Origin: Pseudomonadota bacterium
Lineage (GTDB): Bacteria; Pseudomonadota; Alphaproteobacteria; SHVP01
Direction: 5' to 3'
Length of the DNA stretch: 56,678 bases
NCBI GenBank assembly: GCA_022566715.1
Contig: JADFIH010000003.1
Span: 1-56,678 of the forward strand
Part shown: piece by piece, positions 1 through 56,678 of the stretch
Layout: every line of letters starts with the position of its first letter
Position numbering within the stretch: position 1 is the stretch's first letter
Program-made: the position numbers and the translations under genes
Notes under the pieces: model-generated
The model's database searches: none
What the model was told of the DNA's origin: nothing
The model's input: the letters and a program-made list of their open reading frames with translations, nothing else

Positions 1-1
1 C

Positions 2-193
2 CGGGCGACCGCGGACTCTAATGCGCCGATGGTCAGCATTACCCATTTCATGAATCGCGACGGCCAGTTTCTGGCCTCGGTCTCGCCCCGGCGGTTCTTC
101 TGCACCCAATGCCACGTGACGCAGCAGGTGACCAAGCCCCTGGTCGGCAACGATTTCATCGACATCGACTCGATCCTCTCGGACCAGAACTAG
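2..193 (+). CDS. napB: Periplasmic nitrate reductase, diheme cytochrome c subunit NapB (C-terminal part)
   Basis: The reading frame is open from the window edge and stops at 191-193, so only the last 63 residues are present. They contain one heme motif, [10 protein letters not shown], followed by a tail ending in SDQN. NapB is the periplasmic diheme cytochrome that passes electrons to the molybdenum subunit NapA. The first heme site would lie upstream of the window. NapC follows 25 bp downstream on the same strand, the usual nap order (napAB then napC). Assignment rests on the CxxCH tail and the napC neighbour. Confidence 0.85.
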
Positions 194-218
194 GCCTGGG
201 CGGACCGGGGAAACAGCA

Positions 219-809
219 ATGTGGTCGCTCGCCAAGGTGTATTGGGACGTGTTGCGGCGCCCCAGCGTTCACTTCAGCCTCGGCTTCCTGACTTTCGGCG
301 GTTTCATCGGCGGCATCATCTTCTGGGGCGCCTTCAACACCGCCCTCGAGATCACCAACACCGAGACGTTCTGCGTGAGTTGTCACGAGATGTACGACAA
401 CGTTTTCCAGGAACTGAAGCCGACCATCCACTACACCAACCGATCGGGCGTCCGCGCGACTTGCCCCGACTGCCACGTGCCGCACGAGTGGACCAACAAG
501 ATCGCGCGCAAGATGCAGGCCTCCAAGGAGGTCTGGGGCATGATTTTCGGCACCATCAACACGCGCGAGAAGTTCCTCGTCATGCGGCGCGAGTTGGCCG
601 AGCGCGAATGGACCCGCCTGAAGGCGAACAACTCGCTGGAGTGCCGCAACTGCCACGAATTCGACTACATGGACTTCACCCGGCAGAGCCCGCGCGCGGC
701 TAGCGCGCATGAGGAGTTCCTGGTCAGCGGCGAGAAGACCTGCATCGACTGCCACAAGGGCATCGCCCACGAACTCCCCGACATGACCGGCGTGCCCGGC
801 TGGCAGTAG
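219..809 (+). CDS. napC: Membrane-anchored tetraheme cytochrome c, NapC/NirT family
   Basis: This 196-residue protein has an N-terminal membrane anchor (about residues 18-40) and four CxxCH heme sites: CVSCH, CPDCH, CRNCH and CIDCH. NapC oxidises quinol in the inner membrane and feeds electrons to NapB/NapA in the periplasm. Length and heme number match the family's usual 195-200 residues. The ATG at 219 follows a purine-rich stretch (GGGGAAAC). It is the last gene of the nap operon here; the next gene is on the other strand. NirT-type cytochromes are close relatives, but the preceding NapB tail makes NapC the likely identity. Confidence 0.93.
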
Positions 810-947
810 GGCGGCGGAACGCCTTATCTCCGGTTACGGCTGAGAAGAGCGGCGTCGGGGGGCGGGCCTTCTTTGGTATTCCGGTTGCGCCGCTGGGGAA
901 CCTGTCCCTCGGCGATGCGCGGGAACCGAAACACGGCCAGAAGAGGA

Positions 948-966
948 GCGGGGCCCTTGGCCCCGC
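948..966. terminator. GC-rich hairpin between convergent napC and rhomboid gene
   Basis: A perfect 8-bp stem (GCGGGGCC / GGCCCCGC) with a 3-base loop lies between the convergent ends of napC and the rhomboid gene. On the plus strand a loose T-rich tract follows some 20 bases later (ctgtcttttct). There is no tight T-run, so terminator function is an inference. The rest of 810-990 shows nothing else recognisable. Confidence 0.45.
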
Positions 967-990
967 GTCGTTCCATGGGCCCTGTCTTTT

Positions 991-1986
991 CTAACGATCC
1001 CAAATTTCCCTCAAAATTTTCTCCTGCTCGTCGTCGCGGGCGCGGCCGCTTTTCGTGCCGTGCATGATTTGACCGGCGAGTTTTCCGGCCCTGAAAGCGA
1101 TCCCTTGTTTGCCTCCCTCCCGCACCGGCTGGCCGGGATCAAGGGCGGGCGACGCGCGGCCGCCGACGGCCCCGGCCGCACCGCGGTTCCTCGGCGGACG
1201 TCCGGCCAGCGTTCGACTCCGTGCGATCGGAACCGGCACCAGTTGACGCGGCCGGATCGGACCGATGACGCGCCCGTTGGCGACCGGCGGACCAATCTCG
1301 AGTTCCCCGGTGCGTTCCGTCATGCCTGTCACGCGCCGCGGTGGGCGCGGCCGGCCCAAGAGGTTGACCAGCACCAGTCCGCCCGCAAAGCCCCCGATAT
1401 GCGCCCACCACGCGATGCCGTCGGTTCCCGGGGCCGTGTTCAAAAGATCGGTGACGCCCTGGACGACCTGAATGGCGAACCACAGGACGGTGAACAGAAC
1501 CGCCGGCAGTTCGTGAATAAAGAGGCCGAAAAACACGATGCGGGACCTTGGGTGGAGAAGAGTGTAGGCGCCAAGTACCCCGGCGATGGCGCCGGACGCC
1601 CCCAGCGCCGGGATTGGCGATCCAAGGTTGGCGAAGAGATGGGCCAGGCTGGCGATGATGCCGCTTGCCAGGTAAAGAAGGACAAAACGCAGGACACCCA
1701 GACGTTGCTCGAGCGGCCTGCCGAAAACCCACAGGACCCACATGTTGAGCAGGAGATGCCACCAGCCCACATGCATGAACGCGTTCGTGATTAGGGCGGC
1801 CAAGGCTCCGAGCGTGATGCCGGTCGAATAGTTGGCCGGAACCAGGGCGTTGCGCAGGATGAACTCATGCGCCAGGTCGGGCGGCAGGGATTGCTGCAAC
1901 AGAAACACGACCACATTGGCGAGGATCAGTCCGACGACCACGCCGGGCGTCTCATGAATCGCGATGGAAGTGCGAATCGGGAACAT
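991..1986 (-). CDS. Rhomboid-family intramembrane serine protease
   Basis: The 331-residue protein has six to seven predicted membrane segments in its first 220 residues. It carries the rhomboid serine motif GASGAIAG and the histidine motif HIGGFAGG, which together form the Ser-His dyad used to cut substrate membrane helices. The conserved HxxxN-type segment HLLLNMWVLW is also present in the second helix region. About 110 residues after the last membrane segment are polar, Arg/Gly/Pro-rich and probably cytoplasmic and disordered. The neighbouring NfeD/SPFH pair also belongs to membrane protein quality control, but is separated by 51 bp. The substrate is unknown. Confidence 0.92.
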   Translation of the reverse strand: MFPIRTSIAIHETPGVVVGLILANVVVFLLQQSLPPDLAHEFILRNALVPANYSTGITLGALAALITNAFMHVGWWHLLLNMWVLWVFGRPLEQRLGVLRFVLLYLASGIIASLAHLFANLGSPIPALGASGAIAGVLGAYTLLHPRSRIVFFGLFIHELPAVLFTVLWFAIQVVQGVTDLLNTAPGTDGIAWWAHIGGFAGGLVLVNLLGRPRPPRRVTGMTERTGELEIGPPVANGRVIGPIRPRQLVPVPIARSRTLAGRPPRNRGAAGAVGGRASPALDPGQPVREGGKQGIAFRAGKLAGQIMHGTKSGRARDDEQEKILREIWDR

Positions 1987-2037
1987 GGCCGCGCTAAACG
2001 GGTGGCGCCCCGCGAGGCCGGGGAATATTGAACCTCA

Positions 2038-2484
2038 TCACCCTTGCTCCACTTTCAACATCGAGCCGTCGACCTTTACGATTTTGACGCGGGCCCCGGA
2101 GTCCAGGTCCGGTCCCTCGATCGTCCAAATCGTGTCGTCGATGGAAAGCTTTCCGCGGCCCCCGACGATCGGGTCGACCAGCGTGAATTGGCGGCCGACG
2201 TACTGCTCGCCCCGTCGATTGAGGGGCGCGCCCGTCGATTTGGCGGGGAATCTCTTGATGTAGTATCGGCCGGCCACGGCGCACACAACGGTCAGCGCCG
2301 CGAAAAGAAGCACGGAGAATTCCCAACCGACGTCGGCGAAAATAAGCACGATGAGACCGACGATGGCGGCCGCGATTCCCGGCCAAAGAAGAACCGCGCT
2401 GGGCGCAAACATCTCGATGGTGATGAGTACCGCGCCCAGCACCCACCAGTGCCAAAACACGATGCTGTCAAGGACGCTCGACAT
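2038..2484 (-). CDS. NfeD family membrane protein
   Basis: The 148-residue protein starts with two to three hydrophobic helices (about residues 8-70) and ends with a small OB-fold-like beta domain (about 85-148), the layout of short NfeD proteins. NfeD partners SPFH/stomatin proteins in membrane microdomains. Here it starts 5 bp after the stomatin-like gene stops, on the same strand, the usual operon pair. It lacks the ClpP-like protease domain of long NfeD proteins. A role in membrane protein quality control is family knowledge. Confidence 0.88.
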   Translation of the reverse strand: MSSVLDSIVFWHWWVLGAVLITIEMFAPSAVLLWPGIAAAIVGLIVLIFADVGWEFSVLLFAALTVVCAVAGRYYIKRFPAKSTGAPLNRRGEQYVGRQFTLVDPIVGGRGKLSIDDTIWTIEGPDLDSGARVKIVKVDGSMLKVEQG

Positions 2485-2489
2485 GGCCT

Positions 2490-3476
2490 TTACTCGGTTT
2501 CGGGCACGTGCTGGGGCTGCCGCCGCCTGCGGCGGGCCGGCGGGGCCGCGCCCGGAGGACCGTCGTCTCCGAATGCTTCGCGGGCAATCTCGCCGATACC
2601 GGCGATCGCCGCGAGGACGCCCGTCGTTTCCAGCGGCATGAAGAGCGTCTTCATGTTGGGGCCGTCGGCAAAATGCTTCAACATTTCGACGTATTTCTGG
2701 GCGACAAAATAGTTGATCGCTTGCACGTCCCCCTTCGCGATGGCTTCGGACACCACTCGGGTGGCGGTCGCCTCGGCTTCGGCCTCGCGCTCGCGCGCCT
2801 CGGCGTCGCGGAACGCCGCATCCTTACGGCCTTCAGCCGCCAAGATTATGGCCTGCTTCTCACCTTCGGCCTTCAGGATCTCCGCTTGCCGAAAACCTTC
2901 CGCTTCGAGAATGTTCGCGCGCTTTTCACGCTCGGCCTTCATCTGACGGGCCATGGCGTTGACGATATCGGTGGGGGGTTCGATGTCCTTGATTTCAACC
3001 CGCGTGACCTTGACGCCCCATGGGTTTGTCGCGGCATCGATAACTTCGAGCAGCCGCGCATTGATGATGTCCCGTTTCGACAAAAGCTCATCCAGGTCCA
3101 TCGATCCCATCACGGTCCGCAAGTTGGTCATCGTGAGATTTAGGATGCCGTTGTGCAGGTCCGTCACCTCGTAGGCCGCCTTCGGCGCATCGACGACCTG
3201 AAAGAAGATGATGCCATTCGCGGTGACCATCGCGTTGTCCTTGGTGATCACCTCCTGCCTGGGAACATCAATGACTGTTTCCTTCATGTTCATCTTGGCG
3301 CCGACCCGGTCGACGACGGGCATGATCATATGAAATCCGGGGTGAAGAAGGCGCGTAAACCGGCCAAACCGCTCGACCGTGTACTCCATGCCCTGGGGTA
3401 CGGCCTTGACCGACATGAAGATCAGAACAACCGACAAAACAAGAATCGCGATAACGAAAATCGATAATCCTGCCAT
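2490..3476 (-). CDS. SPFH/stomatin-like protein (QmcA/slipin type)
   Basis: The chosen ATG (complement of 3474-3476) follows GGAGA and begins MAGLSIFVIAILVLS, a single membrane anchor; longer in-frame extensions upstream are Arg-rich and not protein-like. The 328-residue product has an SPFH domain (about residues 25-190, including VPQGMEYTVERFGRF), then an Ala/Glu-rich coiled coil (about 190-265) with AEGEKQAIILAAEGRKDAA. Such proteins form oligomeric membrane scaffolds that control proteases. The last 40 residues are Pro/Arg-rich. The gene is co-directional with nfeD 5 bp downstream, which supports the pairing. Confidence 0.93.
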   Translation of the reverse strand: MAGLSIFVIAILVLSVVLIFMSVKAVPQGMEYTVERFGRFTRLLHPGFHMIMPVVDRVGAKMNMKETVIDVPRQEVITKDNAMVTANGIIFFQVVDAPKAAYEVTDLHNGILNLTMTNLRTVMGSMDLDELLSKRDIINARLLEVIDAATNPWGVKVTRVEIKDIEPPTDIVNAMARQMKAEREKRANILEAEGFRQAEILKAEGEKQAIILAAEGRKDAAFRDAEAREREAEAEATATRVVSEAIAKGDVQAINYFVAQKYVEMLKHFADGPNMKTLFMPLETTGVLAAIAGIGEIAREAFGDDGPPGAAPPARRRRRQPQHVPETE

Positions 3477-3710
3477 GAAGAAGGTCTCCGTTAATTTGGC
3501 GTGAGGAGGTCGGGATCGAATTGAGCGGCGTAAGGGGAACGGTGGGATGTCGCGGCGCGCGCGGAAACGGTCCTGCCGTCCGTTCCGTCGCCGTGCGTTG
3601 CCCCCATAACGTGCAATATATAGGGATTCCATCCCTCCGGAAAAAGGGACCGCCTAGGAAAACTCATGGACTTCCTTGCGAGTCCGTCGCGCCGCGCCGT
3701 TCCATGGAGC

Positions 3711-4814
3711 CTATTTCTGGGCGCCGCAGGCCCACCAGACGCCGTCGCCGGAGCGGTTCTTCAAGTAGGTATCGAAGGTCTTCTCGCGCGCGAAACCCGC
3801 CTCGACCAAGGGCTTGATCACGTCCATGTCGTGCAGCTTGCCCCAGAAGGGCTCGTTGTTGAAATGGGTGCTCCAGTCCCGGTACCACTCCGTATAGAGG
3901 TCGAGGTCCTTGTTGCGCAGCGGCACGTCGAGGTGAACCGCCACGCCGCCGGGCCGCAGGATGCGGTGACAATCTTTCATGATGTTGCGCAAAGCCGCCG
4001 CCGAGGTTTCGTGCAACATGATGTTGGAGACGACGAGATCGAAGGACTCGTCGGGAAAATCCGTGTGCTCCGCGTTCTGTTGGCTGAAATGGACGGCGAG
4101 CCCCATGTCCTCCATGCGGCGGTGCCCATAGCGCACCATGCCGGCGCTGACCTCGATGGCGTGAAGCTCGGCGCCGGGGAATTCCTTCGCCATGACCGGC
4201 AGGCAACCGCCGATGGAGCTGCCTTCGTCGAGAATTTTCCTGGGCTTCAGGCCGGGGTAGGTGGTCTTGACGAAATCGGCGATATTCTGCGCCGGGTTGC
4301 CGCTCGCCGGGTGGCCCTGGCCCCTGCCATAGAGCAGCATGCCCTGCTCGTAGAAAGCGCCGGCCGAGACATCGTCATCGGATTGGTCGAGGCCGTAGCC
4401 ACCCGGCTGGCCGTGAATGTGCACCGCGGTCAGGTAACGCGGCATCTCGAGCTTGGGGTCGAGACGCAGGGAGCCGAGCTTGCGGCCCTTGACCTTCGCC
4501 CGTTTGTTGAGCTCGGGTAATTGCCGGTCCACCTTCGTTTCCGAGGATTCCCACATCAGGTGTTGGGCGGTGCGCCAGAGCGAGCCCCACATCTGGAAGT
4601 AATCCTCCTCCAGCATTTGGCGGCGCACTTCGTGGCGGTCCTTCGGGGGCCGGCCATGCACTTTTTCGAAGGCGGGCACCGCACGTTTCTCATAGACCGT
4701 CTTCAGCCCCGGCGCCATGCCGAGGTTGATGTGCAGCTTGAGGCTCAGGACGAACGCATCCCGCGCGCCCTCGTCGTGGTTTGCCTCCAGGTGGAGGTAA
4801 TTCTGGTCAGGCAT
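3711..4814 (-). CDS. Class I SAM-dependent methyltransferase with family-specific N-terminal domain (paralog 1)
   Basis: The 367-residue protein has an N-terminal helical domain (about 1-130), a linker with HGQPGGY (about 136) and a methyltransferase core (about 180-320). Core motifs are ILDEGSSIGG (motif I), HAIEVSAGM (post-I acidic) and SFDLVVSNIMLHE. The N-terminal domain shares FVLSLK, a (V/L)PAF.K segment and LMW with the protein at 6165-7304. Its substrate is unknown. It is transcribed away from the flavin monooxygenase at 4963, with 148 bp between them. The shared domain and HGQPGGY linker suggest a little-studied family. Confidence 0.82.
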   Translation of the reverse strand: MPDQNYLHLEANHDEGARDAFVLSLKLHINLGMAPGLKTVYEKRAVPAFEKVHGRPPKDRHEVRRQMLEEDYFQMWGSLWRTAQHLMWESSETKVDRQLPELNKRAKVKGRKLGSLRLDPKLEMPRYLTAVHIHGQPGGYGLDQSDDDVSAGAFYEQGMLLYGRGQGHPASGNPAQNIADFVKTTYPGLKPRKILDEGSSIGGCLPVMAKEFPGAELHAIEVSAGMVRYGHRRMEDMGLAVHFSQQNAEHTDFPDESFDLVVSNIMLHETSAAALRNIMKDCHRILRPGGVAVHLDVPLRNKDLDLYTEWYRDWSTHFNNEPFWGKLHDMDVIKPLVEAGFAREKTFDTYLKNRSGDGVWWACGAQK

Positions 4815-4962
4815 GGCGGCCTCCCAACGGGTGCAGGTTCAGCGGAAAAATACTAACATAGTTGAGCGCGCCAGGGAGAAGCCCCTGGGCCGGCGCTGGT
4901 CATGGGGCCCGCCACCCGGTGGACTTCGATGACACGGTTGATTCTTGGGGCAGGGAGATTTC

Positions 4963-6159
4963 ATGGCGCGGGACCGGGTGATTATTGCGGGCGCGGGGCC
5001 GGTGGGACTGGTCGCCGCATTGAGGTTGGCGAGCGGGGGCGTGCCGGTCCTTGTGTTGGAAGCCGGGGACGATCTCGCCATCGACCTGCGCGCTTCGACC
5101 TTCCACCCGCCGACCCTCGACATGCTCGATGAGTTCGGCGTTACCGCGAAACTCATCGAGATCGGCCTCGTCGCGCCAAAATGGCAGTTCCGGGACCGCG
5201 AATCGGGCGAGCGGGCGGAGTTCGATCTCGGCGTCCTGAGCGATGTCACGGAGCATCCCTACCGGGTGCAGTGCGAGCAACACAAGCTCACGCGCATCAT
5301 CCACGACATGATCAAGGATTGGGACAACGTCGAGGTTCTATTCGGCGCGAAACTCAAGGCCATGAGCCAGGACGGGGAGGGGGTTCGTGTCACGGCCGAG
5401 ACGGATGGCAAGGACGAGGTCTTCGAGGGCGCCTATTTGATCGGCGCGGACGGAGCCAGCAGCGCCGTCCGCATTGGTCTCGGCATCGGCTTCGAGGGCA
5501 TCACCTACCCGGAGCTTTTCGTTCAGGCGAGCACGCCGTTTCCATTCCACGAGCACATCCCCAACATGTCGCTCATCAATTACGTTTCCGATTCCGAGGA
5601 GTGGTACGTGCTTCTCAAGGTTCCGGATTTGTGGCGCACCCTGTTCCCGACGCGCCAGGGCGAGGACGAAGAGTACGCCGTGTCGGAGGAGGGGTTGCAG
5701 AAACGCCTGCAGGGCATACTGCCCCGGGACGAGCCCTATGACATCGTCCACCGCACGCTCTACCGTATTCATCAGCGCGTCGCGAGCACCTACCGCATGG
5801 GGCGCATCTGTCTCGCCGGTGACGCCGCGCACCTCAACAATCCGCTCGGCGGCATGGGCATGAACGGCGGCATCCACGACGCCTGGAACCTGACCGGCAA
5901 ACTTCTGAGCATCCTGAAGGGCGAGGAGGACGAGAGCGTCTTGGACCGGTACACCCGCCAGCGCAAACCCATCGCGGTGGAGAACGTTCAGGCCCAGGCG
6001 GAACGGAACCGGCAGCTCCTGAACGAGCGCGATCCGAAGGTCCGCCGGAAGAGCTTTCGCGAGATGCAGGAGACGGCGAACGACCCGGAGAAGGCGCGCC
6101 CGTTCCTCCTGCGGTCGTCGATGATCGAGGGCCTGCGCCGCTCGGAAAGCATCGAGTAG
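4963..6159 (+). CDS. FAD-dependent aromatic-ring-type monooxygenase (PheA/TfdB/MhpA class)
   Basis: The ATG at 4963 is preceded by GGGAG at good spacing; an in-frame TTG at 4945 has poorer support. The 398-residue product has the dinucleotide motif VIIAGAGPVGLVAAL at its start, the DG motif LIGADGASSAVR (about 160) and the FAD-ribityl motif CLAGDAAHLNNPLGGMGMN (about 285). These define class A flavoprotein hydroxylases using NAD(P)H and oxygen. It is flanked on both sides by paralogous methyltransferases on the opposite strand, which suggests joint modification (hydroxylation plus methylation) of one small molecule. The substrate cannot be read from sequence. Confidence 0.9.
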   Translation: MARDRVIIAGAGPVGLVAALRLASGGVPVLVLEAGDDLAIDLRASTFHPPTLDMLDEFGVTAKLIEIGLVAPKWQFRDRESGERAEFDLGVLSDVTEHPYRVQCEQHKLTRIIHDMIKDWDNVEVLFGAKLKAMSQDGEGVRVTAETDGKDEVFEGAYLIGADGASSAVRIGLGIGFEGITYPELFVQASTPFPFHEHIPNMSLINYVSDSEEWYVLLKVPDLWRTLFPTRQGEDEEYAVSEEGLQKRLQGILPRDEPYDIVHRTLYRIHQRVASTYRMGRICLAGDAAHLNNPLGGMGMNGGIHDAWNLTGKLLSILKGEEDESVLDRYTRQRKPIAVENVQAQAERNRQLLNERDPKVRRKSFREMQETANDPEKARPFLLRSSMIEGLRRSESIE

Positions 6160-6164
6160 CGGCG

Positions 6165-7304
6165 CTAGTTTTCCTTCCGCGCGCCGAATAGGAACCAGTG
6201 CCCGGGGCCATCGACCTTGGGGCGGTCCAAGACTTCGATTGTTTGCTCGGGGAAACCCGCCGCCTCGAGCTCGGCGCGCGCGTCCATGGTGACGTAGACG
6301 GGCCAGCAAGGTTCGGCGTTGTGCCAGGTCTGCCAGTCGCCGACGAACTGGTCGAGCAGATCGAAGCGGTGGCGTTGGGCGGGAATGTCGAGGTGGAACA
6401 CGGCCCCGCCCGGCCGCAGAAGGCGGTGGCACTCCTCGAAAATTCGGGGCCCGCTCCGGCGCGACACCTCGTGAAATAGATTGTGCGACACGATCAGATC
6501 GAAGTGACCGTCGGGGAAGCCTGTTTCCTCCGCGTTGCGTTGCGAGAAGTGGACGGGAAAGCGCAGGGACTCCGCCCGCGCGTGCGCGTAACGCAGCAAC
6601 CCGGCGCCAATATCGATGGCGTGGACTTCCGCCTCGGGGAAGGCTTCGGCGTAGGGCACCGAGGCGCCGCCGGCCGAGCAGCCCATGTCGAGAATGCGGG
6701 TGGGTCTCAGGTTCGCGTGGTGCTCTTGCAGATAGCCGATGAGGCAACCCGCCTTGCTGTCATGCCGGCCGATGGCGACGCCGCGCGAATAGAGGTTGCC
6801 GCCGCTTTCGTACAGCGCGCCGGCGATAATATCGTCCGCGGACTCGTCTTGCTCATAGCCGCCCGGCTGTCCGTGAACATCGATATGTCCGATGTACTCC
6901 GGCATCTTGACCGATGGGTTCAGCATGAGGGAGCCGAGCTTCCGGTTGCTTGTGCGCAGTTTGCGGGCGAGGGTTTCCATGCGTGGCGCGGCGCGTTCGA
7001 TGCTGGCGCCAACCGCATGCCACATCAAATCTTGGGCCGACCGCGACAGGGCGCTCCACATTTGATGGAGCGGCTCGCGGGCCATGGGGTCGCGCAGGTC
7101 CTCGAGGGACGCGGGCGCCGCGCCATATTCTTTCTGAAAGGCGGGCAGGACGCGGTGTTCGAAGGCCGCTCTCGGCGCCTTGCCCAGGCCGCTCCGTAGG
7201 CTGCCCTTGAGGCTCAGCACGAACTTTTCCCGCGCCAGCTCGTCGTGGTCAGGCCGGGCCAGCATTTCGTGGGTCAGGGTTCGCGTGGCGGTCTTAAGGT
7301 GCAT
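6165..7304 (-). CDS. Class I SAM-dependent methyltransferase (paralog 2)
   Basis: This protein parallels the one at 3711-4814 along its whole length: an N-terminal domain with EKFVLSLK and AQDLMWHA, the linker HGQPGGYEQDES, motif I ILDMGCSAGGASVPYAEAF, HAIDIGAGLL, HFDLIVSHNLFHE and a C-terminal segment with HNAEP and EAAGF. Its motif I is more canonical than that of paralog 1. The stop lies 5 bp from the stop of the convergent monooxygenase. An ATG at 7304 is chosen (379 residues); a TTG at 7346 and an internal ATG aligned with the start of homology are alternatives. Confidence 0.82.
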   Translation of the reverse strand: MHLKTATRTLTHEMLARPDHDELAREKFVLSLKGSLRSGLGKAPRAAFEHRVLPAFQKEYGAAPASLEDLRDPMAREPLHQMWSALSRSAQDLMWHAVGASIERAAPRMETLARKLRTSNRKLGSLMLNPSVKMPEYIGHIDVHGQPGGYEQDESADDIIAGALYESGGNLYSRGVAIGRHDSKAGCLIGYLQEHHANLRPTRILDMGCSAGGASVPYAEAFPEAEVHAIDIGAGLLRYAHARAESLRFPVHFSQRNAEETGFPDGHFDLIVSHNLFHEVSRRSGPRIFEECHRLLRPGGAVFHLDIPAQRHRFDLLDQFVGDWQTWHNAEPCWPVYVTMDARAELEAAGFPEQTIEVLDRPKVDGPGHWFLFGARKEN

Positions 7305-7370
7305 GGGATGCGTCGCGCCGTTCCTGGAGTCCGAATGGTTTCCCAACGCGAGGGAAATAGCAAGCCGCGA

Positions 7371-9263
7371 TCAGTCGGGATTTGCTCGGGCTTGACCGCG
7401 TTCGTACCAGAGCACAAGGCCCGCGCCGGCGATGGATCCAATCAAGATCCAGGTTCCGTACGCGATGGAGTGCGTGGGGGCCAACAATCCGATCCCGAAC
7501 ACGAACAGGAGAAAACGTTGGGGAACGGCCAATGGGCGCATGAAGTATCCCCCCACCGCCAGGGACGCCAGCCAGACGCCGGCGACGGCTGTCACCGCGG
7601 TCAAAACGATCTCGCCCACCGATCCTTGCAGGAGAAGGCTTGGCGAGAGGACGAACAGGAACGGTACGATAAAGGCGGGCCAGCCGTAGCGTACGGCGGT
7701 CACGGCCACTTTCATGGGCGGGGCGCCCGCCATGTTCGCCGCCGTGAAGGCCGCGATGGCGACCGGCGGCGTAATCATCGACAAAAGCCCGAAATACAGC
7801 ACGAACATGTCCGCCGCGATCGGCGAAACCCCAAGTTGCCGAAGCGGGGGCGCCGCGAGCGTCGCGACGATCAGATAGATAGCGGTGGTCGGCATCCCCA
7901 TGCCGAGGATGATGCAGACGACTGCCGTCAAACCCAGAAGGCCGAACAGACTGCCTTGTCCCAGTTGCACGAGAAGGAACGTAAGGCCGAAGGAAAGTCC
8001 GGTGACCTCGATCACGCCGATGATCAGGCCCGCCATCGCGCCGATGATGATGATATCGACCGCGACCTTGCCGGTGCCGGTGAGGCTTTCCCAAATGTCC
8101 GCGATGCTGATGCGTTTGCCCTTGTACCCGAAGACAAGCGATACCAGGATGATGGTTCCCGACGCCCACAGGGCCGCCGTGTCGGGCCGCCGGTTCAGGA
8201 CGAAAAGCGTGAAGATCAGGACCACGAAGGGCAGCGCGAAATGCCAACCCTCCTTCAGGACGGGCCCCAGTTTTCGAATCTGATCTTCGGGGATCGGCGG
8301 AATCTTGAGCCGCGCCGCCTCCACATCGGCCTGAATGAATACGGCGATGTAGTAGAGCAACGACGGCAGAAGCGCGGCGATGATGATTTCCGAATAGGGC
8401 AGTTCCAGGCGCTCCGACATCAGAAACGCGGCGGCGCCCATGATCGGCGGCATGACCTGCCCGCCCGTGGACGCGACCGCCTCGAAGGCCGCGGCGGACG
8501 TTTTCGAATAACCGCCCTTGCGCATCAGGGGGATGGTCAGCACGCCGGTCGACGCGACGTTTGAAACCGCGCTTCCCGAGATCGATCCGAACAGGCCCGA
8601 GGCGATGACGGCGATTTTCGCGGCGCCGCCGCGCGAGCGGCCCGTGGCGGCGATGGCGAGGTCGGTAAACCACTCCGACCCGCCCGTGCGAAGCAGCAAT
8701 TGCCCGAGAAAGATGAAAACGACGACGATGCTGGTGATGATTTCAAGCGGCAGGCCGAACAGGGCGTTCAGGTCGATGCCCAGGTAGGAGAATAGCTTCG
8801 GAAATGACTGCGCCCGCCCCTCGAGGTGCCCGGGCACCTTGTCGGCGAGCAGGCCGTAGATCAGGAATGTGCCCAGGATGGAGACCAGGACCAGCCCCGC
8901 CGTCCGGCGCAGGGCCTCGATCACCAGGGGAATGATCACAAGGCCGACCAAAAAAGTTTCGGTCTGGCGGTAAAAGAATTCGCCCGACAACACCGGGTAG
9001 CGAACCGCCACATATATCCCGGCGGCGAGACCGACGGCGGCGAGTATGAGGTCGAGCACGGGAACTCGCTCGCGCGCCCCTCCCCGGAATGGCCGCGTGA
9101 GGTAAACGATCGCCAGTGCAAGCCCGAGGACGACGCCAAGCGCCTGCTGGGTGAAGATCGAGACCCTCAGGAAAAACGGAATATTACCGGCGATGCCCAG
9201 GACGATGAGGGTGAGTACGGCGCCAAGCAAAAGCGGCGCGTGTCTGGTCAGCCAGGTGGGCAC
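7371..9263 (-). CDS. TRAP transporter fused permease (DctQ-DctM type), TAXI system
   Basis: The 630-residue protein is almost entirely hydrophobic, with roughly 16-18 membrane segments. Diagnostic stretches of the large TRAP permease are GLFGSISGSAVSNVASTG, TGGQVMPPIMGAAAF and LGMGMPTTAIYLIVA. The N-terminal 160 residues supply the four-helix small subunit fused to the 12-helix large subunit, the form normally paired with TAXI solute-binding proteins. The binding-protein gene lies just upstream on the same strand with 77 bp and a hairpin between them. Such systems use Na+ gradients to import organic acids. The ligand is not known. Confidence 0.94.
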   Translation of the reverse strand: MPTWLTRHAPLLLGAVLTLIVLGIAGNIPFFLRVSIFTQQALGVVLGLALAIVYLTRPFRGGARERVPVLDLILAAVGLAAGIYVAVRYPVLSGEFFYRQTETFLVGLVIIPLVIEALRRTAGLVLVSILGTFLIYGLLADKVPGHLEGRAQSFPKLFSYLGIDLNALFGLPLEIITSIVVVFIFLGQLLLRTGGSEWFTDLAIAATGRSRGGAAKIAVIASGLFGSISGSAVSNVASTGVLTIPLMRKGGYSKTSAAAFEAVASTGGQVMPPIMGAAAFLMSERLELPYSEIIIAALLPSLLYYIAVFIQADVEAARLKIPPIPEDQIRKLGPVLKEGWHFALPFVVLIFTLFVLNRRPDTAALWASGTIILVSLVFGYKGKRISIADIWESLTGTGKVAVDIIIIGAMAGLIIGVIEVTGLSFGLTFLLVQLGQGSLFGLLGLTAVVCIILGMGMPTTAIYLIVATLAAPPLRQLGVSPIAADMFVLYFGLLSMITPPVAIAAFTAANMAGAPPMKVAVTAVRYGWPAFIVPFLFVLSPSLLLQGSVGEIVLTAVTAVAGVWLASLAVGGYFMRPLAVPQRFLLFVFGIGLLAPTHSIAYGTWILIGSIAGAGLVLWYERGQARANPD

Positions 9264-9296
9264 GGGACCGTCATGGATGGTGATTTCCGAAAGGAA

Positions 9297-9322
9297 GCGC
9301 CCGGCGAAATCGTGCCGGGCGC
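9297..9322 (-). terminator. Intercistronic hairpin between TAXI binding protein and permease
   Basis: A perfect 9-bp stem (GCGCCCGGC / GCCGGGCGC) with an 8-base loop lies in the 77-bp gap. On the minus strand a short T-rich tract (ttccttt) follows. Its position fits an attenuator or mRNA-stabilising hairpin that would give more binding protein than permease, common in such operons. Function is inferred. Confidence 0.6.
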
Positions 9323-9340
9323 CTTATGCGAAATCGATGC

Positions 9341-10300
9341 CTACGACGAAGGCCAGACGCCGGCTTCCTTATAGAATTTAATGGCGCCGGGGTGATAGGG
9401 CATGCCCTGATCCTTGGGCATTCCCTTCGAGGAATGGGTCCTCCAAAGGGGACCGAGCCCCTTGAAGTCGTCTTCGTTCTCGAACATGGCCTTGGTGACG
9501 TTGTAAACCACGTCATCCGATACGTTCTTGCCGGCCCAAAGCATGTAGTCGTAGGCCATGATGGTTGTGGGAGCCATAACTCCGGTTGCCCCTGGTCCGG
9601 GCGCGACTTCCAACAGGAACGTCTTCGGCGCCTGGGCGGCCAGCGCCGCCGCGTCCGCCGATTCGGTAGAGAGCGTAATGAAACGCACACCGCCTGACAC
9701 GGCCGCATTGGCGGCGTTCACGAAACCGGCGCCGATGGCGGCGATCACGGCGTCGATCTTGCCTTCCTTGAAGGCGTTGACGCCGGGCACGAGGCCGGTG
9801 ACGGGCACCTTCTCCACGTCGTCATAGGTCAGGCCGCCATTGGCGAGCATGGCGCTCAGCATATGGGCGAACAGCGGCGCGGAGCTATAGCCCGACGGCA
9901 GACGCTTGCCGCGAAGGTCGGCAATGCTGTGAATATCGGAATCGTTGCGGACCATGATGGCCGCGCGGAACACCATCAGCGTCGAGACCATCCGCAGGTT
10001 GTCGTTTACCCGGCCCTCGGAAATACCGGTGCCGGTATACGCCATGTAGGTCTGCATGACATTGGCGATTCCGAACTCGAGCTCTCCGGCGTTGACGATC
10101 GGAATATATTGCTGGGATCCGCCCATGGGTTGCGGACGCATCTGAAACCCCGCGTGCTCCGACACGACCTTCGCGATTCCCGCGGACACCTGTGCCGTCG
10201 CGCCCCCTTTGGTGGTGCCGATGCCGACGACTTGCGCGAAGGCGGGGCCCGAAATCAGGACCGCAGCCAACGCGCCAACGAAAAACTTTAATGCTTTCAT
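9341..10300 (-). CDS. TAXI family TRAP transporter solute-binding protein
   Basis: The 319-residue protein begins with a clear signal peptide ending AFA (about residue 22) and continues VVGIGTTKGGATAQVSAGIA, the TAXI signature. Length matches the family (about 320). It should work in the periplasm, binding ligand for the fused permease downstream. A strong GAGGAGG Shine-Dalgarno precedes the ATG. The gene diverges from the racemase-fold enzyme at 10496 across 195 bp, so the two units may share control and perhaps a substrate, for instance a dicarboxylate. That link is inference. Confidence 0.94.
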   Translation of the reverse strand: MKALKFFVGALAAVLISGPAFAQVVGIGTTKGGATAQVSAGIAKVVSEHAGFQMRPQPMGGSQQYIPIVNAGELEFGIANVMQTYMAYTGTGISEGRVNDNLRMVSTLMVFRAAIMVRNDSDIHSIADLRGKRLPSGYSSAPLFAHMLSAMLANGGLTYDDVEKVPVTGLVPGVNAFKEGKIDAVIAAIGAGFVNAANAAVSGGVRFITLSTESADAAALAAQAPKTFLLEVAPGPGATGVMAPTTIMAYDYMLWAGKNVSDDVVYNVTKAMFENEDDFKGLGPLWRTHSSKGMPKDQGMPYHPGAIKFYKEAGVWPSS

Positions 10301-10495
10301 AGGTTTAGCCTCCTCGTGTGAACATCTGCCGGTTTTCCGGTTCTGAGACGCCGATTATGCCACAGATTGGGCCCGTAAATCGATTTCAAGCTCCGGGGCC
10401 CCTACCGCCGGTTCACCAGAGCGGCCCCTTGCTCTCGAATAGCCCTTTGATCACAATGCGGCAGCTAAGAGCGATCCTAAAGGAGGGCTACCGCC

Positions 10496-11254
10496 ATGAC
10501 CGATTCGCTGGGCTACCGCATGAAGTTCGGAGTCATCGCGCCATCGACCAATACCTCGGTGCAGCCCGAGTTCGACGCCATGGCGCCCGCCGGCGTGACC
10601 AACCACATGGCCCGAATCATGATTCCGGATATGCCCATCAACAACGACGAGGACTTCGACAAACTGATCGAAGTCATCGCCTCGACCCAGGATGAGGCGG
10701 TAGAGCGGGTCAAGACCTGCGCCATGGATCATCTCGTCATGGGCATGTCGGCGGAAACCTTCTGGGACGGGCTCGACGGCGCCAAAAAGCTGCAAAAGCA
10801 CATGGAACAGGTGGCGGGCACCGGCGTGACCATGGGGTCGGACGCCTGTCAGGCGGCGCTCAAGGTCCTGTCGACGCAGTACGGGGAGATCAAGCGCATC
10901 GCCTGCATCACCCCCTATCAGCCGGTCGGCGACAAGAACGTGCGGAAGTTTTTCGAGGACCTGGGGTTCGACGTGAAGGTGGTGCTCGGCCTGAAATGCA
11001 AAAGCCCGGTGCTGATCGCCCACACCTCGGAAGCGGTGCTGCGCGACGCCATCAAGGAGGTGGACGGCGACGATGTGGACGCCATCGTCCAGGCGGGTAC
11101 GAACCTCGCCATGGCGCGGCTCGCCGCGGTGGCCGAGGAGTGGCTGCGCAAGCCGGTGATCGCCATCAACACGGCGACCTATTGGCATGCGCTGCGCACC
11201 AACGGCATCGAGGATAAGGTCCAGGGCTTCGGTTCGCTCTTGGCGCTGCATTAG
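10496..11254 (+). CDS. Asp/Glu racemase-fold protein, maleate isomerase/arylmalonate decarboxylase-like
   Basis: The 252-residue protein has the family's first motif PSTNTSVQPEFDAMAP (about 18) and the second-domain motif QAGTNLAMARL (about 195), then KPVIAINTATYWHALR. A strong AAAGGAGGG precedes the ATG. In characterised maleate isomerases the two catalytic cysteines lie near residues 80 and 195. Here the first position reads VMGMSAETFW and the second QAGTNL, so both cysteines seem to be replaced. That makes racemase or isomerase chemistry uncertain. The neighbouring divergent TAXI transporter hints at an imported organic acid as substrate. Confidence 0.82.
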   Translation: MTDSLGYRMKFGVIAPSTNTSVQPEFDAMAPAGVTNHMARIMIPDMPINNDEDFDKLIEVIASTQDEAVERVKTCAMDHLVMGMSAETFWDGLDGAKKLQKHMEQVAGTGVTMGSDACQAALKVLSTQYGEIKRIACITPYQPVGDKNVRKFFEDLGFDVKVVLGLKCKSPVLIAHTSEAVLRDAIKEVDGDDVDAIVQAGTNLAMARLAAVAEEWLRKPVIAINTATYWHALRTNGIEDKVQGFGSLLALH

Positions 11255-11327
11255 GCGGATAAGGAGGACATTCCCGAAACGTCCCGGCGGGGCGAAAACC
11301 GCGCCGCGCTGCCCGCGCGAGTTGCGC

Positions 11328-12218
11328 TTAAGGTTCTTCTCTATCAGGGCATGCGGCGTCGGCTTCGACGAACCAATCGGCGATGCCCGCGCCGGTCATG
11401 AAGATCGTATCGTCGCGGGCCTGCAATTCGTCGATCATCCGCGCCAAATAACCGATGCGGTGCGGCACGCCGATCAGGTGCGGATGCAGCGCCAAGGTCA
11501 GCACCCGCGGGTTCTCTTTGGTCTCTTCGCCGAAGGTTTCCAGGGTATCCCGGAAGCGCCGGTACATCTCCGGCGAGGACTGCGTCTGCATGGCATAGAT
11601 CGGACTGTCGTTGAGTTCCAGCGTATAGGGCATGCAGATCAGCGGCCCGTGCTTGGTCGTCATCCAGCACGGCAGGTCGTCGAGCACCCAATCGCAGAGG
11701 TAGTCGATGCCGGCCGCCTTTAGGAGGTCGGGCGTCTCCAGGGTCTCCTTGAGGCCGGGCCCGAGCCAGCCGCGCGGGCGCACGCCGTAGAAGGAGGCGA
11801 GTTTATCGAGGCACCTCTCGATCAGCGTCGCTTCGTCGGCCTCACCCTGGAGGGAGCGCTGCTTGAAACCGTGCCCCACGACCTCCCAGCCCGCGTCCGC
11901 GATCGCAGCCGCGACCGCCGGGTAGTCGTCGACGACGCCCGCGTTCATGAAGGCGCTGGCGGGGACGCTCTTTTCGCGGAACATCTTGAACAGGCGCGGC
12001 AGGCCGGTGCGCAGGCCGTATTCCGCCCAACTGAAATTTGGAACATCGGGCACCGATTCGAGCCCGTGCGGCGCCGTGATCAGCTTGCGCGGCATGGGCT
12101 CGTCGAAGGGCCAGGATTCCACGTTCACCACCAGGTGCACGATCAGGGGCTTACCCTCGGGCGGCGCGAGCTTGGCGCGGCTCGAAGACAATTCAAAGGG
12201 AACGCGCGGGTTGTTCAT
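11328..12218 (-). CDS. Polysaccharide deacetylase-fold (NodB/PuuE-like) hydrolase
   Basis: The ATG at 12218 gives 296 residues beginning MNNPRVPFELSSS. Visible features are VVNVESWPFDEP near the start, then ASAFMNAGVV, WEVVGHGFKQRSL (metal-binding His region) and LTLALHPHLIGVPHRIGYL. This pattern fits the PuuE/allantoinase-like branch of carbohydrate esterase family 4, which often acts on small amides rather than polysaccharide. The first metal aspartate of the classic motif appears as NVES, so it departs from typical NodB. Its neighbours are an isomerase-like enzyme and CoA-dependent catabolic genes, which favours a small-molecule role. Confidence 0.82.
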   Translation of the reverse strand: MNNPRVPFELSSSRAKLAPPEGKPLIVHLVVNVESWPFDEPMPRKLITAPHGLESVPDVPNFSWAEYGLRTGLPRLFKMFREKSVPASAFMNAGVVDDYPAVAAAIADAGWEVVGHGFKQRSLQGEADEATLIERCLDKLASFYGVRPRGWLGPGLKETLETPDLLKAAGIDYLCDWVLDDLPCWMTTKHGPLICMPYTLELNDSPIYAMQTQSSPEMYRRFRDTLETFGEETKENPRVLTLALHPHLIGVPHRIGYLARMIDELQARDDTIFMTGAGIADWFVEADAACPDREEP

Positions 12219-12260
12219 CGCATTTGGTTTCCCAGTACACCGACGCACAACATCATCATT

Positions 12261-12370
12261 GCCGAGCTTACCCCCTCAGCTCTCTCCCAGCTAAGGGGAG
12301 GGGGTTCGGGATGCGCCGCCGAATTCTTGTTCCCTCTCCCTTTAGGGGGAGGGTTAGGGAGGGGGGAGGT
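12261..12370. repeat. Intergenic C/G-polypurine palindromic repeat
   Basis: Two adjacent imperfect hairpins fill the gap between the deacetylase-like gene and the CoA-transferase gene. The first is built from CCCCCTCAGCTCTC and AGCTAAGGGGAGGGGG, the second from TTCCCTCTCCC and TTAGGGGGAGGGTTAGGGAG. From memory, similar CCCTCCCCC-TAA-GGGGGAGGG elements are scattered between genes in many proteobacteria. Only this copy is seen in the window. Confidence 0.6.
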
Positions 12371-12419
12371 TTGCGGGCGGATCATGGAGATTGGACCAGT
12401 GCCCGGCCGGACGCCACGG

Positions 12420-13544
12420 CTAACCGAACTCTTTATATATAGCGTCGCCATGGGCGCCTACGGCCGGAACCGGGGCCGCGGCCGGCAGGCCGTCGCCGAC
12501 GACTCTCACGGGCGGCGCGACGACTTGAATTTCGCCCGCCGGCGTCGCCACGGCCAGGCGGCGCAACTGAGGGTGCTTGGAAAAATCGGCGACCGAGTTC
12601 AACACCCCGAAGGCGATCTTCGCCCGCTTGAGAACCTTGGACAGCTCGGGCCGCGACAGGGCGCCAAAGACCTTGTCGATCTCGGCGTTTAGTTTATTGC
12701 GGTTGGCGACGCGCGCGTCGTTGTCGCGGAAGTCCGGCGCTGACGCCAGATCGGGCTGGCCCAGAACCTCGGCGCAAAACCGCACCCACTCGCGCTCGTT
12801 CTGAATGGAAATGACGACGTAGTCGCCGTCCCTCGCCGCGTAGGCGCCATAGGGCGCGATGCCCGGATGGTTGAGGCCGAGGCGGACCGGGGCCTTGCCC
12901 GTGTAGTCGTGCAGGAGCAGGGGAACCGACATCCAGTCCCCCAGCGCGTCGAACAGCGAGACCTGGAGCCCCACGCCCTTGCCGGTCTTATGGCGTTGAA
13001 GAAGCGCCTGGCAAATACCGGTAACCGCATACATCCCGGCGGCGATGTCGCATAGGGAGACGCCGACGCGCGACGGCGCGTCCGGACCACCGGTGATGGA
13101 GGCAAGTCCGGTCTCGGCCTGGATGAGAAAGTCATAGGCCTTCATGTCGCGGTAGGGACCGTCCTCGCCGTAGCCGCTGATGTCGCAGGTGATCAGCCGC
13201 GGATGCGCCTTGCGCAGCTCGCCGGAACCGAAGCCCGCGCGCGCCGCGGCGCCAGGCGCCAGGTTCTGGATGAAGACATCGGCCTTGGCCAGCATGCGGT
13301 GCAGCAGGGCCTTTCCCGCTTCGTCCTTGATGTCGATGACGACCGATTCCTTGCCCCGGTTGAGCCAGACGAAATAGGCGCTCTGTCCCTTGACGGCCGT
13401 GTCGTAGCCCCGCGCGAAATCGCCTTCGGCCCGCTCGATCTTGATCACCCGCGCGCCCGCGTCCGCCAGCCGCGAGGAGCAGAAGGGGGCGGCCACCGCC
13501 TGTTCGAGGGAGACGACGAGAACGCCGTCGAGCGGATTGAACAT
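12420..13544 (-). CDS. CaiB/BaiF family (class III) CoA-transferase
   Basis: The start is placed at the ATG that overlaps the upstream acyl-CoA dehydrogenase stop (TGATG), giving 374 residues from MFNPLDGVLVVSLEQAVAAP. Motifs include RLADAGARVIKIER, the segment NRGKESVVIDIK, then GYGEDGPYRDMKAYDFLIQA, where an aspartate following GYG-DGP is the usual covalent CoA carrier region, and RHKTGKGVGLQVSLFDAL. The usual family length is 380-400. The enzyme moves CoA between carboxylic acids. Tight coupling to the dehydrogenase indicates one acyl-CoA degradation route. Confidence 0.93.
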   Translation of the reverse strand: MFNPLDGVLVVSLEQAVAAPFCSSRLADAGARVIKIERAEGDFARGYDTAVKGQSAYFVWLNRGKESVVIDIKDEAGKALLHRMLAKADVFIQNLAPGAAARAGFGSGELRKAHPRLITCDISGYGEDGPYRDMKAYDFLIQAETGLASITGGPDAPSRVGVSLCDIAAGMYAVTGICQALLQRHKTGKGVGLQVSLFDALGDWMSVPLLLHDYTGKAPVRLGLNHPGIAPYGAYAARDGDYVVISIQNEREWVRFCAEVLGQPDLASAPDFRDNDARVANRNKLNAEIDKVFGALSRPELSKVLKRAKIAFGVLNSVADFSKHPQLRRLAVATPAGEIQVVAPPVRVVGDGLPAAAPVPAVGAHGDAIYKEFG

Positions 13545-14722
13545 CAATAGGACCGCGGCAGGCCGAGCACGTGCTCGGCGATATAGGCAAGGATCAGGTT
13601 GGTCGAGATGGGCGCGATTTGATACAGCCGCGTCTCGCGAAACTTGCGCTCGATATCGTATTCCTCGGCGAAGGCGAAACCGCCGTGGGTTTGCATGCAG
13701 GCTTCGGCCGCCTGCCAGGCCGCCTCCGAGCCGATCATCTTGGCCATGTTGGCTTCCGGACCGCAGGGCTGGCCCGCGTCGAACATGGCGGCGGCCTTCT
13801 TGACCATCAGGTCGGCGGCCTCGATCGCCGCATAGGCCCGGGCGATGGGGAACTGTATGCCCTGGTTCTGGCCGATGGGGCGGCCAAACACGACCCGTTC
13901 GTTGGCGTAGTCCGTCGCCTTTTTGATGAACCAGCGGCCGTCGCCGATACATTCGTGGGCGATCAGGATGCGCTCCGCGTTCATGCCGTCGATGATACAG
14001 CGGAAGCCTTTACCCTCCTGGCCGATCAAGTTCTCGGCGGGCACCTTCATGTTGTCGAAAAAGACTTCCGTCGTGGAGTGATTGATCATGGCCCGGATCG
14101 GCCGAATGGTGAGACCGTTGCCCAGCGCCTTTCGCATGTCGACGACGAAAACGGACAGACCGTCCGTGCGTTTCTCCACCTTGTCCTTCGGCATGGTGCG
14201 CGCCAGAAGCAGCATGAGGTCCGAGTGCTCGGCCCGCGAGGTCCAAACCTTCTGCCCATTGACGACATAGTGGTCTCCGTCGCGCTCCGCCGTGGTGCTC
14301 AGGCTCAGGGTGTCGGTGCCGCTGGTAGGCTCGGTCACCGCGAAGGCCTGAAGGCGCAACTCGCCGCTGGCGATCTTGGGCAGCCAGCGCGCTTTCTGTT
14401 CCGGGCTGCCGTGACGCAGGATGGTGCCCATGATGTACATCTGGGCGTGGCAGGCGCCGCCGTTGCAGCCCGATTTCTGAATCTCTTCGAGAATGGCGCC
14501 GGCATGGGTGACGCCAAGACCGCTGCCGCCATATTCCTCGGGGATCAGGGCGGCCAGGAACCCGGACTTGGTCAGGGCCGTCACGAACTCCGTGGGGTAT
14601 TCGCGGTCGCGGTCCTTTTGGCGCCAGTATTTGCCCGGAAAGTCCGCGCAAAGGGCTCGAACGGCCTGGCGGATCTGTTCCATATCCTGGCCTTCGGCGG
14701 CGATGTCCTCGGGCATGGTCAT
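13544..14722 (-). CDS. Acyl-CoA dehydrogenase
   Basis: The 392-residue protein matches the family length. Recognisable segments are IPEEYGGSGLGVTHAGAILE, the flavin-binding QAFAVTEPTSGTDT, NGQKVWTSRAEHSD, and the C-terminal THGGFAFAEEYDIERKFRE followed by RLYQIAPIST. The Glu of AEEYDIER lies in the region of the catalytic base of several subfamilies. It oxidises an acyl-CoA with FAD. The start has GAGGACAGG upstream; a second ATG two codons downstream is also possible. It overlaps the CoA-transferase gene by one base, so the two are translationally coupled. Confidence 0.94.
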   Translation of the reverse strand: MTMPEDIAAEGQDMEQIRQAVRALCADFPGKYWRQKDRDREYPTEFVTALTKSGFLAALIPEEYGGSGLGVTHAGAILEEIQKSGCNGGACHAQMYIMGTILRHGSPEQKARWLPKIASGELRLQAFAVTEPTSGTDTLSLSTTAERDGDHYVVNGQKVWTSRAEHSDLMLLLARTMPKDKVEKRTDGLSVFVVDMRKALGNGLTIRPIRAMINHSTTEVFFDNMKVPAENLIGQEGKGFRCIIDGMNAERILIAHECIGDGRWFIKKATDYANERVVFGRPIGQNQGIQFPIARAYAAIEAADLMVKKAAAMFDAGQPCGPEANMAKMIGSEAAWQAAEACMQTHGGFAFAEEYDIERKFRETRLYQIAPISTNLILAYIAEHVLGLPRSY

Positions 14723-14963
14723 GGCCTGTCCTCACTCTCGGCGGTTCGTTGAATTGGCGGCGCTCGCAGGATCGCCGCAGGGTCCGTCCTAGGCGCCCAT
14801 CATAGGCGCCCACCATAGGCCAATGGCGCGCTCGAACCCAAGGCCGCCCAATATTAATAAGTTTGAGCAAATCCTCCGGGTCGCCAGATTTGCTCTATGG
14901 ACCGCCTCCGGCGATTCCGGTCAATGCGGATTTGCCCCGCGCGGCGCCGCGTGGTGCGCGGGC

Positions 14964-14994
14964 GAAAAAAGAACGCGGGCATTGCCCGCGCTCT
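14964..14994 (-). terminator. Rho-independent terminator of the Lys/Ala-rich protein gene
   Basis: On the minus strand a 7-bp stem CGCGGGC/GCCCGCG, extended by three further pairs past one mismatch, is followed by TTCTTTTTT. It lies 25 bp after the stop codon at 15020. Confidence 0.85.
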
Positions 14995-15019
14995 TCTTAC
15001 TCGGAAACCGAGCCGCGTT

Positions 15020-15775
15020 CTAGCGCGCGACCTCTTTGACGATATTTTCGTACTGCTCGTTCGATTCCTTGCGCGTGATCTGCTCCAACTCGTCGGTGAC
15101 GATGCGCAGGATTCGGGCCACATAGTCGGCGCGCCACTTCACCCGCTCTTGATCGACAACTTCCGTCGCCCTGTAGGCTTCGATATTCGCCGACGTCGAA
15201 AATTTCTTCTTCTCCGCCAGGCGCTCGTGGGTATCGAGCCGCTCGCGGATCACCGATACCTCGCCCGTCAACGCCATCAGCATGGCCAACAGTTTGTCGA
15301 CGTTGGGATCGTCGAAGAAGTAAGGCCGCCGGCCCTTGGCCGTGCGGATACGCTTGATCTCGGGTTGCGGCGCCGCCGCCTTGGCGACGACTTTCTTGCG
15401 GGCCGTCCGTTTCGCCGCGCTTTTCTTTGGCGCGGCGGGCTTTCGCTTGACTCGGATTTTTCGCTTGGCCGGGGCCTTTCGCTTGGCGGTGGTCTTCTTG
15501 GCGGCCGTCTTGCGCTTCGCCGGGGCCTTCTTGGCGGCCGTCTTGCGCTTGGCCGGGGCCTTCTTGGCGGTGGTCTTCTTGGCCGTCGTCTTGCGTGCCG
15601 GGGCCTTCCGCTTGGCGGTGGTCTTCCTTGCCGTCGTCTTGCGTGCCGGGGCCTTCGGCTTGGCGGTGGTCTTGCGGGCCGGCGTCTTGGGCTTGGCCGT
15701 CGATTTCCGCGCCGTCGATTTCTTCGCGGCGGGTTTGCTGCCCGGCTTGCGGGCCTTCGTTGCTGCTTTAGCCAT
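15020..15775 (-). CDS. Histone H1-like Lys/Ala-rich protein with conserved C-terminal domain
   Basis: Residues 1-135 of 251 are a low-complexity Lys/Ala/Pro/Thr tract with repeats such as KTTAKRKAPARK and KKAPAKRKTAAK, like AlgP and bacterial H1 homologues, so DNA or RNA binding is likely. Residues 145-251 are ordered: PYFFDDPNVDKLLAMLMALT, then a helical stretch with RERLDTHERLAEKKKF and WRADYVARILRIVTDELEQI. I do not recognise a characterised function for this C-terminal domain. The gene stands alone and ends in a strong terminator. A second Lys/Ala-rich tail occurs on DksA in this window. Confidence 0.8.
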   Translation of the reverse strand: MAKAATKARKPGSKPAAKKSTARKSTAKPKTPARKTTAKPKAPARKTTARKTTAKRKAPARKTTAKKTTAKKAPAKRKTAAKKAPAKRKTAAKKTTAKRKAPAKRKIRVKRKPAAPKKSAAKRTARKKVVAKAAAPQPEIKRIRTAKGRRPYFFDDPNVDKLLAMLMALTGEVSVIRERLDTHERLAEKKKFSTSANIEAYRATEVVDQERVKWRADYVARILRIVTDELEQITRKESNEQYENIVKEVAR

Positions 15776-15889
15776 GAGTTGTCTGCTCTCTCCTGTTTTT
15801 GTGGTTAGCCTTATTTACGAGCCCCAAAATACCACCAGTTGCGTCGATACCGTTATTACCTTCTTTGAACCGTTCCGAATAGTGCTCAG

Positions 15890-16432
15890 TTAGTGCAAGC
15901 TCTTTACATACTCCTCAATGTAATTGCCATCCTCGAATCCAGCGCCCGCCATCAGCGATACTGGATCCAACTCGTGAATGTTTCTTATGTAGGGCTCGGC
16001 ATTGTCGTGGGCGTCCCGGCCGAGGACCGAAGCCTCGTAGGGAGACATTCGGTCCCGGGGCGGTCCCTCGCGATGGAGGCTGATCCCGCCCTCAATAAAA
16101 TCCGATGGGTCGTTTCGAGAATTTGAGGCGTGGCCGCGTTCGGCGCTCCCGCCGGCGCGATCCCACATCGGTTCCCGCGCGATGCGCTTTAGCGAACGGC
16201 TCATCCGATAGTAGTCGTTTACGAGGAGGACATCGAGAACTTGGCGCCTGCCGCCCGGTGAGTCACCATTCGCCCGTTCGTATGCCGGTGCGGCGCGCCT
16301 ATCCATAGTAACCTTGTCCCCTGGCGTTACGCCGGCCACGGCGTATTCTTTCGGGGAAACAACGAAACTCTCACGCGAGAGTTCATTGCGGGTTACGTCC
16401 GCGGGCATCGCGTGCCCGCCCGGACCAATCAT
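15890..16432 (-). CDS. Internally deleted methyltransferase paralog: N-terminal domain joined to C-terminal tail
   Basis: The open frame (180 residues from the ATG at 16432; an ATG at 16540 with GAGG is an alternative) aligns with the two methyltransferases at 3711-4814 and 6165-7304. Its N-terminus has NELSRESFVVSPKEY and REPMWD, equivalent to DELAREKFVLSLK and AQDLMW in paralog 2. Its end has HDNAEPYIRNIHELDPVSLM and GAGFEDG, equivalent to HNAEPCW and EAAGFPE. The SAM-binding core and the HGQPGGY linker are missing, so about 190 residues are absent without a frameshift. It cannot be a methyltransferase. It may be a decaying gene or a domain kept as a regulator. Confidence 0.7.
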   Translation of the reverse strand: MIGPGGHAMPADVTRNELSRESFVVSPKEYAVAGVTPGDKVTMDRRAAPAYERANGDSPGGRRQVLDVLLVNDYYRMSRSLKRIAREPMWDRAGGSAERGHASNSRNDPSDFIEGGISLHREGPPRDRMSPYEASVLGRDAHDNAEPYIRNIHELDPVSLMAGAGFEDGNYIEEYVKSLH

Positions 16433-16664
16433 CTTTCGCGTCTCCCTTTTGCCGCCATCCCGAACACCCCCTTCGATCGAAAGGCGAGGCACGAAAAGAT
16501 AATAGCCCTTTTCGCTCTGGGCGAAAGGTTTCTTACACATCGGTTCGCCTCAACCTGGATTTTTTGTCGAAGGCGTCTGCAACGGTTATGGTGCCGGCGG
16601 AGGCGCGCCCACCGCATCGGCGTGGGGCGATACGTTCATTGCATATGAGGAAGGCAAAAACGAT

Positions 16665-16886
16665 ATGGCGAAACAGGGCGAAGGTTTTTCGGGCGCCGAT
16701 GTCAAGAAGATGGCCGCCGAATGGCATGGCATCGAATTGAGCGATGCGCGGGCGGCGGGACTTGCCGGCGAACTCAACGGCCTGAACGCGGCGACGCGGT
16801 CGGCCGCGCGGCGCTTGCCCTACGATACCGATCCCGCCGCGTTCACATCCGCCCTGACAAGACTCAAGCACAAGGGGCGGACCTGA
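16665..16886 (+). CDS. Small AtzG/GatC-like subunit (DUF4089 type)
   Basis: This 73-residue protein begins after GAGGAAGG and ends one base before the amidase ATG. It is helical and similar in size and placement to AtzG-like GatC-fold proteins that bind amidases of the AtzE group; the segment VKKMAAEWHGIELSDARAAG fits the first helices. Such subunits stabilise the amidase. Recognition is by size, helical pattern and context. Confidence 0.72.
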   Translation: MAKQGEGFSGADVKKMAAEWHGIELSDARAAGLAGELNGLNAATRSAARRLPYDTDPAAFTSALTRLKHKGRT

Positions 16887-16887
16887 A

Positions 16888-18303
16888 ATGGCGGCGGACC
16901 CGACCGCCTGGAGTCTCGTTGAGGTTGCCGACGCCATCGTGCGTAAAGAGGTGTCGTGCCTCGAGGTGACGCAGGCCTGCCTCGCGCGGGCGGAGACGCA
17001 CCAGCCCACCCTTAATTGCTTCATCTCCCTGGAGGCCGACGAGGCCCGGCGCCAGGCGATGGACGCCGACGCCGCCTTGGCGCGGGGCGATGTACGCGGG
17101 CCGCTCCACGGCGTGCCCCTGGCCCACAAGGATCTTCTCTACCGGGCCGGCAAGGTCGTCACCTGCGGTTCCCGGATTCTCGGGGATTTCGTCGCGGACC
17201 GCACGGCCACCGTGCTGGAGCGTTTGAGCGCGGCCGGCGCGGTCAATTTGGGCGCCCTGAACATGGCCGAGATCGCGCTTGGCGCCTCGGGACGCAACGA
17301 GCATTTCGGCCATTGCCGCAACCCTTGGAACCCGGATCACGTAACGGGGGGGTCGTCCAGCGGCTCCGCAGCGGCGGTGGCGGGGCGCATTGCCTACGGC
17401 GCCATCGGCACCGACACGGGCGGTTCGATCCGCCTTCCGGCGACCATGTGCGGCCTCGTTGGCATCAAGCCGACGCAGACCCGAACCAGCCGCCATGGCG
17501 TCATGCCCTTGTCGTACTCTTTGGATAACGTGGGGCCCCTCACGCGCACGGTCGCGGATTGCGCCCGCATGCTTGGCGTCATCGCCGGCGTGGATCCAAA
17601 TGATCCGACCTGCAGTAGCGAGCCCGTGCCCGACTACGAAAAGAGCTTGGATGGGGCCGGCGCGCGCGGCGTGCGGATCGGCGTTCCCACCTCCTATTAC
17701 TATGACCACACGACCGAGGCGGTGCGATCGGCGCTGGAGGCAAGCCTTCAGGTCTTCAAATCGCTCGGGGCCGAGATCGTCGAGGTCGAGATTCCGGATC
17801 ACGACCTGATACGCGAACTCTTCGGGACCTTGATGCGGGCGGAAGCGGCGAATATCCACGCCAAGTGGTTCGCCGAACGCCCAGGGGACTATTCCACCGA
17901 GGTCCGCGCCCGCATCGAAGCGGGGCTCTATATGCCGGCCACGCGCTACCTCGAATCCATGCGTCTGCGTCCCGGCCTGATGGATGAGTTCTGCGAAATG
18001 GTGTTCGGCAAGGCCGACGTATTCCATGCGCCGGGATTGGCAATTGCGGTGCCGACCTTGGAGGAGACCGATGCCGCGGTGTCTGACGACGCCCTTCTGA
18101 TCAACGAGCGCCTCGCCTGGTGTACGCGCGCGGCGAACTATTTGGGCCTGCCTTCTTTGGCTGTTCCTTGCGGGTTCGCCGACCGCGGGCTTCCGGTCGG
18201 GTTCCAACTCATGGGGCGGCCTTTCGCGGAGGAGTTCCTTTTTCAGGTCGGCCACGCCTATCAGCGCGAGACCGATTGGCACCAGCGCGCGCCCGCGCTC
18301 TAA
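16888..18303 (+). CDS. Amidase signature family hydrolase (AtzE-like)
   Basis: The 471-residue protein has the Ser-cisSer-Lys triad of the amidase signature family: the lysine in GVPLAHKDLL (about 79), the cis-serine in GGSSSGSAAAVAG (about 155) and the nucleophile in GTDTGGSIRLPA (about 180). The tail LGLPSLAVPCGFADRGLPVG is also typical. It hydrolyses an amide bond; the substrate is unknown. The AtzG-like partner immediately upstream suggests an AtzE-type role on ureido or carbamoyl compounds rather than GatA in tRNA amidation, because no gatB is nearby. Confidence 0.93.
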   Translation: MAADPTAWSLVEVADAIVRKEVSCLEVTQACLARAETHQPTLNCFISLEADEARRQAMDADAALARGDVRGPLHGVPLAHKDLLYRAGKVVTCGSRILGDFVADRTATVLERLSAAGAVNLGALNMAEIALGASGRNEHFGHCRNPWNPDHVTGGSSSGSAAAVAGRIAYGAIGTDTGGSIRLPATMCGLVGIKPTQTRTSRHGVMPLSYSLDNVGPLTRTVADCARMLGVIAGVDPNDPTCSSEPVPDYEKSLDGAGARGVRIGVPTSYYYDHTTEAVRSALEASLQVFKSLGAEIVEVEIPDHDLIRELFGTLMRAEAANIHAKWFAERPGDYSTEVRARIEAGLYMPATRYLESMRLRPGLMDEFCEMVFGKADVFHAPGLAIAVPTLEETDAAVSDDALLINERLAWCTRAANYLGLPSLAVPCGFADRGLPVGFQLMGRPFAEEFLFQVGHAYQRETDWHQRAPAL

Positions 18304-18378
18304 CGCCTGCCGCCGCCGTCGGCGTCCGGTTTCCGGCGGCCTCCGGTTGATCCGGCGCGGAGGCGTTTAGCGGAACAC

Positions 18379-21054
18379 CTAGGCCAGGGTGAGGAGCGCG
18401 AGGGCGGTGGAGCCAGAGGTGAAGTTGAGCGTTTGCACTTGGTCGAAGGCGGCCTTATACGCCGCCAAACGTTGCAAGGTCAGTAACGATGCTTGGCCGG
18501 GATCGACGAAGTCCTTTTCCGGCCCCTCGATAAGAAACTTGTAGATCTTCTTGATCTCGCGCTGGGCGTTTTCGATGAGGACGAGGGCCTCGGAGGCCTT
18601 GCTTTCCGTCATGACGTTCATGCCGTTTGCGAATCCGAGTTCGTAGGGATTCGCCGAGGCGGAGGCCTCGTCGTCGTCGTCGCCCGGTTTGCCGAAAAGG
18701 ATGGTCTCGCTCAGGCCCAGGCCCGCGAGGGCATTGTAGCCGTCGCGTCCCGCGGTTATTTCGATCTTGTTTCCGTGCAAGGCCTCGATTGTCAGGAAGC
18801 GCCCCCGGATATCGTCGTCCACGAATTCCGCGGTCCCCATGACGCCGAGGGCCGCCCGCAACTTGAAGGACAGGATGCCGAAGCTATCGTCACGGTCGAT
18901 GGTGATCTTGGTGGCCGCCCCGCCGTTGACGGAAATGTAGAAGTACTGACCGTCGCGCACCGTCGTCGAGCTGGTGATCGAATCGGCATATTCCTGCGGG
19001 ACCTGCCCGCTGGATAAACCGAGCCGGCTCAGCACGCTGGTGCCGTTGGTATCGAAGGCGATGCCAAGGCCCGCCTGGTCGAAGGCGCCGCCGAACTGAT
19101 GGTTCCAAACCAGCGCGCCCGTGCTGTCAAATTTGGCGGCGAACCCATCGACCTTGCTCGAGCTGGTTTCGCCGGAGAGCGTGCCCGCGGTGCTGCCCGT
19201 GATATAGGCGTCATCGGTCGCCGTATCGATGGCGATCGCGTAGGCCTTATCGGCGGACGTGGTTCCGAAATAGGTGCCGAAGGTGAGGGTGCCCGCGGCG
19301 TTGTCCAGCTTGGCCATGAAAGCATCGACGTCGCCCGAGTGCGCGGCGACCGGGCTTCCGAACAGGCTCGCGTCGGAGGTGTAACCGGTGAAATAGACGT
19401 TGTTGGACGAATCGAGCGCGATGCCCGTGATGGCGCCGTCCGTGCCAAGCGAGCCGGTGTACTCCCAATCGGCGGTGCTGGCCGCGCTGTCGGCGTACTT
19501 GCGCACGAACAAGCTGCCGTCGTTCTCGCCGGCCACGTAGATGTTGCCCGCGGTATCGACGGTGATCGCGGTCACCTTCTCGTCGCCCGCTTCCGCGAAC
19601 TGCTTGTTGTAAACGAGGGTGCCGCTGGAATCGAGTTTGGTCACGTAGGCGTCGCTGCCGCCGCCATAAGTCTGATCCGAAGCGATCGCGCCATAAGCGA
19701 GGCCCGCGACAAAGATGTTATTACTGGAATCGATGGTGAGGGTGAGGCCCGCATCATTGGCGGAGGTCGCCGCCTGGCGCGTCCACAGCTCCTGACCCTT
19801 TTTATCGTATTGAGTCACGAAGGTGTCGTAGCCGCCGCCATAGCCGTCCGTGGTCAAAATTCCGCTGACCTGCCCGGCGATGATCACGTTGTCGTCGCTA
19901 TCTATCGCGATGGCGAAACCGCTGGCGTCGCCTTTCGCGCCGAGGCGCTGCGTGAACAGGAGATTCCCGACGGAGTCGTATTTGTTCAGGTAAACGTCGC
20001 TCGTCCCCTCCGTCGACAGATCACCAAGGTCGCCCGCGGTGCTGCCGACGACGTAGATGTTGCCCTCACTGTCCACGGCCGTTGCGGCCGCCTTGTCGAC
20101 CGCCTCAAGCGAATCGATGCCCTTGTAGAAGCCTTCGGTTGGGTCCGCCGTGGCGATATCGTCGAGCTTGGTGACGAAGGCGCCGCCGCTGTCGCCGGTG
20201 CCCCGGGTGCCGGTGATGTAGATGGCCTTCGCTTCGGTTGCCGCATCGGCGCTGAAGTTGACGGTTTCCCCATAACCGATTTCAATGCGGATGCCGTACT
20301 GGGTCTCGCTGGTGCGCTCGACGTTGAACGTCGTCGAGATGCCCGCCGAGAGCAATTGCGTGTTGACGTAATCGGTGATGTTGTCGAGGCTGAGTGTGCC
20401 CGAGACATCGGCGAGATCGATGTTGACGACGTTGTCGACGCCGCTCAGGGTGACCGTGATGGTGAATTTATCGCCGGATGCAACTCCCGCAATGGCGGTG
20501 GTGCGGGAGCTGCTCACGATGGTGCCGACATAACGCGGCGCGTTCTCGATTTGCGGGATTTTGACGGTCGATTCGATCTTGTCCTTGATGAGACCGGAGA
20601 CCAGATTGAATTTTTGAAAGGCTGAATCGCTCACGTAGTTTGAGACCGTCGAGATTTGACTCTGGAAGATCGCGTCTAGGATTCCCGACATGCCCCGGCC
20701 CTTGGTCGTTTGCGCGTACTCCGTGAGCTCCTTCATGCGGTCGAGCGCCTTGTACATGGCGAACAACTTCTTGATATCCTCCGACAAATTGTCGCGTTTG
20801 AAGAGGCGGTCCTTGGGATCGATCAAGAACTTCGAGGACAGCACCCGGTTGGCGAGTTCGTCGGCGGGCTTGAATGTCTCTCTTTTCCAAGGTGGCCGGG
20901 GGCCCGCTTTCCGGGCCGCGATAATGTCCTTCAGCACACCTTGCTTCAGGAATTCGGCGTGCAGCTTCGAGCCCAGCGAGGCTCCCGTCGAATAGTACGC
21001 GGACAGACCGGTGTAGTCGGCCTGGATTAAGGGAAAGGCGATATGGCTTACCAT
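18379..21054 (-). CDS. SBBP seven-bladed propeller protein with flagellar hook-IN-like flanks, probable flagellar regulon member
   Basis: The start is taken at the ATG with GGTGG six bases upstream (891 residues); an ATG two codons earlier is possible. Residues 1-190 are helical with no signal peptide. Residues 190-275 and about 665-760 resemble hook-IN segments of FlgK/FliD (for example SVNGGAATKITIDRDDS and NALAGLGLSETILFG). Between them lie seven SBBP repeats with signatures such as GNIYVVGSTAG, DAYVTKLDSSG and DGFAAKFDSTG, enough for one propeller. A sigma-54-type promoter and two palindromes like those at flagellin genes lie upstream. Export by the flagellar apparatus is an inference. 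I know no described protein of this architecture. Confidence 0.75.
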   Translation of the reverse strand: MVSHIAFPLIQADYTGLSAYYSTGASLGSKLHAEFLKQGVLKDIIAARKAGPRPPWKRETFKPADELANRVLSSKFLIDPKDRLFKRDNLSEDIKKLFAMYKALDRMKELTEYAQTTKGRGMSGILDAIFQSQISTVSNYVSDSAFQKFNLVSGLIKDKIESTVKIPQIENAPRYVGTIVSSSRTTAIAGVASGDKFTITVTLSGVDNVVNIDLADVSGTLSLDNITDYVNTQLLSAGISTTFNVERTSETQYGIRIEIGYGETVNFSADAATEAKAIYITGTRGTGDSGGAFVTKLDDIATADPTEGFYKGIDSLEAVDKAAATAVDSEGNIYVVGSTAGDLGDLSTEGTSDVYLNKYDSVGNLLFTQRLGAKGDASGFAIAIDSDDNVIIAGQVSGILTTDGYGGGYDTFVTQYDKKGQELWTRQAATSANDAGLTLTIDSSNNIFVAGLAYGAIASDQTYGGGSDAYVTKLDSSGTLVYNKQFAEAGDEKVTAITVDTAGNIYVAGENDGSLFVRKYADSAASTADWEYTGSLGTDGAITGIALDSSNNVYFTGYTSDASLFGSPVAAHSGDVDAFMAKLDNAAGTLTFGTYFGTTSADKAYAIAIDTATDDAYITGSTAGTLSGETSSSKVDGFAAKFDSTGALVWNHQFGGAFDQAGLGIAFDTNGTSVLSRLGLSSGQVPQEYADSITSSTTVRDGQYFYISVNGGAATKITIDRDDSFGILSFKLRAALGVMGTAEFVDDDIRGRFLTIEALHGNKIEITAGRDGYNALAGLGLSETILFGKPGDDDDEASASANPYELGFANGMNVMTESKASEALVLIENAQREIKKIYKFLIEGPEKDFVDPGQASLLTLQRLAAYKAAFDQVQTLNFTSGSTALALLTLA

Positions 21055-21114
21055 TTTCATCCACCACACGTACCAAAGACAAAGCGGCTCACGACCACGC
21101 GGTTCGGCGAACCC

Positions 21115-21141
21115 GGCAATTCTTGCCTGGCACACATTGCC
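21115..21141. promoter_or_regulatory. Two tandem ftr-like palindromes in the propeller gene leader
   Basis: GGCAATTCTTGCC (21115-21127) and GGCACACATTGCC (21129-21141) start 14 bp apart. The first is a perfect GGCAA-N3-TTGCC palindrome. They lie about 110-140 bp downstream of the predicted sigma-54 start. As far as I recall, Caulobacter FlbD sites can act from downstream in this way. Binding by an FlbD homologue is inferred. Confidence 0.65.
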
Positions 21142-21262
21142 TAGGAAAAAATTGCCTCGCCGGGTCACGGGTTACCGGCCCTTCCGCCGCCCCGCCTTTT
21201 GGGCGAAAACCGCGGAAAGCGGGCCTTTAACGGTTCCGTGGCCCTGGCCACAGGGAGGAAAT

Positions 21263-21278
21263 TGCAACAAGCAGGCCA
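21263..21278 (-). promoter_or_regulatory. Sigma-54-type promoter for the propeller gene
   Basis: The minus strand reads TGGCCTGCTTGTTGCA, with GG and GC separated by exactly 10 bases as required at -24/-12. The -12 half is canonical; the -24 half deviates from TGGCAC at two positions. The predicted start is near 21252, about 200 bp before the ATG. Confidence 0.6.
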
Positions 21279-21747
21279 CCGCGCGGGCGCCTAGGATCGC
21301 CGAGTTCGGGTTTTTGCGTATACTTAACCTGTTTTCAACTGACGAATGATAAACTTCGAACGTCCTTCGAATGCCTGCGAATTAGGTCGAACCTAAGGCT
21401 TTTCCTTGCGCCGTTTTCGAAGCGTTGCCACTCAATCAGATGATGAGCGATCCCGAAAAGACGCTCGAAACCAAGGAAATCCCGGCTCACGCCTGGACAC
21501 AATATTTTCCTAGGTAACTTGTTGTTAACCGTTCGTTACGAGTTCGGTAACCGTCCTCACCGAGACTTCGATGCGCAGATTGCGGTGCGCCTTGTCCACG
21601 TAGGCCGTTATTGCGGCGCGCGCCGCACCCTTCTGGTCAGCCGCTCAACTGCCGGTTCAGCATCGTTTTGTTAGTCCATATTCCAGCGCCCGCGGCCCCG
21701 ACCAAGAGCCATTTCGCCGGGCGCATTCCTCCTCTAAGAGGCGCCCT

Positions 21748-23322
21748 GTGAGCGCCGCCCAGCCGCTGCGGCGGCGCACCACCGACCGGGCGACGCGCGC
21801 GCGCGACAAGGTCAAGCCGCTTCGCGAAGTCGCCGCGATCGCGAAACAGGCCCAAGAACAGGGGCGCACCGTCGTGCTGGCGCACGGCGTCTTCGATCTC
21901 GTCCACCTGGGTCACGTCCGCCACCTCGAGGCGGCCGAGAAGGAAGCCGATGTCCTGATCGTGTCGGTGACGCCCGACCGCTTCGTCAACAAGGGCCCGG
22001 GCCGCCCCGTCTTCGGCGAGCCATTGCGCGCCGAAATGCTGGCGGCGCTGGAATGCGTCGATTGGGTGACGATAAGCAATTGGCCGTCGGCCGAGGAACT
22101 CATCACCCTGATCAAACCGGACGTCTACATCAAGGGCTCGGACTATTCCAACGAGGGCGACGACATCACCGGCAAGATCGGCGCCGAACGCGCTGCCGTC
22201 GAACGTCATGGCGGCCGGGTCATCACCACCGAGGACATCACGTTTTCGTCCTCCGCCCTGATCAACCGCAACTTCAACGTCCTCGACCCGGAGGTCATGG
22301 AATACCTGGGCGGCCTGAACCAAGAACAGTTCCTGCGGACGGCATTGGAGGCCATCGACGGCATCGCCGATATGCGCGTCCTGCTGGTCGGCGAGACCAT
22401 CATCGACGAGTACCAGTACGCCAAACCGATGGGGAAGTCGGCCAAGGAAAACATCATCGCCAGCCGCTTTCAGGGCCGCGAGGTCTTCGCCGGCGGGGTG
22501 ATCGCGGCGGCCAATCACGTGGCCGATTTCTGCCGCGACGTCGGCGTAATCACCATCTTGGGCGAGCGCGATTCCTATCAGGATCTCATCCTCGACACGG
22601 TGCGTCCCAACGTCAAGGTGCATCCCCTGTTCAGGCGCGGCGTCCCGACCATCCGCAAATGCCGGTTCGTCGATCCCGGTCACATGCGCAAGATGTTCGA
22701 AGTCTACTTCTTCGAGGATGAGCCGATCAGCGGCAATCTGGAAAAACAATTGGCCGACATGATCGGCGACAAGGCGCGCGATTTCGACGTTGTCATCGTG
22801 ACCGACTTCGGCCACGGCATGATGACGGACAGGGCCATCCGCATGGTCACCGAGTCCGCCAAGTTCCTCGCCGTCAACGCCCAAAGCAACAGCGCGAATC
22901 TCGGTTACAACCTGATCACGCGGTATCCGCGGGCTGACTACGTCTGCATCGACGCGCCCGAGGCCCAGCTCGCCGTGGGCGACCGCTTCAGCGACATCGC
23001 CGACCTGATCGCCACCGATCTGCGCGCGGCCATCGACTGCCGCAACTTCGCCGTGACGCACGGCGAGCGGGGCTGCGTCGTCTATTCGCCATCGACCGGC
23101 GTTCGGCGCGTGCCTGCGTTTACCCGCCAAGTGGTGGACACGGTCGGCGCGGGGGATGCGTTCCTGGCGGTCACCTCGCCGATCGTCGCGGCGGGCACGA
23201 ACATGGAGGTCGCCGGATTCATCGGCAACGCCGTCGGCGCGCTGAAGGTCGGCATCGTCGGCCACCGCCAATCGGTCGAGAAGATTCCAGTCAAAAAGTA
23301 CATCACGACGCTTCTCAAGTAA
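21748..23322 (+). CDS. Bifunctional HldE-like protein with swapped order: nucleotidyltransferase then PfkB kinase
   Basis: The 524-residue product (GTG start after AGAGG) has a cytidylyltransferase-like domain at residues 30-180, with GVFDLVHLGHVRHLEAAEKE (HxGH nucleotide site) and DYSNEGDDITGK, and a PfkB sugar kinase domain at about 205-524 with FAGGVIAAANHVADF and DTVGAGDAFLAVTSP (catalytic Asp). HldE of E. coli makes ADP-heptose but has kinase first, transferase second. The reversed order and the downstream GmhA-like isomerase point to nucleotide activation of a heptose or similar sugar. It is the first gene of a long operon. Confidence 0.9.
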   Translation: MSAAQPLRRRTTDRATRARDKVKPLREVAAIAKQAQEQGRTVVLAHGVFDLVHLGHVRHLEAAEKEADVLIVSVTPDRFVNKGPGRPVFGEPLRAEMLAALECVDWVTISNWPSAEELITLIKPDVYIKGSDYSNEGDDITGKIGAERAAVERHGGRVITTEDITFSSSALINRNFNVLDPEVMEYLGGLNQEQFLRTALEAIDGIADMRVLLVGETIIDEYQYAKPMGKSAKENIIASRFQGREVFAGGVIAAANHVADFCRDVGVITILGERDSYQDLILDTVRPNVKVHPLFRRGVPTIRKCRFVDPGHMRKMFEVYFFEDEPISGNLEKQLADMIGDKARDFDVVIVTDFGHGMMTDRAIRMVTESAKFLAVNAQSNSANLGYNLITRYPRADYVCIDAPEAQLAVGDRFSDIADLIATDLRAAIDCRNFAVTHGERGCVVYSPSTGVRRVPAFTRQVVDTVGAGDAFLAVTSPIVAAGTNMEVAGFIGNAVGALKVGIVGHRQSVEKIPVKKYITTLLK

Positions 23323-23343
23323 CCGCTATAAGGCATTGGTGAT

Positions 23344-23958
23344 ATGAGAAAAATTATCGACGAATACTTCGAGACCCTGGGCGCGCTTCCGGCCCGGCTG
23401 GAATCGACCGACCGGGTCGGGCGTTCCCTGCCCATCGAGCGGGTTTTCGAGCAAGTGATTGCACTGGCGCGCCAGGCCCACGACGGCGGCTACAAACTGA
23501 TGTTCATCGGCAACGGCGGCAGCTCGACGATCGCCAGTCACATGGCCGAGGATTTCTCCAAGGCGGCGAACATCCGCGCCATCGCCTTCAACGATCCGGC
23601 ATTTCTGACCTGCTTGGGCAACGACCTCGGTTTCGATCAGATTTTTTCCAAGCAGATCGAGCTCTTCGCCAAGGCGGGCGACGTGCTGGTGGCGATCTCG
23701 AGCTCCGGCAACTCGCAAAACATTCTCAACGGCGTGCTGGCGGCGCGCGAGAAGGGCTGCACGGTCGTCACCCTGAGCGGCTTCGGCCCGGACAACAGCC
23801 TGCGCGGCCAGGGCGACTACAACATCTATGTGCCGAACAGCGAGTACGGCTTCGTCGAGATCACGCACTCCGCCATTTGCCATGCGATCCTCGATATCGC
23901 CATGGGGTGGCGGGGCGGCGAGCAGGAGGCGCCGGGTCCCCGCGCGGTCTCCGCATGA
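23344..23958 (+). CDS. SIS-domain phosphoheptose isomerase (GmhA-like)
   Basis: The 204-residue protein has the SIS signature FIGNGGSSTIASHMAEDFSK (about 53-72), GNDLGFDQIFSKQIELFA and the phosphate-binding SSSGNSQNIL, all typical of GmhA, which turns sedoheptulose 7-phosphate into a heptose 7-phosphate. It begins 21 bp after the HldE-like gene and overlaps the next start by ATGA. The pairing supports a heptose pathway. Related SIS isomerases with other sugar phosphates cannot be excluded. Confidence 0.88.
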   Translation: MRKIIDEYFETLGALPARLESTDRVGRSLPIERVFEQVIALARQAHDGGYKLMFIGNGGSSTIASHMAEDFSKAANIRAIAFNDPAFLTCLGNDLGFDQIFSKQIELFAKAGDVLVAISSSGNSQNILNGVLAAREKGCTVVTLSGFGPDNSLRGQGDYNIYVPNSEYGFVEITHSAICHAILDIAMGWRGGEQEAPGPRAVSA

Positions 23959-24962
23959 GCGCCGAAACGCGAAAGTGGCACGTCCTCGTCACCGGCGGCG
24001 CGGGCTATGTGGGCAGCGCGCTGGTGCCCAAGCTGATCGAGGCCGGGCATCAGGTGACCGTGCTCGACCTCTATCTGTTCGGGGACCATATTTTCGAGAG
24101 CCTAGGCGCCAATGGATGCTTGCGCGAGGTCAAGGGCGACCTGCGCGATCCGGCGATGGTCGAAAGCGCGCTGACGGGCTGCGACGCCGTGATCCATCTC
24201 GCCTGCATCTCGAATGATCCGAGTTTCGAGCTCAACCCGGCCCTCGGGAAATCGATCAACTACGACTCCTTCCGGCCCCTGGTGCGGGCGGCCAAGCGGG
24301 CAGGGGTCCGGCGCTTCATCTACGCCTCGTCGTCGAGCGTCTACGGCATCAAGGACGACCCCGAGGTTACCGAGGATCTCCCGTTGGACCCCCTCACGGA
24401 CTATTCCAAGTACAAGGCGATGTGCGAGAAGGTGCTGGCCGAGGAGCGCGAGCCCGGCTTCGTGACCCTGACCATCCGGCCCGCCACCGTGTGCGGCTAC
24501 GCCAAGCGCCTGCGCCTCGACCTGACCGTCAACATCCTCACCAACCACGCCGTCAACAACGGCCGCATCACCGTCTTCGGGGGCAGCCAGAAGCGGCCCA
24601 ACCTCAACATCGAGGACATGACCGACCTGTACGTCCAGTGCCTCCAGTACCCGAACGAGCTGATCGACGGCAAAACCTACAACGCCGGCTATGAAAACCA
24701 CGCGGTCGCGGACATCGCCGAGATGGTGCGCGGCGCCGTCGGCAACGGCGTCGAGGTGGTGACCGAGTCCACCGACGATCTGCGCTCCTATCACGTCTCG
24801 TCGGCGCTCATCAAAAAGGAACTCGGCTTCGTGCCGGTGCATACCATCGGCGACGCCGTCACCAGCCTGGTCGAGGCCTTCCGCGCCGGCAAGGTGCCCA
24901 ACCCCATGACGGACAAGGCCTACTACAACATCAAGACCATGCAGGCCCTCGATCTCAAGTAG
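23955..24962 (+). CDS. NAD-dependent sugar epimerase/dehydratase (extended SDR)
   Basis: The 335-residue protein carries the Rossmann motif VTGGAGYVGSALVPKL, the serine cluster IYASSSSVYGI and the catalytic YSKYK, followed by TIRPATVCGYAKRLR, characteristic of extended SDR enzymes on nucleotide sugars. The start overlaps the isomerase stop (ATGA). In this operon it probably remodels the nucleotide-activated sugar made by the first two genes. Stereochemistry and substrate cannot be inferred. Confidence 0.9.
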   Translation: MSAETRKWHVLVTGGAGYVGSALVPKLIEAGHQVTVLDLYLFGDHIFESLGANGCLREVKGDLRDPAMVESALTGCDAVIHLACISNDPSFELNPALGKSINYDSFRPLVRAAKRAGVRRFIYASSSSVYGIKDDPEVTEDLPLDPLTDYSKYKAMCEKVLAEEREPGFVTLTIRPATVCGYAKRLRLDLTVNILTNHAVNNGRITVFGGSQKRPNLNIEDMTDLYVQCLQYPNELIDGKTYNAGYENHAVADIAEMVRGAVGNGVEVVTESTDDLRSYHVSSALIKKELGFVPVHTIGDAVTSLVEAFRAGKVPNPMTDKAYYNIKTMQALDLK

Positions 24963-25034
24963 GACGGGCCCGTTAACACTCTGTCAACCAACAGTTAATA
25001 GCTTCGGTGCGGAATGGGGCAGAGACCGTAGCGA

Positions 25035-25667
25035 ATGCGCATCGGCGTTGATTTCGACAATACGATCGCCAAGTACGATCGCCTTTTCGCGGCCCTTGCG
25101 GTCGAGGGCGGGCTGCTGCCTTGCGCGCCGGAAGGCGGGAAGACGGCCGTGCGCGACGCGGTGCGGGCCCTGCCCAACGGCGACGAGGAATGGCAACATC
25201 TTCAGGCCAAGGCGTATGGCGCGCGCATGGCCGAAGCCGATCTTTCCGCCGGCTTCAGCCGCTTCGTGGCCCGCTGCCGGGCCAGGGGACTGCCCCTGTT
25301 CATCGTCAGTCACAAATCGGCCCGCTCGCAGATCGAACCCACCGGGCCGGGCCTGCGCGCGGCGGCACTGGCCTGGATGGAAAGCAAAGCCTTCTTCGAC
25401 CCAAGCTATTTCGGCTTCGACCGCGAGGCGGTCTATTTCGAAGACACCCGGGCCCAGAAAATCTCCCGAATCCGCGACCTCCACTGCACCCATTTCATCG
25501 ACGATCTGGTGGAGGTGTTCGAGGAGCCGGACTTCCCGGACGATGTGCTTGGCCTTCTTTTAACCTCTCGGGACGATGGCGCCGATCCGGCCAACGTCGT
25601 CCGTTGCAAGTGCTGGAATGATGTCACGCTCCAACTTCTCGAACCTTTGGCCGGGCATGCTGCCTAA
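25035..25667 (+). CDS. HAD-superfamily phosphatase-like protein
   Basis: The 210-residue protein opens with RIGVDFDNTIAKYD, the HAD motif I with its nucleophilic Asp and acid Asp at +2 (DxD), followed by FIVSHKS (motif II), a lysine near 146 and THFIDDLVEVF (motif IV). It is likely a sugar-phosphate phosphatase supplying the operon, the role GmhB plays in heptose synthesis, though it is not an obvious GmhB. A 72-bp gap with a near CtrA-like site (24973-24988) separates it from the epimerase. It overlaps the next gene by 11 bp. Confidence 0.78.
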   Translation: MRIGVDFDNTIAKYDRLFAALAVEGGLLPCAPEGGKTAVRDAVRALPNGDEEWQHLQAKAYGARMAEADLSAGFSRFVARCRARGLPLFIVSHKSARSQIEPTGPGLRAAALAWMESKAFFDPSYFGFDREAVYFEDTRAQKISRIRDLHCTHFIDDLVEVFEEPDFPDDVLGLLLTSRDDGADPANVVRCKCWNDVTLQLLEPLAGHAA

Positions 25668-26697
25668 ACGCCAGACCGACACCGATGCCGTCGCCGCAAT
25701 CGCGGCGCGGCTTTCGGGTGCGCCGGTGTCCTCCGTCACTCAGGTGCTGGGCGGTGGCAACAACCGGATATTCCGGATCGAGGGCGCGGCGGGTTTGACC
25801 TTTGCCCTGAAGGTCTATTATGCCGAGGACGGCGGCGGCGCCAAACGCCTGCGGGCCGAGTACAACGGACTCGAGTTCCTCTGGCGCAACGGCGTACGCC
25901 GGATCCCGCAGCCGATTGCCCACGACGCCCACAACGACTGCGCGCTTTACTCGTGGATCAACGGCACGGCGATCGGCGAGCCCAGGTCGGCCGACATCGA
26001 CGCCGTGCTCGACTTCATGGCCGTCCTGAAACAGGCCTCGCTCGATCCGGCGGCGCCCAGCCTCGCGCCGGCGCGCGAAGCCTGCCTGTCGGCAAGCGAG
26101 CTGGTCGGCCAAATCCGCCAGCGCCGCGAGCGCCTCGACCGGCCGGCCCAGACCGATTCGGGCCTTTCCAAATTCCTCTTCACTGAATTCGATGAGGCTC
26201 TCGTCGTACTCGTCGAGGCGGCGCGCCGGAGTTACGCGAGCCGCGCCGCCGACATCTCCTCGGATTTAGCGCGGGTCAGTCAAACCCTGTCGCCGTCGGA
26301 TTTCGGTTTTCACAACGCGTTGCGTCAGGAAGACGGATCGCTGGTCTTCCTCGATTTCGAGTACTTCGGCTGGGACGACCCGGTAAAACTGACATCCGAT
26401 TTTCTCCTCCACCCCGCGATGCGCCTGACCGAAGAGTTGCGCCAGCGCTTCTCCGACGGGGCAGACCGGCTGTACGGGGGCGACCTAGGGTTTACGCAGC
26501 GCCTGGACGCGCTGTTCGCGCTCTATGGGCTGCGCTGGGCGACGATCGCTCTCAACGAGTTTATCTCGGAGGAGTGGGCGCGCCGGTCCTATGCGCGCGG
26601 CGAAGTGGACCGCGAACGGGTGCTCAACCTGCAGCTTGAAAAGGCGCGCGCTCTGGTCGGCAGGGCCTTGAAGGGGCAGGTCGGCAATGCCGCTTGA
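25657..26697 (+). CDS. APH-family phosphotransferase (choline/aminoglycoside kinase fold)
   Basis: From the ATG at 25657 (alternatives at 25618 and 25621) the product is 346 residues. It has a nucleotide loop QVLGGGNNRIFRIEG, a lysine in FALKVYYAED, a Brenner-like catalytic loop LSPSDFGFHNAL (about 210) and the metal-binding motif FLDFEYFGWDDP. The catalytic loop lacks the usual leading HxD: it reads SPSD. In carbohydrate operons such proteins phosphorylate small sugars or alcohols. It overlaps both neighbours by 11 bp, so the genes are translationally coupled. Confidence 0.8.
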   Translation: MLPKRQTDTDAVAAIAARLSGAPVSSVTQVLGGGNNRIFRIEGAAGLTFALKVYYAEDGGGAKRLRAEYNGLEFLWRNGVRRIPQPIAHDAHNDCALYSWINGTAIGEPRSADIDAVLDFMAVLKQASLDPAAPSLAPAREACLSASELVGQIRQRRERLDRPAQTDSGLSKFLFTEFDEALVVLVEAARRSYASRAADISSDLARVSQTLSPSDFGFHNALRQEDGSLVFLDFEYFGWDDPVKLTSDFLLHPAMRLTEELRQRFSDGADRLYGGDLGFTQRLDALFALYGLRWATIALNEFISEEWARRSYARGEVDRERVLNLQLEKARALVGRALKGQVGNAA

Positions 26698-27544
26698 GGC
26701 GCGACAAGCGCACGGCTCCCACACCACCGCGAAAACGCCGAACCTCGACGAACGTTCCCTGGCCCTGCGGCGCCTGGTCATCAAGGCCCTGGAGGGCGGC
26801 GGCCGCGGCCATTTGGGATCGGCCCTGTCCCTGATCGAGATTCTGCGGGCGCTTTACGACGACACCCTGCGCTTCGACTCCGCCAGGCCGGATTGGCCCG
26901 AGCGCGACCGGTTTATCCTCAGCAAGGGGCACGGCTGCCTCGCGCTCTACGCCATTCTTGCCGACAAGGGCTTTTTCCCGATGGCGGAGCTGGTCAAGTT
27001 CTGCCACTTCGACGGCATCCTCGGCGGCCACCCCGACGCGGGAAAGGTTCCAGGCGTCGAGGCCTCGACCGGCGCGCTGGGCCACGGCCTGCCCATCGGG
27101 CTCGGTCTCGCCCTGGCCGCGCGCCTGCAGAAACGGGACTCGCGCGTGTTCGTGGTCATGGGCGACGGCGAGATCAACGAGGGCTCCGTCTGGGAAGCCG
27201 CCATGTGCGCGGGCAAGCACAACTTGTCCAACCTCACCGCCATCGTCGATTACAACAAGCTTCAGTCCTACGGCCGGACCGCCGAGGTTCAGGACCTCGA
27301 GCCCCTGGCCGACAAATGGCGCAGCTTCGGATTCGCTGTTCACGAGGTGGACGGTCACGATATGGCGGACCTAAATCGGACTTTTTCCGCCTTGCCGCGC
27401 GACCCGAACCGTCCCTCCGCCGTGATCTGCCACACCGTCAAGGGCAAGGGCATTTCCTACGCCGAAGGCAGCCCCGCCTGGCACCACAAATCGAAGATCA
27501 GCGATGAGGAAGTCGTCGCCCTCTACAAAGAACTGGAAGCCTAG
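26687..27544 (+). CDS. Transketolase-like protein, N-terminal (thiamine diphosphate-binding) subunit
   Basis: The 285-residue protein matches the N-terminal half of transketolase. It has GHLGSALSLIEILRALY, FILSKGHGCLALYA, TGALGHGLPIGLGLA and the ThDP signature VVMGDGEINEGSVWEAAM (GDG through N). It pairs with the next gene, which supplies the C-terminal half. Split transketolases of this kind are frequent in sugar biosynthesis clusters and could make a longer-chain ketose for the pathway. It overlaps the kinase gene by 11 bp. Confidence 0.92.
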   Translation: MPLEARQAHGSHTTAKTPNLDERSLALRRLVIKALEGGGRGHLGSALSLIEILRALYDDTLRFDSARPDWPERDRFILSKGHGCLALYAILADKGFFPMAELVKFCHFDGILGGHPDAGKVPGVEASTGALGHGLPIGLGLALAARLQKRDSRVFVVMGDGEINEGSVWEAAMCAGKHNLSNLTAIVDYNKLQSYGRTAEVQDLEPLADKWRSFGFAVHEVDGHDMADLNRTFSALPRDPNRPSAVICHTVKGKGISYAEGSPAWHHKSKISDEEVVALYKELEA

Positions 27545-27546
27545 CC

Positions 27547-28479
27547 GTGCGCCGCACCAGCCTCGACATGGTCTATGAGCTCGCCAAACAGGACGAGCGC
27601 GTGGTGTTCATCGGCTCCGACCTGGGGGCGGGAACGCTCGACGCCTTTCGCGACGAGATGCCGGACCGATTCTTTATGGAAGGCGTGTCCGAAGCCAACA
27701 TCATCGGCATGGCGGCGGGCCTCGCCATGGACGGCTTCATCCCCTACGTCAACACCATCGCCACCTTTCTGACCCGCCGCTGCTTCGAGCAGGTGGCCAT
27801 GGACCTGTGCCTGCATAACCTGCCGGTGCGTTTGATCGCCAACGGCGGAGGGCTGGTCTACGCGCCGCTCGGACCGACCCATCTCGCCATCGAGGACATG
27901 GCCATCATGCGCGCCCTGCCGCGGATGACCGTGGTGGCGCCCGCCGACAAGGAAGAAATGGCCCGCTTCATCCCCCTGACCCTCGATCTGCCGGGGCCGG
28001 TCTATATCCGGCTGGGCAAGGGCGGCGACCCCATCGTGTCGGACGAGCGCAAGGGGTTCACCGTCGGCAAGGCCATTCTCATGCGCGAGCCCGGCCGCGT
28101 GTTGCTGGTCAGTACGGGCGTGATGACGAACCGGGCGCTGACCGCGGCGGAACTCTTGAATGAGTCCGGTCTTGGCTGTGGCGTGCTTCATATGCACACC
28201 GTGAAGCCGCTCGACGATGAGGCCCTTCTCGATTTGGCGTCTCAGGTCGAGGCGATCGTGACCATTGAAGAGCATACCCTGGTCGGTGGCCTGGGAAGCG
28301 CGGTGCGCGATCTTCTTTGCGACCGCCTGGTTACCGCGGCGCCGCCGGTGCTGCGGCTCGGCATCCCCGACACCTTCCCCGACAAGTACGGTACGCAAGA
28401 CGACTTGCTGGCGTATTACGGCCTGCAGCCCGACGCGCTCGCCCATTCGATCCGCGAGTTCGCCGCCAAGGTCGGTTAG
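27547..28479 (+). CDS. Transketolase-like protein, C-terminal (pyrimidine-binding) subunit
   Basis: The 310-residue protein starts at a GTG two bases after the previous stop. It has VVFIGSDLGAG, the Glu-bearing FFMEGVSEANIIGMAAGLA (catalytic Glu that activates ThDP), GPTHLAIEDMAIMRALP and a transketolase C domain with LLVSTGVMTNRAL and EEHTLVGGLGSA. It completes the active site with the preceding subunit. Together they resemble 1-deoxyxylulose-5-phosphate synthase-like pairs found in surface-sugar clusters. Confidence 0.92.
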   Translation: MRRTSLDMVYELAKQDERVVFIGSDLGAGTLDAFRDEMPDRFFMEGVSEANIIGMAAGLAMDGFIPYVNTIATFLTRRCFEQVAMDLCLHNLPVRLIANGGGLVYAPLGPTHLAIEDMAIMRALPRMTVVAPADKEEMARFIPLTLDLPGPVYIRLGKGGDPIVSDERKGFTVGKAILMREPGRVLLVSTGVMTNRALTAAELLNESGLGCGVLHMHTVKPLDDEALLDLASQVEAIVTIEEHTLVGGLGSAVRDLLCDRLVTAAPPVLRLGIPDTFPDKYGTQDDLLAYYGLQPDALAHSIREFAAKVG

Positions 28480-28486
28480 ACCGGGC

Positions 28487-29302
28487 ATGGCGGCGGCGGA
28501 GGCCTATTTCAGCGCGCACGACGCGGACCTCGCGGAACAGTTCCTCGCCGATGGTCATATCGTTTTTCCGGTTGAAGACCGGCCGGCGCTGGACCGGCTG
28601 CGCGGCGCCGTTGCCGGCCTGGCCGCCGAGCACCTTGGCGAAGGGCCCCCCCGTGAAGCAGGTGAATTTCTAAACACGATTCATGAGCGCGTGGGAGCCG
28701 GAAACCTCAACACCCTGCGCCTCGCCATTTTCAACGGCATCAACGACGAGGACTGGCTCCGGCCGGCCTATTTCGGACTGGCCCGTGGCGCCCTGGAAAC
28801 CCTTGTGGGAAACGAGCTGGCGATGCAGCGCCGCATCAATCTCAGCATTCAGCTGCCCAAGGACGATTCATCGCTGCTGCCGGTTCATGCCGATGTCTGG
28901 AGCGGCGATTCGCCCTTCGAGGTGGTGGTCTGGCTGCCGCTGGTCGATTGCTACGCCACCAAGTCGATGTTTTTGCTGCCTCCCGAAGCGAACCGGGAGG
29001 CGGAAGCGCGGCTGGGCGAGTTCAGCGGGCGCAGCGCCGAGGACCTGTTCCGGTCCATCGAGCCCGACGTGGAATGGCTCGATATTCCCTACGGCAAGGT
29101 GCTGCTGTTCTCGCAAAACCTGATGCACGGCAACCGCATCAACCAGGAACCGGAGACGCGCTGGACCATGAACTGCCGTTTCAAATCGTTGTTCTCGCCC
29201 TACGCCGAGAAGCGTTTGGGCGAGTTCTTCGAGCCCATCACCATCCGGCCCGCCACGCGGCTCGGCATGGCGTACCGGCTGCCCGGCGGGTTCAAGGAGT
29301 AG
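28487..29302 (+). CDS. Sporadic carbohydrate cluster 2OG-Fe(II) oxygenase-like protein
   Basis: The 271-residue protein has PVHADVWSGDSPFEVVVWLP (metal-ligand HxD plus strand), KSMFLLPP, LFSQNLMHGNRINQEPETRW (distal His and the Arg that holds 2-oxoglutarate) and NCRFKSLFSPY. This fits the double-stranded beta-helix dioxygenase fold. From memory of annotation, proteins like this occur next to LIC12192-type proteins in 'sporadic carbohydrate clusters', which is exactly the arrangement here. It probably hydroxylates a sugar or sugar-linked intermediate. Confidence 0.82.
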   Translation: MAAAEAYFSAHDADLAEQFLADGHIVFPVEDRPALDRLRGAVAGLAAEHLGEGPPREAGEFLNTIHERVGAGNLNTLRLAIFNGINDEDWLRPAYFGLARGALETLVGNELAMQRRINLSIQLPKDDSSLLPVHADVWSGDSPFEVVVWLPLVDCYATKSMFLLPPEANREAEARLGEFSGRSAEDLFRSIEPDVEWLDIPYGKVLLFSQNLMHGNRINQEPETRWTMNCRFKSLFSPYAEKRLGEFFEPITIRPATRLGMAYRLPGGFKE

Positions 29303-29306
29303 CCGG

Positions 29307-29720
29307 GTGGACGATGTGCGGACCAGTCTGGGTTACCGGGGCTACATCGCGAGCCGTCCGGTGCGCGGCGCCTCCACGCCGCAGCACGTTCAGAACCTCG
29401 TCATTCGCGACTATGCGGCGCGCAATGGGCTCGACTTCAAACTGTCGGCGACCGAGTACGCCATGGACGGCTGTTACCTGATGCTCGAATCGGTTCTGGA
29501 CGACCTGGCCAACCTCGACGGCATCATTCTCTACAGCGTTTTCATGCTGCCCCGGGACCCGGCCCGCCGCAACGCGGTCTATCGCAGCGTGCTCGACTCG
29601 GCGAAGACCCTCCACGGCGCGCTCGAAAATCTTCAACTCGGCGACGGCGGCGACGTGAAACGCCTTGAGGACATTTTCCTCGTCGCCCAGTTCGTGCCCT
29701 CCACGGCGCCGAGCTTCTGA
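29307..29720 (+). CDS. LIC12192 family sporadic carbohydrate cluster protein
   Basis: The 137-residue protein begins at a GTG after AGGAG. It has GYRGYIASRPVRGASTPQHV near the start, then LSATEYAMDGCYLMLESVL and DGIILYSVFMLPRDPARR. This matches my recollection of a small conserved family of unknown biochemical function named from Leptospira and always found in carbohydrate gene clusters. The fold looks alpha/beta, somewhat like resolvase or MGS-like domains. The 2OG oxygenase immediately upstream is its typical partner. Confidence 0.8.
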   Translation: MDDVRTSLGYRGYIASRPVRGASTPQHVQNLVIRDYAARNGLDFKLSATEYAMDGCYLMLESVLDDLANLDGIILYSVFMLPRDPARRNAVYRSVLDSAKTLHGALENLQLGDGGDVKRLEDIFLVAQFVPSTAPSF

Positions 29721-29724
29721 GCCC

Positions 29725-30387
29725 ATGGCCTACATCGATTTCATCGGGCGGCTGCACACGGCGACCAAGCGCGATTATCTGGAGCGTGTGACCGCGCACG
29801 ACAAAGCGGAGTGCGCGGAGGTCGCTTGCAAGTTCGGCAAGGACTATTGGGACGGCGACCGCAGGTTTGGTTTCGGCGGCTATACGTACGATGGCCGATG
29901 GCTGAAGGTCGCCGAGGCCATGGCCGAGCACTATGGACTGAAACCCGGCGCGCGTATTCTCGATGTGGGGTGCGGCAAGGGATTTCTGCTTTACGAGTTC
30001 ACCCGCGTGGTCGCCGGCGCGGACGTGCACGGCATCGACATCTCGGCTTACGCCCTCGAGCACGCCAAGGAAGAGGTGAGGCCAAACCTCACCGAGGGCT
30101 CGGCGACGGAGCTGCCATTCGACGCGGATAGCTTCGATTTCGTGTTTTCGATCAATACCTTACACAATTTTTACAACCATGACCTTCACCGCGCGGCGGC
30201 GGAGATCGAACGAGTCGGCAAGGGCGCGGCGCACATCTCGATCGAGTCCTACCGCAACGAGCGGGAAAAGATGAATCTCCTTTATTGGCAACTCACCTGC
30301 CGCGCCTTCTTGACGCCGCGGGAATGGGAGTGGGCGTTCGCGCAGGCAGGATATACGGGGGACTATGGCTGCATCTTTTTTGAGTAA
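29725..30387 (+). CDS. SAM-dependent methyltransferase (class I)
   Basis: The 220-residue protein has motif I ARILDVGCGKGFLLYEF (about 72), the acidic VHGIDISAYALEHAKE, and LPFDADSFDFVFSINTLHNF, the standard class I order. The N-terminal 60 residues include FGKDYWDGDRRFGFGGYTYD, typical of methyltransferases in surface-sugar clusters. It overlaps the next methyltransferase by 23 bp. The target is presumably a sugar intermediate; no closer assignment is possible. Confidence 0.88.
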   Translation: MAYIDFIGRLHTATKRDYLERVTAHDKAECAEVACKFGKDYWDGDRRFGFGGYTYDGRWLKVAEAMAEHYGLKPGARILDVGCGKGFLLYEFTRVVAGADVHGIDISAYALEHAKEEVRPNLTEGSATELPFDADSFDFVFSINTLHNFYNHDLHRAAAEIERVGKGAAHISIESYRNEREKMNLLYWQLTCRAFLTPREWEWAFAQAGYTGDYGCIFFE

Positions 30388-31090
30388 GTTTCGCGCCGCG
30401 CCGGTTCGATCGCCAGGGCAGTCGAAGGAGCCGCAATATCAGGACGCCTTCGAACTTGCCGCGAAGCAGGGCCTGACCAGCCTTGGCTTGATGACCAATC
30501 AGGTTTGGCACGATGACCCACGCCGTCTGGGCATCGTTCTCGCGCGCTACAAGTTCACCGCCAAAATGTTGAGCGGTGCCCGGCGCGTCCTCGAAGTCGG
30601 CTGCGCCGACGCGTTCGGCACGCGGATCGTTCAGCAGGAAGTGGGGGTGGTGACAGCGTTGGACTTCGATCCCGCGTTCATCGCCGACATCGAACGCCGC
30701 AAGGACCCGTCCTGGCCCATGGAGACCGCCCTGCACGACATGCTCGATGGGCCCTTCGGCGGAGATTTCGACGCCGCCTACAGCCTCGATGTGCTGGAGC
30801 ACGTCGATCGCTCCAGCGAGACCGCGTTCATCGGCAACCTGACGCGCTCGCTGACGCAGCACGGCGTCCTCATAATCGGAACGCCCAGCTTGTCGTCCCA
30901 GGCCCATGCCTCGCCCGCCAGCAAGGAGGGGCACGTCAACTGCAAGAGCGCCGAGACCTTGAAGACGCTTCTGCAGGAGTTCTTCCAAAACGTGTTCATC
31001 TTCTCGATGAACGACGAAGTCGTGCACACGGGGTTCTACCCGATGGCGCATTACTACTTCGCCCTGTGTTGCGCGCCGAAGGAGCGTTGA
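30365..31090 (+). CDS. SAM-dependent methyltransferase (class I)
   Basis: The 241-residue protein has RRVLEVGCADAFGTRIV (motif I), VTALDFDPAFIADI (acidic loop) and FDAAYSLDVLEHV. The core ends with GVLIIGTPSLSSQ. It belongs to the type found in O-antigen and flagellin-glycan clusters. It overlaps the preceding methyltransferase and is followed after one base by the reductase gene, so it is part of the same operon. The acceptor is unknown. Confidence 0.86.
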   Translation: MAASFLSKFRAAPVRSPGQSKEPQYQDAFELAAKQGLTSLGLMTNQVWHDDPRRLGIVLARYKFTAKMLSGARRVLEVGCADAFGTRIVQQEVGVVTALDFDPAFIADIERRKDPSWPMETALHDMLDGPFGGDFDAAYSLDVLEHVDRSSETAFIGNLTRSLTQHGVLIIGTPSLSSQAHASPASKEGHVNCKSAETLKTLLQEFFQNVFIFSMNDEVVHTGFYPMAHYYFALCCAPKER

Positions 31091-31091
31091 T

Positions 31092-31982
31092 GTGCCCCTG
31101 CCCGGGAGCGTCCTGGTCGTTGGCGCCGACGGCCTGATCGGGGCCGCGTTGGTTCGCCGCCTAAGCCGCGGCGGTTCGCGCGTTCTTTCGACCAGCCGCC
31201 GCGCCGCGTCCCATGCCACGTTTCAGGTGGACCTCGCGGCGCCCGGCGCATGGCCCGCCCTGCCCAAGGTCGATGCGGCCGTCCTGTGCGCGGGCAATAC
31301 CTCGATCAGCGCCTGCGCGGAGAACCCCGCCGCCAGCGCCGCCGTTAACGTGACCGGTCTGTCGGCGCTCGCCGACCGGCTGGCGGCGCAAGCGGACATG
31401 GTGCTGCTGCTTTCCAGCAACCAGGTTTTCGACGGCGGCGTCCCCCGGCGCGGCCGCGCGGACGGGACCTGTCCCGTTTGCCAATATGGCCGCCAGAAGG
31501 CCGCCGCCGAGGCCCATGTTCTTGGTTTGAGGGGCGGCGCGGTGCTGCGGCTGACCAAGGTTTTGACGCCGGATCTTGCGCTGCTTACCGGCTGGTGCGC
31601 GGACCTCGCGGCGGGCCGGCCGGTGACCCCCTTCGACAACTTTCCCCTGGCGCCGGTGACGCTGGACTTCGCCGTCGATACTATCGTCGACATACTTTCG
31701 CGGGGCCAGCCCGGCGTTTACCAGGCCTCGGGCGCGGATGATCTCACCTACGCCGACCTTGCGCGCGCCCTGGCCGGGCATGTAGGCGCCGACCCCGGAC
31801 TGGTCACTCCGGTGCAAGCAGTCGCGGCCGGGCTCGGCTTCGAGCGGCTGCCCCGCTATTCTACTCTCGAGATGGAGCTGGAGGAGGCGCGGTTCGGGCG
31901 GGCCGCGCCGGCGTCAGACAGCGTCCTTGAGGAGGTGATCCGGCCGATCGTCCTCACGGGCCGCGCCGTGGCGCACGGGTAG
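31092..31982 (+). CDS. RmlD-like sugar-nucleotide reductase (extended SDR)
   Basis: The 296-residue protein starts with a GTG behind AAGGAG. It has VLVVGADGLIGAALVRRLS (glycine-rich NAD(P) loop), AAVLCAGNT, LLSSNQVFDGGVP and a catalytic YGRQKAAAEAHVL (YxxxK), as in dTDP-4-dehydrorhamnose reductase. It is the last gene of the carbohydrate operon, and its final 69 bases overlap the end of the convergent O-GlcNAc-transferase-like gene. Confidence 0.85.
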   Translation: MPLPGSVLVVGADGLIGAALVRRLSRGGSRVLSTSRRAASHATFQVDLAAPGAWPALPKVDAAVLCAGNTSISACAENPAASAAVNVTGLSALADRLAAQADMVLLLSSNQVFDGGVPRRGRADGTCPVCQYGRQKAAAEAHVLGLRGGAVLRLTKVLTPDLALLTGWCADLAAGRPVTPFDNFPLAPVTLDFAVDTIVDILSRGQPGVYQASGADDLTYADLARALAGHVGADPGLVTPVQAVAAGLGFERLPRYSTLEMELEEARFGRAAPASDSVLEEVIRPIVLTGRAVAHG

Positions 31983-34904
31983 CGCCGGCACCTCGATCGT
32001 GCGCGGCGGGTTCCCCGCGAGATAGTTTTCCATCATCAGCTCGAAACCCGATTCGAGATGGCCGGTTAAACGCCCAATATCGAACAGCGGATGAGTGTCG
32101 CGGTTGGCCTGCAGCTTGGCCTTGAGCGCGGCGAGCTCGGCGGGATTTCGGGCCAGCGAAAGCGCTTTCGATTCGTATTCGGTCATGGAATAGGTGGTGA
32201 GCTCGGGCGCGCCGATGGCGCTGACCAGACTTGCGCCGTTGCGCGCGGGCGGCGCATCACCCCAGAGAGTTAGGACCGGCACCCCCACCCACAGGGCGTC
32301 CGTCGTCGTCACGCCGCCGCCGTGGAAAAGATTGTCCAGGCAGAGATCCACGTGGTGAATCCGCGCCAAGTGATTCGGGTGGAGGATCGTGTTCGCGAAA
32401 CACAAGCGTGCGGGATCGACGCCACGCTTCTTGGCTTCCAAACGGAGGTTCTTGCGGCTTGTCTTGGTACCGCCCATGAACCAAATGAGACTGCCCGGAA
32501 CCTGACGCAGAAGGCGCATCCAGATGTCGAACATCGTCGGATAGAACTTGTAGTGCGAATTGAAGTTTGCAAAGACAAAACCCTCTTCCGGCAAGCCCGC
32601 TTCCACGCGGCTTACCGGCTCGGCGATATGCTCGTGCTGCGAGGTCGCCATGAAGGTGTCGGGAAGGTAGACGAGCTTTTCCGAACAGTACTTTTGGTCT
32701 TCGGGCGGTAACTGGATCTTGTCGGTAATGAGGTAATCGATGTAATCCGCTCCGGTCGTTGAGGAAAAGCCCAGCCAATGCGCTTGAATGGGGGCGGGCC
32801 TAAACGCAAATACTTCATACCGGCCCCCACGCGTGTGGCCCGCCAGATCGACCAAGATGTCGACGCCGTTCCCGTGGATCGTGTCCGCGGCTTTCGTATG
32901 GGTCATGTTGGTGATGTCGATATATTTGTCGAAAGTGGCCTGGAAAAAACTGGTCAGGCCGTCCTCGCCGTAGGTCGTAATGGCGTAGGCCTGGTATTCA
33001 AACCTATCGGTGTTCCGTGCCCCGAGCACCGACTTGAACGCGACCGCGACGCTGTGGAAACGGAAGTCCGGGGACATGAAGCCGACCGTGATTTTTTTCC
33101 CGCGCCGCCGCCGAAATTTGTAGGGTGGCCGTGCTTTCTTCTGCTCCTCGACCTTTTCTTGGGCGCGCTTCGAAATCTGACGCGCGGCGCCGAGCTTTAG
33201 CTCCGGAGTCGCCGGGAGACTTTGAAGACCAAAGGCCGAAACGGCGACTTCCTCGCCGCGGATAACCTGCAACTCCGCGTTGGTGAGGACCTTGCTGATG
33301 ATTGCGTCAAGGTTTGTCCAACTGCACTGTTGCATCAATCCGTGCGCCAAGTAGGGATAGACCACGTCGTAGTGTTCCCTCTGGGAGAGCGCCTTTTTGA
33401 ACACCACGACCGATTCGTCGAACCGGCTCATGAGTTGGAGCAACGTGCCCAGGTTAAAATACACCTCGGTCAACTCAGGGTGGTTGTCCAGAATATCCTG
33501 ATAGGCCTTGATCGCCTTGGCATGCTGACCGGTGTCCTGGTAGGAGATGGCGAGGTTGTTCAGCGCATGCGCGTAGTGCGGCTTGATCTCCACGGCCTTC
33601 TCAAAGGCGTCGATGGCCTTTTCATGCTCGTTGTAGGCTTGGTAGGACAGGCCGATTCCGTTGTATGCCGAATAAAGCGCGGGATTTTTCTGCAGCGCCT
33701 TTTCGAACCACTGCAATGCTTCGTCGAGCCGGTCCATGGCGCGCAAGACGTTGCCAAGGTTGATCATCGCGACGTCGAGTTTCGGGTCGATCTCGGCCGC
33801 CCGCCGATATGCGTCGAGGGCCTCTTCTTGTTTTTTTAAAGCGGCATAGGAGTTTCCCAGGTTGTTCCAGGCATGGGCGGATTCCGGATTGACCTCGATG
33901 GCCTTGTTCAGGGCCTCGATTGCCTCGTCTTGCCGGTCGAGGCTTTGCAGTGCGTTTCCAAGGTTGTTGTAGGCCTCGGAAATATCGCCATGCAGCGTCA
34001 GCGCGTGCTCGAAGTGGGTTATGGCCTGTTCTGCTTCCTTCTTGGCGAGGCACAGGTTTCCGTAGTGAAACGCCACTTCCACGTCATCCGGACGCAATTC
34101 CTTGCAGCGCGCGAGGCGTTCCTCGGCTTCCTCGTACTCCCCGGTTCCGGTGAGCAGCCGGGCCAGGTGGGTCAGGGCCCCGAAGTGGTCAGGATCGAGG
34201 GCAACGACCTTCCGGAAATGATCTATCGCCTCGTCCTGCTTTGCGAGCTTTTCCAGAACGGTGCCAAAGTTACAGTGGACAGCGGCATTGTTGGGATCGA
34301 TGGAAATGGAGTGGCGGTAACTTTCGGCCGCGCCCTTGTAGTCCCCGTTGTTGAAGAGCACGCCCGCCAGGTTGTCGTGGACCTGGGCGCTTCGAGGATC
34401 GTGCTCTGCCGCGGTCGTAAAGGCCGCAACGGCGTCGGCCGTCCGGTCAAGGCCCGCAAGCGCGGCACCCAGGGCCGAATGGGCATGAGCAATCCGTGGG
34501 TTGATGTCGACGCCGCGGGATAGGGACTCAACGGCCTTCTCAAGTTCCCCCTTCGAGAGGTAAAGATTGCCAAGATTGACGTGCGCTTCGGCCAGCCGAG
34601 GGTCCAGGTCCAGTGCTGCCCGGTAGTAGTCCACCGCCTCCTCGAGGCGATTCTGGGTCTGCATGAGATTGCCCAGGTTCGAACGAACCGCAGCATCGGC
34701 GGGCTCGAGTTCGGCCGAACGCTTATAGTATTGCTCCGCTTCCTCGAACCGTTCCTGAGCGGCGACGAGGGCGCCCAGGTTCAGGAGTGCGCTGGTGTCT
34801 TCGGGAGCCGCCTTAAGGACCGCCAAGTAAGTCTTCTCGGCTTCGTCCGCCCGGCCCGCACGATGGTGTTGAAGCGCGAGCGCCAGGGAGTCGGTGGCGC
34901 GCAT
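31914..34904 (-). CDS. TPR protein with O-GlcNAc transferase (SPINDLY/GT41) C-terminal domain
   Basis: The 996-residue protein has about 14-15 tetratricopeptide repeats in residues 1-510 (for example NLGNLYLSKGELEKAVESL, NNLGNALQSLDRQDEAIEAL), then a GT41 catalytic region from about 590 with GFMSPDFRFHSVAVAFKSVL, VDLAGHTRGGRYEVFAFRPA, LGFSSTTGADYIDYLITD and LFHGGGVTTTDALWVGVPVL. Such enzymes put sugars on Ser/Thr of proteins. It sits next to the flagellin locus and converges on the carbohydrate operon, so flagellin is a natural candidate substrate. It has no signal peptide and should act in the cytoplasm. Confidence 0.92.
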   Translation of the reverse strand: MRATDSLALALQHHRAGRADEAEKTYLAVLKAAPEDTSALLNLGALVAAQERFEEAEQYYKRSAELEPADAAVRSNLGNLMQTQNRLEEAVDYYRAALDLDPRLAEAHVNLGNLYLSKGELEKAVESLSRGVDINPRIAHAHSALGAALAGLDRTADAVAAFTTAAEHDPRSAQVHDNLAGVLFNNGDYKGAAESYRHSISIDPNNAAVHCNFGTVLEKLAKQDEAIDHFRKVVALDPDHFGALTHLARLLTGTGEYEEAEERLARCKELRPDDVEVAFHYGNLCLAKKEAEQAITHFEHALTLHGDISEAYNNLGNALQSLDRQDEAIEALNKAIEVNPESAHAWNNLGNSYAALKKQEEALDAYRRAAEIDPKLDVAMINLGNVLRAMDRLDEALQWFEKALQKNPALYSAYNGIGLSYQAYNEHEKAIDAFEKAVEIKPHYAHALNNLAISYQDTGQHAKAIKAYQDILDNHPELTEVYFNLGTLLQLMSRFDESVVVFKKALSQREHYDVVYPYLAHGLMQQCSWTNLDAIISKVLTNAELQVIRGEEVAVSAFGLQSLPATPELKLGAARQISKRAQEKVEEQKKARPPYKFRRRRGKKITVGFMSPDFRFHSVAVAFKSVLGARNTDRFEYQAYAITTYGEDGLTSFFQATFDKYIDITNMTHTKAADTIHGNGVDILVDLAGHTRGGRYEVFAFRPAPIQAHWLGFSSTTGADYIDYLITDKIQLPPEDQKYCSEKLVYLPDTFMATSQHEHIAEPVSRVEAGLPEEGFVFANFNSHYKFYPTMFDIWMRLLRQVPGSLIWFMGGTKTSRKNLRLEAKKRGVDPARLCFANTILHPNHLARIHHVDLCLDNLFHGGGVTTTDALWVGVPVLTLWGDAPPARNGASLVSAIGAPELTTYSMTEYESKALSLARNPAELAALKAKLQANRDTHPLFDIGRLTGHLESGFELMMENYLAGNPPRTIEVPALPVRHGAAREDDRPDHLLKDAV

Positions 34905-34982
34905 AGGCCGGTTCTAGGGTGCCGTGGTTAAGGATCGGTAATGAACCACGCCGCGCGGGTTCTCGCCGGGGCCTGCCCGGAA

Positions 34983-35009
34983 GGCATAAAATTCCCGGCA
35001 AATCTTGCT
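34983..35009. promoter_or_regulatory. ftr-like palindromes upstream of flagellin 1
   Basis: GGCAAATCTTGCT (34997-35009) and the weaker GGCATAAAATTCC (34983-34995) start 14 bp apart, the same spacing as at 21115 and 49404. They lie about 130-160 bp upstream of the sigma-54 promoter at 35130, a usual distance for an enhancer. Confidence 0.6.
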
Positions 35010-35129
35010 TAAATCGGAACAATTTCCCCCATTTCGCGGGACGGCGCTCGGGACCATCTGGCTTGATGTGACAGAAATACTATAATAATATCAACGGATT
35101 ATATCAGTTTTCTCGCCCATTAGATGGAC

Positions 35130-35145
35130 TGGCACAGGCGTTGCG
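35130..35145 (+). promoter_or_regulatory. Sigma-54 promoter of flagellin 1
   Basis: TGGCACAGGCGTTGCG has a perfect TGGCAC -24 element and TTGC -12 element with correct spacing. The predicted start is near 35156, giving a 48-base leader. In that leader CCTCGCGAAGAGG can fold over part of the GAGGAG Shine-Dalgarno. Confidence 0.85.
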
Positions 35146-35203
35146 CTAAGGGGAGTATCCGAAACCCTAGGCTGTGAGCCACCTCGCGAAGAGGAGATAG
35201 AAA

Positions 35204-36019
35204 ATGGTTTTGTCAGTTAACACAAATGTCGGGGCGATGGTGGCCCTGCAGAATCTCAACATCACGAATAAATTGCTGGAGAAAACCCAGCTCAGGATTA
35301 CCACAGGCCTGAAAATCAACGGGCCCAAGGACGACGCGGCGACTTATGCCATCGCGCAAAACATGCGTGGCGATATCGGGTCGTTCCGGGCCGTGAGAAT
35401 CGCTTTGTCGGCGGGTGAGTCCACGGTCAACGTGGCGATCAGCGCCGCCAAGTCCATTTCCGACCTGATGATCGAGATGAAGGCCAAGGTGGTGCAGTCC
35501 AACCAGGCAGGTCTCGACAGCCAGTCGCGGACCGCGTTGCACAACGACTTCAAAGCGTTACGGGACCAGATCGACACGATTGTCCAGACCGCCAAGTTCA
35601 ACGGCAAGAATCTCATCGAGATCAGCGCCACCAACATGACGGTTCTGAGCACGGTCGACGGCAGCACGATTACCGTCAGTGCACAGAGTATGGATACCAC
35701 GACGCTCGCCATCAACACGTCGATTTTGACGAGCAGTTCGGGCGCCGCGAGCGCGCTGACCGCGATCAATACGGCCATGACGCTTGTCACCGACAAGCTC
35801 GCGGCTCTTGGTTCTTCGGCCAAGCGTATCGAAGTTCAGTCCGACTTCACCGTCAAGCTGGTGGACATCCTCAGGGCAGGCGTGGGCAACCTCGTCGATG
35901 CGGACTTGGCGGAAGAGAGCGCTAGTTTGCAGGCCTTGCAGATCAAGCAGCAGCTTGGCATTCAGGCGCTGGCCATCGCCAACTCGGGCCCGCAGAATAT
36001 TCTCGCGCTCTTCCAATAG
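35204..36019 (+). CDS. Flagellin (short, 271 aa), copy 1
   Basis: It has the conserved flagellin N-terminus (SVNTNVGAMVALQNLN, then QLRITTGLKINGPKDDAATY) and C-terminus (LVDADLAEESASLQALQIKQ, ending ILALFQ). Only about 100 residues separate the D0/D1 ends, so the exposed D2/D3 region is minimal, as in other short alphaproteobacterial flagellins. The central block VLSTVDGSTITVSAQ is Ser/Thr-rich, offering O-glycosylation sites. A strong GAGGAG precedes the ATG. The gene has its own sigma-54 promoter and is followed by flbT and flaF. Confidence 0.95.
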   Translation: MVLSVNTNVGAMVALQNLNITNKLLEKTQLRITTGLKINGPKDDAATYAIAQNMRGDIGSFRAVRIALSAGESTVNVAISAAKSISDLMIEMKAKVVQSNQAGLDSQSRTALHNDFKALRDQIDTIVQTAKFNGKNLIEISATNMTVLSTVDGSTITVSAQSMDTTTLAINTSILTSSSGAASALTAINTAMTLVTDKLAALGSSAKRIEVQSDFTVKLVDILRAGVGNLVDADLAEESASLQALQIKQQLGIQALAIANSGPQNILALFQ

Positions 36020-36033
36020 TCTCGAGATAGGAG

Positions 36034-36055
36034 TGGGGCCAGGTAACTGGCCCCA
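36034..36055 (+). other. Hairpin over the flbT translation start region
   Basis: TGGGGCCAG-GTAA-CTGGCCCCA forms a perfect 9-bp stem with a tetraloop. It ends 8 bases before the flbT ATG, and no free Shine-Dalgarno is visible between. It has no T-run. It may limit flbT translation or protect the flagellin mRNA end; both are inferences. Confidence 0.6.
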
Positions 36056-36063
36056 TAAGACCA

Positions 36064-36456
36064 ATGCCATTGAAAGTAACTTTGAAGCCCCGCGAAAGGT
36101 TCGTCCTGAATGGCGGCGTCTTGGTGAACGGCAACCGGCGTACCGATCTCATCATCGAGAATCAGGTGTCCCTTCTTCGCGAGCGCGACATCCTGCATCC
36201 CGACGAGGCCAATACGCCCGTTCGCCGCATCTACTTCGCCATCATGATGATGTACCTGGAAGAGGCGCTCGAAAGCCCGTTCTACCAGGAGTTCGTCGAC
36301 CGCATCACCGAATTCATGTGCGTCGTTACAAGTAAGGAAATACTCGGCAAGTGCCACCAGATCTTGGACGACGTTCATGAGCAGCGGTTCTATTCGGCCC
36401 TCATGACGTGCAAAACGCTTCTGCCCTTTGAAAAAGAGAGGTTGGAAAATGTCTGA
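36064..36456 (+). CDS. flbT: Flagellin translation regulator FlbT, copy 1
   Basis: The 130-residue protein opens PLKVTLKPRERFVLNGGVLV, then NRRTDLIIENQVSLLRERD and PVRRIYFAIMMMYLEE, the FlbT family profile and usual length. In Caulobacter FlbT binds the flagellin mRNA leader and promotes its decay until the hook is complete. The gene follows flagellin 1 by 44 bp and overlaps flaF by 8 bp. It is clearly paralogous to the copy at 39233. Confidence 0.94.
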   Translation: MPLKVTLKPRERFVLNGGVLVNGNRRTDLIIENQVSLLRERDILHPDEANTPVRRIYFAIMMMYLEEALESPFYQEFVDRITEFMCVVTSKEILGKCHQILDDVHEQRFYSALMTCKTLLPFEKERLENV

Positions 36457-36781
36457 AGCAGCCGTCGCCATGCAGAGCGACCCCCGCGGCACGGAGTACA
36501 AAGTCTTCGATCGCGTCACCAAGGCCCTGTCGTCGTCCAAGGACAAAGCTCTGGACGACAAGGACTATCTGGAAGCCCTCGATACGAATCGCCGCCTGTG
36601 GCAGGCCCTCGAAGTCGATGTCTCCTCCACCGAAAACGTCCTCCCCGACCAGTTGAAAGCAAAGATCATTTCGCTGGCGATCTGGGTCGACAAGCACTCC
36701 GCCAAGGTGACCCGCGGCGAAGCCAAGCTCCAACCCCTGATCACGGTTAACCAAGCGATCATGGAGGGCCTCGCGGCCTAG
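36449..36781 (+). CDS. flaF: Flagellar regulator FlaF, copy 1
   Basis: The ATG at 36449 lies inside the end of flbT and is preceded by GAGAGG; the product is 110 residues. It has EYKVFDRVTKALSSSKD, NRRLWQALEVDV, KIISLAIWVDKHSAKV and PLITVNQAIMEGL, all family features. FlaF acts opposite to FlbT, being needed for flagellin synthesis and secretion in Caulobacter. A strong terminator follows 10 bp after the stop, ending the flagellin-flbT-flaF unit. Confidence 0.93.
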   Translation: MSEAAVAMQSDPRGTEYKVFDRVTKALSSSKDKALDDKDYLEALDTNRRLWQALEVDVSSTENVLPDQLKAKIISLAIWVDKHSAKVTRGEAKLQPLITVNQAIMEGLAA

Positions 36782-36791
36782 CCAAAGATCT

Positions 36792-36828
36792 GGTGGGGCC
36801 GGACGCTCTCCGGCCCCCCACCCTTTTT
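36792..36828 (+). terminator. Rho-independent terminator after flaF copy 1
   Basis: GGTGGGGCCGGA and TCCGGCCCCCCACC form a 12-bp stem with one bulge and a 5-base loop, followed by CTTTTTG. Confidence 0.88.
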
Positions 36829-36882
36829 GCCGCCAAACCGGCATCCTCATGGGGCATGCATCCTCATGGGAACGAAGTGCCC

Positions 36883-36913
36883 GGCAATTCTTGCCAGGCC
36901 GGCAAAATTTGCC
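36883..36913. promoter_or_regulatory. Two perfect ftr-like palindromes upstream of flaF copy 2
   Basis: GGCAATTCTTGCC (36883-36895) and GGCAAAATTTGCC (36901-36913) are both perfect GGCAA-N3-TTGCC palindromes. They lie 70-100 bp upstream of the sigma-54 promoter at 36980. The rest of the 368-bp gap (36782-37149) holds the terminator, this pair, the promoter and a possible leader ORF. Confidence 0.72.
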
Positions 36914-36979
36914 ATTTATTGTCTAAGATATAATTCCCAGGATACCCTGACGCCCACGGAGTCCGGGGCCACGCAGGTC

Positions 36980-36995
36980 CGGCATCCGGATTGCT
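36980..36995 (+). promoter_or_regulatory. Sigma-54-type promoter of flaF copy 2
   Basis: CGGCATCCGGATTGCT keeps GG and GC ten bases apart and a canonical TTGC. The predicted start is near 37006. An ATG at 37008 opens a 51-codon frame that runs into flaF. Confidence 0.68.
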
Positions 36996-37149
36996 TAGGG
37001 GGTTGCCATGACCAGTGGGCGCAGCCGGCACCGGCACTTAACCGTACCGAAAGCACTAATCGCGTACCGTTGGCTGGTTCGAAGGACGGCGGAATTGGGG
37101 TCGAAGGGCTGGGTGGCGCAAGCCTTCACCGGCCCGGCTGAAAGGTTTC

Positions 37150-37506
37150 ATGTCGGTTCATAAGTACAAGACCGCGCAAGCGACGACCGAGAATCCGCGT
37201 CAGACCGAATACCGTCTCTTCGCGGAGGTGACGAAGTCGCTGATATCCAACAAGGATAAGGAGCGCGTCGATCCGGAGTGCATCAAGGCGATCGACTGGA
37301 ACCGGCGGCTTTGGATCACCCTTCAGTCGGACCTGGCGGGAGAGGACAATGGTTATCCCGACGAGCTCAGGGCACAACTCATCTCCCTCGCCATCTGGGT
37401 CGACAAGCATTCCCGCAAAGCCATGCGTGGCGAAGCCCGATTGGCGCCGCTGATTTCGGTCAACCGCTCCATCATGGAAGGCTTGGTTAACGCCGGCAGG
37501 GCCTAG
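37150..37506 (+). CDS. flaF: Flagellar regulator FlaF, copy 2
   Basis: The 118-residue protein aligns with copy 1 throughout: EYRLFAEVTKSLISNKDK, WNRRLWITLQSDLAG, QLISLAIWVDKHSRKA and PLISVNRSIMEGLVNAG. A GAAAGG lies upstream of the ATG. Unlike copy 1 it precedes a flagellin gene and seems to have its own sigma-54 promoter. No flbT lies beside it; the matching flbT copy is 1.7 kb downstream behind another promoter. This allows separate control of FlaF and FlbT dosage. Confidence 0.92.
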   Translation: MSVHKYKTAQATTENPRQTEYRLFAEVTKSLISNKDKERVDPECIKAIDWNRRLWITLQSDLAGEDNGYPDELRAQLISLAIWVDKHSRKAMRGEARLAPLISVNRSIMEGLVNAGRA

Positions 37507-37620
37507 CATTTACGCCGCACGCGCCACGGCCGCGCGCCGGCATCACTTCACCACCATCATCGCAGCGTTCTTGATCGCGGACCATCACGCCGCCGCCACG
37601 CTCCCACCGGTGCGGCGCCC

Positions 37621-37707
37621 GGCAATTCCTTCCGGCAAGATTTGCCGAGTGGGCAATTTATGCCGCCCGCATCCTCCGGGTCGTCCCTAAAACCGGCAAG
37701 ATCTGCC
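37621..37707. promoter_or_regulatory. Cluster of four ftr-like palindromes upstream of flagellin 2
   Basis: Sites are GGCAATTCCTTCC (37621), GGCAAGATTTGCC (37634, perfect), GGCAATTTATGCC (37652) and GGCAAGATCTGCC (37695). The cluster ends 100 bp before the sigma-54 promoter at 37808. It is the densest group in the window. Confidence 0.7.
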
Positions 37708-37807
37708 CCCTCGCGTGCTCTCGTCTTGGCTTTTCCGTTCGCGAAAATACATCTAAAAATCAACTGACTAGCCGCGTCCTAGGAAAATTCTTCCAGGTTG
37801 GGCGCTG

Positions 37808-37823
37808 TGGCATAGGCATTGCT
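37808..37823 (+). promoter_or_regulatory. Sigma-54 promoter of flagellin 2
   Basis: TGGCATAGGCATTGCT has TGGCA at -24 and TTGCT at -12 with correct spacing. The predicted start is near 37834, giving an 80-base leader. Confidence 0.82.
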
Positions 37824-37851
37824 TTCCTGGTTGCCGGGCCTTGGCCCCTTT

Positions 37852-37883
37852 CCGGCAAAACGCCGGCGCCAGCATAACGCTGG
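37852..37883 (+). promoter_or_regulatory. Two small hairpins in the flagellin 2 mRNA leader
   Basis: CCGGC-AAAAC-GCCGG (37852-37866) and CCAGC-ATAAC-GCTGG (37869-37883) are perfect 5-bp hairpins with similar 5-base loops (AAAAC, ATAAC), 3 bases apart. They sit in the predicted leader, where FlbT is known to act on flagellin mRNA in Caulobacter. Recognition by FlbT is speculative. Confidence 0.5.
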
Positions 37884-37912
37884 ATTGAGTAACTTAGAAC
37901 GAGGAGTGAGTA

Positions 37913-38728
37913 ATGGGACTATCAGTTAATACAAATGTCGGCGCAATGGTCGCGCTGCGGAACCTCAACAAAACCCAAATGGCGCTGGAGCAGACCCAGC
38001 TTCGCATTACCACCGGCCTCAAGATCAACGGCCCGAAGGACGACGCGTCGACCTACGCCATCGCCCAGCGGATGCGCGGTGACATCGCCGGCATGAACGC
38101 CGTGAAGGTCGCTCTCGCTACGGGCGATTCGACGGTCAACACCGCGATCTCGGGCGGCAAGGCCATCGCCGACCTTCTGACGGAGATGAAAGCGAAGGTC
38201 GTGCAGGCCAACCAGGCCGGACTGGACAGCCAGTCGCGGACGGCTCTGCACAACGACTTCACGGCCCTGCGGGATCAGCTTACCACCATCGTTCAGACGG
38301 CCGAGTTCAACGCCACGAACTTGATCAAGATAAGCGCAACGACGCTTACGGTCTTGAGCACGGTCGACGGCAGCACGATTACCGTGTCCGCCCAGAAGAT
38401 GGATACCACGACGCTGGCCATCAACACGTCGATCCTGACGAGCAGTTCGGGCGCCTCCAGCGCGCTGACCGCGATCGACTCGGCCATCACGAAGGTGACC
38501 GACAAGCTTGCGGCCCTGGGTTCCGCGGCGAAGCAGATCGAGGTGCAGACCTCGTTCACCAGCACCCTGGTCGACATCTTGAAGCAAGGCGTGGGCAACC
38601 TGGTCGATGCCGATTTGGCGGAAGAGAGCGCCAATTTGCAGGCCTTGCAGATCAAGCAGCAGCTCGGCGTGAACTCGCTGGCCATCGCCAACGCCGGTCC
38701 GCAGTCTATCCTGGGTCTCTTCGGGTAA
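37913..38728 (+). CDS. Flagellin (short, 271 aa), copy 2
   Basis: It has the same length and ends as copy 1: SVNTNVGAMVALRNLN, QLRITTGLKINGPKDDAST and LVDADLAEESANLQALQIKQ, ending ILGLFG. The central block with VLSTVDGSTITVSAQKMDTT is almost identical to copy 1, and the DNA there (38346-38465 against 35641-35760) is much more alike than the flanks, which suggests recent gene conversion. The Shine-Dalgarno is GAGGAG. It has its own promoter and a strong terminator. Confidence 0.95.
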   Translation: MGLSVNTNVGAMVALRNLNKTQMALEQTQLRITTGLKINGPKDDASTYAIAQRMRGDIAGMNAVKVALATGDSTVNTAISGGKAIADLLTEMKAKVVQANQAGLDSQSRTALHNDFTALRDQLTTIVQTAEFNATNLIKISATTLTVLSTVDGSTITVSAQKMDTTTLAINTSILTSSSGASSALTAIDSAITKVTDKLAALGSAAKQIEVQTSFTSTLVDILKQGVGNLVDADLAEESANLQALQIKQQLGVNSLAIANAGPQSILGLFG

Positions 38729-38752
38729 GAGCAGCAGGGTTTCGGATAACTT

Positions 38753-38783
38753 GGGGCCGGGATTTTCCCGGCCCCTTCTTTTT
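38753..38783 (+). terminator. Rho-independent terminator of flagellin 2
   Basis: GGGGCCGGGA and TCCCGGCCCC form a 10-bp stem around TTT, followed by TTCTTTTT. Confidence 0.92.
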
Positions 38784-38814
38784 GCCACACCGCCGGCGCC
38801 GCAGAGCACTATCC

Positions 38815-38905
38815 GAAGTTGTTGAGCGGCTCACTTCAGTCACTTCGGATAAAATTGCTCTACCTTTCAAGATGCTAGAGCAGCGTTATCCGCTCGATGC
38901 CGCCT
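38815..38905. repeat. Dispersed palindromic element, copy A
   Basis: A first hairpin ATCCGAAGT...ACTTCGGAT is followed by AAAATTGCTCTACCTTTCAA and a second stem (GGATAA...GCTCTA with TAGAGC...TTATCC). The same order of parts recurs at 55608-55735, and the last part at 49553-49620. Confidence 0.7.
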
Positions 38906-39056
38906 GAACCGACGCTGCTCCAGGGCCCGCTACCGCGTGACGTCGTTACATCGAATGCAACGCGAAATTTAGAAAAATGCCGTGGTTGTCGCACGTGGAA
39001 CACCGTGCAAGCGCCCGTTAATACGGCGGTAACCGTGCAAGTCCAAGATGCTCGGG

Positions 39057-39072
39057 TGGCACAACTGTTGCG
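39057..39072 (+). promoter_or_regulatory. Sigma-54 promoter of leader ORF and flbT copy 2
   Basis: TGGCACAACTGTTGCG has a perfect TGGCAC -24 element and TTGC -12 element. The predicted start is near 39083, 64 bases before the leader ORF. Confidence 0.83.
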
Positions 39073-39146
39073 TCGAATCCAGAGCCGACAAAAGTCGACG
39101 TGAGACGAGGTAGCTGAGTCGACTTAGTAGAAGGAGACACGGCAAA

Positions 39147-39242
39147 ATGAATAGGAACCTATCGGCGGCCCGCGGGACGCCAGCCAAATCGCGTCAGGGA
39201 GCTGCGGCGGACGGGCCCGCGCAGGACGCATCATGGCTTTGA
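39147..39242 (+). CDS. 31-codon leader ORF overlapping flbT copy 2
   Basis: The ATG follows AAGGAGACACGGCAAA, the best Shine-Dalgarno in this area, and the frame ends at 39242, ten bases inside flbT. flbT itself lacks a clear Shine-Dalgarno. The peptide begins MNRNLSAARG and ends QDASWL; it is Ala/Arg/Gly-rich and resembles nothing I know. The arrangement suggests translational coupling: ribosomes finishing the leader would re-initiate at flbT. Confidence 0.55.
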   Translation: MNRNLSAARGTPAKSRQGAAADGPAQDASWL

Positions 39243-39667
39243 AGCTCACTCTCAAACCGGGCGAGAAATTCGTCGTGAACGGCGCCGTGATCGTCAACGG
39301 GGACCGCCGTGGCCACTTGCTCATCCAGAACAACGTCAGCGTTTTGCGCGAAAAGGACGTGATGCAGCAGGTGGATGCAAATACACCCGTCAAGCGCATC
39401 TACTTCGCGATCCAGGTCCTCTACCTCGATGAGAGCTCCCGGCCGCAGTACTACGCTGACTTTGCCGACCGGTTGCAGGAGTTCATGGGGGTGATCAGAG
39501 ATCCCGGCATTCTCGACAAATGCGCGTCAATTCTCGAAGACGTAAACGGGGGACGCTATTACCGCGCCCTATTGACCGCCAAGAAAATGTTTCCCTTCGA
39601 GCGCGAGAGGCTGAACTACGGCATGGCCCATGAGGAGGAAGGCGCGGATTTAGGAATGAGTTCTTGA
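39233..39667 (+). CDS. flbT: Flagellin translation regulator FlbT, copy 2
   Basis: The 144-residue protein parallels copy 1: ALKLTLKPGEKFVVNGAVIV, DRRGHLLIQNNVSVLREKD, PVKRIYFAIQVLYLDE and AKKMFPFERERL. It has an extra acidic tail (HEEEGADLGMSS). Its translation appears coupled to the upstream leader ORF. It is expressed from its own sigma-54 promoter, apart from flagellin 2, and may run on into the FlaG-like gene. Confidence 0.94.
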   Translation: MALKLTLKPGEKFVVNGAVIVNGDRRGHLLIQNNVSVLREKDVMQQVDANTPVKRIYFAIQVLYLDESSRPQYYADFADRLQEFMGVIRDPGILDKCASILEDVNGGRYYRALLTAKKMFPFERERLNYGMAHEEEGADLGMSS

Positions 39668-39843
39668 AGGGGTACCCAAATGGTATAGCCCGTTTAGCCC
39701 TTTGGAGTCTTGGGTTTAGACGATTAGGTTAGAGTTGTAAGCAAACGGTTAGCGCCCAATATGAGTAGTCAGGTGAGAACAAGAGCAGAAAGGGCCGCTT
39801 GAAAGGCCCGTAGGGAAACCGGGATAGCGAAACGAGCGATACG

Positions 39844-40257
39844 ATGATCGCACCTCAAATATCCTTCGCTAGTGTGACGCCGATGGTCAGCGCCGTTCCC
39901 CTGCCCGCGCCCCAGAAGGAGGTCGCACCGGCGGCTAACGCGGCGCGGTCGAATCCGGACTCCTACCTCGGCGCCAACGTCCAGCCCAATGAAAAACCGG
40001 ACGTCCCCGCGGAAGAGGTAAAAGCCGAGCGGGCCAAGGCCGAAGAGGCGAAGCAGGCGAGGGTCGAGCGCCAACTCGCCGATCTGGGCGGCACGCGCCT
40101 GTCCATTCTGCATGACGACGACGCCGACCGCTTCGTCTATCGGAGCGTGAACGCGGAATCGAAAGAGGTCGAGCGCCAGTACCCGACCGATGACGACCTG
40201 GAGCGGATCACCCAATTCCGCGAGCAGGCCGCCCGGGCCTTCGACGAGGACGTCTAA
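39844..40257 (+). CDS. FlaG-like flagellar protein
   Basis: The 137-residue protein has a disordered Ala/Pro/Glu-rich N-terminus (1-75) and a compact C-terminus. The latter, TRLSILHDDDADRFVYRSVN then VERQYPTDDDLERI, matches the FlaG pattern of a beta pair ending in a (I/Y)P-x-(E/D) turn. FlaG proteins influence filament length and adhesion, and their genes usually sit beside flagellin genes as here. No separate promoter was found, so it may follow flbT copy 2. Similarity is weak but position and pattern agree. Confidence 0.6.
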   Translation: MIAPQISFASVTPMVSAVPLPAPQKEVAPAANAARSNPDSYLGANVQPNEKPDVPAEEVKAERAKAEEAKQARVERQLADLGGTRLSILHDDDADRFVYRSVNAESKEVERQYPTDDDLERITQFREQAARAFDEDV

Positions 40258-40354
40258 CGCGGTCCCACTGCCCAGGCATTGGCCGGGCGATCAAATAATA
40301 GCGCCGTTTGGAAGCGCGGAGCAGATCAGCCCCGCCGCCGGTTCGTGGCGCCGG

Positions 40355-40747
40355 TTAGAGGTCCATAAGGCGCTGGCCATGCGGGTTGTCGATAACCATC
40401 CGCCAGCGGCCGTCGGTCTGCTTGCGCAGCACGGCAACGGACAAGCCGTCTTGCTTGATCTCCGCGCCATCGGTTGATGTGCCTTTCATCGTCCAGGGCG
40501 CGAAGTGGACCGCGAGATCCCCGGCGATGACGACCTCGTGTCCGCTGTAGTCGAAACGCGGGTTCATCGTGAACATGCCTAGAAACAATTCCCTCAGAAC
40601 GGCCGGGCCGGATACCGGGTTTCCGGGTTCGAATACAATTGTCGCTGTGTCCTCATAGCTCGCCATAACTCCTTCGATATCGCCTTTGTGGAAGGCCTCC
40701 GTCATGCGTTCGATAACCGCGAGGACATTTTTTTGATCTTCGGTCAT
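40355..40747 (-). CDS. SnoaL-like/NTF2-fold protein
   Basis: The 130-residue protein starts with an acidic helix (TEDQKNVLAVIERMTEAFHKG), then DIEGVMASYEDTATIVFEPG, GPAVLRELFLGMF and a beta-rich end WRMVIDNPHGQ. This is the cone-like NTF2 fold of SnoaL/DUF4440 proteins, which bind or convert small molecules. The ATG follows AAGGAAAACC. It lies downstream of the ECF sigma gene on the same strand, about 200 bp away. In some ECF groups (ECF41) a SnoaL domain is fused to the sigma factor and controls it, so a functional link is possible. Confidence 0.8.
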   Translation of the reverse strand: MTEDQKNVLAVIERMTEAFHKGDIEGVMASYEDTATIVFEPGNPVSGPAVLRELFLGMFTMNPRFDYSGHEVVIAGDLAVHFAPWTMKGTSTDGAEIKQDGLSVAVLRKQTDGRWRMVIDNPHGQRLMDL

Positions 40748-40945
40748 TGGTTTTCCTTCTTTGGGATGAGCGATTGCCGGGGTGAAACGTCTGCGGCAAT
40801 CAGGAATGAAACGGGTGGATCTTTTGAAATCTTTGCCTCTGTCACTGGGTTGACTTCAGAATTGGGTTGACCGGGGGCAAACCCCGCCCGGTCCCGCCAG
40901 GCAGGTTTGGCGGGTTGGACGGCACGCTGAACGGGTGTTGTCTCG

Positions 40946-41755
40946 CTAGGCTCCCCCGACAATCCGGGAAATTCGAACGCTCAGATCCTCGGGGCTTTTG
41001 AATTGCGGGGTAGCGGTTTGCAGCTTCAGTGTCTTCAACGCTCCTTCGACTTTTCTTACTTTCGACAATACGTCGCCATAGGCCGGCGCACCCACGAGGG
41101 CGTAGGCGATATTACCTGGCCGTACCCGGCCCAGGGCCGTTGCCGCGGGCAATCTGCGAGGACAAGTGCATTTGGCGGCCGCGTTGGCCAACCCGCAATT
41201 CCGCGACGTAAAGGCCACGACCTCCGCGCGCCCGCGCGACAGGCGCTTTCGATAATTTGCTTTCGAGATACCCAGGATGCCGGCGGCGTCTCCATGGTCA
41301 AGTTCAAGGATATCGCCCAGTACATAGGCAAGCCGGTGTTTCAGATCGAGGCACAGGAGCATGGCCATGGTGCAGGAGATGCGCAGCTCGTTCAGCATGA
41401 CCACGTCTTCGGCTGAAGTGGCGGGCGCGGCCACGAGGCCGTTTTCCAGGTCGGCGCGGAACATCTCGAAACTCGGGCCCTGATCGCGGTCGAGCATCTT
41501 CCTTGCGCTGAGTAAATAGTTCGCCGCGACGCGGTAAACCCAGGTGTGAAACGCGCTGTCACCTTGAAACGTGGACAGTTTCGTAATCACGAGAATCAGG
41601 ATTTCTTGCGTCGCCTCGAGGGCATCTTCCGGATTCACCAGCATGCGCATCGCCAGATGATGCACGCGATCTTGTATCCCGCGCACAACCCCTTCCAGAG
41701 CGTCTTGGTCGCCCCGTTGGGCGGCACTGACCAGATCGTCCAGATTCACAGTCAC
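40946..41755 (-). CDS. ECF-type sigma-70 family factor with C-terminal extension
   Basis: With a GTG start at 41755 the product is 269 residues; a TTG at 41764 is also possible and no strong Shine-Dalgarno favours either. Region 2 includes LVNPEDALEATQEILILVIT and FHTWVYRVAANYLLS; region 4 has LDHGDAAGILGISKANYRKR, the DNA-recognition helix. An extra 75 residues follow, with CTCPRRLPAATALGRV. No anti-sigma gene with membrane segments is adjacent. A GGAACC at complement 41807-41802 could be its own -35. Target genes are unknown. Confidence 0.87.
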   Translation of the reverse strand: MTVNLDDLVSAAQRGDQDALEGVVRGIQDRVHHLAMRMLVNPEDALEATQEILILVITKLSTFQGDSAFHTWVYRVAANYLLSARKMLDRDQGPSFEMFRADLENGLVAAPATSAEDVVMLNELRISCTMAMLLCLDLKHRLAYVLGDILELDHGDAAGILGISKANYRKRLSRGRAEVVAFTSRNCGLANAAAKCTCPRRLPAATALGRVRPGNIAYALVGAPAYGDVLSKVRKVEGALKTLKLQTATPQFKSPEDLSVRISRIVGGA

Positions 41756-41801
41756 GATGCACAATGCTCGGTGGTTTCAATGGATACTTGTCTGATTAGA
41801 C

Positions 41802-41807
41802 GGTTCC
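41802..41807 (-). promoter_or_regulatory. Possible ECF-type -35 element GGAACC
   Basis: GGAACC is the usual -35 core of ECF promoters and lies about 45 bp before the sigma gene start on the same strand. A -10 element is not clear (GTATCC at suitable spacing). Autoregulation is a guess. Confidence 0.3.
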
Positions 41808-41947
41808 ACCGCGCGATGTGTGACAAAGTTCTTGACGAAAGAGGAAATCGGGCCCGCCCAAAACGGCCCCGAACCAATTAAGCCAAAACCAATCCAGCCT
41901 GATTTTCGCCGTCTGATCCGCGCCGTCGGGGGCCCGGGCGTGAACCG

Positions 41948-42397
41948 TCAGATGATTTGATTCAGGGCGAGAGAGACGGGGCGGCCGCCGGGCGGGGTGG
42001 TGAGGGCCGTGGCCTGGGCCGTCTTGGTGTAACCGACGACCGTTAAGTCGTGTCCCGCGACTTCGTCGGCGACAGCCTTGATGAAGCGTTCGGTGACGGT
42101 CTTGGCCACGAACAGGGCCCGGTTGTGCTCGTCCAGAATCTTGCGGAAGGGACCGATGATCGATTTGAGCGTGTCCACCTCTCCGTCCTGCGCGGCGGCG
42201 AGGATGGCGGGGTTCTCCCGCAGCTCGCTAATCTCTTCGTCATAGGCCTTGGTGAGTTGGTTCTTCTGAAGCCGCGTATCCGCCAGTTCGCCGGGCCGCC
42301 GGTCGCGCAGCACCGTGGTCTCCGCGGTGATGATCTCGCCGAGGTGGTGGACCAAGTCCCGGATACGGGAAATCCGCTCAGTCAGGGCCGTTGTCAT
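41948..42397 (-). CDS. FlgN-like flagellar export chaperone
   Basis: The ATG at 42397 follows AGGAG and gives 149 residues. The protein is almost wholly helical: RIRDLVHHLGEIITAETTVL, then RLQKNQLTKAYDEEISELRE and RALFVAKTVTERFIKAVADE, the long helical hairpin expected of FlgN, which carries FlgK and FlgL to the export gate. The tail is Gly/Pro-rich. It overlaps flgJ by 20 bp. The alphaproteobacterial version is divergent, so the call depends partly on context. Confidence 0.75.
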   Translation of the reverse strand: MTTALTERISRIRDLVHHLGEIITAETTVLRDRRPGELADTRLQKNQLTKAYDEEISELRENPAILAAAQDGEVDTLKSIIGPFRKILDEHNRALFVAKTVTERFIKAVADEVAGHDLTVVGYTKTAQATALTTPPGGRPVSLALNQII

Positions 42398-42752
42398 TCC
42401 GCATCTCCTGGAGTTGGAGTAGTTGACGGTAGACGGCGTCGCTGATACCGAAGCCGCTACTTGCGCTAATCGATTTGGCGATCTCTTCATTCATCAGCGA
42501 GCGGAACATCTTCTCGCCCTGTCCACCACCGAAGGGGCCGTCGGTGGCCAGACCCGAGTTCATGATGTCCAGCATCTGGAAGATGAAGATGCTTTCAAAA
42601 TCCTGCGCCACTTGCCGCAGCTTGTCGGACCCCGCGTCGCCGGGCGCGCCGGCCTGTGCCGGGGCGGCGCCCAGGCGCGGGCCAAGGCCGGGGCCACGGG
42701 TGGGGTTGGGGCCGAGGGCCGGGGTCGGAGCCGCTGGGTCGAGCGCGTTCAT
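42378..42752 (-). CDS. Rod-binding protein, FlgJ N-terminal-type
   Basis: The 124-residue protein has a Pro/Gly/Ala-rich start and then KLRQVAQDFESIFIFQMLDI and GGQGEKMFRSLMNEEIAKSI, the FlgJ rod-binding domain. It lacks the muramidase domain of gammaproteobacterial FlgJ, as is normal in alphaproteobacteria, where a separate enzyme opens the wall. The ATG overlaps the flgI stop by one base (TGATG) and the end overlaps flgN. Confidence 0.88.
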   Translation of the reverse strand: MNALDPAAPTPALGPNPTRGPGLGPRLGAAPAQAGAPGDAGSDKLRQVAQDFESIFIFQMLDIMNSGLATDGPFGGGQGEKMFRSLMNEEIAKSISASSGFGISDAVYRQLLQLQEMRNDNGPD

Positions 42753-43939
42753 CACATCACCACGATTTCGGCTTGCAGCGCGCCGGCCGCCTTGATCGTC
42801 TGGAGGATGGAAATCATGTCCCTTGGGCCGATGCCGAGGGCGTTGAGGCCGTCGACCAAGTCCTGGAGGCTGACGCCGCTCTTGACCAGGACCAGCCCCT
42901 GGCCGCTTTGCTCGTCGACCTCGATGTCGGTGCGCGGCACCGTCACGGTGGTACCCTGCTGGGCGAATGGGGACGGTTGAGACACCTGCGGGGTCTCGGT
43001 GACGCGGATCGTCAGGTTGCCCTGGGCGATGGCCACGGTGTCGACCCTGACCTTGTCACCGATGACAATGACGCCGGTGGTTTCGTCGATGACCACGCGG
43101 GCCAGTTGATCGGGCTCGACGGAGAGTTGTTCCACATCGGTGAGCAGGCCGACCATATTGTTGGCGTAAGCGGGGGGCGTCGTCAGCAACACGGTGCCGG
43201 GGTCCAGGACCACGGCCGCGGGGACCTTGAGAAGGGTATTGATGGCCTTTGCGATCCGTCCGGCGGTGGTCAGGTCTGGATTGCGCAGGGAAATGTTCAG
43301 TTCGCTGGCATTGGAGAGATCGAATTCGATCTCACGCTCGATGATGCCGCCGGACGGGATGCGGCCCGACGTGGGAACGCCCTTGACGATGCTGGCTCCG
43401 TCACCGCCGGCGGCGAATCCGCCCACCACGGTGGAGCCTTGGGCCACGGCATAGACCTGGCCGTCCGCACCGATCAGCGGCGTGACCAGAAGGGTTCCGC
43501 CGAGCAGGCTTTTGGAATCGCCGAGTGTGCTGACGGTGACGTCGATGCGGCTGCCCTGGCGCGAGAAGGGAGGCAGGGTGGCCGAAACGATGACGGCGGC
43601 CACGTTCTTCGAGTTGAGCTTTGAATTACGGATGTTCACACCCAGACGCTCGAGCATGCTTTCCAGGCTTTGCCGCGTGAACGGCGAGTTGGAGAGCGAA
43701 TCTCCGGTGCCGTTGAGCCCAACCACCAGGCCGTAACCGACGAGCAGATTGTCGCGGACGCCTTCGAAGGTCACGATGTCCTTGATCCGGGACGCCGCCT
43801 GGGCGGGTTCGGCACCTACGGTGGTGGCGAGGAGGACCAGGGTGACGCCGACGCCGCGGCGCAGGCGCCGGAACAAGCGCGCGCGCGCCTTCGGGGCGGT
43901 TGCCTCAAGAATGGGGAGCGCGGAGTTTCGGAAGGCCAT
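42752..43939 (-). CDS. flgI: Flagellar P-ring protein FlgI
   Basis: The start is put at the second of two adjacent ATGs (GGAG seven bases before), giving 395 residues. A signal peptide with a long Arg-rich n-region ends near AQAA. Then come RIKDIVTFEGVRDNLLVGYG, LVVGLNGTGDSL, RQGSRIDVTVSTLGDSKSL and GVSLQDLVDGLNALGIGPRD at the end, the full FlgI profile. FlgI forms the periplasmic P ring. The gene diverges from fliX, as I recall in Caulobacter, and has a sigma-54 promoter. Confidence 0.95.
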   Translation of the reverse strand: MAFRNSALPILEATAPKARARLFRRLRRGVGVTLVLLATTVGAEPAQAASRIKDIVTFEGVRDNLLVGYGLVVGLNGTGDSLSNSPFTRQSLESMLERLGVNIRNSKLNSKNVAAVIVSATLPPFSRQGSRIDVTVSTLGDSKSLLGGTLLVTPLIGADGQVYAVAQGSTVVGGFAAGGDGASIVKGVPTSGRIPSGGIIEREIEFDLSNASELNISLRNPDLTTAGRIAKAINTLLKVPAAVVLDPGTVLLTTPPAYANNMVGLLTDVEQLSVEPDQLARVVIDETTGVIVIGDKVRVDTVAIAQGNLTIRVTETPQVSQPSPFAQQGTTVTVPRTDIEVDEQSGQGLVLVKSGVSLQDLVDGLNALGIGPRDMISILQTIKAAGALQAEIVVM

Positions 43940-43991
43940 CATATTGCTCCAGGCGCGCGGTTTTTCCGCGCAGTAGGTCTGCAAGGGGCAT

Positions 43992-44007
43992 AGCGAACAT
44001 CGTGCCA
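43992..44007 (-). promoter_or_regulatory. Sigma-54-type promoter of flgI-flgJ-flgN
   Basis: The minus strand reads TGGCACGATGTTCGCT: a perfect TGGCACG -24 element and correct spacing, with TCGC instead of TTGC at -12. The predicted start is near 43982, about 42 bases before the ATG. Confidence 0.68.
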
Positions 44008-44111
44008 ACGAGGGCCATTCCTAACTACTTGAAATAAAAAGAAAAATATGGTTCTGGGCAATCCGGACCCGAGCCCGGGCCGGCGCCCGGGGCAAGCAGT
44101 GCAGGGTTTTC

Positions 44112-44124
44112 GGAAAGATCTGCC
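44112..44124. promoter_or_regulatory. ftr-like site between flgI and fliX
   Basis: GGAAAGATCTGCC departs from GGCAA-N3-TTGCC at two positions. It lies 105-130 bp upstream of the flgI promoter and 70 bp upstream of the CtrA box of fliX. A weaker GGCAAGCAGTGCA lies at 44091. Confidence 0.45.
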
Positions 44125-44196
44125 GGTTTCGGCGGTGGGCCGCCTCGTGCCGTGGGCCGGGCCACGGCGGAGCTCGCGGACCTCAGGTCCCCATAT

Positions 44197-44212
44197 TTAA
44201 GTCATTGTTAAC
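44197..44212 (+). promoter_or_regulatory. Full CtrA box upstream of fliX
   Basis: TTAAGTCATTGTTAAC is an exact TTAA-N7-TTAAC site, the consensus for the cell-cycle regulator CtrA. It ends 48 bases before the fliX ATG, the position expected for activation. The remaining bases of the 321-bp flgI-fliX gap hold the two elements above and nothing else recognised. Confidence 0.78.
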
Positions 44213-44260
44213 GGGAATCGCCCCATCCTAGGGCACCTAGGGGAGTTGCCCGGAAAGATT

Positions 44261-44686
44261 ATGAAGGTTACCGGTCCCGGAACGGTCCAGTCCAACGCCA
44301 TTCGCCGCGTTCGCCGCGGAGGCGAAAACGGCGGGCCCGCGTTCGCCGATCACGTGTCGGGAGAGTCCCAAGATGGGGCGGTCGCGGCTGTCGGGGCCAC
44401 CGCGCCGCCGGCCCCCGTCGACGCCCTTATTGCACTCCAGGAGGTCCCGGACGCCACGAGCGGCCGCCGCCGCGCCTTCATGCGGGGTTCGAACATGCTC
44501 GACCTGCTCGACGAGGTTCGTGTGGGCCTACTCTCCGGCGTCGTTCCACGGGGGCGCCTGCAATCCCTGCTGGACGCCCTCAAGGGCCGGCGTGAGAGTG
44601 TCGAGGATCCACGTCTCGCTCAGTTGATTGACGAAATAGAACTTCGTGCGTCAGTAGAACTTGCCAAGCTCAGTGCCCTGCCGTAG
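44261..44686 (+). CDS. fliX: Flagellar assembly regulator FliX
   Basis: The 141-residue protein begins MKVTGPGTVQS and has a helical C-terminal half with NMLDLLDEVRVGLLSGVVPR, LQSLLDALKGRRESVEDPRL and a final LIDEIELRASVELAKLS. This matches FliX, which in Caulobacter binds and gates the sigma-54 activator FlbD according to basal-body assembly. Position (divergent from flgI) agrees. An in-frame upstream ATG is unlikely because the CGGAAAG before 44261 is the better ribosome site. Its presence implies an FlbD gene elsewhere in the genome. Confidence 0.88.
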   Translation: MKVTGPGTVQSNAIRRVRRGGENGGPAFADHVSGESQDGAVAAVGATAPPAPVDALIALQEVPDATSGRRRAFMRGSNMLDLLDEVRVGLLSGVVPRGRLQSLLDALKGRRESVEDPRLAQLIDEIELRASVELAKLSALP

Positions 44687-44823
44687 TTGGGATATTCCCT
44701 TGTAACTCTTTTACTTTCAAAGGGTTGTGAGGTTTTTCTCCCTTTGGCTTGCCGCCGAGGGGCCGCCTCCATATACTGCGGCGCCCCAGCGGACAGGCGG
44801 CGGGAGCTGATTTGAGGACAGGT

Positions 44824-45729
44824 ATGGCAGCCCGAAAGAAATCCACGGCTAAGCCAGCGGCAAGGCGGAAGTCCACGGCCCGGCCCGCAACGGGATCGCG
44901 GCCCAAGGCGGCTGCGAAATCCGCCGCTAGATCCGCTCCGTCGACGCGGGGGAAGCCAAAAACGAAAGCCCGGGCGAGCGCGGCGGGCCGAACGAAGGCC
45001 GCGGCCAAACCAGCCAAGCGGCGGGCGGCGAAGGCCGGACCGAAGGCCCAACCAAGGCCAAAGGCCAAATCCAAGGCAAACGCTCGACAGAAGACAACCG
45101 CCAGGCCGGCAGCGGCCAAAAAGCCGGCGCGCGCCTCAAAACCGGCCGGCGCCGCACGGCGCTCGAACGGGGCCGCGCCGCGATCCAAGCCCCGCCTCAC
45201 GGCCAAGCCCAGTGCCCGCCCGGCGCGTAAATCCACGGTTCGGCACGTGCCGGAGCCCTCGGCCCGGCCCCGGCCCGACGCGCCAAGGAGAATCGCGGGA
45301 GCCCGGCCTAATCGCGAGCGGGTCCGGTTGGGCGAATACCAGCCCGCGGACGAAGAAAGCTTCATGAATCGCCGTCAGCTCAGCTACTTCCGTAACAAAC
45401 TGCTCGATTGGCGCGAGGACTTGGTCCGGGACTCTTCCCAGACGCTCGTGAACCTGCAGGAAACCACCGTCGCCGAACCCGATCTGGCCGATCGGGCCTC
45501 GGCCGAATCGGACCGGTCACTGGAACTGCGGACGCGCGACCGCGAGCGCAAATTGGTGGCGAAGATCGACGAGGCTCTAGTCCGCATCGACGATGGCTCT
45601 TACGGGTACTGCGAGGAGACGGGCGAGCCCATCGGCCTCAGACGGCTCGAGGCGCGCCCCATCGCGACCCTCAGCATCGAGGCCCAGGAGCGGCATGAGC
45701 GCCGCGAAAAGGTTTACCGCAACGAGTAG
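44824..45729 (+). CDS. dksA: DksA-type transcription factor with long Lys/Ala-rich N-terminal extension
   Basis: Of 301 residues, 1-160 are a Lys/Ala/Arg/Pro-rich tract like that of histone H1 or AlgP. Residues 190-301 are DksA: MNRRQLSYFRNKLLDWREDL, the coiled-coil tip with DLADRASAESDRSLELR, and the zinc-finger region YGYCEETGEPIGLRRLEARP. Only one of the four zinc cysteines is kept, as I recall for alphaproteobacterial DksA. DksA binds the RNA polymerase secondary channel. An A/K-rich tail could add nucleic acid binding. The gene ends at a strong two-way terminator. Confidence 0.9.
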   Translation: MAARKKSTAKPAARRKSTARPATGSRPKAAAKSAARSAPSTRGKPKTKARASAAGRTKAAAKPAKRRAAKAGPKAQPRPKAKSKANARQKTTARPAAAKKPARASKPAGAARRSNGAAPRSKPRLTAKPSARPARKSTVRHVPEPSARPRPDAPRRIAGARPNRERVRLGEYQPADEESFMNRRQLSYFRNKLLDWREDLVRDSSQTLVNLQETTVAEPDLADRASAESDRSLELRTRDRERKLVAKIDEALVRIDDGSYGYCEETGEPIGLRRLEARPIATLSIEAQERHERREKVYRNE

Positions 45730-45808
45730 GCGCGGCGCGGCCAACATTTCACGCCCTCCGGGCGATGCTTCACCTTTCCAAACGACAAAAAAAGGCCGGC
45801 AAAACGAC

Positions 45809-45841
45809 AAAAAGGCCGGTCCTTTCTGGACCGGCCTTTTT
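45809..45841. terminator. Bidirectional terminator between dksA and flgH
   Basis: AAAAAGGCCGGTCC and GGACCGGCCTTTTT form a 14-bp stem with a TTTCT loop, flanked by A5 and T5, so it can work on both strands. A partial copy of the left arm (aaaaaaaggccggc) precedes it at 45787. Confidence 0.95.
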
Positions 45842-45862
45842 GCTGCGGCAAGGGGCGGACGC

Positions 45863-46624
45863 TTAGAACGGGAGCAGGATATCGAGAACCTGCTGTCCGT
45901 ACCGGGGCTGCTGCACGTCGGTGAGCTGCCCACGTCCGCCGTACGAAATCCGTGCTTCCGCAATCTGCGTGTGGTTGACGGTATTGGCCGCGGTGATGTC
46001 CTCGGGCCTCACCACGCCGGCGATGAGGAGCTCGCGGACTTCAAAGTTCACGCGGACTTCCTGCCTGCCCTGAATGACGAGATTACCGTTGGGCAGGACT
46101 TGCGTGATGATCACCGCGATCGTCAAACTCAGTTCTTCCTTGCGGTCGACGGTTCCGACGCCCTTGCTCGAGTTGCTCGAGCCCAGGCTGACGATGCTTG
46201 CCGGATTGATCGCCTGGGGGAAGACGCGGCCAAGTTGACTCTCGAGGCCGAACAAGTTGGTCAAATCGGAGTCGTCGATGTTGGTGCGCGACCGCGTCGT
46301 CGTATTGTTGAACGTGGCCTTGTCGTTGATGCCGATGATGACGGTCAAAATGTCTCCTACGCGCGAGGCGCGTTGGTCCTTGAAGAAGGCGCGCGCGCCC
46401 TGACGCCACAGCGAATTGGGCATGTGGGTCACCGTCGTGGGCGCCGGCATCGGTAAGCTGACCGTACGGTAGTCCGACCGCGTTATCGGGTTTTCGATCG
46501 GCGCCAATGGCGGTGTGGTTCCGATCTGCGACACACGGGTGACCGCGCCGCAGGCGCTCAGCGTAGCTAGGACGGTGAGGAACAAGGCCGGTCTCAACAG
46601 GCGGCGATAGTTCGGTGCGGTCAT
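45863..46624 (-). CDS. flgH: Flagellar L-ring lipoprotein FlgH
   Basis: From the ATG at 46624 the product is 253 residues, with a lipobox LATLSAC whose cysteine is residue 25. Diagnostic segments are NSLWRQGARAFFKDQRASRV, GDILTVIIGINDKATFNN, NGNLVIQGRQEVRVNFE and the end GQQVLDILLPF. FlgH forms the outer-membrane L ring. AAGG lies upstream of this ATG; an ATG three codons earlier is possible. It is the last gene of flgF-G-A-H and ends at the bidirectional terminator. Confidence 0.94.
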   Translation of the reverse strand: MTAPNYRRLLRPALFLTVLATLSACGAVTRVSQIGTTPPLAPIENPITRSDYRTVSLPMPAPTTVTHMPNSLWRQGARAFFKDQRASRVGDILTVIIGINDKATFNNTTTRSRTNIDDSDLTNLFGLESQLGRVFPQAINPASIVSLGSSNSSKGVGTVDRKEELSLTIAVIITQVLPNGNLVIQGRQEVRVNFEVRELLIAGVVRPEDITAANTVNHTQIAEARISYGGRGQLTDVQQPRYGQQVLDILLPF

Positions 46625-46640
46625 GACAAACATCCTTTCC

Positions 46641-46698
46641 TGGACTTTCCTGGGCCTGGACTTTCCTGGGCTTGGACTTTCTTGGGCCTGGATTTTCA
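46641..46698. repeat. 16-bp tandem repeat between flgA and flgH
   Basis: Three units (TGGGCCTGGACTTTCC at 46651, and two variants at 46667 and 46683) plus a 10-base partial unit at 46641 fill nearly all of the flgA-flgH spacer. On the coding strand each unit carries AGGAAAG or AAGAAAG, which looks like a Shine-Dalgarno sequence. Confidence 0.85.
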
Positions 46699-46703
46699 AG
46701 CGC

Positions 46704-47669
46704 CTATCTGAGTGCGAGTTCGACGGATCCGCGCATGATCATTTGGACCTGGCCCTTGCTCACGACGGTGCCCTGCACGGTCTTGCGGCTCTTTGGATTG
46801 AGGATGCGAATAACGTCCCCCTTGGCGCCATCCTCGAGGGCCTGTCCGACCGCAGAGAGTGACATCGCCGGTGTGCGCACGAGCATGGTTACGAGGGCGC
46901 CCTTTTTGACTAGAATCGGTGTCTGGACATCGCTGAGGCGGATGGGCCGATTGGCTTGAAGGGCGCGTTTGGTCTCGAGTCCAATCAAGTCGGACTCGTC
47001 CCGGGCCGTATTCTGCTGACTTTGGCTGGCGCGCATCTCAACCATGCCGAGGTCCTCCGCGCGGATGATCTTTCCCTTTCCTAGTCCCCTCGTCAGGACG
47101 GGAAGTTCCACGAGCTTGCGCGCGTATCCCGACACGTTCAGACGCTTCGTCGCAAAGCCATCGCCTGAGATTTTCAGAGCGGCGCTGAAGCGTGATGTCC
47201 GGCGATCGAAATCGACCGCGCTGGCCTCGATCCGATAGGCCGAGTCGGGCGGAATGTTGATGCCACCGCCGCGCCCCTGCAGGTCGATTTCGAAGGATCC
47301 GGTGGCGCCGGCCGCCCTCAATTCCGGGCGGATCGCCGCCTCCAAATCCTGGCGCGGGATGGGCCGGCCCGCCCGTTCGACCTGGATGGAATGCACCCCG
47401 GGAGGGACCTGCCAGTCCAGCCCCTTGGCCCGTGCGAACTCCTGCAGCGAGCGGGTGCGAATGGACAGCCTTTCCCCCGGTTCGGGTGCGGGCCGGACCG
47501 CCACGAAGGCCAGTTCGCCCGCGCCCGTGAAAAGGTCGCCCAAAGTGATGTCGGAACCCTCGACGACGATCGCGTTCCGCAGCCGCACTTCGCCATATGC
47601 CGTGGAGGAGAAGGCCAGCATAAGCAGCCCGGCGATGGCGGCGAGGACGTGTTTCAACTCGTGTTTCAT
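46704..47669 (-). CDS. flgA: Flagellar P-ring assembly chaperone FlgA
   Basis: The 321-residue protein has a signal peptide (LAAIAGLLMLAFSSTAYG). The SAF domain near 195-260 includes RGLGKGKIIRAEDLGMVEMR and DLIGLETKRALQANRPIRLS, and the last domain has GALVTMLVRTPAMSLSAVGQ and GDVIRILNPKSRKTVQG. FlgA helps FlgI polymerise in the periplasm. Length is somewhat above the E. coli protein because of a larger N-terminal part, as is common in alphaproteobacteria. It follows flgG by 31 bp. Confidence 0.93.
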   Translation of the reverse strand: MKHELKHVLAAIAGLLMLAFSSTAYGEVRLRNAIVVEGSDITLGDLFTGAGELAFVAVRPAPEPGERLSIRTRSLQEFARAKGLDWQVPPGVHSIQVERAGRPIPRQDLEAAIRPELRAAGATGSFEIDLQGRGGGINIPPDSAYRIEASAVDFDRRTSRFSAALKISGDGFATKRLNVSGYARKLVELPVLTRGLGKGKIIRAEDLGMVEMRASQSQQNTARDESDLIGLETKRALQANRPIRLSDVQTPILVKKGALVTMLVRTPAMSLSAVGQALEDGAKGDVIRILNPKSRKTVQGTVVSKGQVQMIMRGSVELALR

Positions 47670-47700
47670 GGTTCCAACTCACTTATTGGGATCGCCGCGC

Positions 47701-48486
47701 CTATCTCAGGTTGGCGATCGTGCGAAGCATTTCGTCGGCCGTCGTGATGACGCGCGAGTTCATCTCGTAGGCGCGCTGGGCGGTGATCAGACTGGTCACC
47801 TCGGCGACGGGATTGACGTTCGAGGTCTCGAGAAATCCCTGAAGAATTGTGCCGTTGCCGCCAACGCCGGGCACGCCCGGCGTGGCGGTACCGGATGCCG
47901 CGGTCTCGAGCAGCAAGTTGCCGCCGATGGCGTCGAGGCCGGCCTCATTGGGAAACCTGACGAGCGTAATCTGCCCGACATTTGTCGGCGTGACCTGCCC
48001 GTTGATGATGGCGAGGATTTCGCCGCTCTGGTTGATCGTGACATCAATGGCGTCGTTGGGAACCGTCAAGCCCGGCGCGACGGTGAGACCGTCCAGGGTG
48101 ACGATCTGGCCCGTCGGACTGAGCTGGAAAGTGCCGGCCCGCGTGTAGGCGTTGCTGCCGTCCGACAGGGTGATTTGGAAATACCCCTTACCTTGAATCG
48201 CCAAATCGAAATCGTTTCCGGTATTGACCAGGCTGCCCTGCTCAGTGATTCGGTAAACGGCGCCGGCGTTGACTCCCACGCCGATTTGGATGCCGGAGGG
48301 TTCGATGGTCCCGGAATCGGTCGTTTGGGTGCCGACACGCAGCAGGTTCTGGTAGATCAGGTCCTGAAACACCGCGCGCTGGCGTTTGAAGCCCGTGGTG
48401 TTCATGTTCGCGATGTTGTTGGAAATGACTTCGACATTGAGTTGCTGCGCGAGCATTCCCGTACCGGCAGTGCTAAGGGAACTCAT
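47701..48486 (-). CDS. flgG: Flagellar distal rod protein FlgG
   Basis: The 261-residue protein has the rod N-terminus STAGTGMLAQQLNVEVISNN with NMNTTGFKRQRAVFQDLIYQ, a central FDLAIQGKGYFQITLSDG and the end EVTSLITAQRAYEMNSRVI. Length matches FlgG (260-262). It is exported by the flagellar type III system without a signal peptide. It follows flgF by 28 bp, the normal order. Confidence 0.96.
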   Translation of the reverse strand: MSSLSTAGTGMLAQQLNVEVISNNIANMNTTGFKRQRAVFQDLIYQNLLRVGTQTTDSGTIEPSGIQIGVGVNAGAVYRITEQGSLVNTGNDFDLAIQGKGYFQITLSDGSNAYTRAGTFQLSPTGQIVTLDGLTVAPGLTVPNDAIDVTINQSGEILAIINGQVTPTNVGQITLVRFPNEAGLDAIGGNLLLETAASGTATPGVPGVGGNGTILQGFLETSNVNPVAEVTSLITAQRAYEMNSRVITTADEMLRTIANLR

Positions 48487-48514
48487 GGCGTGACTCCTTT
48501 TCTACCTGGTGCGG

Positions 48515-49243
48515 CTAAACCGAAAGAACCTGTCCGATGGTCTGGATGGCGCGGCGCCGCAAATCATCGACGGTGCTGGTTATTTGGGCGGTCGTCCTGT
48601 AGGCGTTGGCGACCTCCATCATGAGGGTCATTTCGACAACGCCGTTTACGTTCGACGTTTCGAGCATGCCTTGCAGGACGGAGAAGTTCGTCGCCGGCCG
48701 CGCGATTTGCCCGCCCGCGTCGAAGAGCCCGTCGCCCATCTTCTGCATCGCCTGTTCGTCCTCGAACGAGACGATCCGCAGTTGTCCGATCGGACCGGCC
48801 TCCGACAAAACGGTGCCGTCCGCGCGGATGGTGATCGCGCCGTCATTCGCGTCGATGACGATGGGCAGTCCGGCGTCGTCGACCAACGGGTTGCCGGTCC
48901 CGACAACGATCTGTCCGAACTCATCGAGCCGCCAATTGCCGTTCCGCGTGTAGCGCTCACCATCGAGGGTATCGACCACGAAGAAACCTTCGCCACTGAT
49001 GGCGACGTCCAGGGTGTTGCCCGTCTGCTGGATCGATCCCGGGTTGGTGTTGCGGAGCAGGCCGACATCCTCGACGTAGGAGGTCGTGCTTCCGTCGTCG
49101 GCGGTGACGAGAAATTCTTGAAACAAAGGGCGCTCGCTACGAAACGCCGTTGAAGTCATGTTTGCGACGTTGTTCGCGAGAATGTCCAGGTGACGCTGGA
49201 GCGCCATTTGATAGGACAGGACGACGTACGAGACGTTCTCCAT
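48515..49243 (-). CDS. flgF: Flagellar proximal rod protein FlgF
   Basis: The ATG at 49243 has AGGAAAG upstream and gives 242 residues. Features are YQMALQRHLDILANNVANMT, a central LDVAISGEGFFVVDTLDGE and the C-terminal GMLETSNVNGVVEMTLMMEV. It builds the proximal rod. It heads the flgF-G-A-H operon, with a 72-base leader from a sigma-54 promoter. Confidence 0.95.
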   Translation of the reverse strand: MENVSYVVLSYQMALQRHLDILANNVANMTSTAFRSERPLFQEFLVTADDGSTTSYVEDVGLLRNTNPGSIQQTGNTLDVAISGEGFFVVDTLDGERYTRNGNWRLDEFGQIVVGTGNPLVDDAGLPIVIDANDGAITIRADGTVLSEAGPIGQLRIVSFEDEQAMQKMGDGLFDAGGQIARPATNFSVLQGMLETSNVNGVVEMTLMMEVANAYRTTAQITSTVDDLRRRAIQTIGQVLSV

Positions 49244-49324
49244 CTTTCCTCTTCCTTGCCACTGTTTGCACCGCACTGATTTTTCAGCCGGCCACAAACC
49301 TTGCCTCATCGGCGTTAGGGAAAT

Positions 49325-49340
49325 TGCATGGCCTGTGCCA
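49325..49340 (-). promoter_or_regulatory. Sigma-54 promoter of flgF-G-A-H
   Basis: The minus strand reads TGGCACAGGCCATGCA: perfect TGGCAC, GG and GC ten bases apart, ATGC at -12. The predicted start is near 49314. Confidence 0.8.
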
Positions 49341-49403
49341 AGCCGGACAGGCCCGGAAGTCCGGGCGTTTCGACGGGACGCCGGCGGCGGGGCCGCCGTT
49401 CGG

Positions 49404-49430
49404 GGCAGCCATTGCCGGGCAGTTCTTTCC
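49404..49430. promoter_or_regulatory. Tandem ftr-like palindromes upstream of flgF
   Basis: GGCAGCCATTGCC (49404-49416) and GGCAGTTCTTTCC (49418-49430) start 14 bp apart, the spacing also seen at 21115 and 34983. They lie 65-105 bp upstream of the sigma-54 element. Confidence 0.6.
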
Positions 49431-49552
49431 TTTGGAGGCCGGTTTGGCCTTCGGAAGCTGGTTTGGCCCCAATCCGGTGCCGGGAGCCAGGGCAATATCC
49501 GAAGCGATTGGACCGGCGCGGTTCGATCCCGCCCGATGAGATCGCGCTAACC

Positions 49553-49620
49553 CTCAAGACGCTTGGGCGGCTTTATCCATTCAGTGATCGCCGAAAGCGG
49601 GTCCGCTTGAACGGATGGGG
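49553..49620. repeat. Dispersed palindromic element, partial copy C
   Basis: GGCGGCTTTATCCATTCAGT followed by GATCGCC, CGAAAGC and GGTCCGCTTGAACGGAT parallels the right half of copy B at 55669-55735 (CGGCTTTATCCGTTCGGTGA ... CTCCGCCTGAACGGAA). The left hairpin is missing. Confidence 0.65.
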
Positions 49621-50006
49621 CCCGAGCGGTGCGGCTCCGGCGGTTCGCTCCCTTGATGTCAGGCCGCGCCATTCGTCTAGTGACTTGATAATATTAGTAT
49701 TTTTCGAGATTTGGCCCCAATTCCGTCGGCGCCGCGAATTCTGTCGGTGCCAAATGCCGAAATTGAACCGATAGGACCGGACATCGGCGCGAAAACGGGG
49801 CCGAACCCCGGCCAACTGCGGTGAAACGGCTGTTAACCTTTTGTTTGCCCTAACGAAAATCCGCTCCGGATTTCATCCATTTTTACATCAAATGCCCCGC
49901 TTCAACGTGTTGTTAAGCAGAAACAAGCCATTCTCCAGGCTCGGCAAGGGGAGAGAAGGGTTGGCGTGCCCGCGAGAAACCGGGTTCGCCAATAAAAGTA
50001 ACGGCC

Positions 50007-50558
50007 ATGGCCGACGACGATAAGGACGATCCCGCGGAAGATGAAGTCGTTGATGACGCCGATGAAGACGGCGGCGAAGACGGCGAAGAAGGCGAGGGTT
50101 CTAAGGGCCGCAAACTCAGCGGCAAGAAGCTCATATTGCTCGCCGGTATTCCAATTCTGCTGCTTCTGCTCGGGGCCGGCGCCTTTTTCGGCGGTTTCAT
50201 CGGTGGTTCGGAGGGCGACGAAGAGCACGCCGGGGAAGAAGGACCTCCGCCGGAGATCCACTTCTTCGACCTTCCCGAAATGCTGGTCAATTTGAACACC
50301 GGCGGCAACAAGACGACGTTCCTCAAGGTGAAGGTCTCGCTTGAGATCGAGGGTGCGGAAGCGGTGCCGGTGCTGGAGAACTTGCTGCCGCGCGTGCTCG
50401 ACAATTTCCAGGTTTATCTTCGTGAGCTCCGCATCGAAGACCTGAACGGGTCGGCCGGGCTGTTCCGGCTGAAGCAGGAGCTGCTCATGCGCATCAATCG
50501 AGCGGTCGAGCCCATTCGAGTGACCGACGTGCTGTTCAGGGAAATTTTGGTCCAATAG
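50007..50558 (+). CDS. fliL: Flagellar basal body-associated protein FliL
   Basis: The 183-residue protein has an acidic cytoplasmic N-terminus (1-32, Asp/Glu-rich), one membrane segment (KLILLAGIPILLLLLGAGAF) and a periplasmic domain with FFDLPEMLVNLNT, TTFLKVKVSLEIEG and a helical end VTDVLFREILVQ. FliL forms rings around stators and supports torque. It is 38 bp upstream of fliM, the conserved pair. Ribosome-site support for the ATG is weak. Confidence 0.94.
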   Translation: MADDDKDDPAEDEVVDDADEDGGEDGEEGEGSKGRKLSGKKLILLAGIPILLLLLGAGAFFGGFIGGSEGDEEHAGEEGPPPEIHFFDLPEMLVNLNTGGNKTTFLKVKVSLEIEGAEAVPVLENLLPRVLDNFQVYLRELRIEDLNGSAGLFRLKQELLMRINRAVEPIRVTDVLFREILVQ

Positions 50559-50596
50559 GGGCTTGGGGCCGATAGGGACCTAGGAAATAACGGGAA

Positions 50597-51790
50597 ATGG
50601 CGGACGACGATAACGAAGCACCACCCTCGGACGAGGATGTCGCGGCCGAATGGGAGGCGAGTCTCGCGGCGGAAGGGGGGGGCGACGAAAAAGCCGATGG
50701 AGGCGGAGAGGCGCCCTCAAAGGACGGCGGCGACGGCGAGTCGGAGTCGGGCGACGGAGAGTCGGCCGAGGACGGTTTCAGCGAAGAGCTCGAAGAGTTC
50801 TCGGAATCGGGCGGCGGTGAAACCACGCGGGTTCTCAATCAAGACGAAATCGACAGTCTGCTCGGCTTCGATGGCGCTAGCGGCGACGAAGGCGAACGCA
50901 ATGGCATTCGCGCCATCATCAACAGCGCGCTGGTTTCTTACGAGCGCCTGCCGATGCTCGAGGTCGTGTTCGACCGCCTCGTGCGCATGATGACGACGAG
51001 CTTGCGCAACTTCACGTCCGACAACGTTGAGGTTTCGCTCGACAACATCACCTCCATCCGATTTGGCGACTACCTCAATTCCATCCCGTTGCCCGCCATT
51101 CTCGGCGTCTTCCGGGCCATGGAGTGGGACAACTACGGCCTGCTTACCGTCGATTCGTCGCTCATTTATTCGATCGTCGATGTCCTCCTGGGCGGCCGGC
51201 GGGGCACCGCCGCCATGCGCATCGAGGGCCGGCCCTACACGACCATCGAGCGGACCCTGGTTGAGACCATGATCGAGGTCATTTTGGCCGACTTGAGCGC
51301 CGCCTTCGAGCCCCTGGCTCCTGTGACCTTCAATTTCGAGCGGATCGAGACGAACCCGCGGTTTGCCACCATCGCCCGGCCCGCCAATGCGGCGATTCTC
51401 ATTCGGCTGCGGATCGACATGGAGGACCGGGGCGGGCGTGTCGAAATGCTGATCCCCTACGCCACCCTGGAACCCGTGCGCGAGTTGCTCTTGCAGATGT
51501 TCATGGGCGAGAAGTTCGGCCGGGACTCGATTTGGGAAAGCCACTTGGCGAGCGAGCTGTGGGCCACCGAAATCGAGATCGAAGCCGTCCTCGACGAAAC
51601 GAGAATGACGCTCCGCCAGGTCATGGAGTTTGAGCCTGGCACCACGATCATGTTCAACAGCACGAGGGAATCGAAGGTCGAACTGCGCTGCGGCGGGGTC
51701 GGCTTGATGCTCGGATCCATGGGCCGCGTTGGAAACACCCTTGCGATTCAAGTCACCGGCCGCATGGGCCAAGATGAGGCGGCCGCGTGA
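50597..51790 (+). CDS. fliM: Flagellar motor switch protein FliM with acidic N-terminal extension
   Basis: The 397-residue protein has the CheY-P-binding motif VLNQDEIDSLLGF at residues 78-90, not at the extreme N-terminus as in E. coli. The first 75 residues are acidic and Gly/Ser-rich, with an Ala/Glu/Trp segment AAEWEASLAAE. The middle domain includes VSLDNITSIRFGDYLNSIPL and LGGRRGTAAMRIEGRPYT. The SpoA-like end has EVEIEAVLDE-type residues (TEIEIEAVLDETRMTLRQVM) and NTLAIQVTGRMG. It overlaps the next gene by 4 bp. Confidence 0.95.
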   Translation: MADDDNEAPPSDEDVAAEWEASLAAEGGGDEKADGGGEAPSKDGGDGESESGDGESAEDGFSEELEEFSESGGGETTRVLNQDEIDSLLGFDGASGDEGERNGIRAIINSALVSYERLPMLEVVFDRLVRMMTTSLRNFTSDNVEVSLDNITSIRFGDYLNSIPLPAILGVFRAMEWDNYGLLTVDSSLIYSIVDVLLGGRRGTAAMRIEGRPYTTIERTLVETMIEVILADLSAAFEPLAPVTFNFERIETNPRFATIARPANAAILIRLRIDMEDRGGRVEMLIPYATLEPVRELLLQMFMGEKFGRDSIWESHLASELWATEIEIEAVLDETRMTLRQVMEFEPGTTIMFNSTRESKVELRCGGVGLMLGSMGRVGNTLAIQVTGRMGQDEAAA

Positions 51791-52251
51791 GCCCCGCGTT
51801 GATCCTCGATATCGTGATCGCCGTTATGCTCGTGGTCACCATTGGATACAGCGTCGTGCTGTATCGGCGGCTCGGAGTCCTGCGCGGTTCGCACGACGAC
51901 ATGAAGAAAGTGGTGCGCAAGTTCTCGTTCTCGATCGAACGGGCTCAGACGGGATTGCTCACCCTGAAGACCGCGAGCACCGAGCTGTCGTCGGTTCTCG
52001 CCGAGCGCACCGAAGCGGCCCGGGCCGTGAGCGATGATCTTGGCTTTCTGACCACCTCCGCGGACCGTCTCGCCGACCGCCTCGACGCCTTGGTCGGGGA
52101 GGGGCGGGCGCAGGCCAGCGTTGGCGTGCTTCAAGGTGGGGCGGCGCCCGGCGCGCAGCCTCCGCAAAGCGATTTGGGAGCGGATGACGGGAAGGTCGAC
52201 CGGTCCGAAACCGAGCGCGAGCTGATGGAAGCTTTGCGCGAGGCGAAATAA
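51787..52251 (+). CDS. DUF6468-type membrane protein of the fliL-fliM operon
   Basis: The 154-residue protein starts by ATGA-type overlap (GTG) with fliM. It has one N-terminal membrane helix (ALILDIVIAVMLVVTIGYSV), then a helical region with RRLGVLRGSHDDMKKVVRKF and TLKTASTELSSVLAERTEAA, and a disordered tail. I recall this family beside fliM in many alphaproteobacteria, with a link to flagellar positioning in Caulobacter; that recollection is not firm. It likely sits in the membrane near the motor. Confidence 0.7.
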   Translation: MSPALILDIVIAVMLVVTIGYSVVLYRRLGVLRGSHDDMKKVVRKFSFSIERAQTGLLTLKTASTELSSVLAERTEAARAVSDDLGFLTTSADRLADRLDALVGEGRAQASVGVLQGGAAPGAQPPQSDLGADDGKVDRSETERELMEALREAK

Positions 52252-52275
52252 GTCTTTGATGGGGATGGGGTAGGT

Positions 52276-52962
52276 ATGCACAGGAAACTGCGGCTTCTTC
52301 CAATCTTGATTCTCGTGGCGGGCCTGGGCACGGCGGCCAAGGCCGTCGGCATATGGACGGAATTGCGGCCGTTCCTCGGCGTGACCGAGGCGTTGGCGCA
52401 AGAGTCCGACGCCGAAGAGGCGAAGGAGGAAGGTGCGGAGGACGGGGAAGAAGCCGCCGACACACCGGAAATCGACGGCGAGGCCATGGCCGAAGAGGCC
52501 GAAGAGCCGCCGGCGCCACGTCCCCGGAACACCGGGCCGCAGTTCTCCCGCGCTGAAATCGAGATTTTGCAGAGCTTGATGGAACGCCGCGAAACCCTCG
52601 ATCTTCGCGCCCGCGAGCTCGATATTCGGGGCAACCTCTTGTTGGCCGCGGAGCAGCGCATCGACGAAAAGATCGCTCAGCTCAAGAGCATCGAGGCGAC
52701 GATCCAGGACCTTTTGGGGCAGCATGACGACCAGGAGGAGAAAAAGCTTCGCAGCCTCGTCCGGATCTACGAGAGCATGAAACCCAAACAGGCGGCGCGT
52801 ATTTTCGAGGAACTCGACCTCGAAATCCTGATCGACGTGGCCGAGCGGATGAACGAACGGAAGTTTGCGCCGATCCTCGCCCAGATGAATCCGAAACGGG
52901 CCAAGACGGTCACGGTGGAGATCCGGACGCGCCGGAAACTGCCGGAGACGGGTGGAGGTTAA
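52276..52962 (+). CDS. MotE-like periplasmic chaperone (MgtE-N-like domain)
   Basis: The 228-residue protein has an N-terminal hydrophobic segment (LRLLPILILVAGLGTAAKAV), an acidic linker (about 50-85), a coiled coil (RRETLDLRARELDIRGNLLL, AEQRIDEKIAQLKSIEATIQ) and a C-terminal MgtE-N-type domain with YESMKPKQAARIFEELDLEI. MotE in Sinorhizobium is a chaperone for the periplasmic motor protein MotC. It sits in the fliL-fliM operon, 24 bp after the previous gene. Confidence 0.82.
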   Translation: MHRKLRLLPILILVAGLGTAAKAVGIWTELRPFLGVTEALAQESDAEEAKEEGAEDGEEAADTPEIDGEAMAEEAEEPPAPRPRNTGPQFSRAEIEILQSLMERRETLDLRARELDIRGNLLLAAEQRIDEKIAQLKSIEATIQDLLGQHDDQEEKKLRSLVRIYESMKPKQAARIFEELDLEILIDVAERMNERKFAPILAQMNPKRAKTVTVEIRTRRKLPETGGG

Positions 52963-52995
52963 GCCCAGGTAAACTGCGGGTTTTGGGCCATATGG

Positions 52996-53010
52996 TTAAC
53001 GCTAACTTCA
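52996..53010 (+). promoter_or_regulatory. CtrA-like box upstream of cheY
   Basis: TTAACGCTAACTTCA is TTAA-N7-TTCA, one mismatch from the TTAA-N7-TTAA consensus. It lies 73 bases before the cheY ATG in a short AT-rich gap. Confidence 0.45.
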
Positions 53011-53082
53011 CTTTTTATTCCTATTTTCTTTTGAATTCTGGGCGACCCCACCATGGTCTGTGGAGGGCTGGAGGAGCTGATC

Positions 53083-53469
53083 ATGAGCGTCGATAAGAGC
53101 ATGCACATCCTCATCGTCGATGACTACAAGACGATGCTTCGAATCATCCGCAACTTGCTCAAGCAGCTCGGCTTCGAAAACGTGGACGAAGCGACGGACG
53201 GCACCGCGGCCCTGCAGAAGATCCGCGAGCGGCCCTACGGCCTGGTTATCTCGGACTGGAACATGGAGCCGATGACGGGCATCGAGCTTCTGCGCGAGGT
53301 TCGCGCCGACGAGAAGGTCAAAGGAACGCCGTTCATCATGGTGACGGCCGAGAGCAAGACGGAAAACGTCATCGCGGCCAAGCAAGCTGGGGTCAACAAC
53401 TACATCGTCAAGCCGTTCAACGCGGAAACCCTGAAGCGGAAGATGAACTCCGTTATCGGCGACTTCTAG
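53083..53469 (+). CDS. cheY: Chemotaxis response regulator CheY
   Basis: The ATG at 53083 follows GGAGGAG and gives 128 residues, the usual single-domain length. The acidic pocket is HILIVDDYKTMLRI (Asp13-14), the phosphoacceptor is Asp58 in VISDWNMEPMTG, Thr lies in VTAESKTENV, and Lys in YIVKPFNAETLKRK. Phosphorylated CheY binds FliM. Location next to cheZ and motB genes supports a motor role rather than a general regulator. Confidence 0.93.
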   Translation: MSVDKSMHILIVDDYKTMLRIIRNLLKQLGFENVDEATDGTAALQKIRERPYGLVISDWNMEPMTGIELLREVRADEKVKGTPFIMVTAESKTENVIAAKQAGVNNYIVKPFNAETLKRKMNSVIGDF

Positions 53470-53518
53470 TTCTGGACGCGGCACAACGGACAAGGCATTC
53501 GTGCGCGGGAGCACCGGC

Positions 53519-54139
53519 ATGCGCGATACCAACGGCGAAAGAGTTTCCCTCAACGATGCGGCCGGGGTTGCATCGCTCGTCCTAGGATCGGAGCGGGACG
53601 CCATGGCCGCGGAGCCCGTCGACCATAAGGATCTGCGCCATCTCGCCAACTATGTCCGGCACGCAAAGGATGCGGTCGCCGCGGCCCGGCCCGAGGCGAT
53701 CTTGATCGACCAGGTTCCGATGGCAATGGCCGAATTGGTGGCGGTGGTCGCGGCGACGGAGGAGGCCACCGGCGTTTTTCTCGAGGCCGCGGAACAGTTG
53801 GATATCCTGAGCGAAGGTCTTCCGCGGGAGATTACCGCGAAGCTGACCGCCATCACCACGGCGATCTACGAAGCCTCTGGGTTTCAAGACATCACCGGGC
53901 AGCGCATCTCGAAGGTCCAGGGTTTTTTGAAGGAGATCGAGGACAAGGTCGCGAAGATGACGGACGCCATCGGATATCAGCCCGACCCCGACGCGCCGCC
54001 ATCCGAGCCGGCCCCAGGGGCGGCCCCGAGGGCGGCCATGGGACCGGGTAGCGAGCCCGGCGACGAAGATCTTCTCGACGGCCCCGCGCTGCCGGGTACC
54101 GGGGCCACGCAGGAAGATATCGACGCGCTGTTCGACTGA
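53519..54139 (+). CDS. cheZ: CheZ-like CheY-P phosphatase
   Basis: The ATG at 53519 (GGGAG upstream) gives 206 residues. The core helix bundle has LVAVVAATEEATGVFLEAAE and the catalytic helix ASGFQDITGQRISKVQGFL, where the Gln of FQDITGQ is the CheZ active residue. A Pro/Gly/Ala linker leads to a C-terminal acidic tag QEDIDALFD, which is like the CheY-binding peptides of CheZ and FliM. It removes phosphate from CheY-P. It follows cheY by 49 bp. Confidence 0.85.
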   Translation: MRDTNGERVSLNDAAGVASLVLGSERDAMAAEPVDHKDLRHLANYVRHAKDAVAAARPEAILIDQVPMAMAELVAVVAATEEATGVFLEAAEQLDILSEGLPREITAKLTAITTAIYEASGFQDITGQRISKVQGFLKEIEDKVAKMTDAIGYQPDPDAPPSEPAPGAAPRAAMGPGSEPGDEDLLDGPALPGTGATQEDIDALFD

Positions 54140-54153
54140 CCGGCGGTGCACAC

Positions 54154-54861
54154 ATGGACGAGGAAAATCCTCAGAAGCCGCGTGTAACGATCAACGATCC
54201 GAGCGTTTCTCTGTTTCTGGGTCTTTACCTGATCCTGCTTGCTTTCTTCATTCTGCTCAGCACGATCTCCTCGCTCTCCGCGGAAAAGTCCGAGGCCGCG
54301 GTGGGCAGCATCAATTCGGCGTTTCGATCGGACAGCCGGGTCGAGGCCCTTACCGGCGAAAGCCTCTTGTTCGCGCCGGGCGCCGGCCAACTCGACCGGA
54401 AACTTCTTGGGGCCGTGCGGGCGAGCTTCAGTAGCGCGTTTCCCAATGAGGAGCTCAACGAGACCGTCATCGGCAAGTCCGTTCGGTTCGTCATTTCCGC
54501 GGATCAAATTTTTCAGCCGGGTAGCCCGGCGATTCAAGACGAGGCCAGCGATCTTCTTGAAAAGCTCGCGGCTTCCCTGGACTCTTCGGTGCTGGGCTTT
54601 CGCAACGAGATCGAGGTGGTTCTGCGCACCGGAGAGGACCTGCCCTCGGGCGGAACCCCTGAGGGACGGCTGCTCATCGAACGTGCGGGTGCGTTGGCGC
54701 GGGAGATCCTCGCAAAAGGAGTTCACGCCAGATCGGTTCAGACGGGCCTGCGCGCCGGCGCCTCCGGAACCATCGCCTTTTTCTTCCGCCAGACCGAAGA
54801 GACAGCCCCCGTCATAAGCTTCGAGGGCCAATCCATATTTGAGTCAGGTCCGGCGCAATGA
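54154..54861 (+). CDS. MotB-like membrane protein lacking the stator aspartate
   Basis: The 235-residue protein has one N-terminal membrane helix (SLFLGLYLILLAFFILLSTI) preceded by RVTINDPSVS, and a periplasmic OmpA-like region with VRFVISADQIFQPGSPAIQD and LLIERAGALAREILAKGVHA. Aligned with the next gene, the position of the proton-carrying Asp (FADLTALML) is occupied by a non-acidic residue in the helix. It therefore may not form an ion channel. It overlaps the true motB-type gene by ATGA, so the two are made together. Confidence 0.8.
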   Translation: MDEENPQKPRVTINDPSVSLFLGLYLILLAFFILLSTISSLSAEKSEAAVGSINSAFRSDSRVEALTGESLLFAPGAGQLDRKLLGAVRASFSSAFPNEELNETVIGKSVRFVISADQIFQPGSPAIQDEASDLLEKLAASLDSSVLGFRNEIEVVLRTGEDLPSGGTPEGRLLIERAGALAREILAKGVHARSVQTGLRAGASGTIAFFFRQTEETAPVISFEGQSIFESGPAQ

Positions 54862-55595
54862 GAGACCCCGAATTCGGAAGACACGGCGGCGGCGGCGCCA
54901 AGAAAATCAGTCAGGCGTGGTTGGTCACCTTCGCCGATTTGACGGCCCTGATGCTCACTTTTTTCATCCTTCTTTTCTCCATGTCGAACATCGAATCCTC
55001 GACTTGGGAGACCATCGTCGATTCGTTCAAGCAACAGCTCAATCCCTCCAAATCCGGCCAAGGCCAGTCGACGGGGGAACGCAACGAAGTGACTCGAATC
55101 ATTATTCCCCAATCGACCGATCTTGATTACTTGAATACACTGATCATCGGAAAAATTCGCGATCATCCCCTGTTGTCGCGCGCTATCCTTACGCGGCTCG
55201 ATGACGGGCTGGTAATTTCACTGCCGAGCGACGCCTTATTCGAGACCGGCAGCGCAACTCTAACCGAAGCCGCGGGCGAGGCGGCGGGGCTGCTGGTCGA
55301 GGTTCTGGGTCTGGTTGACAATCGGGTCGACATACATGGCCATTCCGATCCCACGCCGATTGATGGCGGCGAATTCGTCTCGAACTGGGAACTTTCGGTG
55401 GGCCGCGCCCTATCCCTGGCGACGATGCTTCTCGACGCCGGGCTCAATAAAGACATTGCGGCCTTTGGCTTCGCTGATTCAAGATACGCCGACATTTCCA
55501 GCGAATTTACCGAGGAACAGCGCTTGAGCCTGGGCCGCCGAGTCGACGTGGTGATCCGTGAGGGCGAAGACGGAGCGGACTCGAATGCGCCCTAG
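54858..55595 (+). CDS. motB: Flagellar motor stator protein MotB
   Basis: The 245-residue protein has AWLVTFADLTALMLTFFILL with the essential Asp at residue 27, a plug region, and an OmpA peptidoglycan-binding domain with LPSDALFETGSATLTEAAGE, VDIHGHSDPTPIDG and LSLGRRVDVVI. It anchors the proton channel to the cell wall. No motA lies in the window. It is preceded by a MotB-like paralog and slightly overlaps the last gene. Confidence 0.9.
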   Translation: MRDPEFGRHGGGGAKKISQAWLVTFADLTALMLTFFILLFSMSNIESSTWETIVDSFKQQLNPSKSGQGQSTGERNEVTRIIIPQSTDLDYLNTLIIGKIRDHPLLSRAILTRLDDGLVISLPSDALFETGSATLTEAAGEAAGLLVEVLGLVDNRVDIHGHSDPTPIDGGEFVSNWELSVGRALSLATMLLDAGLNKDIAAFGFADSRYADISSEFTEEQRLSLGRRVDVVIREGEDGADSNAP

Positions 55596-56678
55596 CGCGA
55601 TAGCCGAAGTAATGGAACCGGAGTGTTCGACCGCTCCGGAAAAAATTGCTCACCTTTTCAAAAAGCTTGAGCGGCTTTATCCGTTCGGTGATGGCCCCCC
55701 GAAGTTTTCAACGAGGCGGCTCCGCCTGAACGGAATCCGCGCCAGGCCCAAGACCCGCCTCTTACTCCGGCCGATTTGGCTCCGGCCGATTTGGCTCCGG
55801 CCGAGGCGGCCTCGGCCGATATGGCCTCTTTGGCTGGCCGCCGCGGGCCTTGCTTTCTCGTTGGTGCTGAGCCCCGCGTTGGCGCAGGATCGCGTTCAGA
55901 CGCGTGCCTGGCCGCATCCGGGGTTCGCCCGCATCGTGTTCGATTGGCCGGCCCCGGTCGCCTACACGGCGCGGATCGAGGGGGCGTCGCTCATCATCGA
56001 CTTCGAACGCAGCCTAAGCAGCGACTTTGCCCGAATGGAGCGTTTTCTCCCGGAATACGTTTCCGGGGCAAGCCTTAGCGAGGACGGCAAAACCCTGACG
56101 GTGGCGCTGAAGGGAGCGTTCGGGCTGCGCACGAGCACGAGCAACACCTCAATTGTCGTCGACCTTCTGCTGGAGCCGGGCAATCCCAAGGCGGAGGTGG
56201 AGGCAAAACCTCCGGAACCGGAAAAGGTCAGGGTTCGTTTCGGCGAACACCCGAACTTCACGCGCGTCGTCTTCGATTGGACGCGCAATGTCGACTACAA
56301 GGTCGAGAAGACGGGTGCGACGGTGGGTATCCGGTTTGGCAGCGACGCCCGTTTCGACCTCAGCCGCCTCGCGAGCGGCGAGTTCCCCTTGGTGAACACG
56401 GCGTCCTCGAGGTCGGAGAACGGCCGCGCCGTCGTCGAGCTTCAGGTGGCGGACGCCACACGCTTCAGGCATTTTCGCGACGGGACCAAGGTCGTCATCG
56501 ACATTCTACGGGGCGCCGGCCGGGCGGACGCGGCTCCGGCGCGAAAGGCGCTCCAAGAAACGGCTGGGGACGAGACGGCGGCGCCTCAAGCTCCACCGCC
56601 CGTGGCCCTGCCGGCACCGCCCCCGCCGCTGCCCAGACGGAAGCCGGACCTCGCGGCCGACCCGGCGGCGCCCCGGCC
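55585..56678 (+). CDS. Large signal-peptide protein of the mot operon (N-terminal part, runs off the window)
   Basis: The frame is open from an ATG at 55585 (GGAG nine bases upstream) to the end; an ATG at 55612 is also possible. A secretion signal WLAAAGLAFSLVLSPALAQ appears only near residues 83-101, after an odd basic stretch encoded by a dispersed repeat and a short tandem repeat. The mature part has two similar beta-rich modules, HPGFARIVFDWPAPVAYTAR and HPNFTRVVFDWTRNVDYKVE, like AMIN domains, then a Pro/Ala-rich linker. I recall large TPR proteins with such N-termini after motB in related genomes; the rest is outside the window. Confidence 0.7.
   Translation, partial: MRPSAIAEVMEPECSTAPEKIAHLFKKLERLYPFGDGPPKFSTRRLRLNGIRARPKTRLLLRPIWLRPIWLRPRRPRPIWPLWLAAAGLAFSLVLSPALAQDRVQTRAWPHPGFARIVFDWPAPVAYTARIEGASLIIDFERSLSSDFARMERFLPEYVSGASLSEDGKTLTVALKGAFGLRTSTSNTSIVVDLLLEPGNPKAEVEAKPPEPEKVRVRFGEHPNFTRVVFDWTRNVDYKVEKTGATVGIRFGSDARFDLSRLASGEFPLVNTASSRSENGRAVVELQVADATRFRHFRDGTKVVIDILRGAGRADAAPARKALQETAGDETAAPQAPPPVALPAPPPPLPRRKPDLAADPAAPR
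55608..55735. repeat. Dispersed palindromic element, copy B, inside a reading frame
   Basis: CCGGAG-N10-CTCCGG (first hairpin) is followed by AAAAAATTGCTCACCTTTTC, GCTTGAGCGGCTTTATCCGT and a right part ending CTCCGCCTGAACGGAA. Part order equals copy A (38815-38905), and the right part equals copy C. Confidence 0.7.
55765..55824 (+). repeat. 15-bp tandem repeat encoding LRPIW
   Basis: CTCCGGCCGATTTGG occurs at 55765 and 55780, a shortened third unit starts at 55795, and a degenerate unit (CTCGGCCGATATGG) lies at 55811. In frame it encodes LRPIWLRPIWLRP just before the secretion signal. Confidence 0.85.

Follow-up and report, generated by a model that had tools for sequence, protein, structure and literature searches.

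What does a beta-propeller protein do among flagellar genes? In a stretch of 56,678 nucleotides from an alphaproteobacterial genome (the window hereafter), a gene near two flagellin groups encodes an 891-residue protein with SBBP repeats. A preliminary description, made from the DNA letters, had placed it, by appearance, in the flagellar regulon, as a protein of an architecture not known from any described flagellar protein, and had suggested an adhesin or a sheath component exported by the flagellar type III system. The features on which our own reading rests are collected in Table 1.

Table 1. Parts of the 891-residue protein, its promoter region and the neighbouring genes in the window
Feature	Position	Strand	Basis
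Probable FlaEY-family protein, 891 aa, cysteine-free	18379..21054	-	ORF list, profile matches, alignment, cysteine count
C-terminal helices (residues 817-843, 857-875) and conserved end	18382..18684	-	model, alignment
Second hook-IN-like domain, residues 662-790	18685..19071	-	hhalign, Flagellin_IN in relatives, kinship to first flank
Seven-bladed SBBP beta-propeller, residues 275-672	19039..20232	-	Pfam SBBP, model, CylK match
First FliD/hook-IN-like domain, residues 175-285	20200..20532	-	hhalign, shuffles, Foldseek (residues 85-290)
N-terminal region, residues 1-174	20532..21054	-	alignment and AlphaFold model
Palindrome AGGCAAGAATTGCCG, candidate FlbD (ftr-like) site downstream of promoter	21114..21128	-	pattern search
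Sigma-54 promoter-like site TGGCCTGCTTGTTGCA	21263..21278	-	motif score; kept in near relatives
HldE-like cytidylyltransferase/PfkB kinase, divergent from the gene	21748..23322	+	profile matches
TPR glycosyltransferase (family 41), FlmG-like	31914..34904	-	profile matches
Two flagellin groups	35204..39667	+	profile matches
Flagellins in the two groups	35204-36019, 37913-38728	+	profile matches
FlbT in the two groups	36064-36456, 39233-39667	+	profile matches
FlaF in the two groups	36428-36781, 37150-37506	+	profile matches
FlgI, divergent from FliX	42752-44008	-	
FliX, divergent from FlgI	44261-44671	+	

The reading frame runs on the minus strand from an ATG at 21054 to a stop at 18379, is open upstream as far as a GTG at 21168 and has a GC3 of 0.81, as in a coding frame; it is a real gene because full-length relatives exist at 47-48% identity. 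An AlphaFold model built on a 35-row alignment (mean pLDDT 75.7) shows a propeller whose seven blades, counted from the strand list, are closed by pairing the last with the first (strands 275-313 and 664-672). The SBBP family (PF06739) matches the protein at E 4.9e-18 in 6 stretches, with 65.2 bits against a curated cut-off of 20.5, and in a Pfam scan up to E 10 nothing else passes. The SBBP repeats read earlier from the sequence are borne out by both profile and model, and their number, seven, by the model. In the model, helices lie at both ends of the protein. The N-terminal region holds a conserved PPW motif (residues 54-56) and helices at 92-116 and 123-143, and its first 29 residues have the very low model confidence of a disordered start. 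Flagellin-type proteins also have helices at both ends and a disordered start.

The closest solved structure to the propeller is that of CylK, a Friedel-Crafts alkylating enzyme with an SBBP-type seven-bladed propeller of the same kind (E 4e-41 by sequence, best stretch residues 302-460; Foldseek E 2.9e-21 and 27% identity along about 405 columns, which corresponds to the extent of the propeller). Outside the propeller no CylK homology was found, nor was CylK found to resemble the flanks, and a CylK-like enzyme was dropped as a reading because the match lies in the propeller part. Leptospira LipL53-type proteins (NF047494) also have the SBBP propeller in common with ours but are lipoproteins, and the window protein reaches 125.7 bits against their NCBIfam cut-off of 400. 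In the literature we found no paper tying SBBP proteins to flagella in this sense. Could the gene, then, encode an ordinary secreted SBBP propeller or an enzyme like CylK, non-flagellar and in a flagellar region by chance? The nearness of its propeller to CylK would fit, yet that nearness covers one part of the protein, flagellar neighbours repeat in distant lineages and the promoter elements are flagellar. Moreover, each of the 23 genomes with a full-length gene encodes FliF (21 genomes) or flagellins (the other two). A chance location is therefore highly improbable in our estimate.

The promoter ties the gene to its neighbours. Read from 21278 to 21263, TGGCCTGCTTGTTGCA scores 16.1 bits, the second-best sigma-54 site in the whole window; the best one and most of those ranked next precede flagellins, FlaF and FlgI. 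In a look across the family, only near relatives (L027-L031) and L044 have the site as well, and Caulobacteraceae copies do not, so the promoter type is no family trait. Downstream of the sigma-54 site, AGGCAAGAATTGCCG is the same element as CGGCAAGATTTGCCG ahead of the second flagellin. The palindrome CGGCAAGAWTTGCCG occurs, at up to 2 mismatches, at 8 places in the 56.7 kb, all of them flagellar promoters: those of flagellin, FlaF and FlgI genes and, once, the leader of the 891-residue gene. For Caulobacter flagellar genes, ftr (FlbD) sites downstream of sigma-54 promoters are on record in a title cited in PMC3096577, and in Caulobacteraceae the flaY promoter is bound by GcrA (PMC3667746). 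The sigma-54-type promoter proposed in the preliminary description thus stands. Its palindromes of the flagellin-gene type stand in part: AGGCAAGAATTGCCG is common to flagellin promoters, whereas the TTCGAA-type palindromes farther upstream of the gene were not found in flagellin regions.

Besides the genes in Table 1, FlgA lies in the window, and FliF and RpoN are encoded in the genome. Fragments of the gene, and nothing longer, occur in two genomes (G239, locus L049; G027, locus L050), both without a FliF or flagellin match, as expected of a decaying gene left behind after loss of the flagellum. Membership of the gene in the flagellar regulon, as claimed at the outset, is well supported: the promoter agrees with it, as do the palindrome in common with other flagellar genes, the neighbouring genes, the joint occurrence with flagella and these remnants.

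The neighbourhood has further features of its own. The two complete flagellin-FlbT-FlaF groups adjoin on one strand, in partly rearranged order, as if duplicated (35204-39667). Directly past the second flagellin stands a hairpin with 10-bp arms, GGGGCCGGGATTTTCCCGGCCCC (38753-38775), a likely terminator. A sigma-70-like factor with regions 2 and 4 (40946-41764) lies between the flagellin groups and FlgI. Divergent from our gene, sugar enzymes (HldE-like, SIS, epimerase and a split transketolase) extend over 21748-31090. A relative of the HldE-like protein lies near the gene in 11 loci, the window included, and relatives of several of these enzymes recur near flaEY elsewhere, perhaps as a pathway for a flagellin or surface sugar.

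Which family does the protein belong to? Of 289 alphaproteobacterial genomes, 23, as counted from the match table, contain full-length homologues whose parts are arranged alike, and in a phylum sample of 399 genomes full-length members were found only in Alphaproteobacteria. A scan of the genome contigs with the single protein found no relatives, and a search within the family to which G039 belongs added none. Family matches are present in 56 of 60 Caulobacteraceae genomes, nearly all of them long; named records from Brevundimonas, Phenylobacterium and two Caulobacter strains identified these genomes as Caulobacteraceae. The Caulobacteraceae copies share the length and architecture of the window copy, from which they differ in lacking its sigma-54 site and in sequence (26-32% identity along the length). 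A 22-row alignment of the family was too diverse for patterns; the Caulobacteraceae alignment was usable.

Gene order gives the family its name. In Caulobacter sp. 17J80-11, CCUG 60055 and three Phenylobacterium (L150, L154, L159, L162 and L164), the gene comes after FlbT, FlaF and a tandem array of three flagellins, and in four of these five loci an FlmG-like match precedes FlbT. For C. crescentus, Minnich et al. reportedly placed three flagellin genes in tandem within the flaEY cluster in 1988. The Erythrobacter aureus copy sits beside fliG, fliH, fliF, fliN, a sigma-54 activator and flhA, which agrees with the FlaEY described from inside the Sphingomonas flagellar cluster (PMC8921679). On the strength of these positions, and of full-length homology with the Caulobacter-group members, we file the gene as most likely a FlaEY-family member. 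Contrary to the preliminary description, then, the protein is not a new one: it most likely belongs to the FlaEY family of Caulobacter and sphingomonads. That family is known as a 'regulatory protein', and what is new is the role proposed here, that of an exported flagellar part.

The regions on either side of the propeller point to this role. With hhalign, the C flank matched a hook-IN reference at 76% (score 33.5) and the N flank at 67% (score 30.7), the reference being six segments of which four come from proteins that also match FliD_N; the two flanks matched each other at 67%. In 200 column shuffles per pair the top score was 16.0 for the flanks against hook-IN and 17.4 over all pairs; the helices and the propeller of the protein, set against hook-IN, scored 10-13, which is background. 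Flagellin_IN is the commonest Pfam family among C-flank members (6 of 23, best E 0.0033) and is matched by 2 of 23 N-flank members. The window protein alone has no Pfam match to hook-IN; the support comes from family alignments. Thus, the 891-residue protein is an SBBP propeller set between two mutually related domains, and the hook-IN likeness suspected in the flanks is found in both of them by profile, above all shuffles, and in the N flank also by fold.

By fold, what the N flank resembles is the filament cap. In a separate model of residues 85-290 the hook-IN region has pLDDT mostly above 90, and a Foldseek search of the whole PDB with this model placed FliD or FliD-cap complexes at all ranks from 1 to 26 (best E 9.9e-5, probability 1.00 for most). 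The match concerns one flank, the N-terminal one, over about 105-115 columns with TM-scores of 0.2-0.35, and ranks 1-26 hold no FlgK, no FlgL and no flagellin on its own. FliD_N (PF02465) and FliD_C do not match the protein up to E 10 in Pfam, and therefore it is not FliD by sequence. FliD (HAP2) and the FlaEY-family protein are alike in a D2/D3-type domain, in two hook-IN-like domains, in helices at the ends and in having few cysteines or none. They differ in that the window protein has about double the length of many FliD proteins and carries the seven-bladed propeller between its hook-IN domains. The nested order of helices, hook-IN, propeller, hook-IN and helices is the one that an axial protein should have if its ends come together on folding and its middle points outward.

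Cysteine content agrees with this picture. Of 84 family members 82 are cysteine-free and two have one cysteine each; with neighbouring proteins as the yardstick, 7.9 would be expected to be cysteine-free. Cysteine is absent from the window flagellins, and the counts in four FliD proteins are 2, 0, 0 and 0. By eye, no signal peptide is seen in the N-termini of the aligned family members, as had been noted for the window copy. Together with the FliD-like domain, these features point indirectly to export by the flagellar apparatus.

In textbooks the filament is capped by FliD. In our sample FliD_N is present in 57 of 289 genomes, and it was never found together with the FlaEY-family gene. Among the 170 flagellated genomes, FliD_N occurs in none of the 23 with the gene and in 57 of the 147 others (P 6e-5, ancestry ignored); by GTDB family, before genome G602 was added, the counts were 0 of 14 and 43 of 94 (P 7e-4, ancestry likewise ignored). 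The C. vibrioides control genome also has no FliD_N match. GTDB family f13 has three sampled genomes with FliD and without a match to the FlaEY-like gene. G602, of the same family, has a FlaEY-like gene, and the 1.92 Mb (about 74%) of it that were searched held flagellins, FliF, FliG, FlhA, FlbT, FlaF, FlgI and FlgA and no FliD. With G602 added, the zero overlap by GTDB family is therefore gone, and the exclusion at the level of genomes stands within the 74% searched. In addition, FliD and a FlaEY-like gene are both missing from 90 flagellated alphaproteobacterial genomes, so that lacking FliD does not entail having FlaEY. A further solution to capping may exist in these 90.

Where on the flagellum would such a protein sit? 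Hook-IN domains are present in several axial proteins and beta-propellers often bind ligands or glycans; since hook-IN domains are not peculiar to FliD, the protein might instead serve where hook and filament join or on the outside of the filament. An exported axial protein of that kind, an adhesin, a sheath component or a glycan-binding propeller instead of a cap, would also suit the flagellin-glycosylation-type gene set that adjoins the gene. This alternative, however, accounts neither for the Foldseek ranking, with FliD alone at the top, nor for the mutual exclusion with FliD, and we consider it unlikely. The adhesin or sheath suggested in the preliminary description is not favoured: it is FliD, the cap, that the fold resembles, and in our sample the family occurs only in genomes where FliD was not found.

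The literature has given FlaEY another function altogether. FlaE and FlaY of C. crescentus act in trans on the expression of flagellin and chemotaxis genes, according to the summary in PMC8921679 of Minnich 1988, and the same paper relates that a mutant of the homologue FlaQ in Sphingomonas S2M10 alters fliC and flgI expression; flaY is also listed as a putative flagellar regulator (PMC3667746). Old genetics and the database name would thus place FlaEY in the cytoplasm, as a regulator acting in trans on the expression of flagellin genes, where here we read it as axial. Against this, Pfam and NCBIfam show no DNA- or RNA-binding domain in the protein, and its FliD-like domain, hook-IN flanks and cysteine-free composition are marks of an exported axial protein. 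Defects in flagellar assembly can by themselves feed back on flagellin genes. A cytoplasmic regulator seems rather improbable to us, and the published effect on flagellin expression could be indirect if FlaEY is axial.

On balance, and with a confidence just better than even, we favour the window protein as a FlaEY-family axial component of the flagellum, made under sigma-54 and probably FlbD control, exported by the type III apparatus and acting most likely as filament cap or tip chaperone. A more specific proposal, advanced tentatively and rated somewhat short of even, is that FlaEY caps the filament in Caulobacter-type flagella as a strongly remodelled or non-orthologous FliD, with a seven-bladed propeller inserted into its hook-IN head, and that it replaced FliD across several alphaproteobacterial lineages. 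We envision that the gene would be expressed together with the flagellins under sigma-54 and probably FlbD, and that the protein would pass unfolded through the flagellar type III apparatus. Its terminal helices would then sit in the filament or junction and its two FliD-like hook-IN domains make up a head, with the seven-bladed propeller farthest out. Such a protein would most likely act, in these bacteria without FliD, as filament cap or tip chaperone, and the published change in flagellin expression would result from faulty assembly.

Rhizobiaceae have been reported to lack FliD (PMC6913195), and in the FlmG paper (PMC7591256) flagellin assembly is drawn with an unknown assembly factor, 'X'. 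Should FlaEY prove to cap the filament in one large group without FliD, a long-used developmental model would gain the tip protein that it lacks, and an old 'regulator' of no known mechanism would turn out to be a structural component, the loss of which acts back on flagellin genes.
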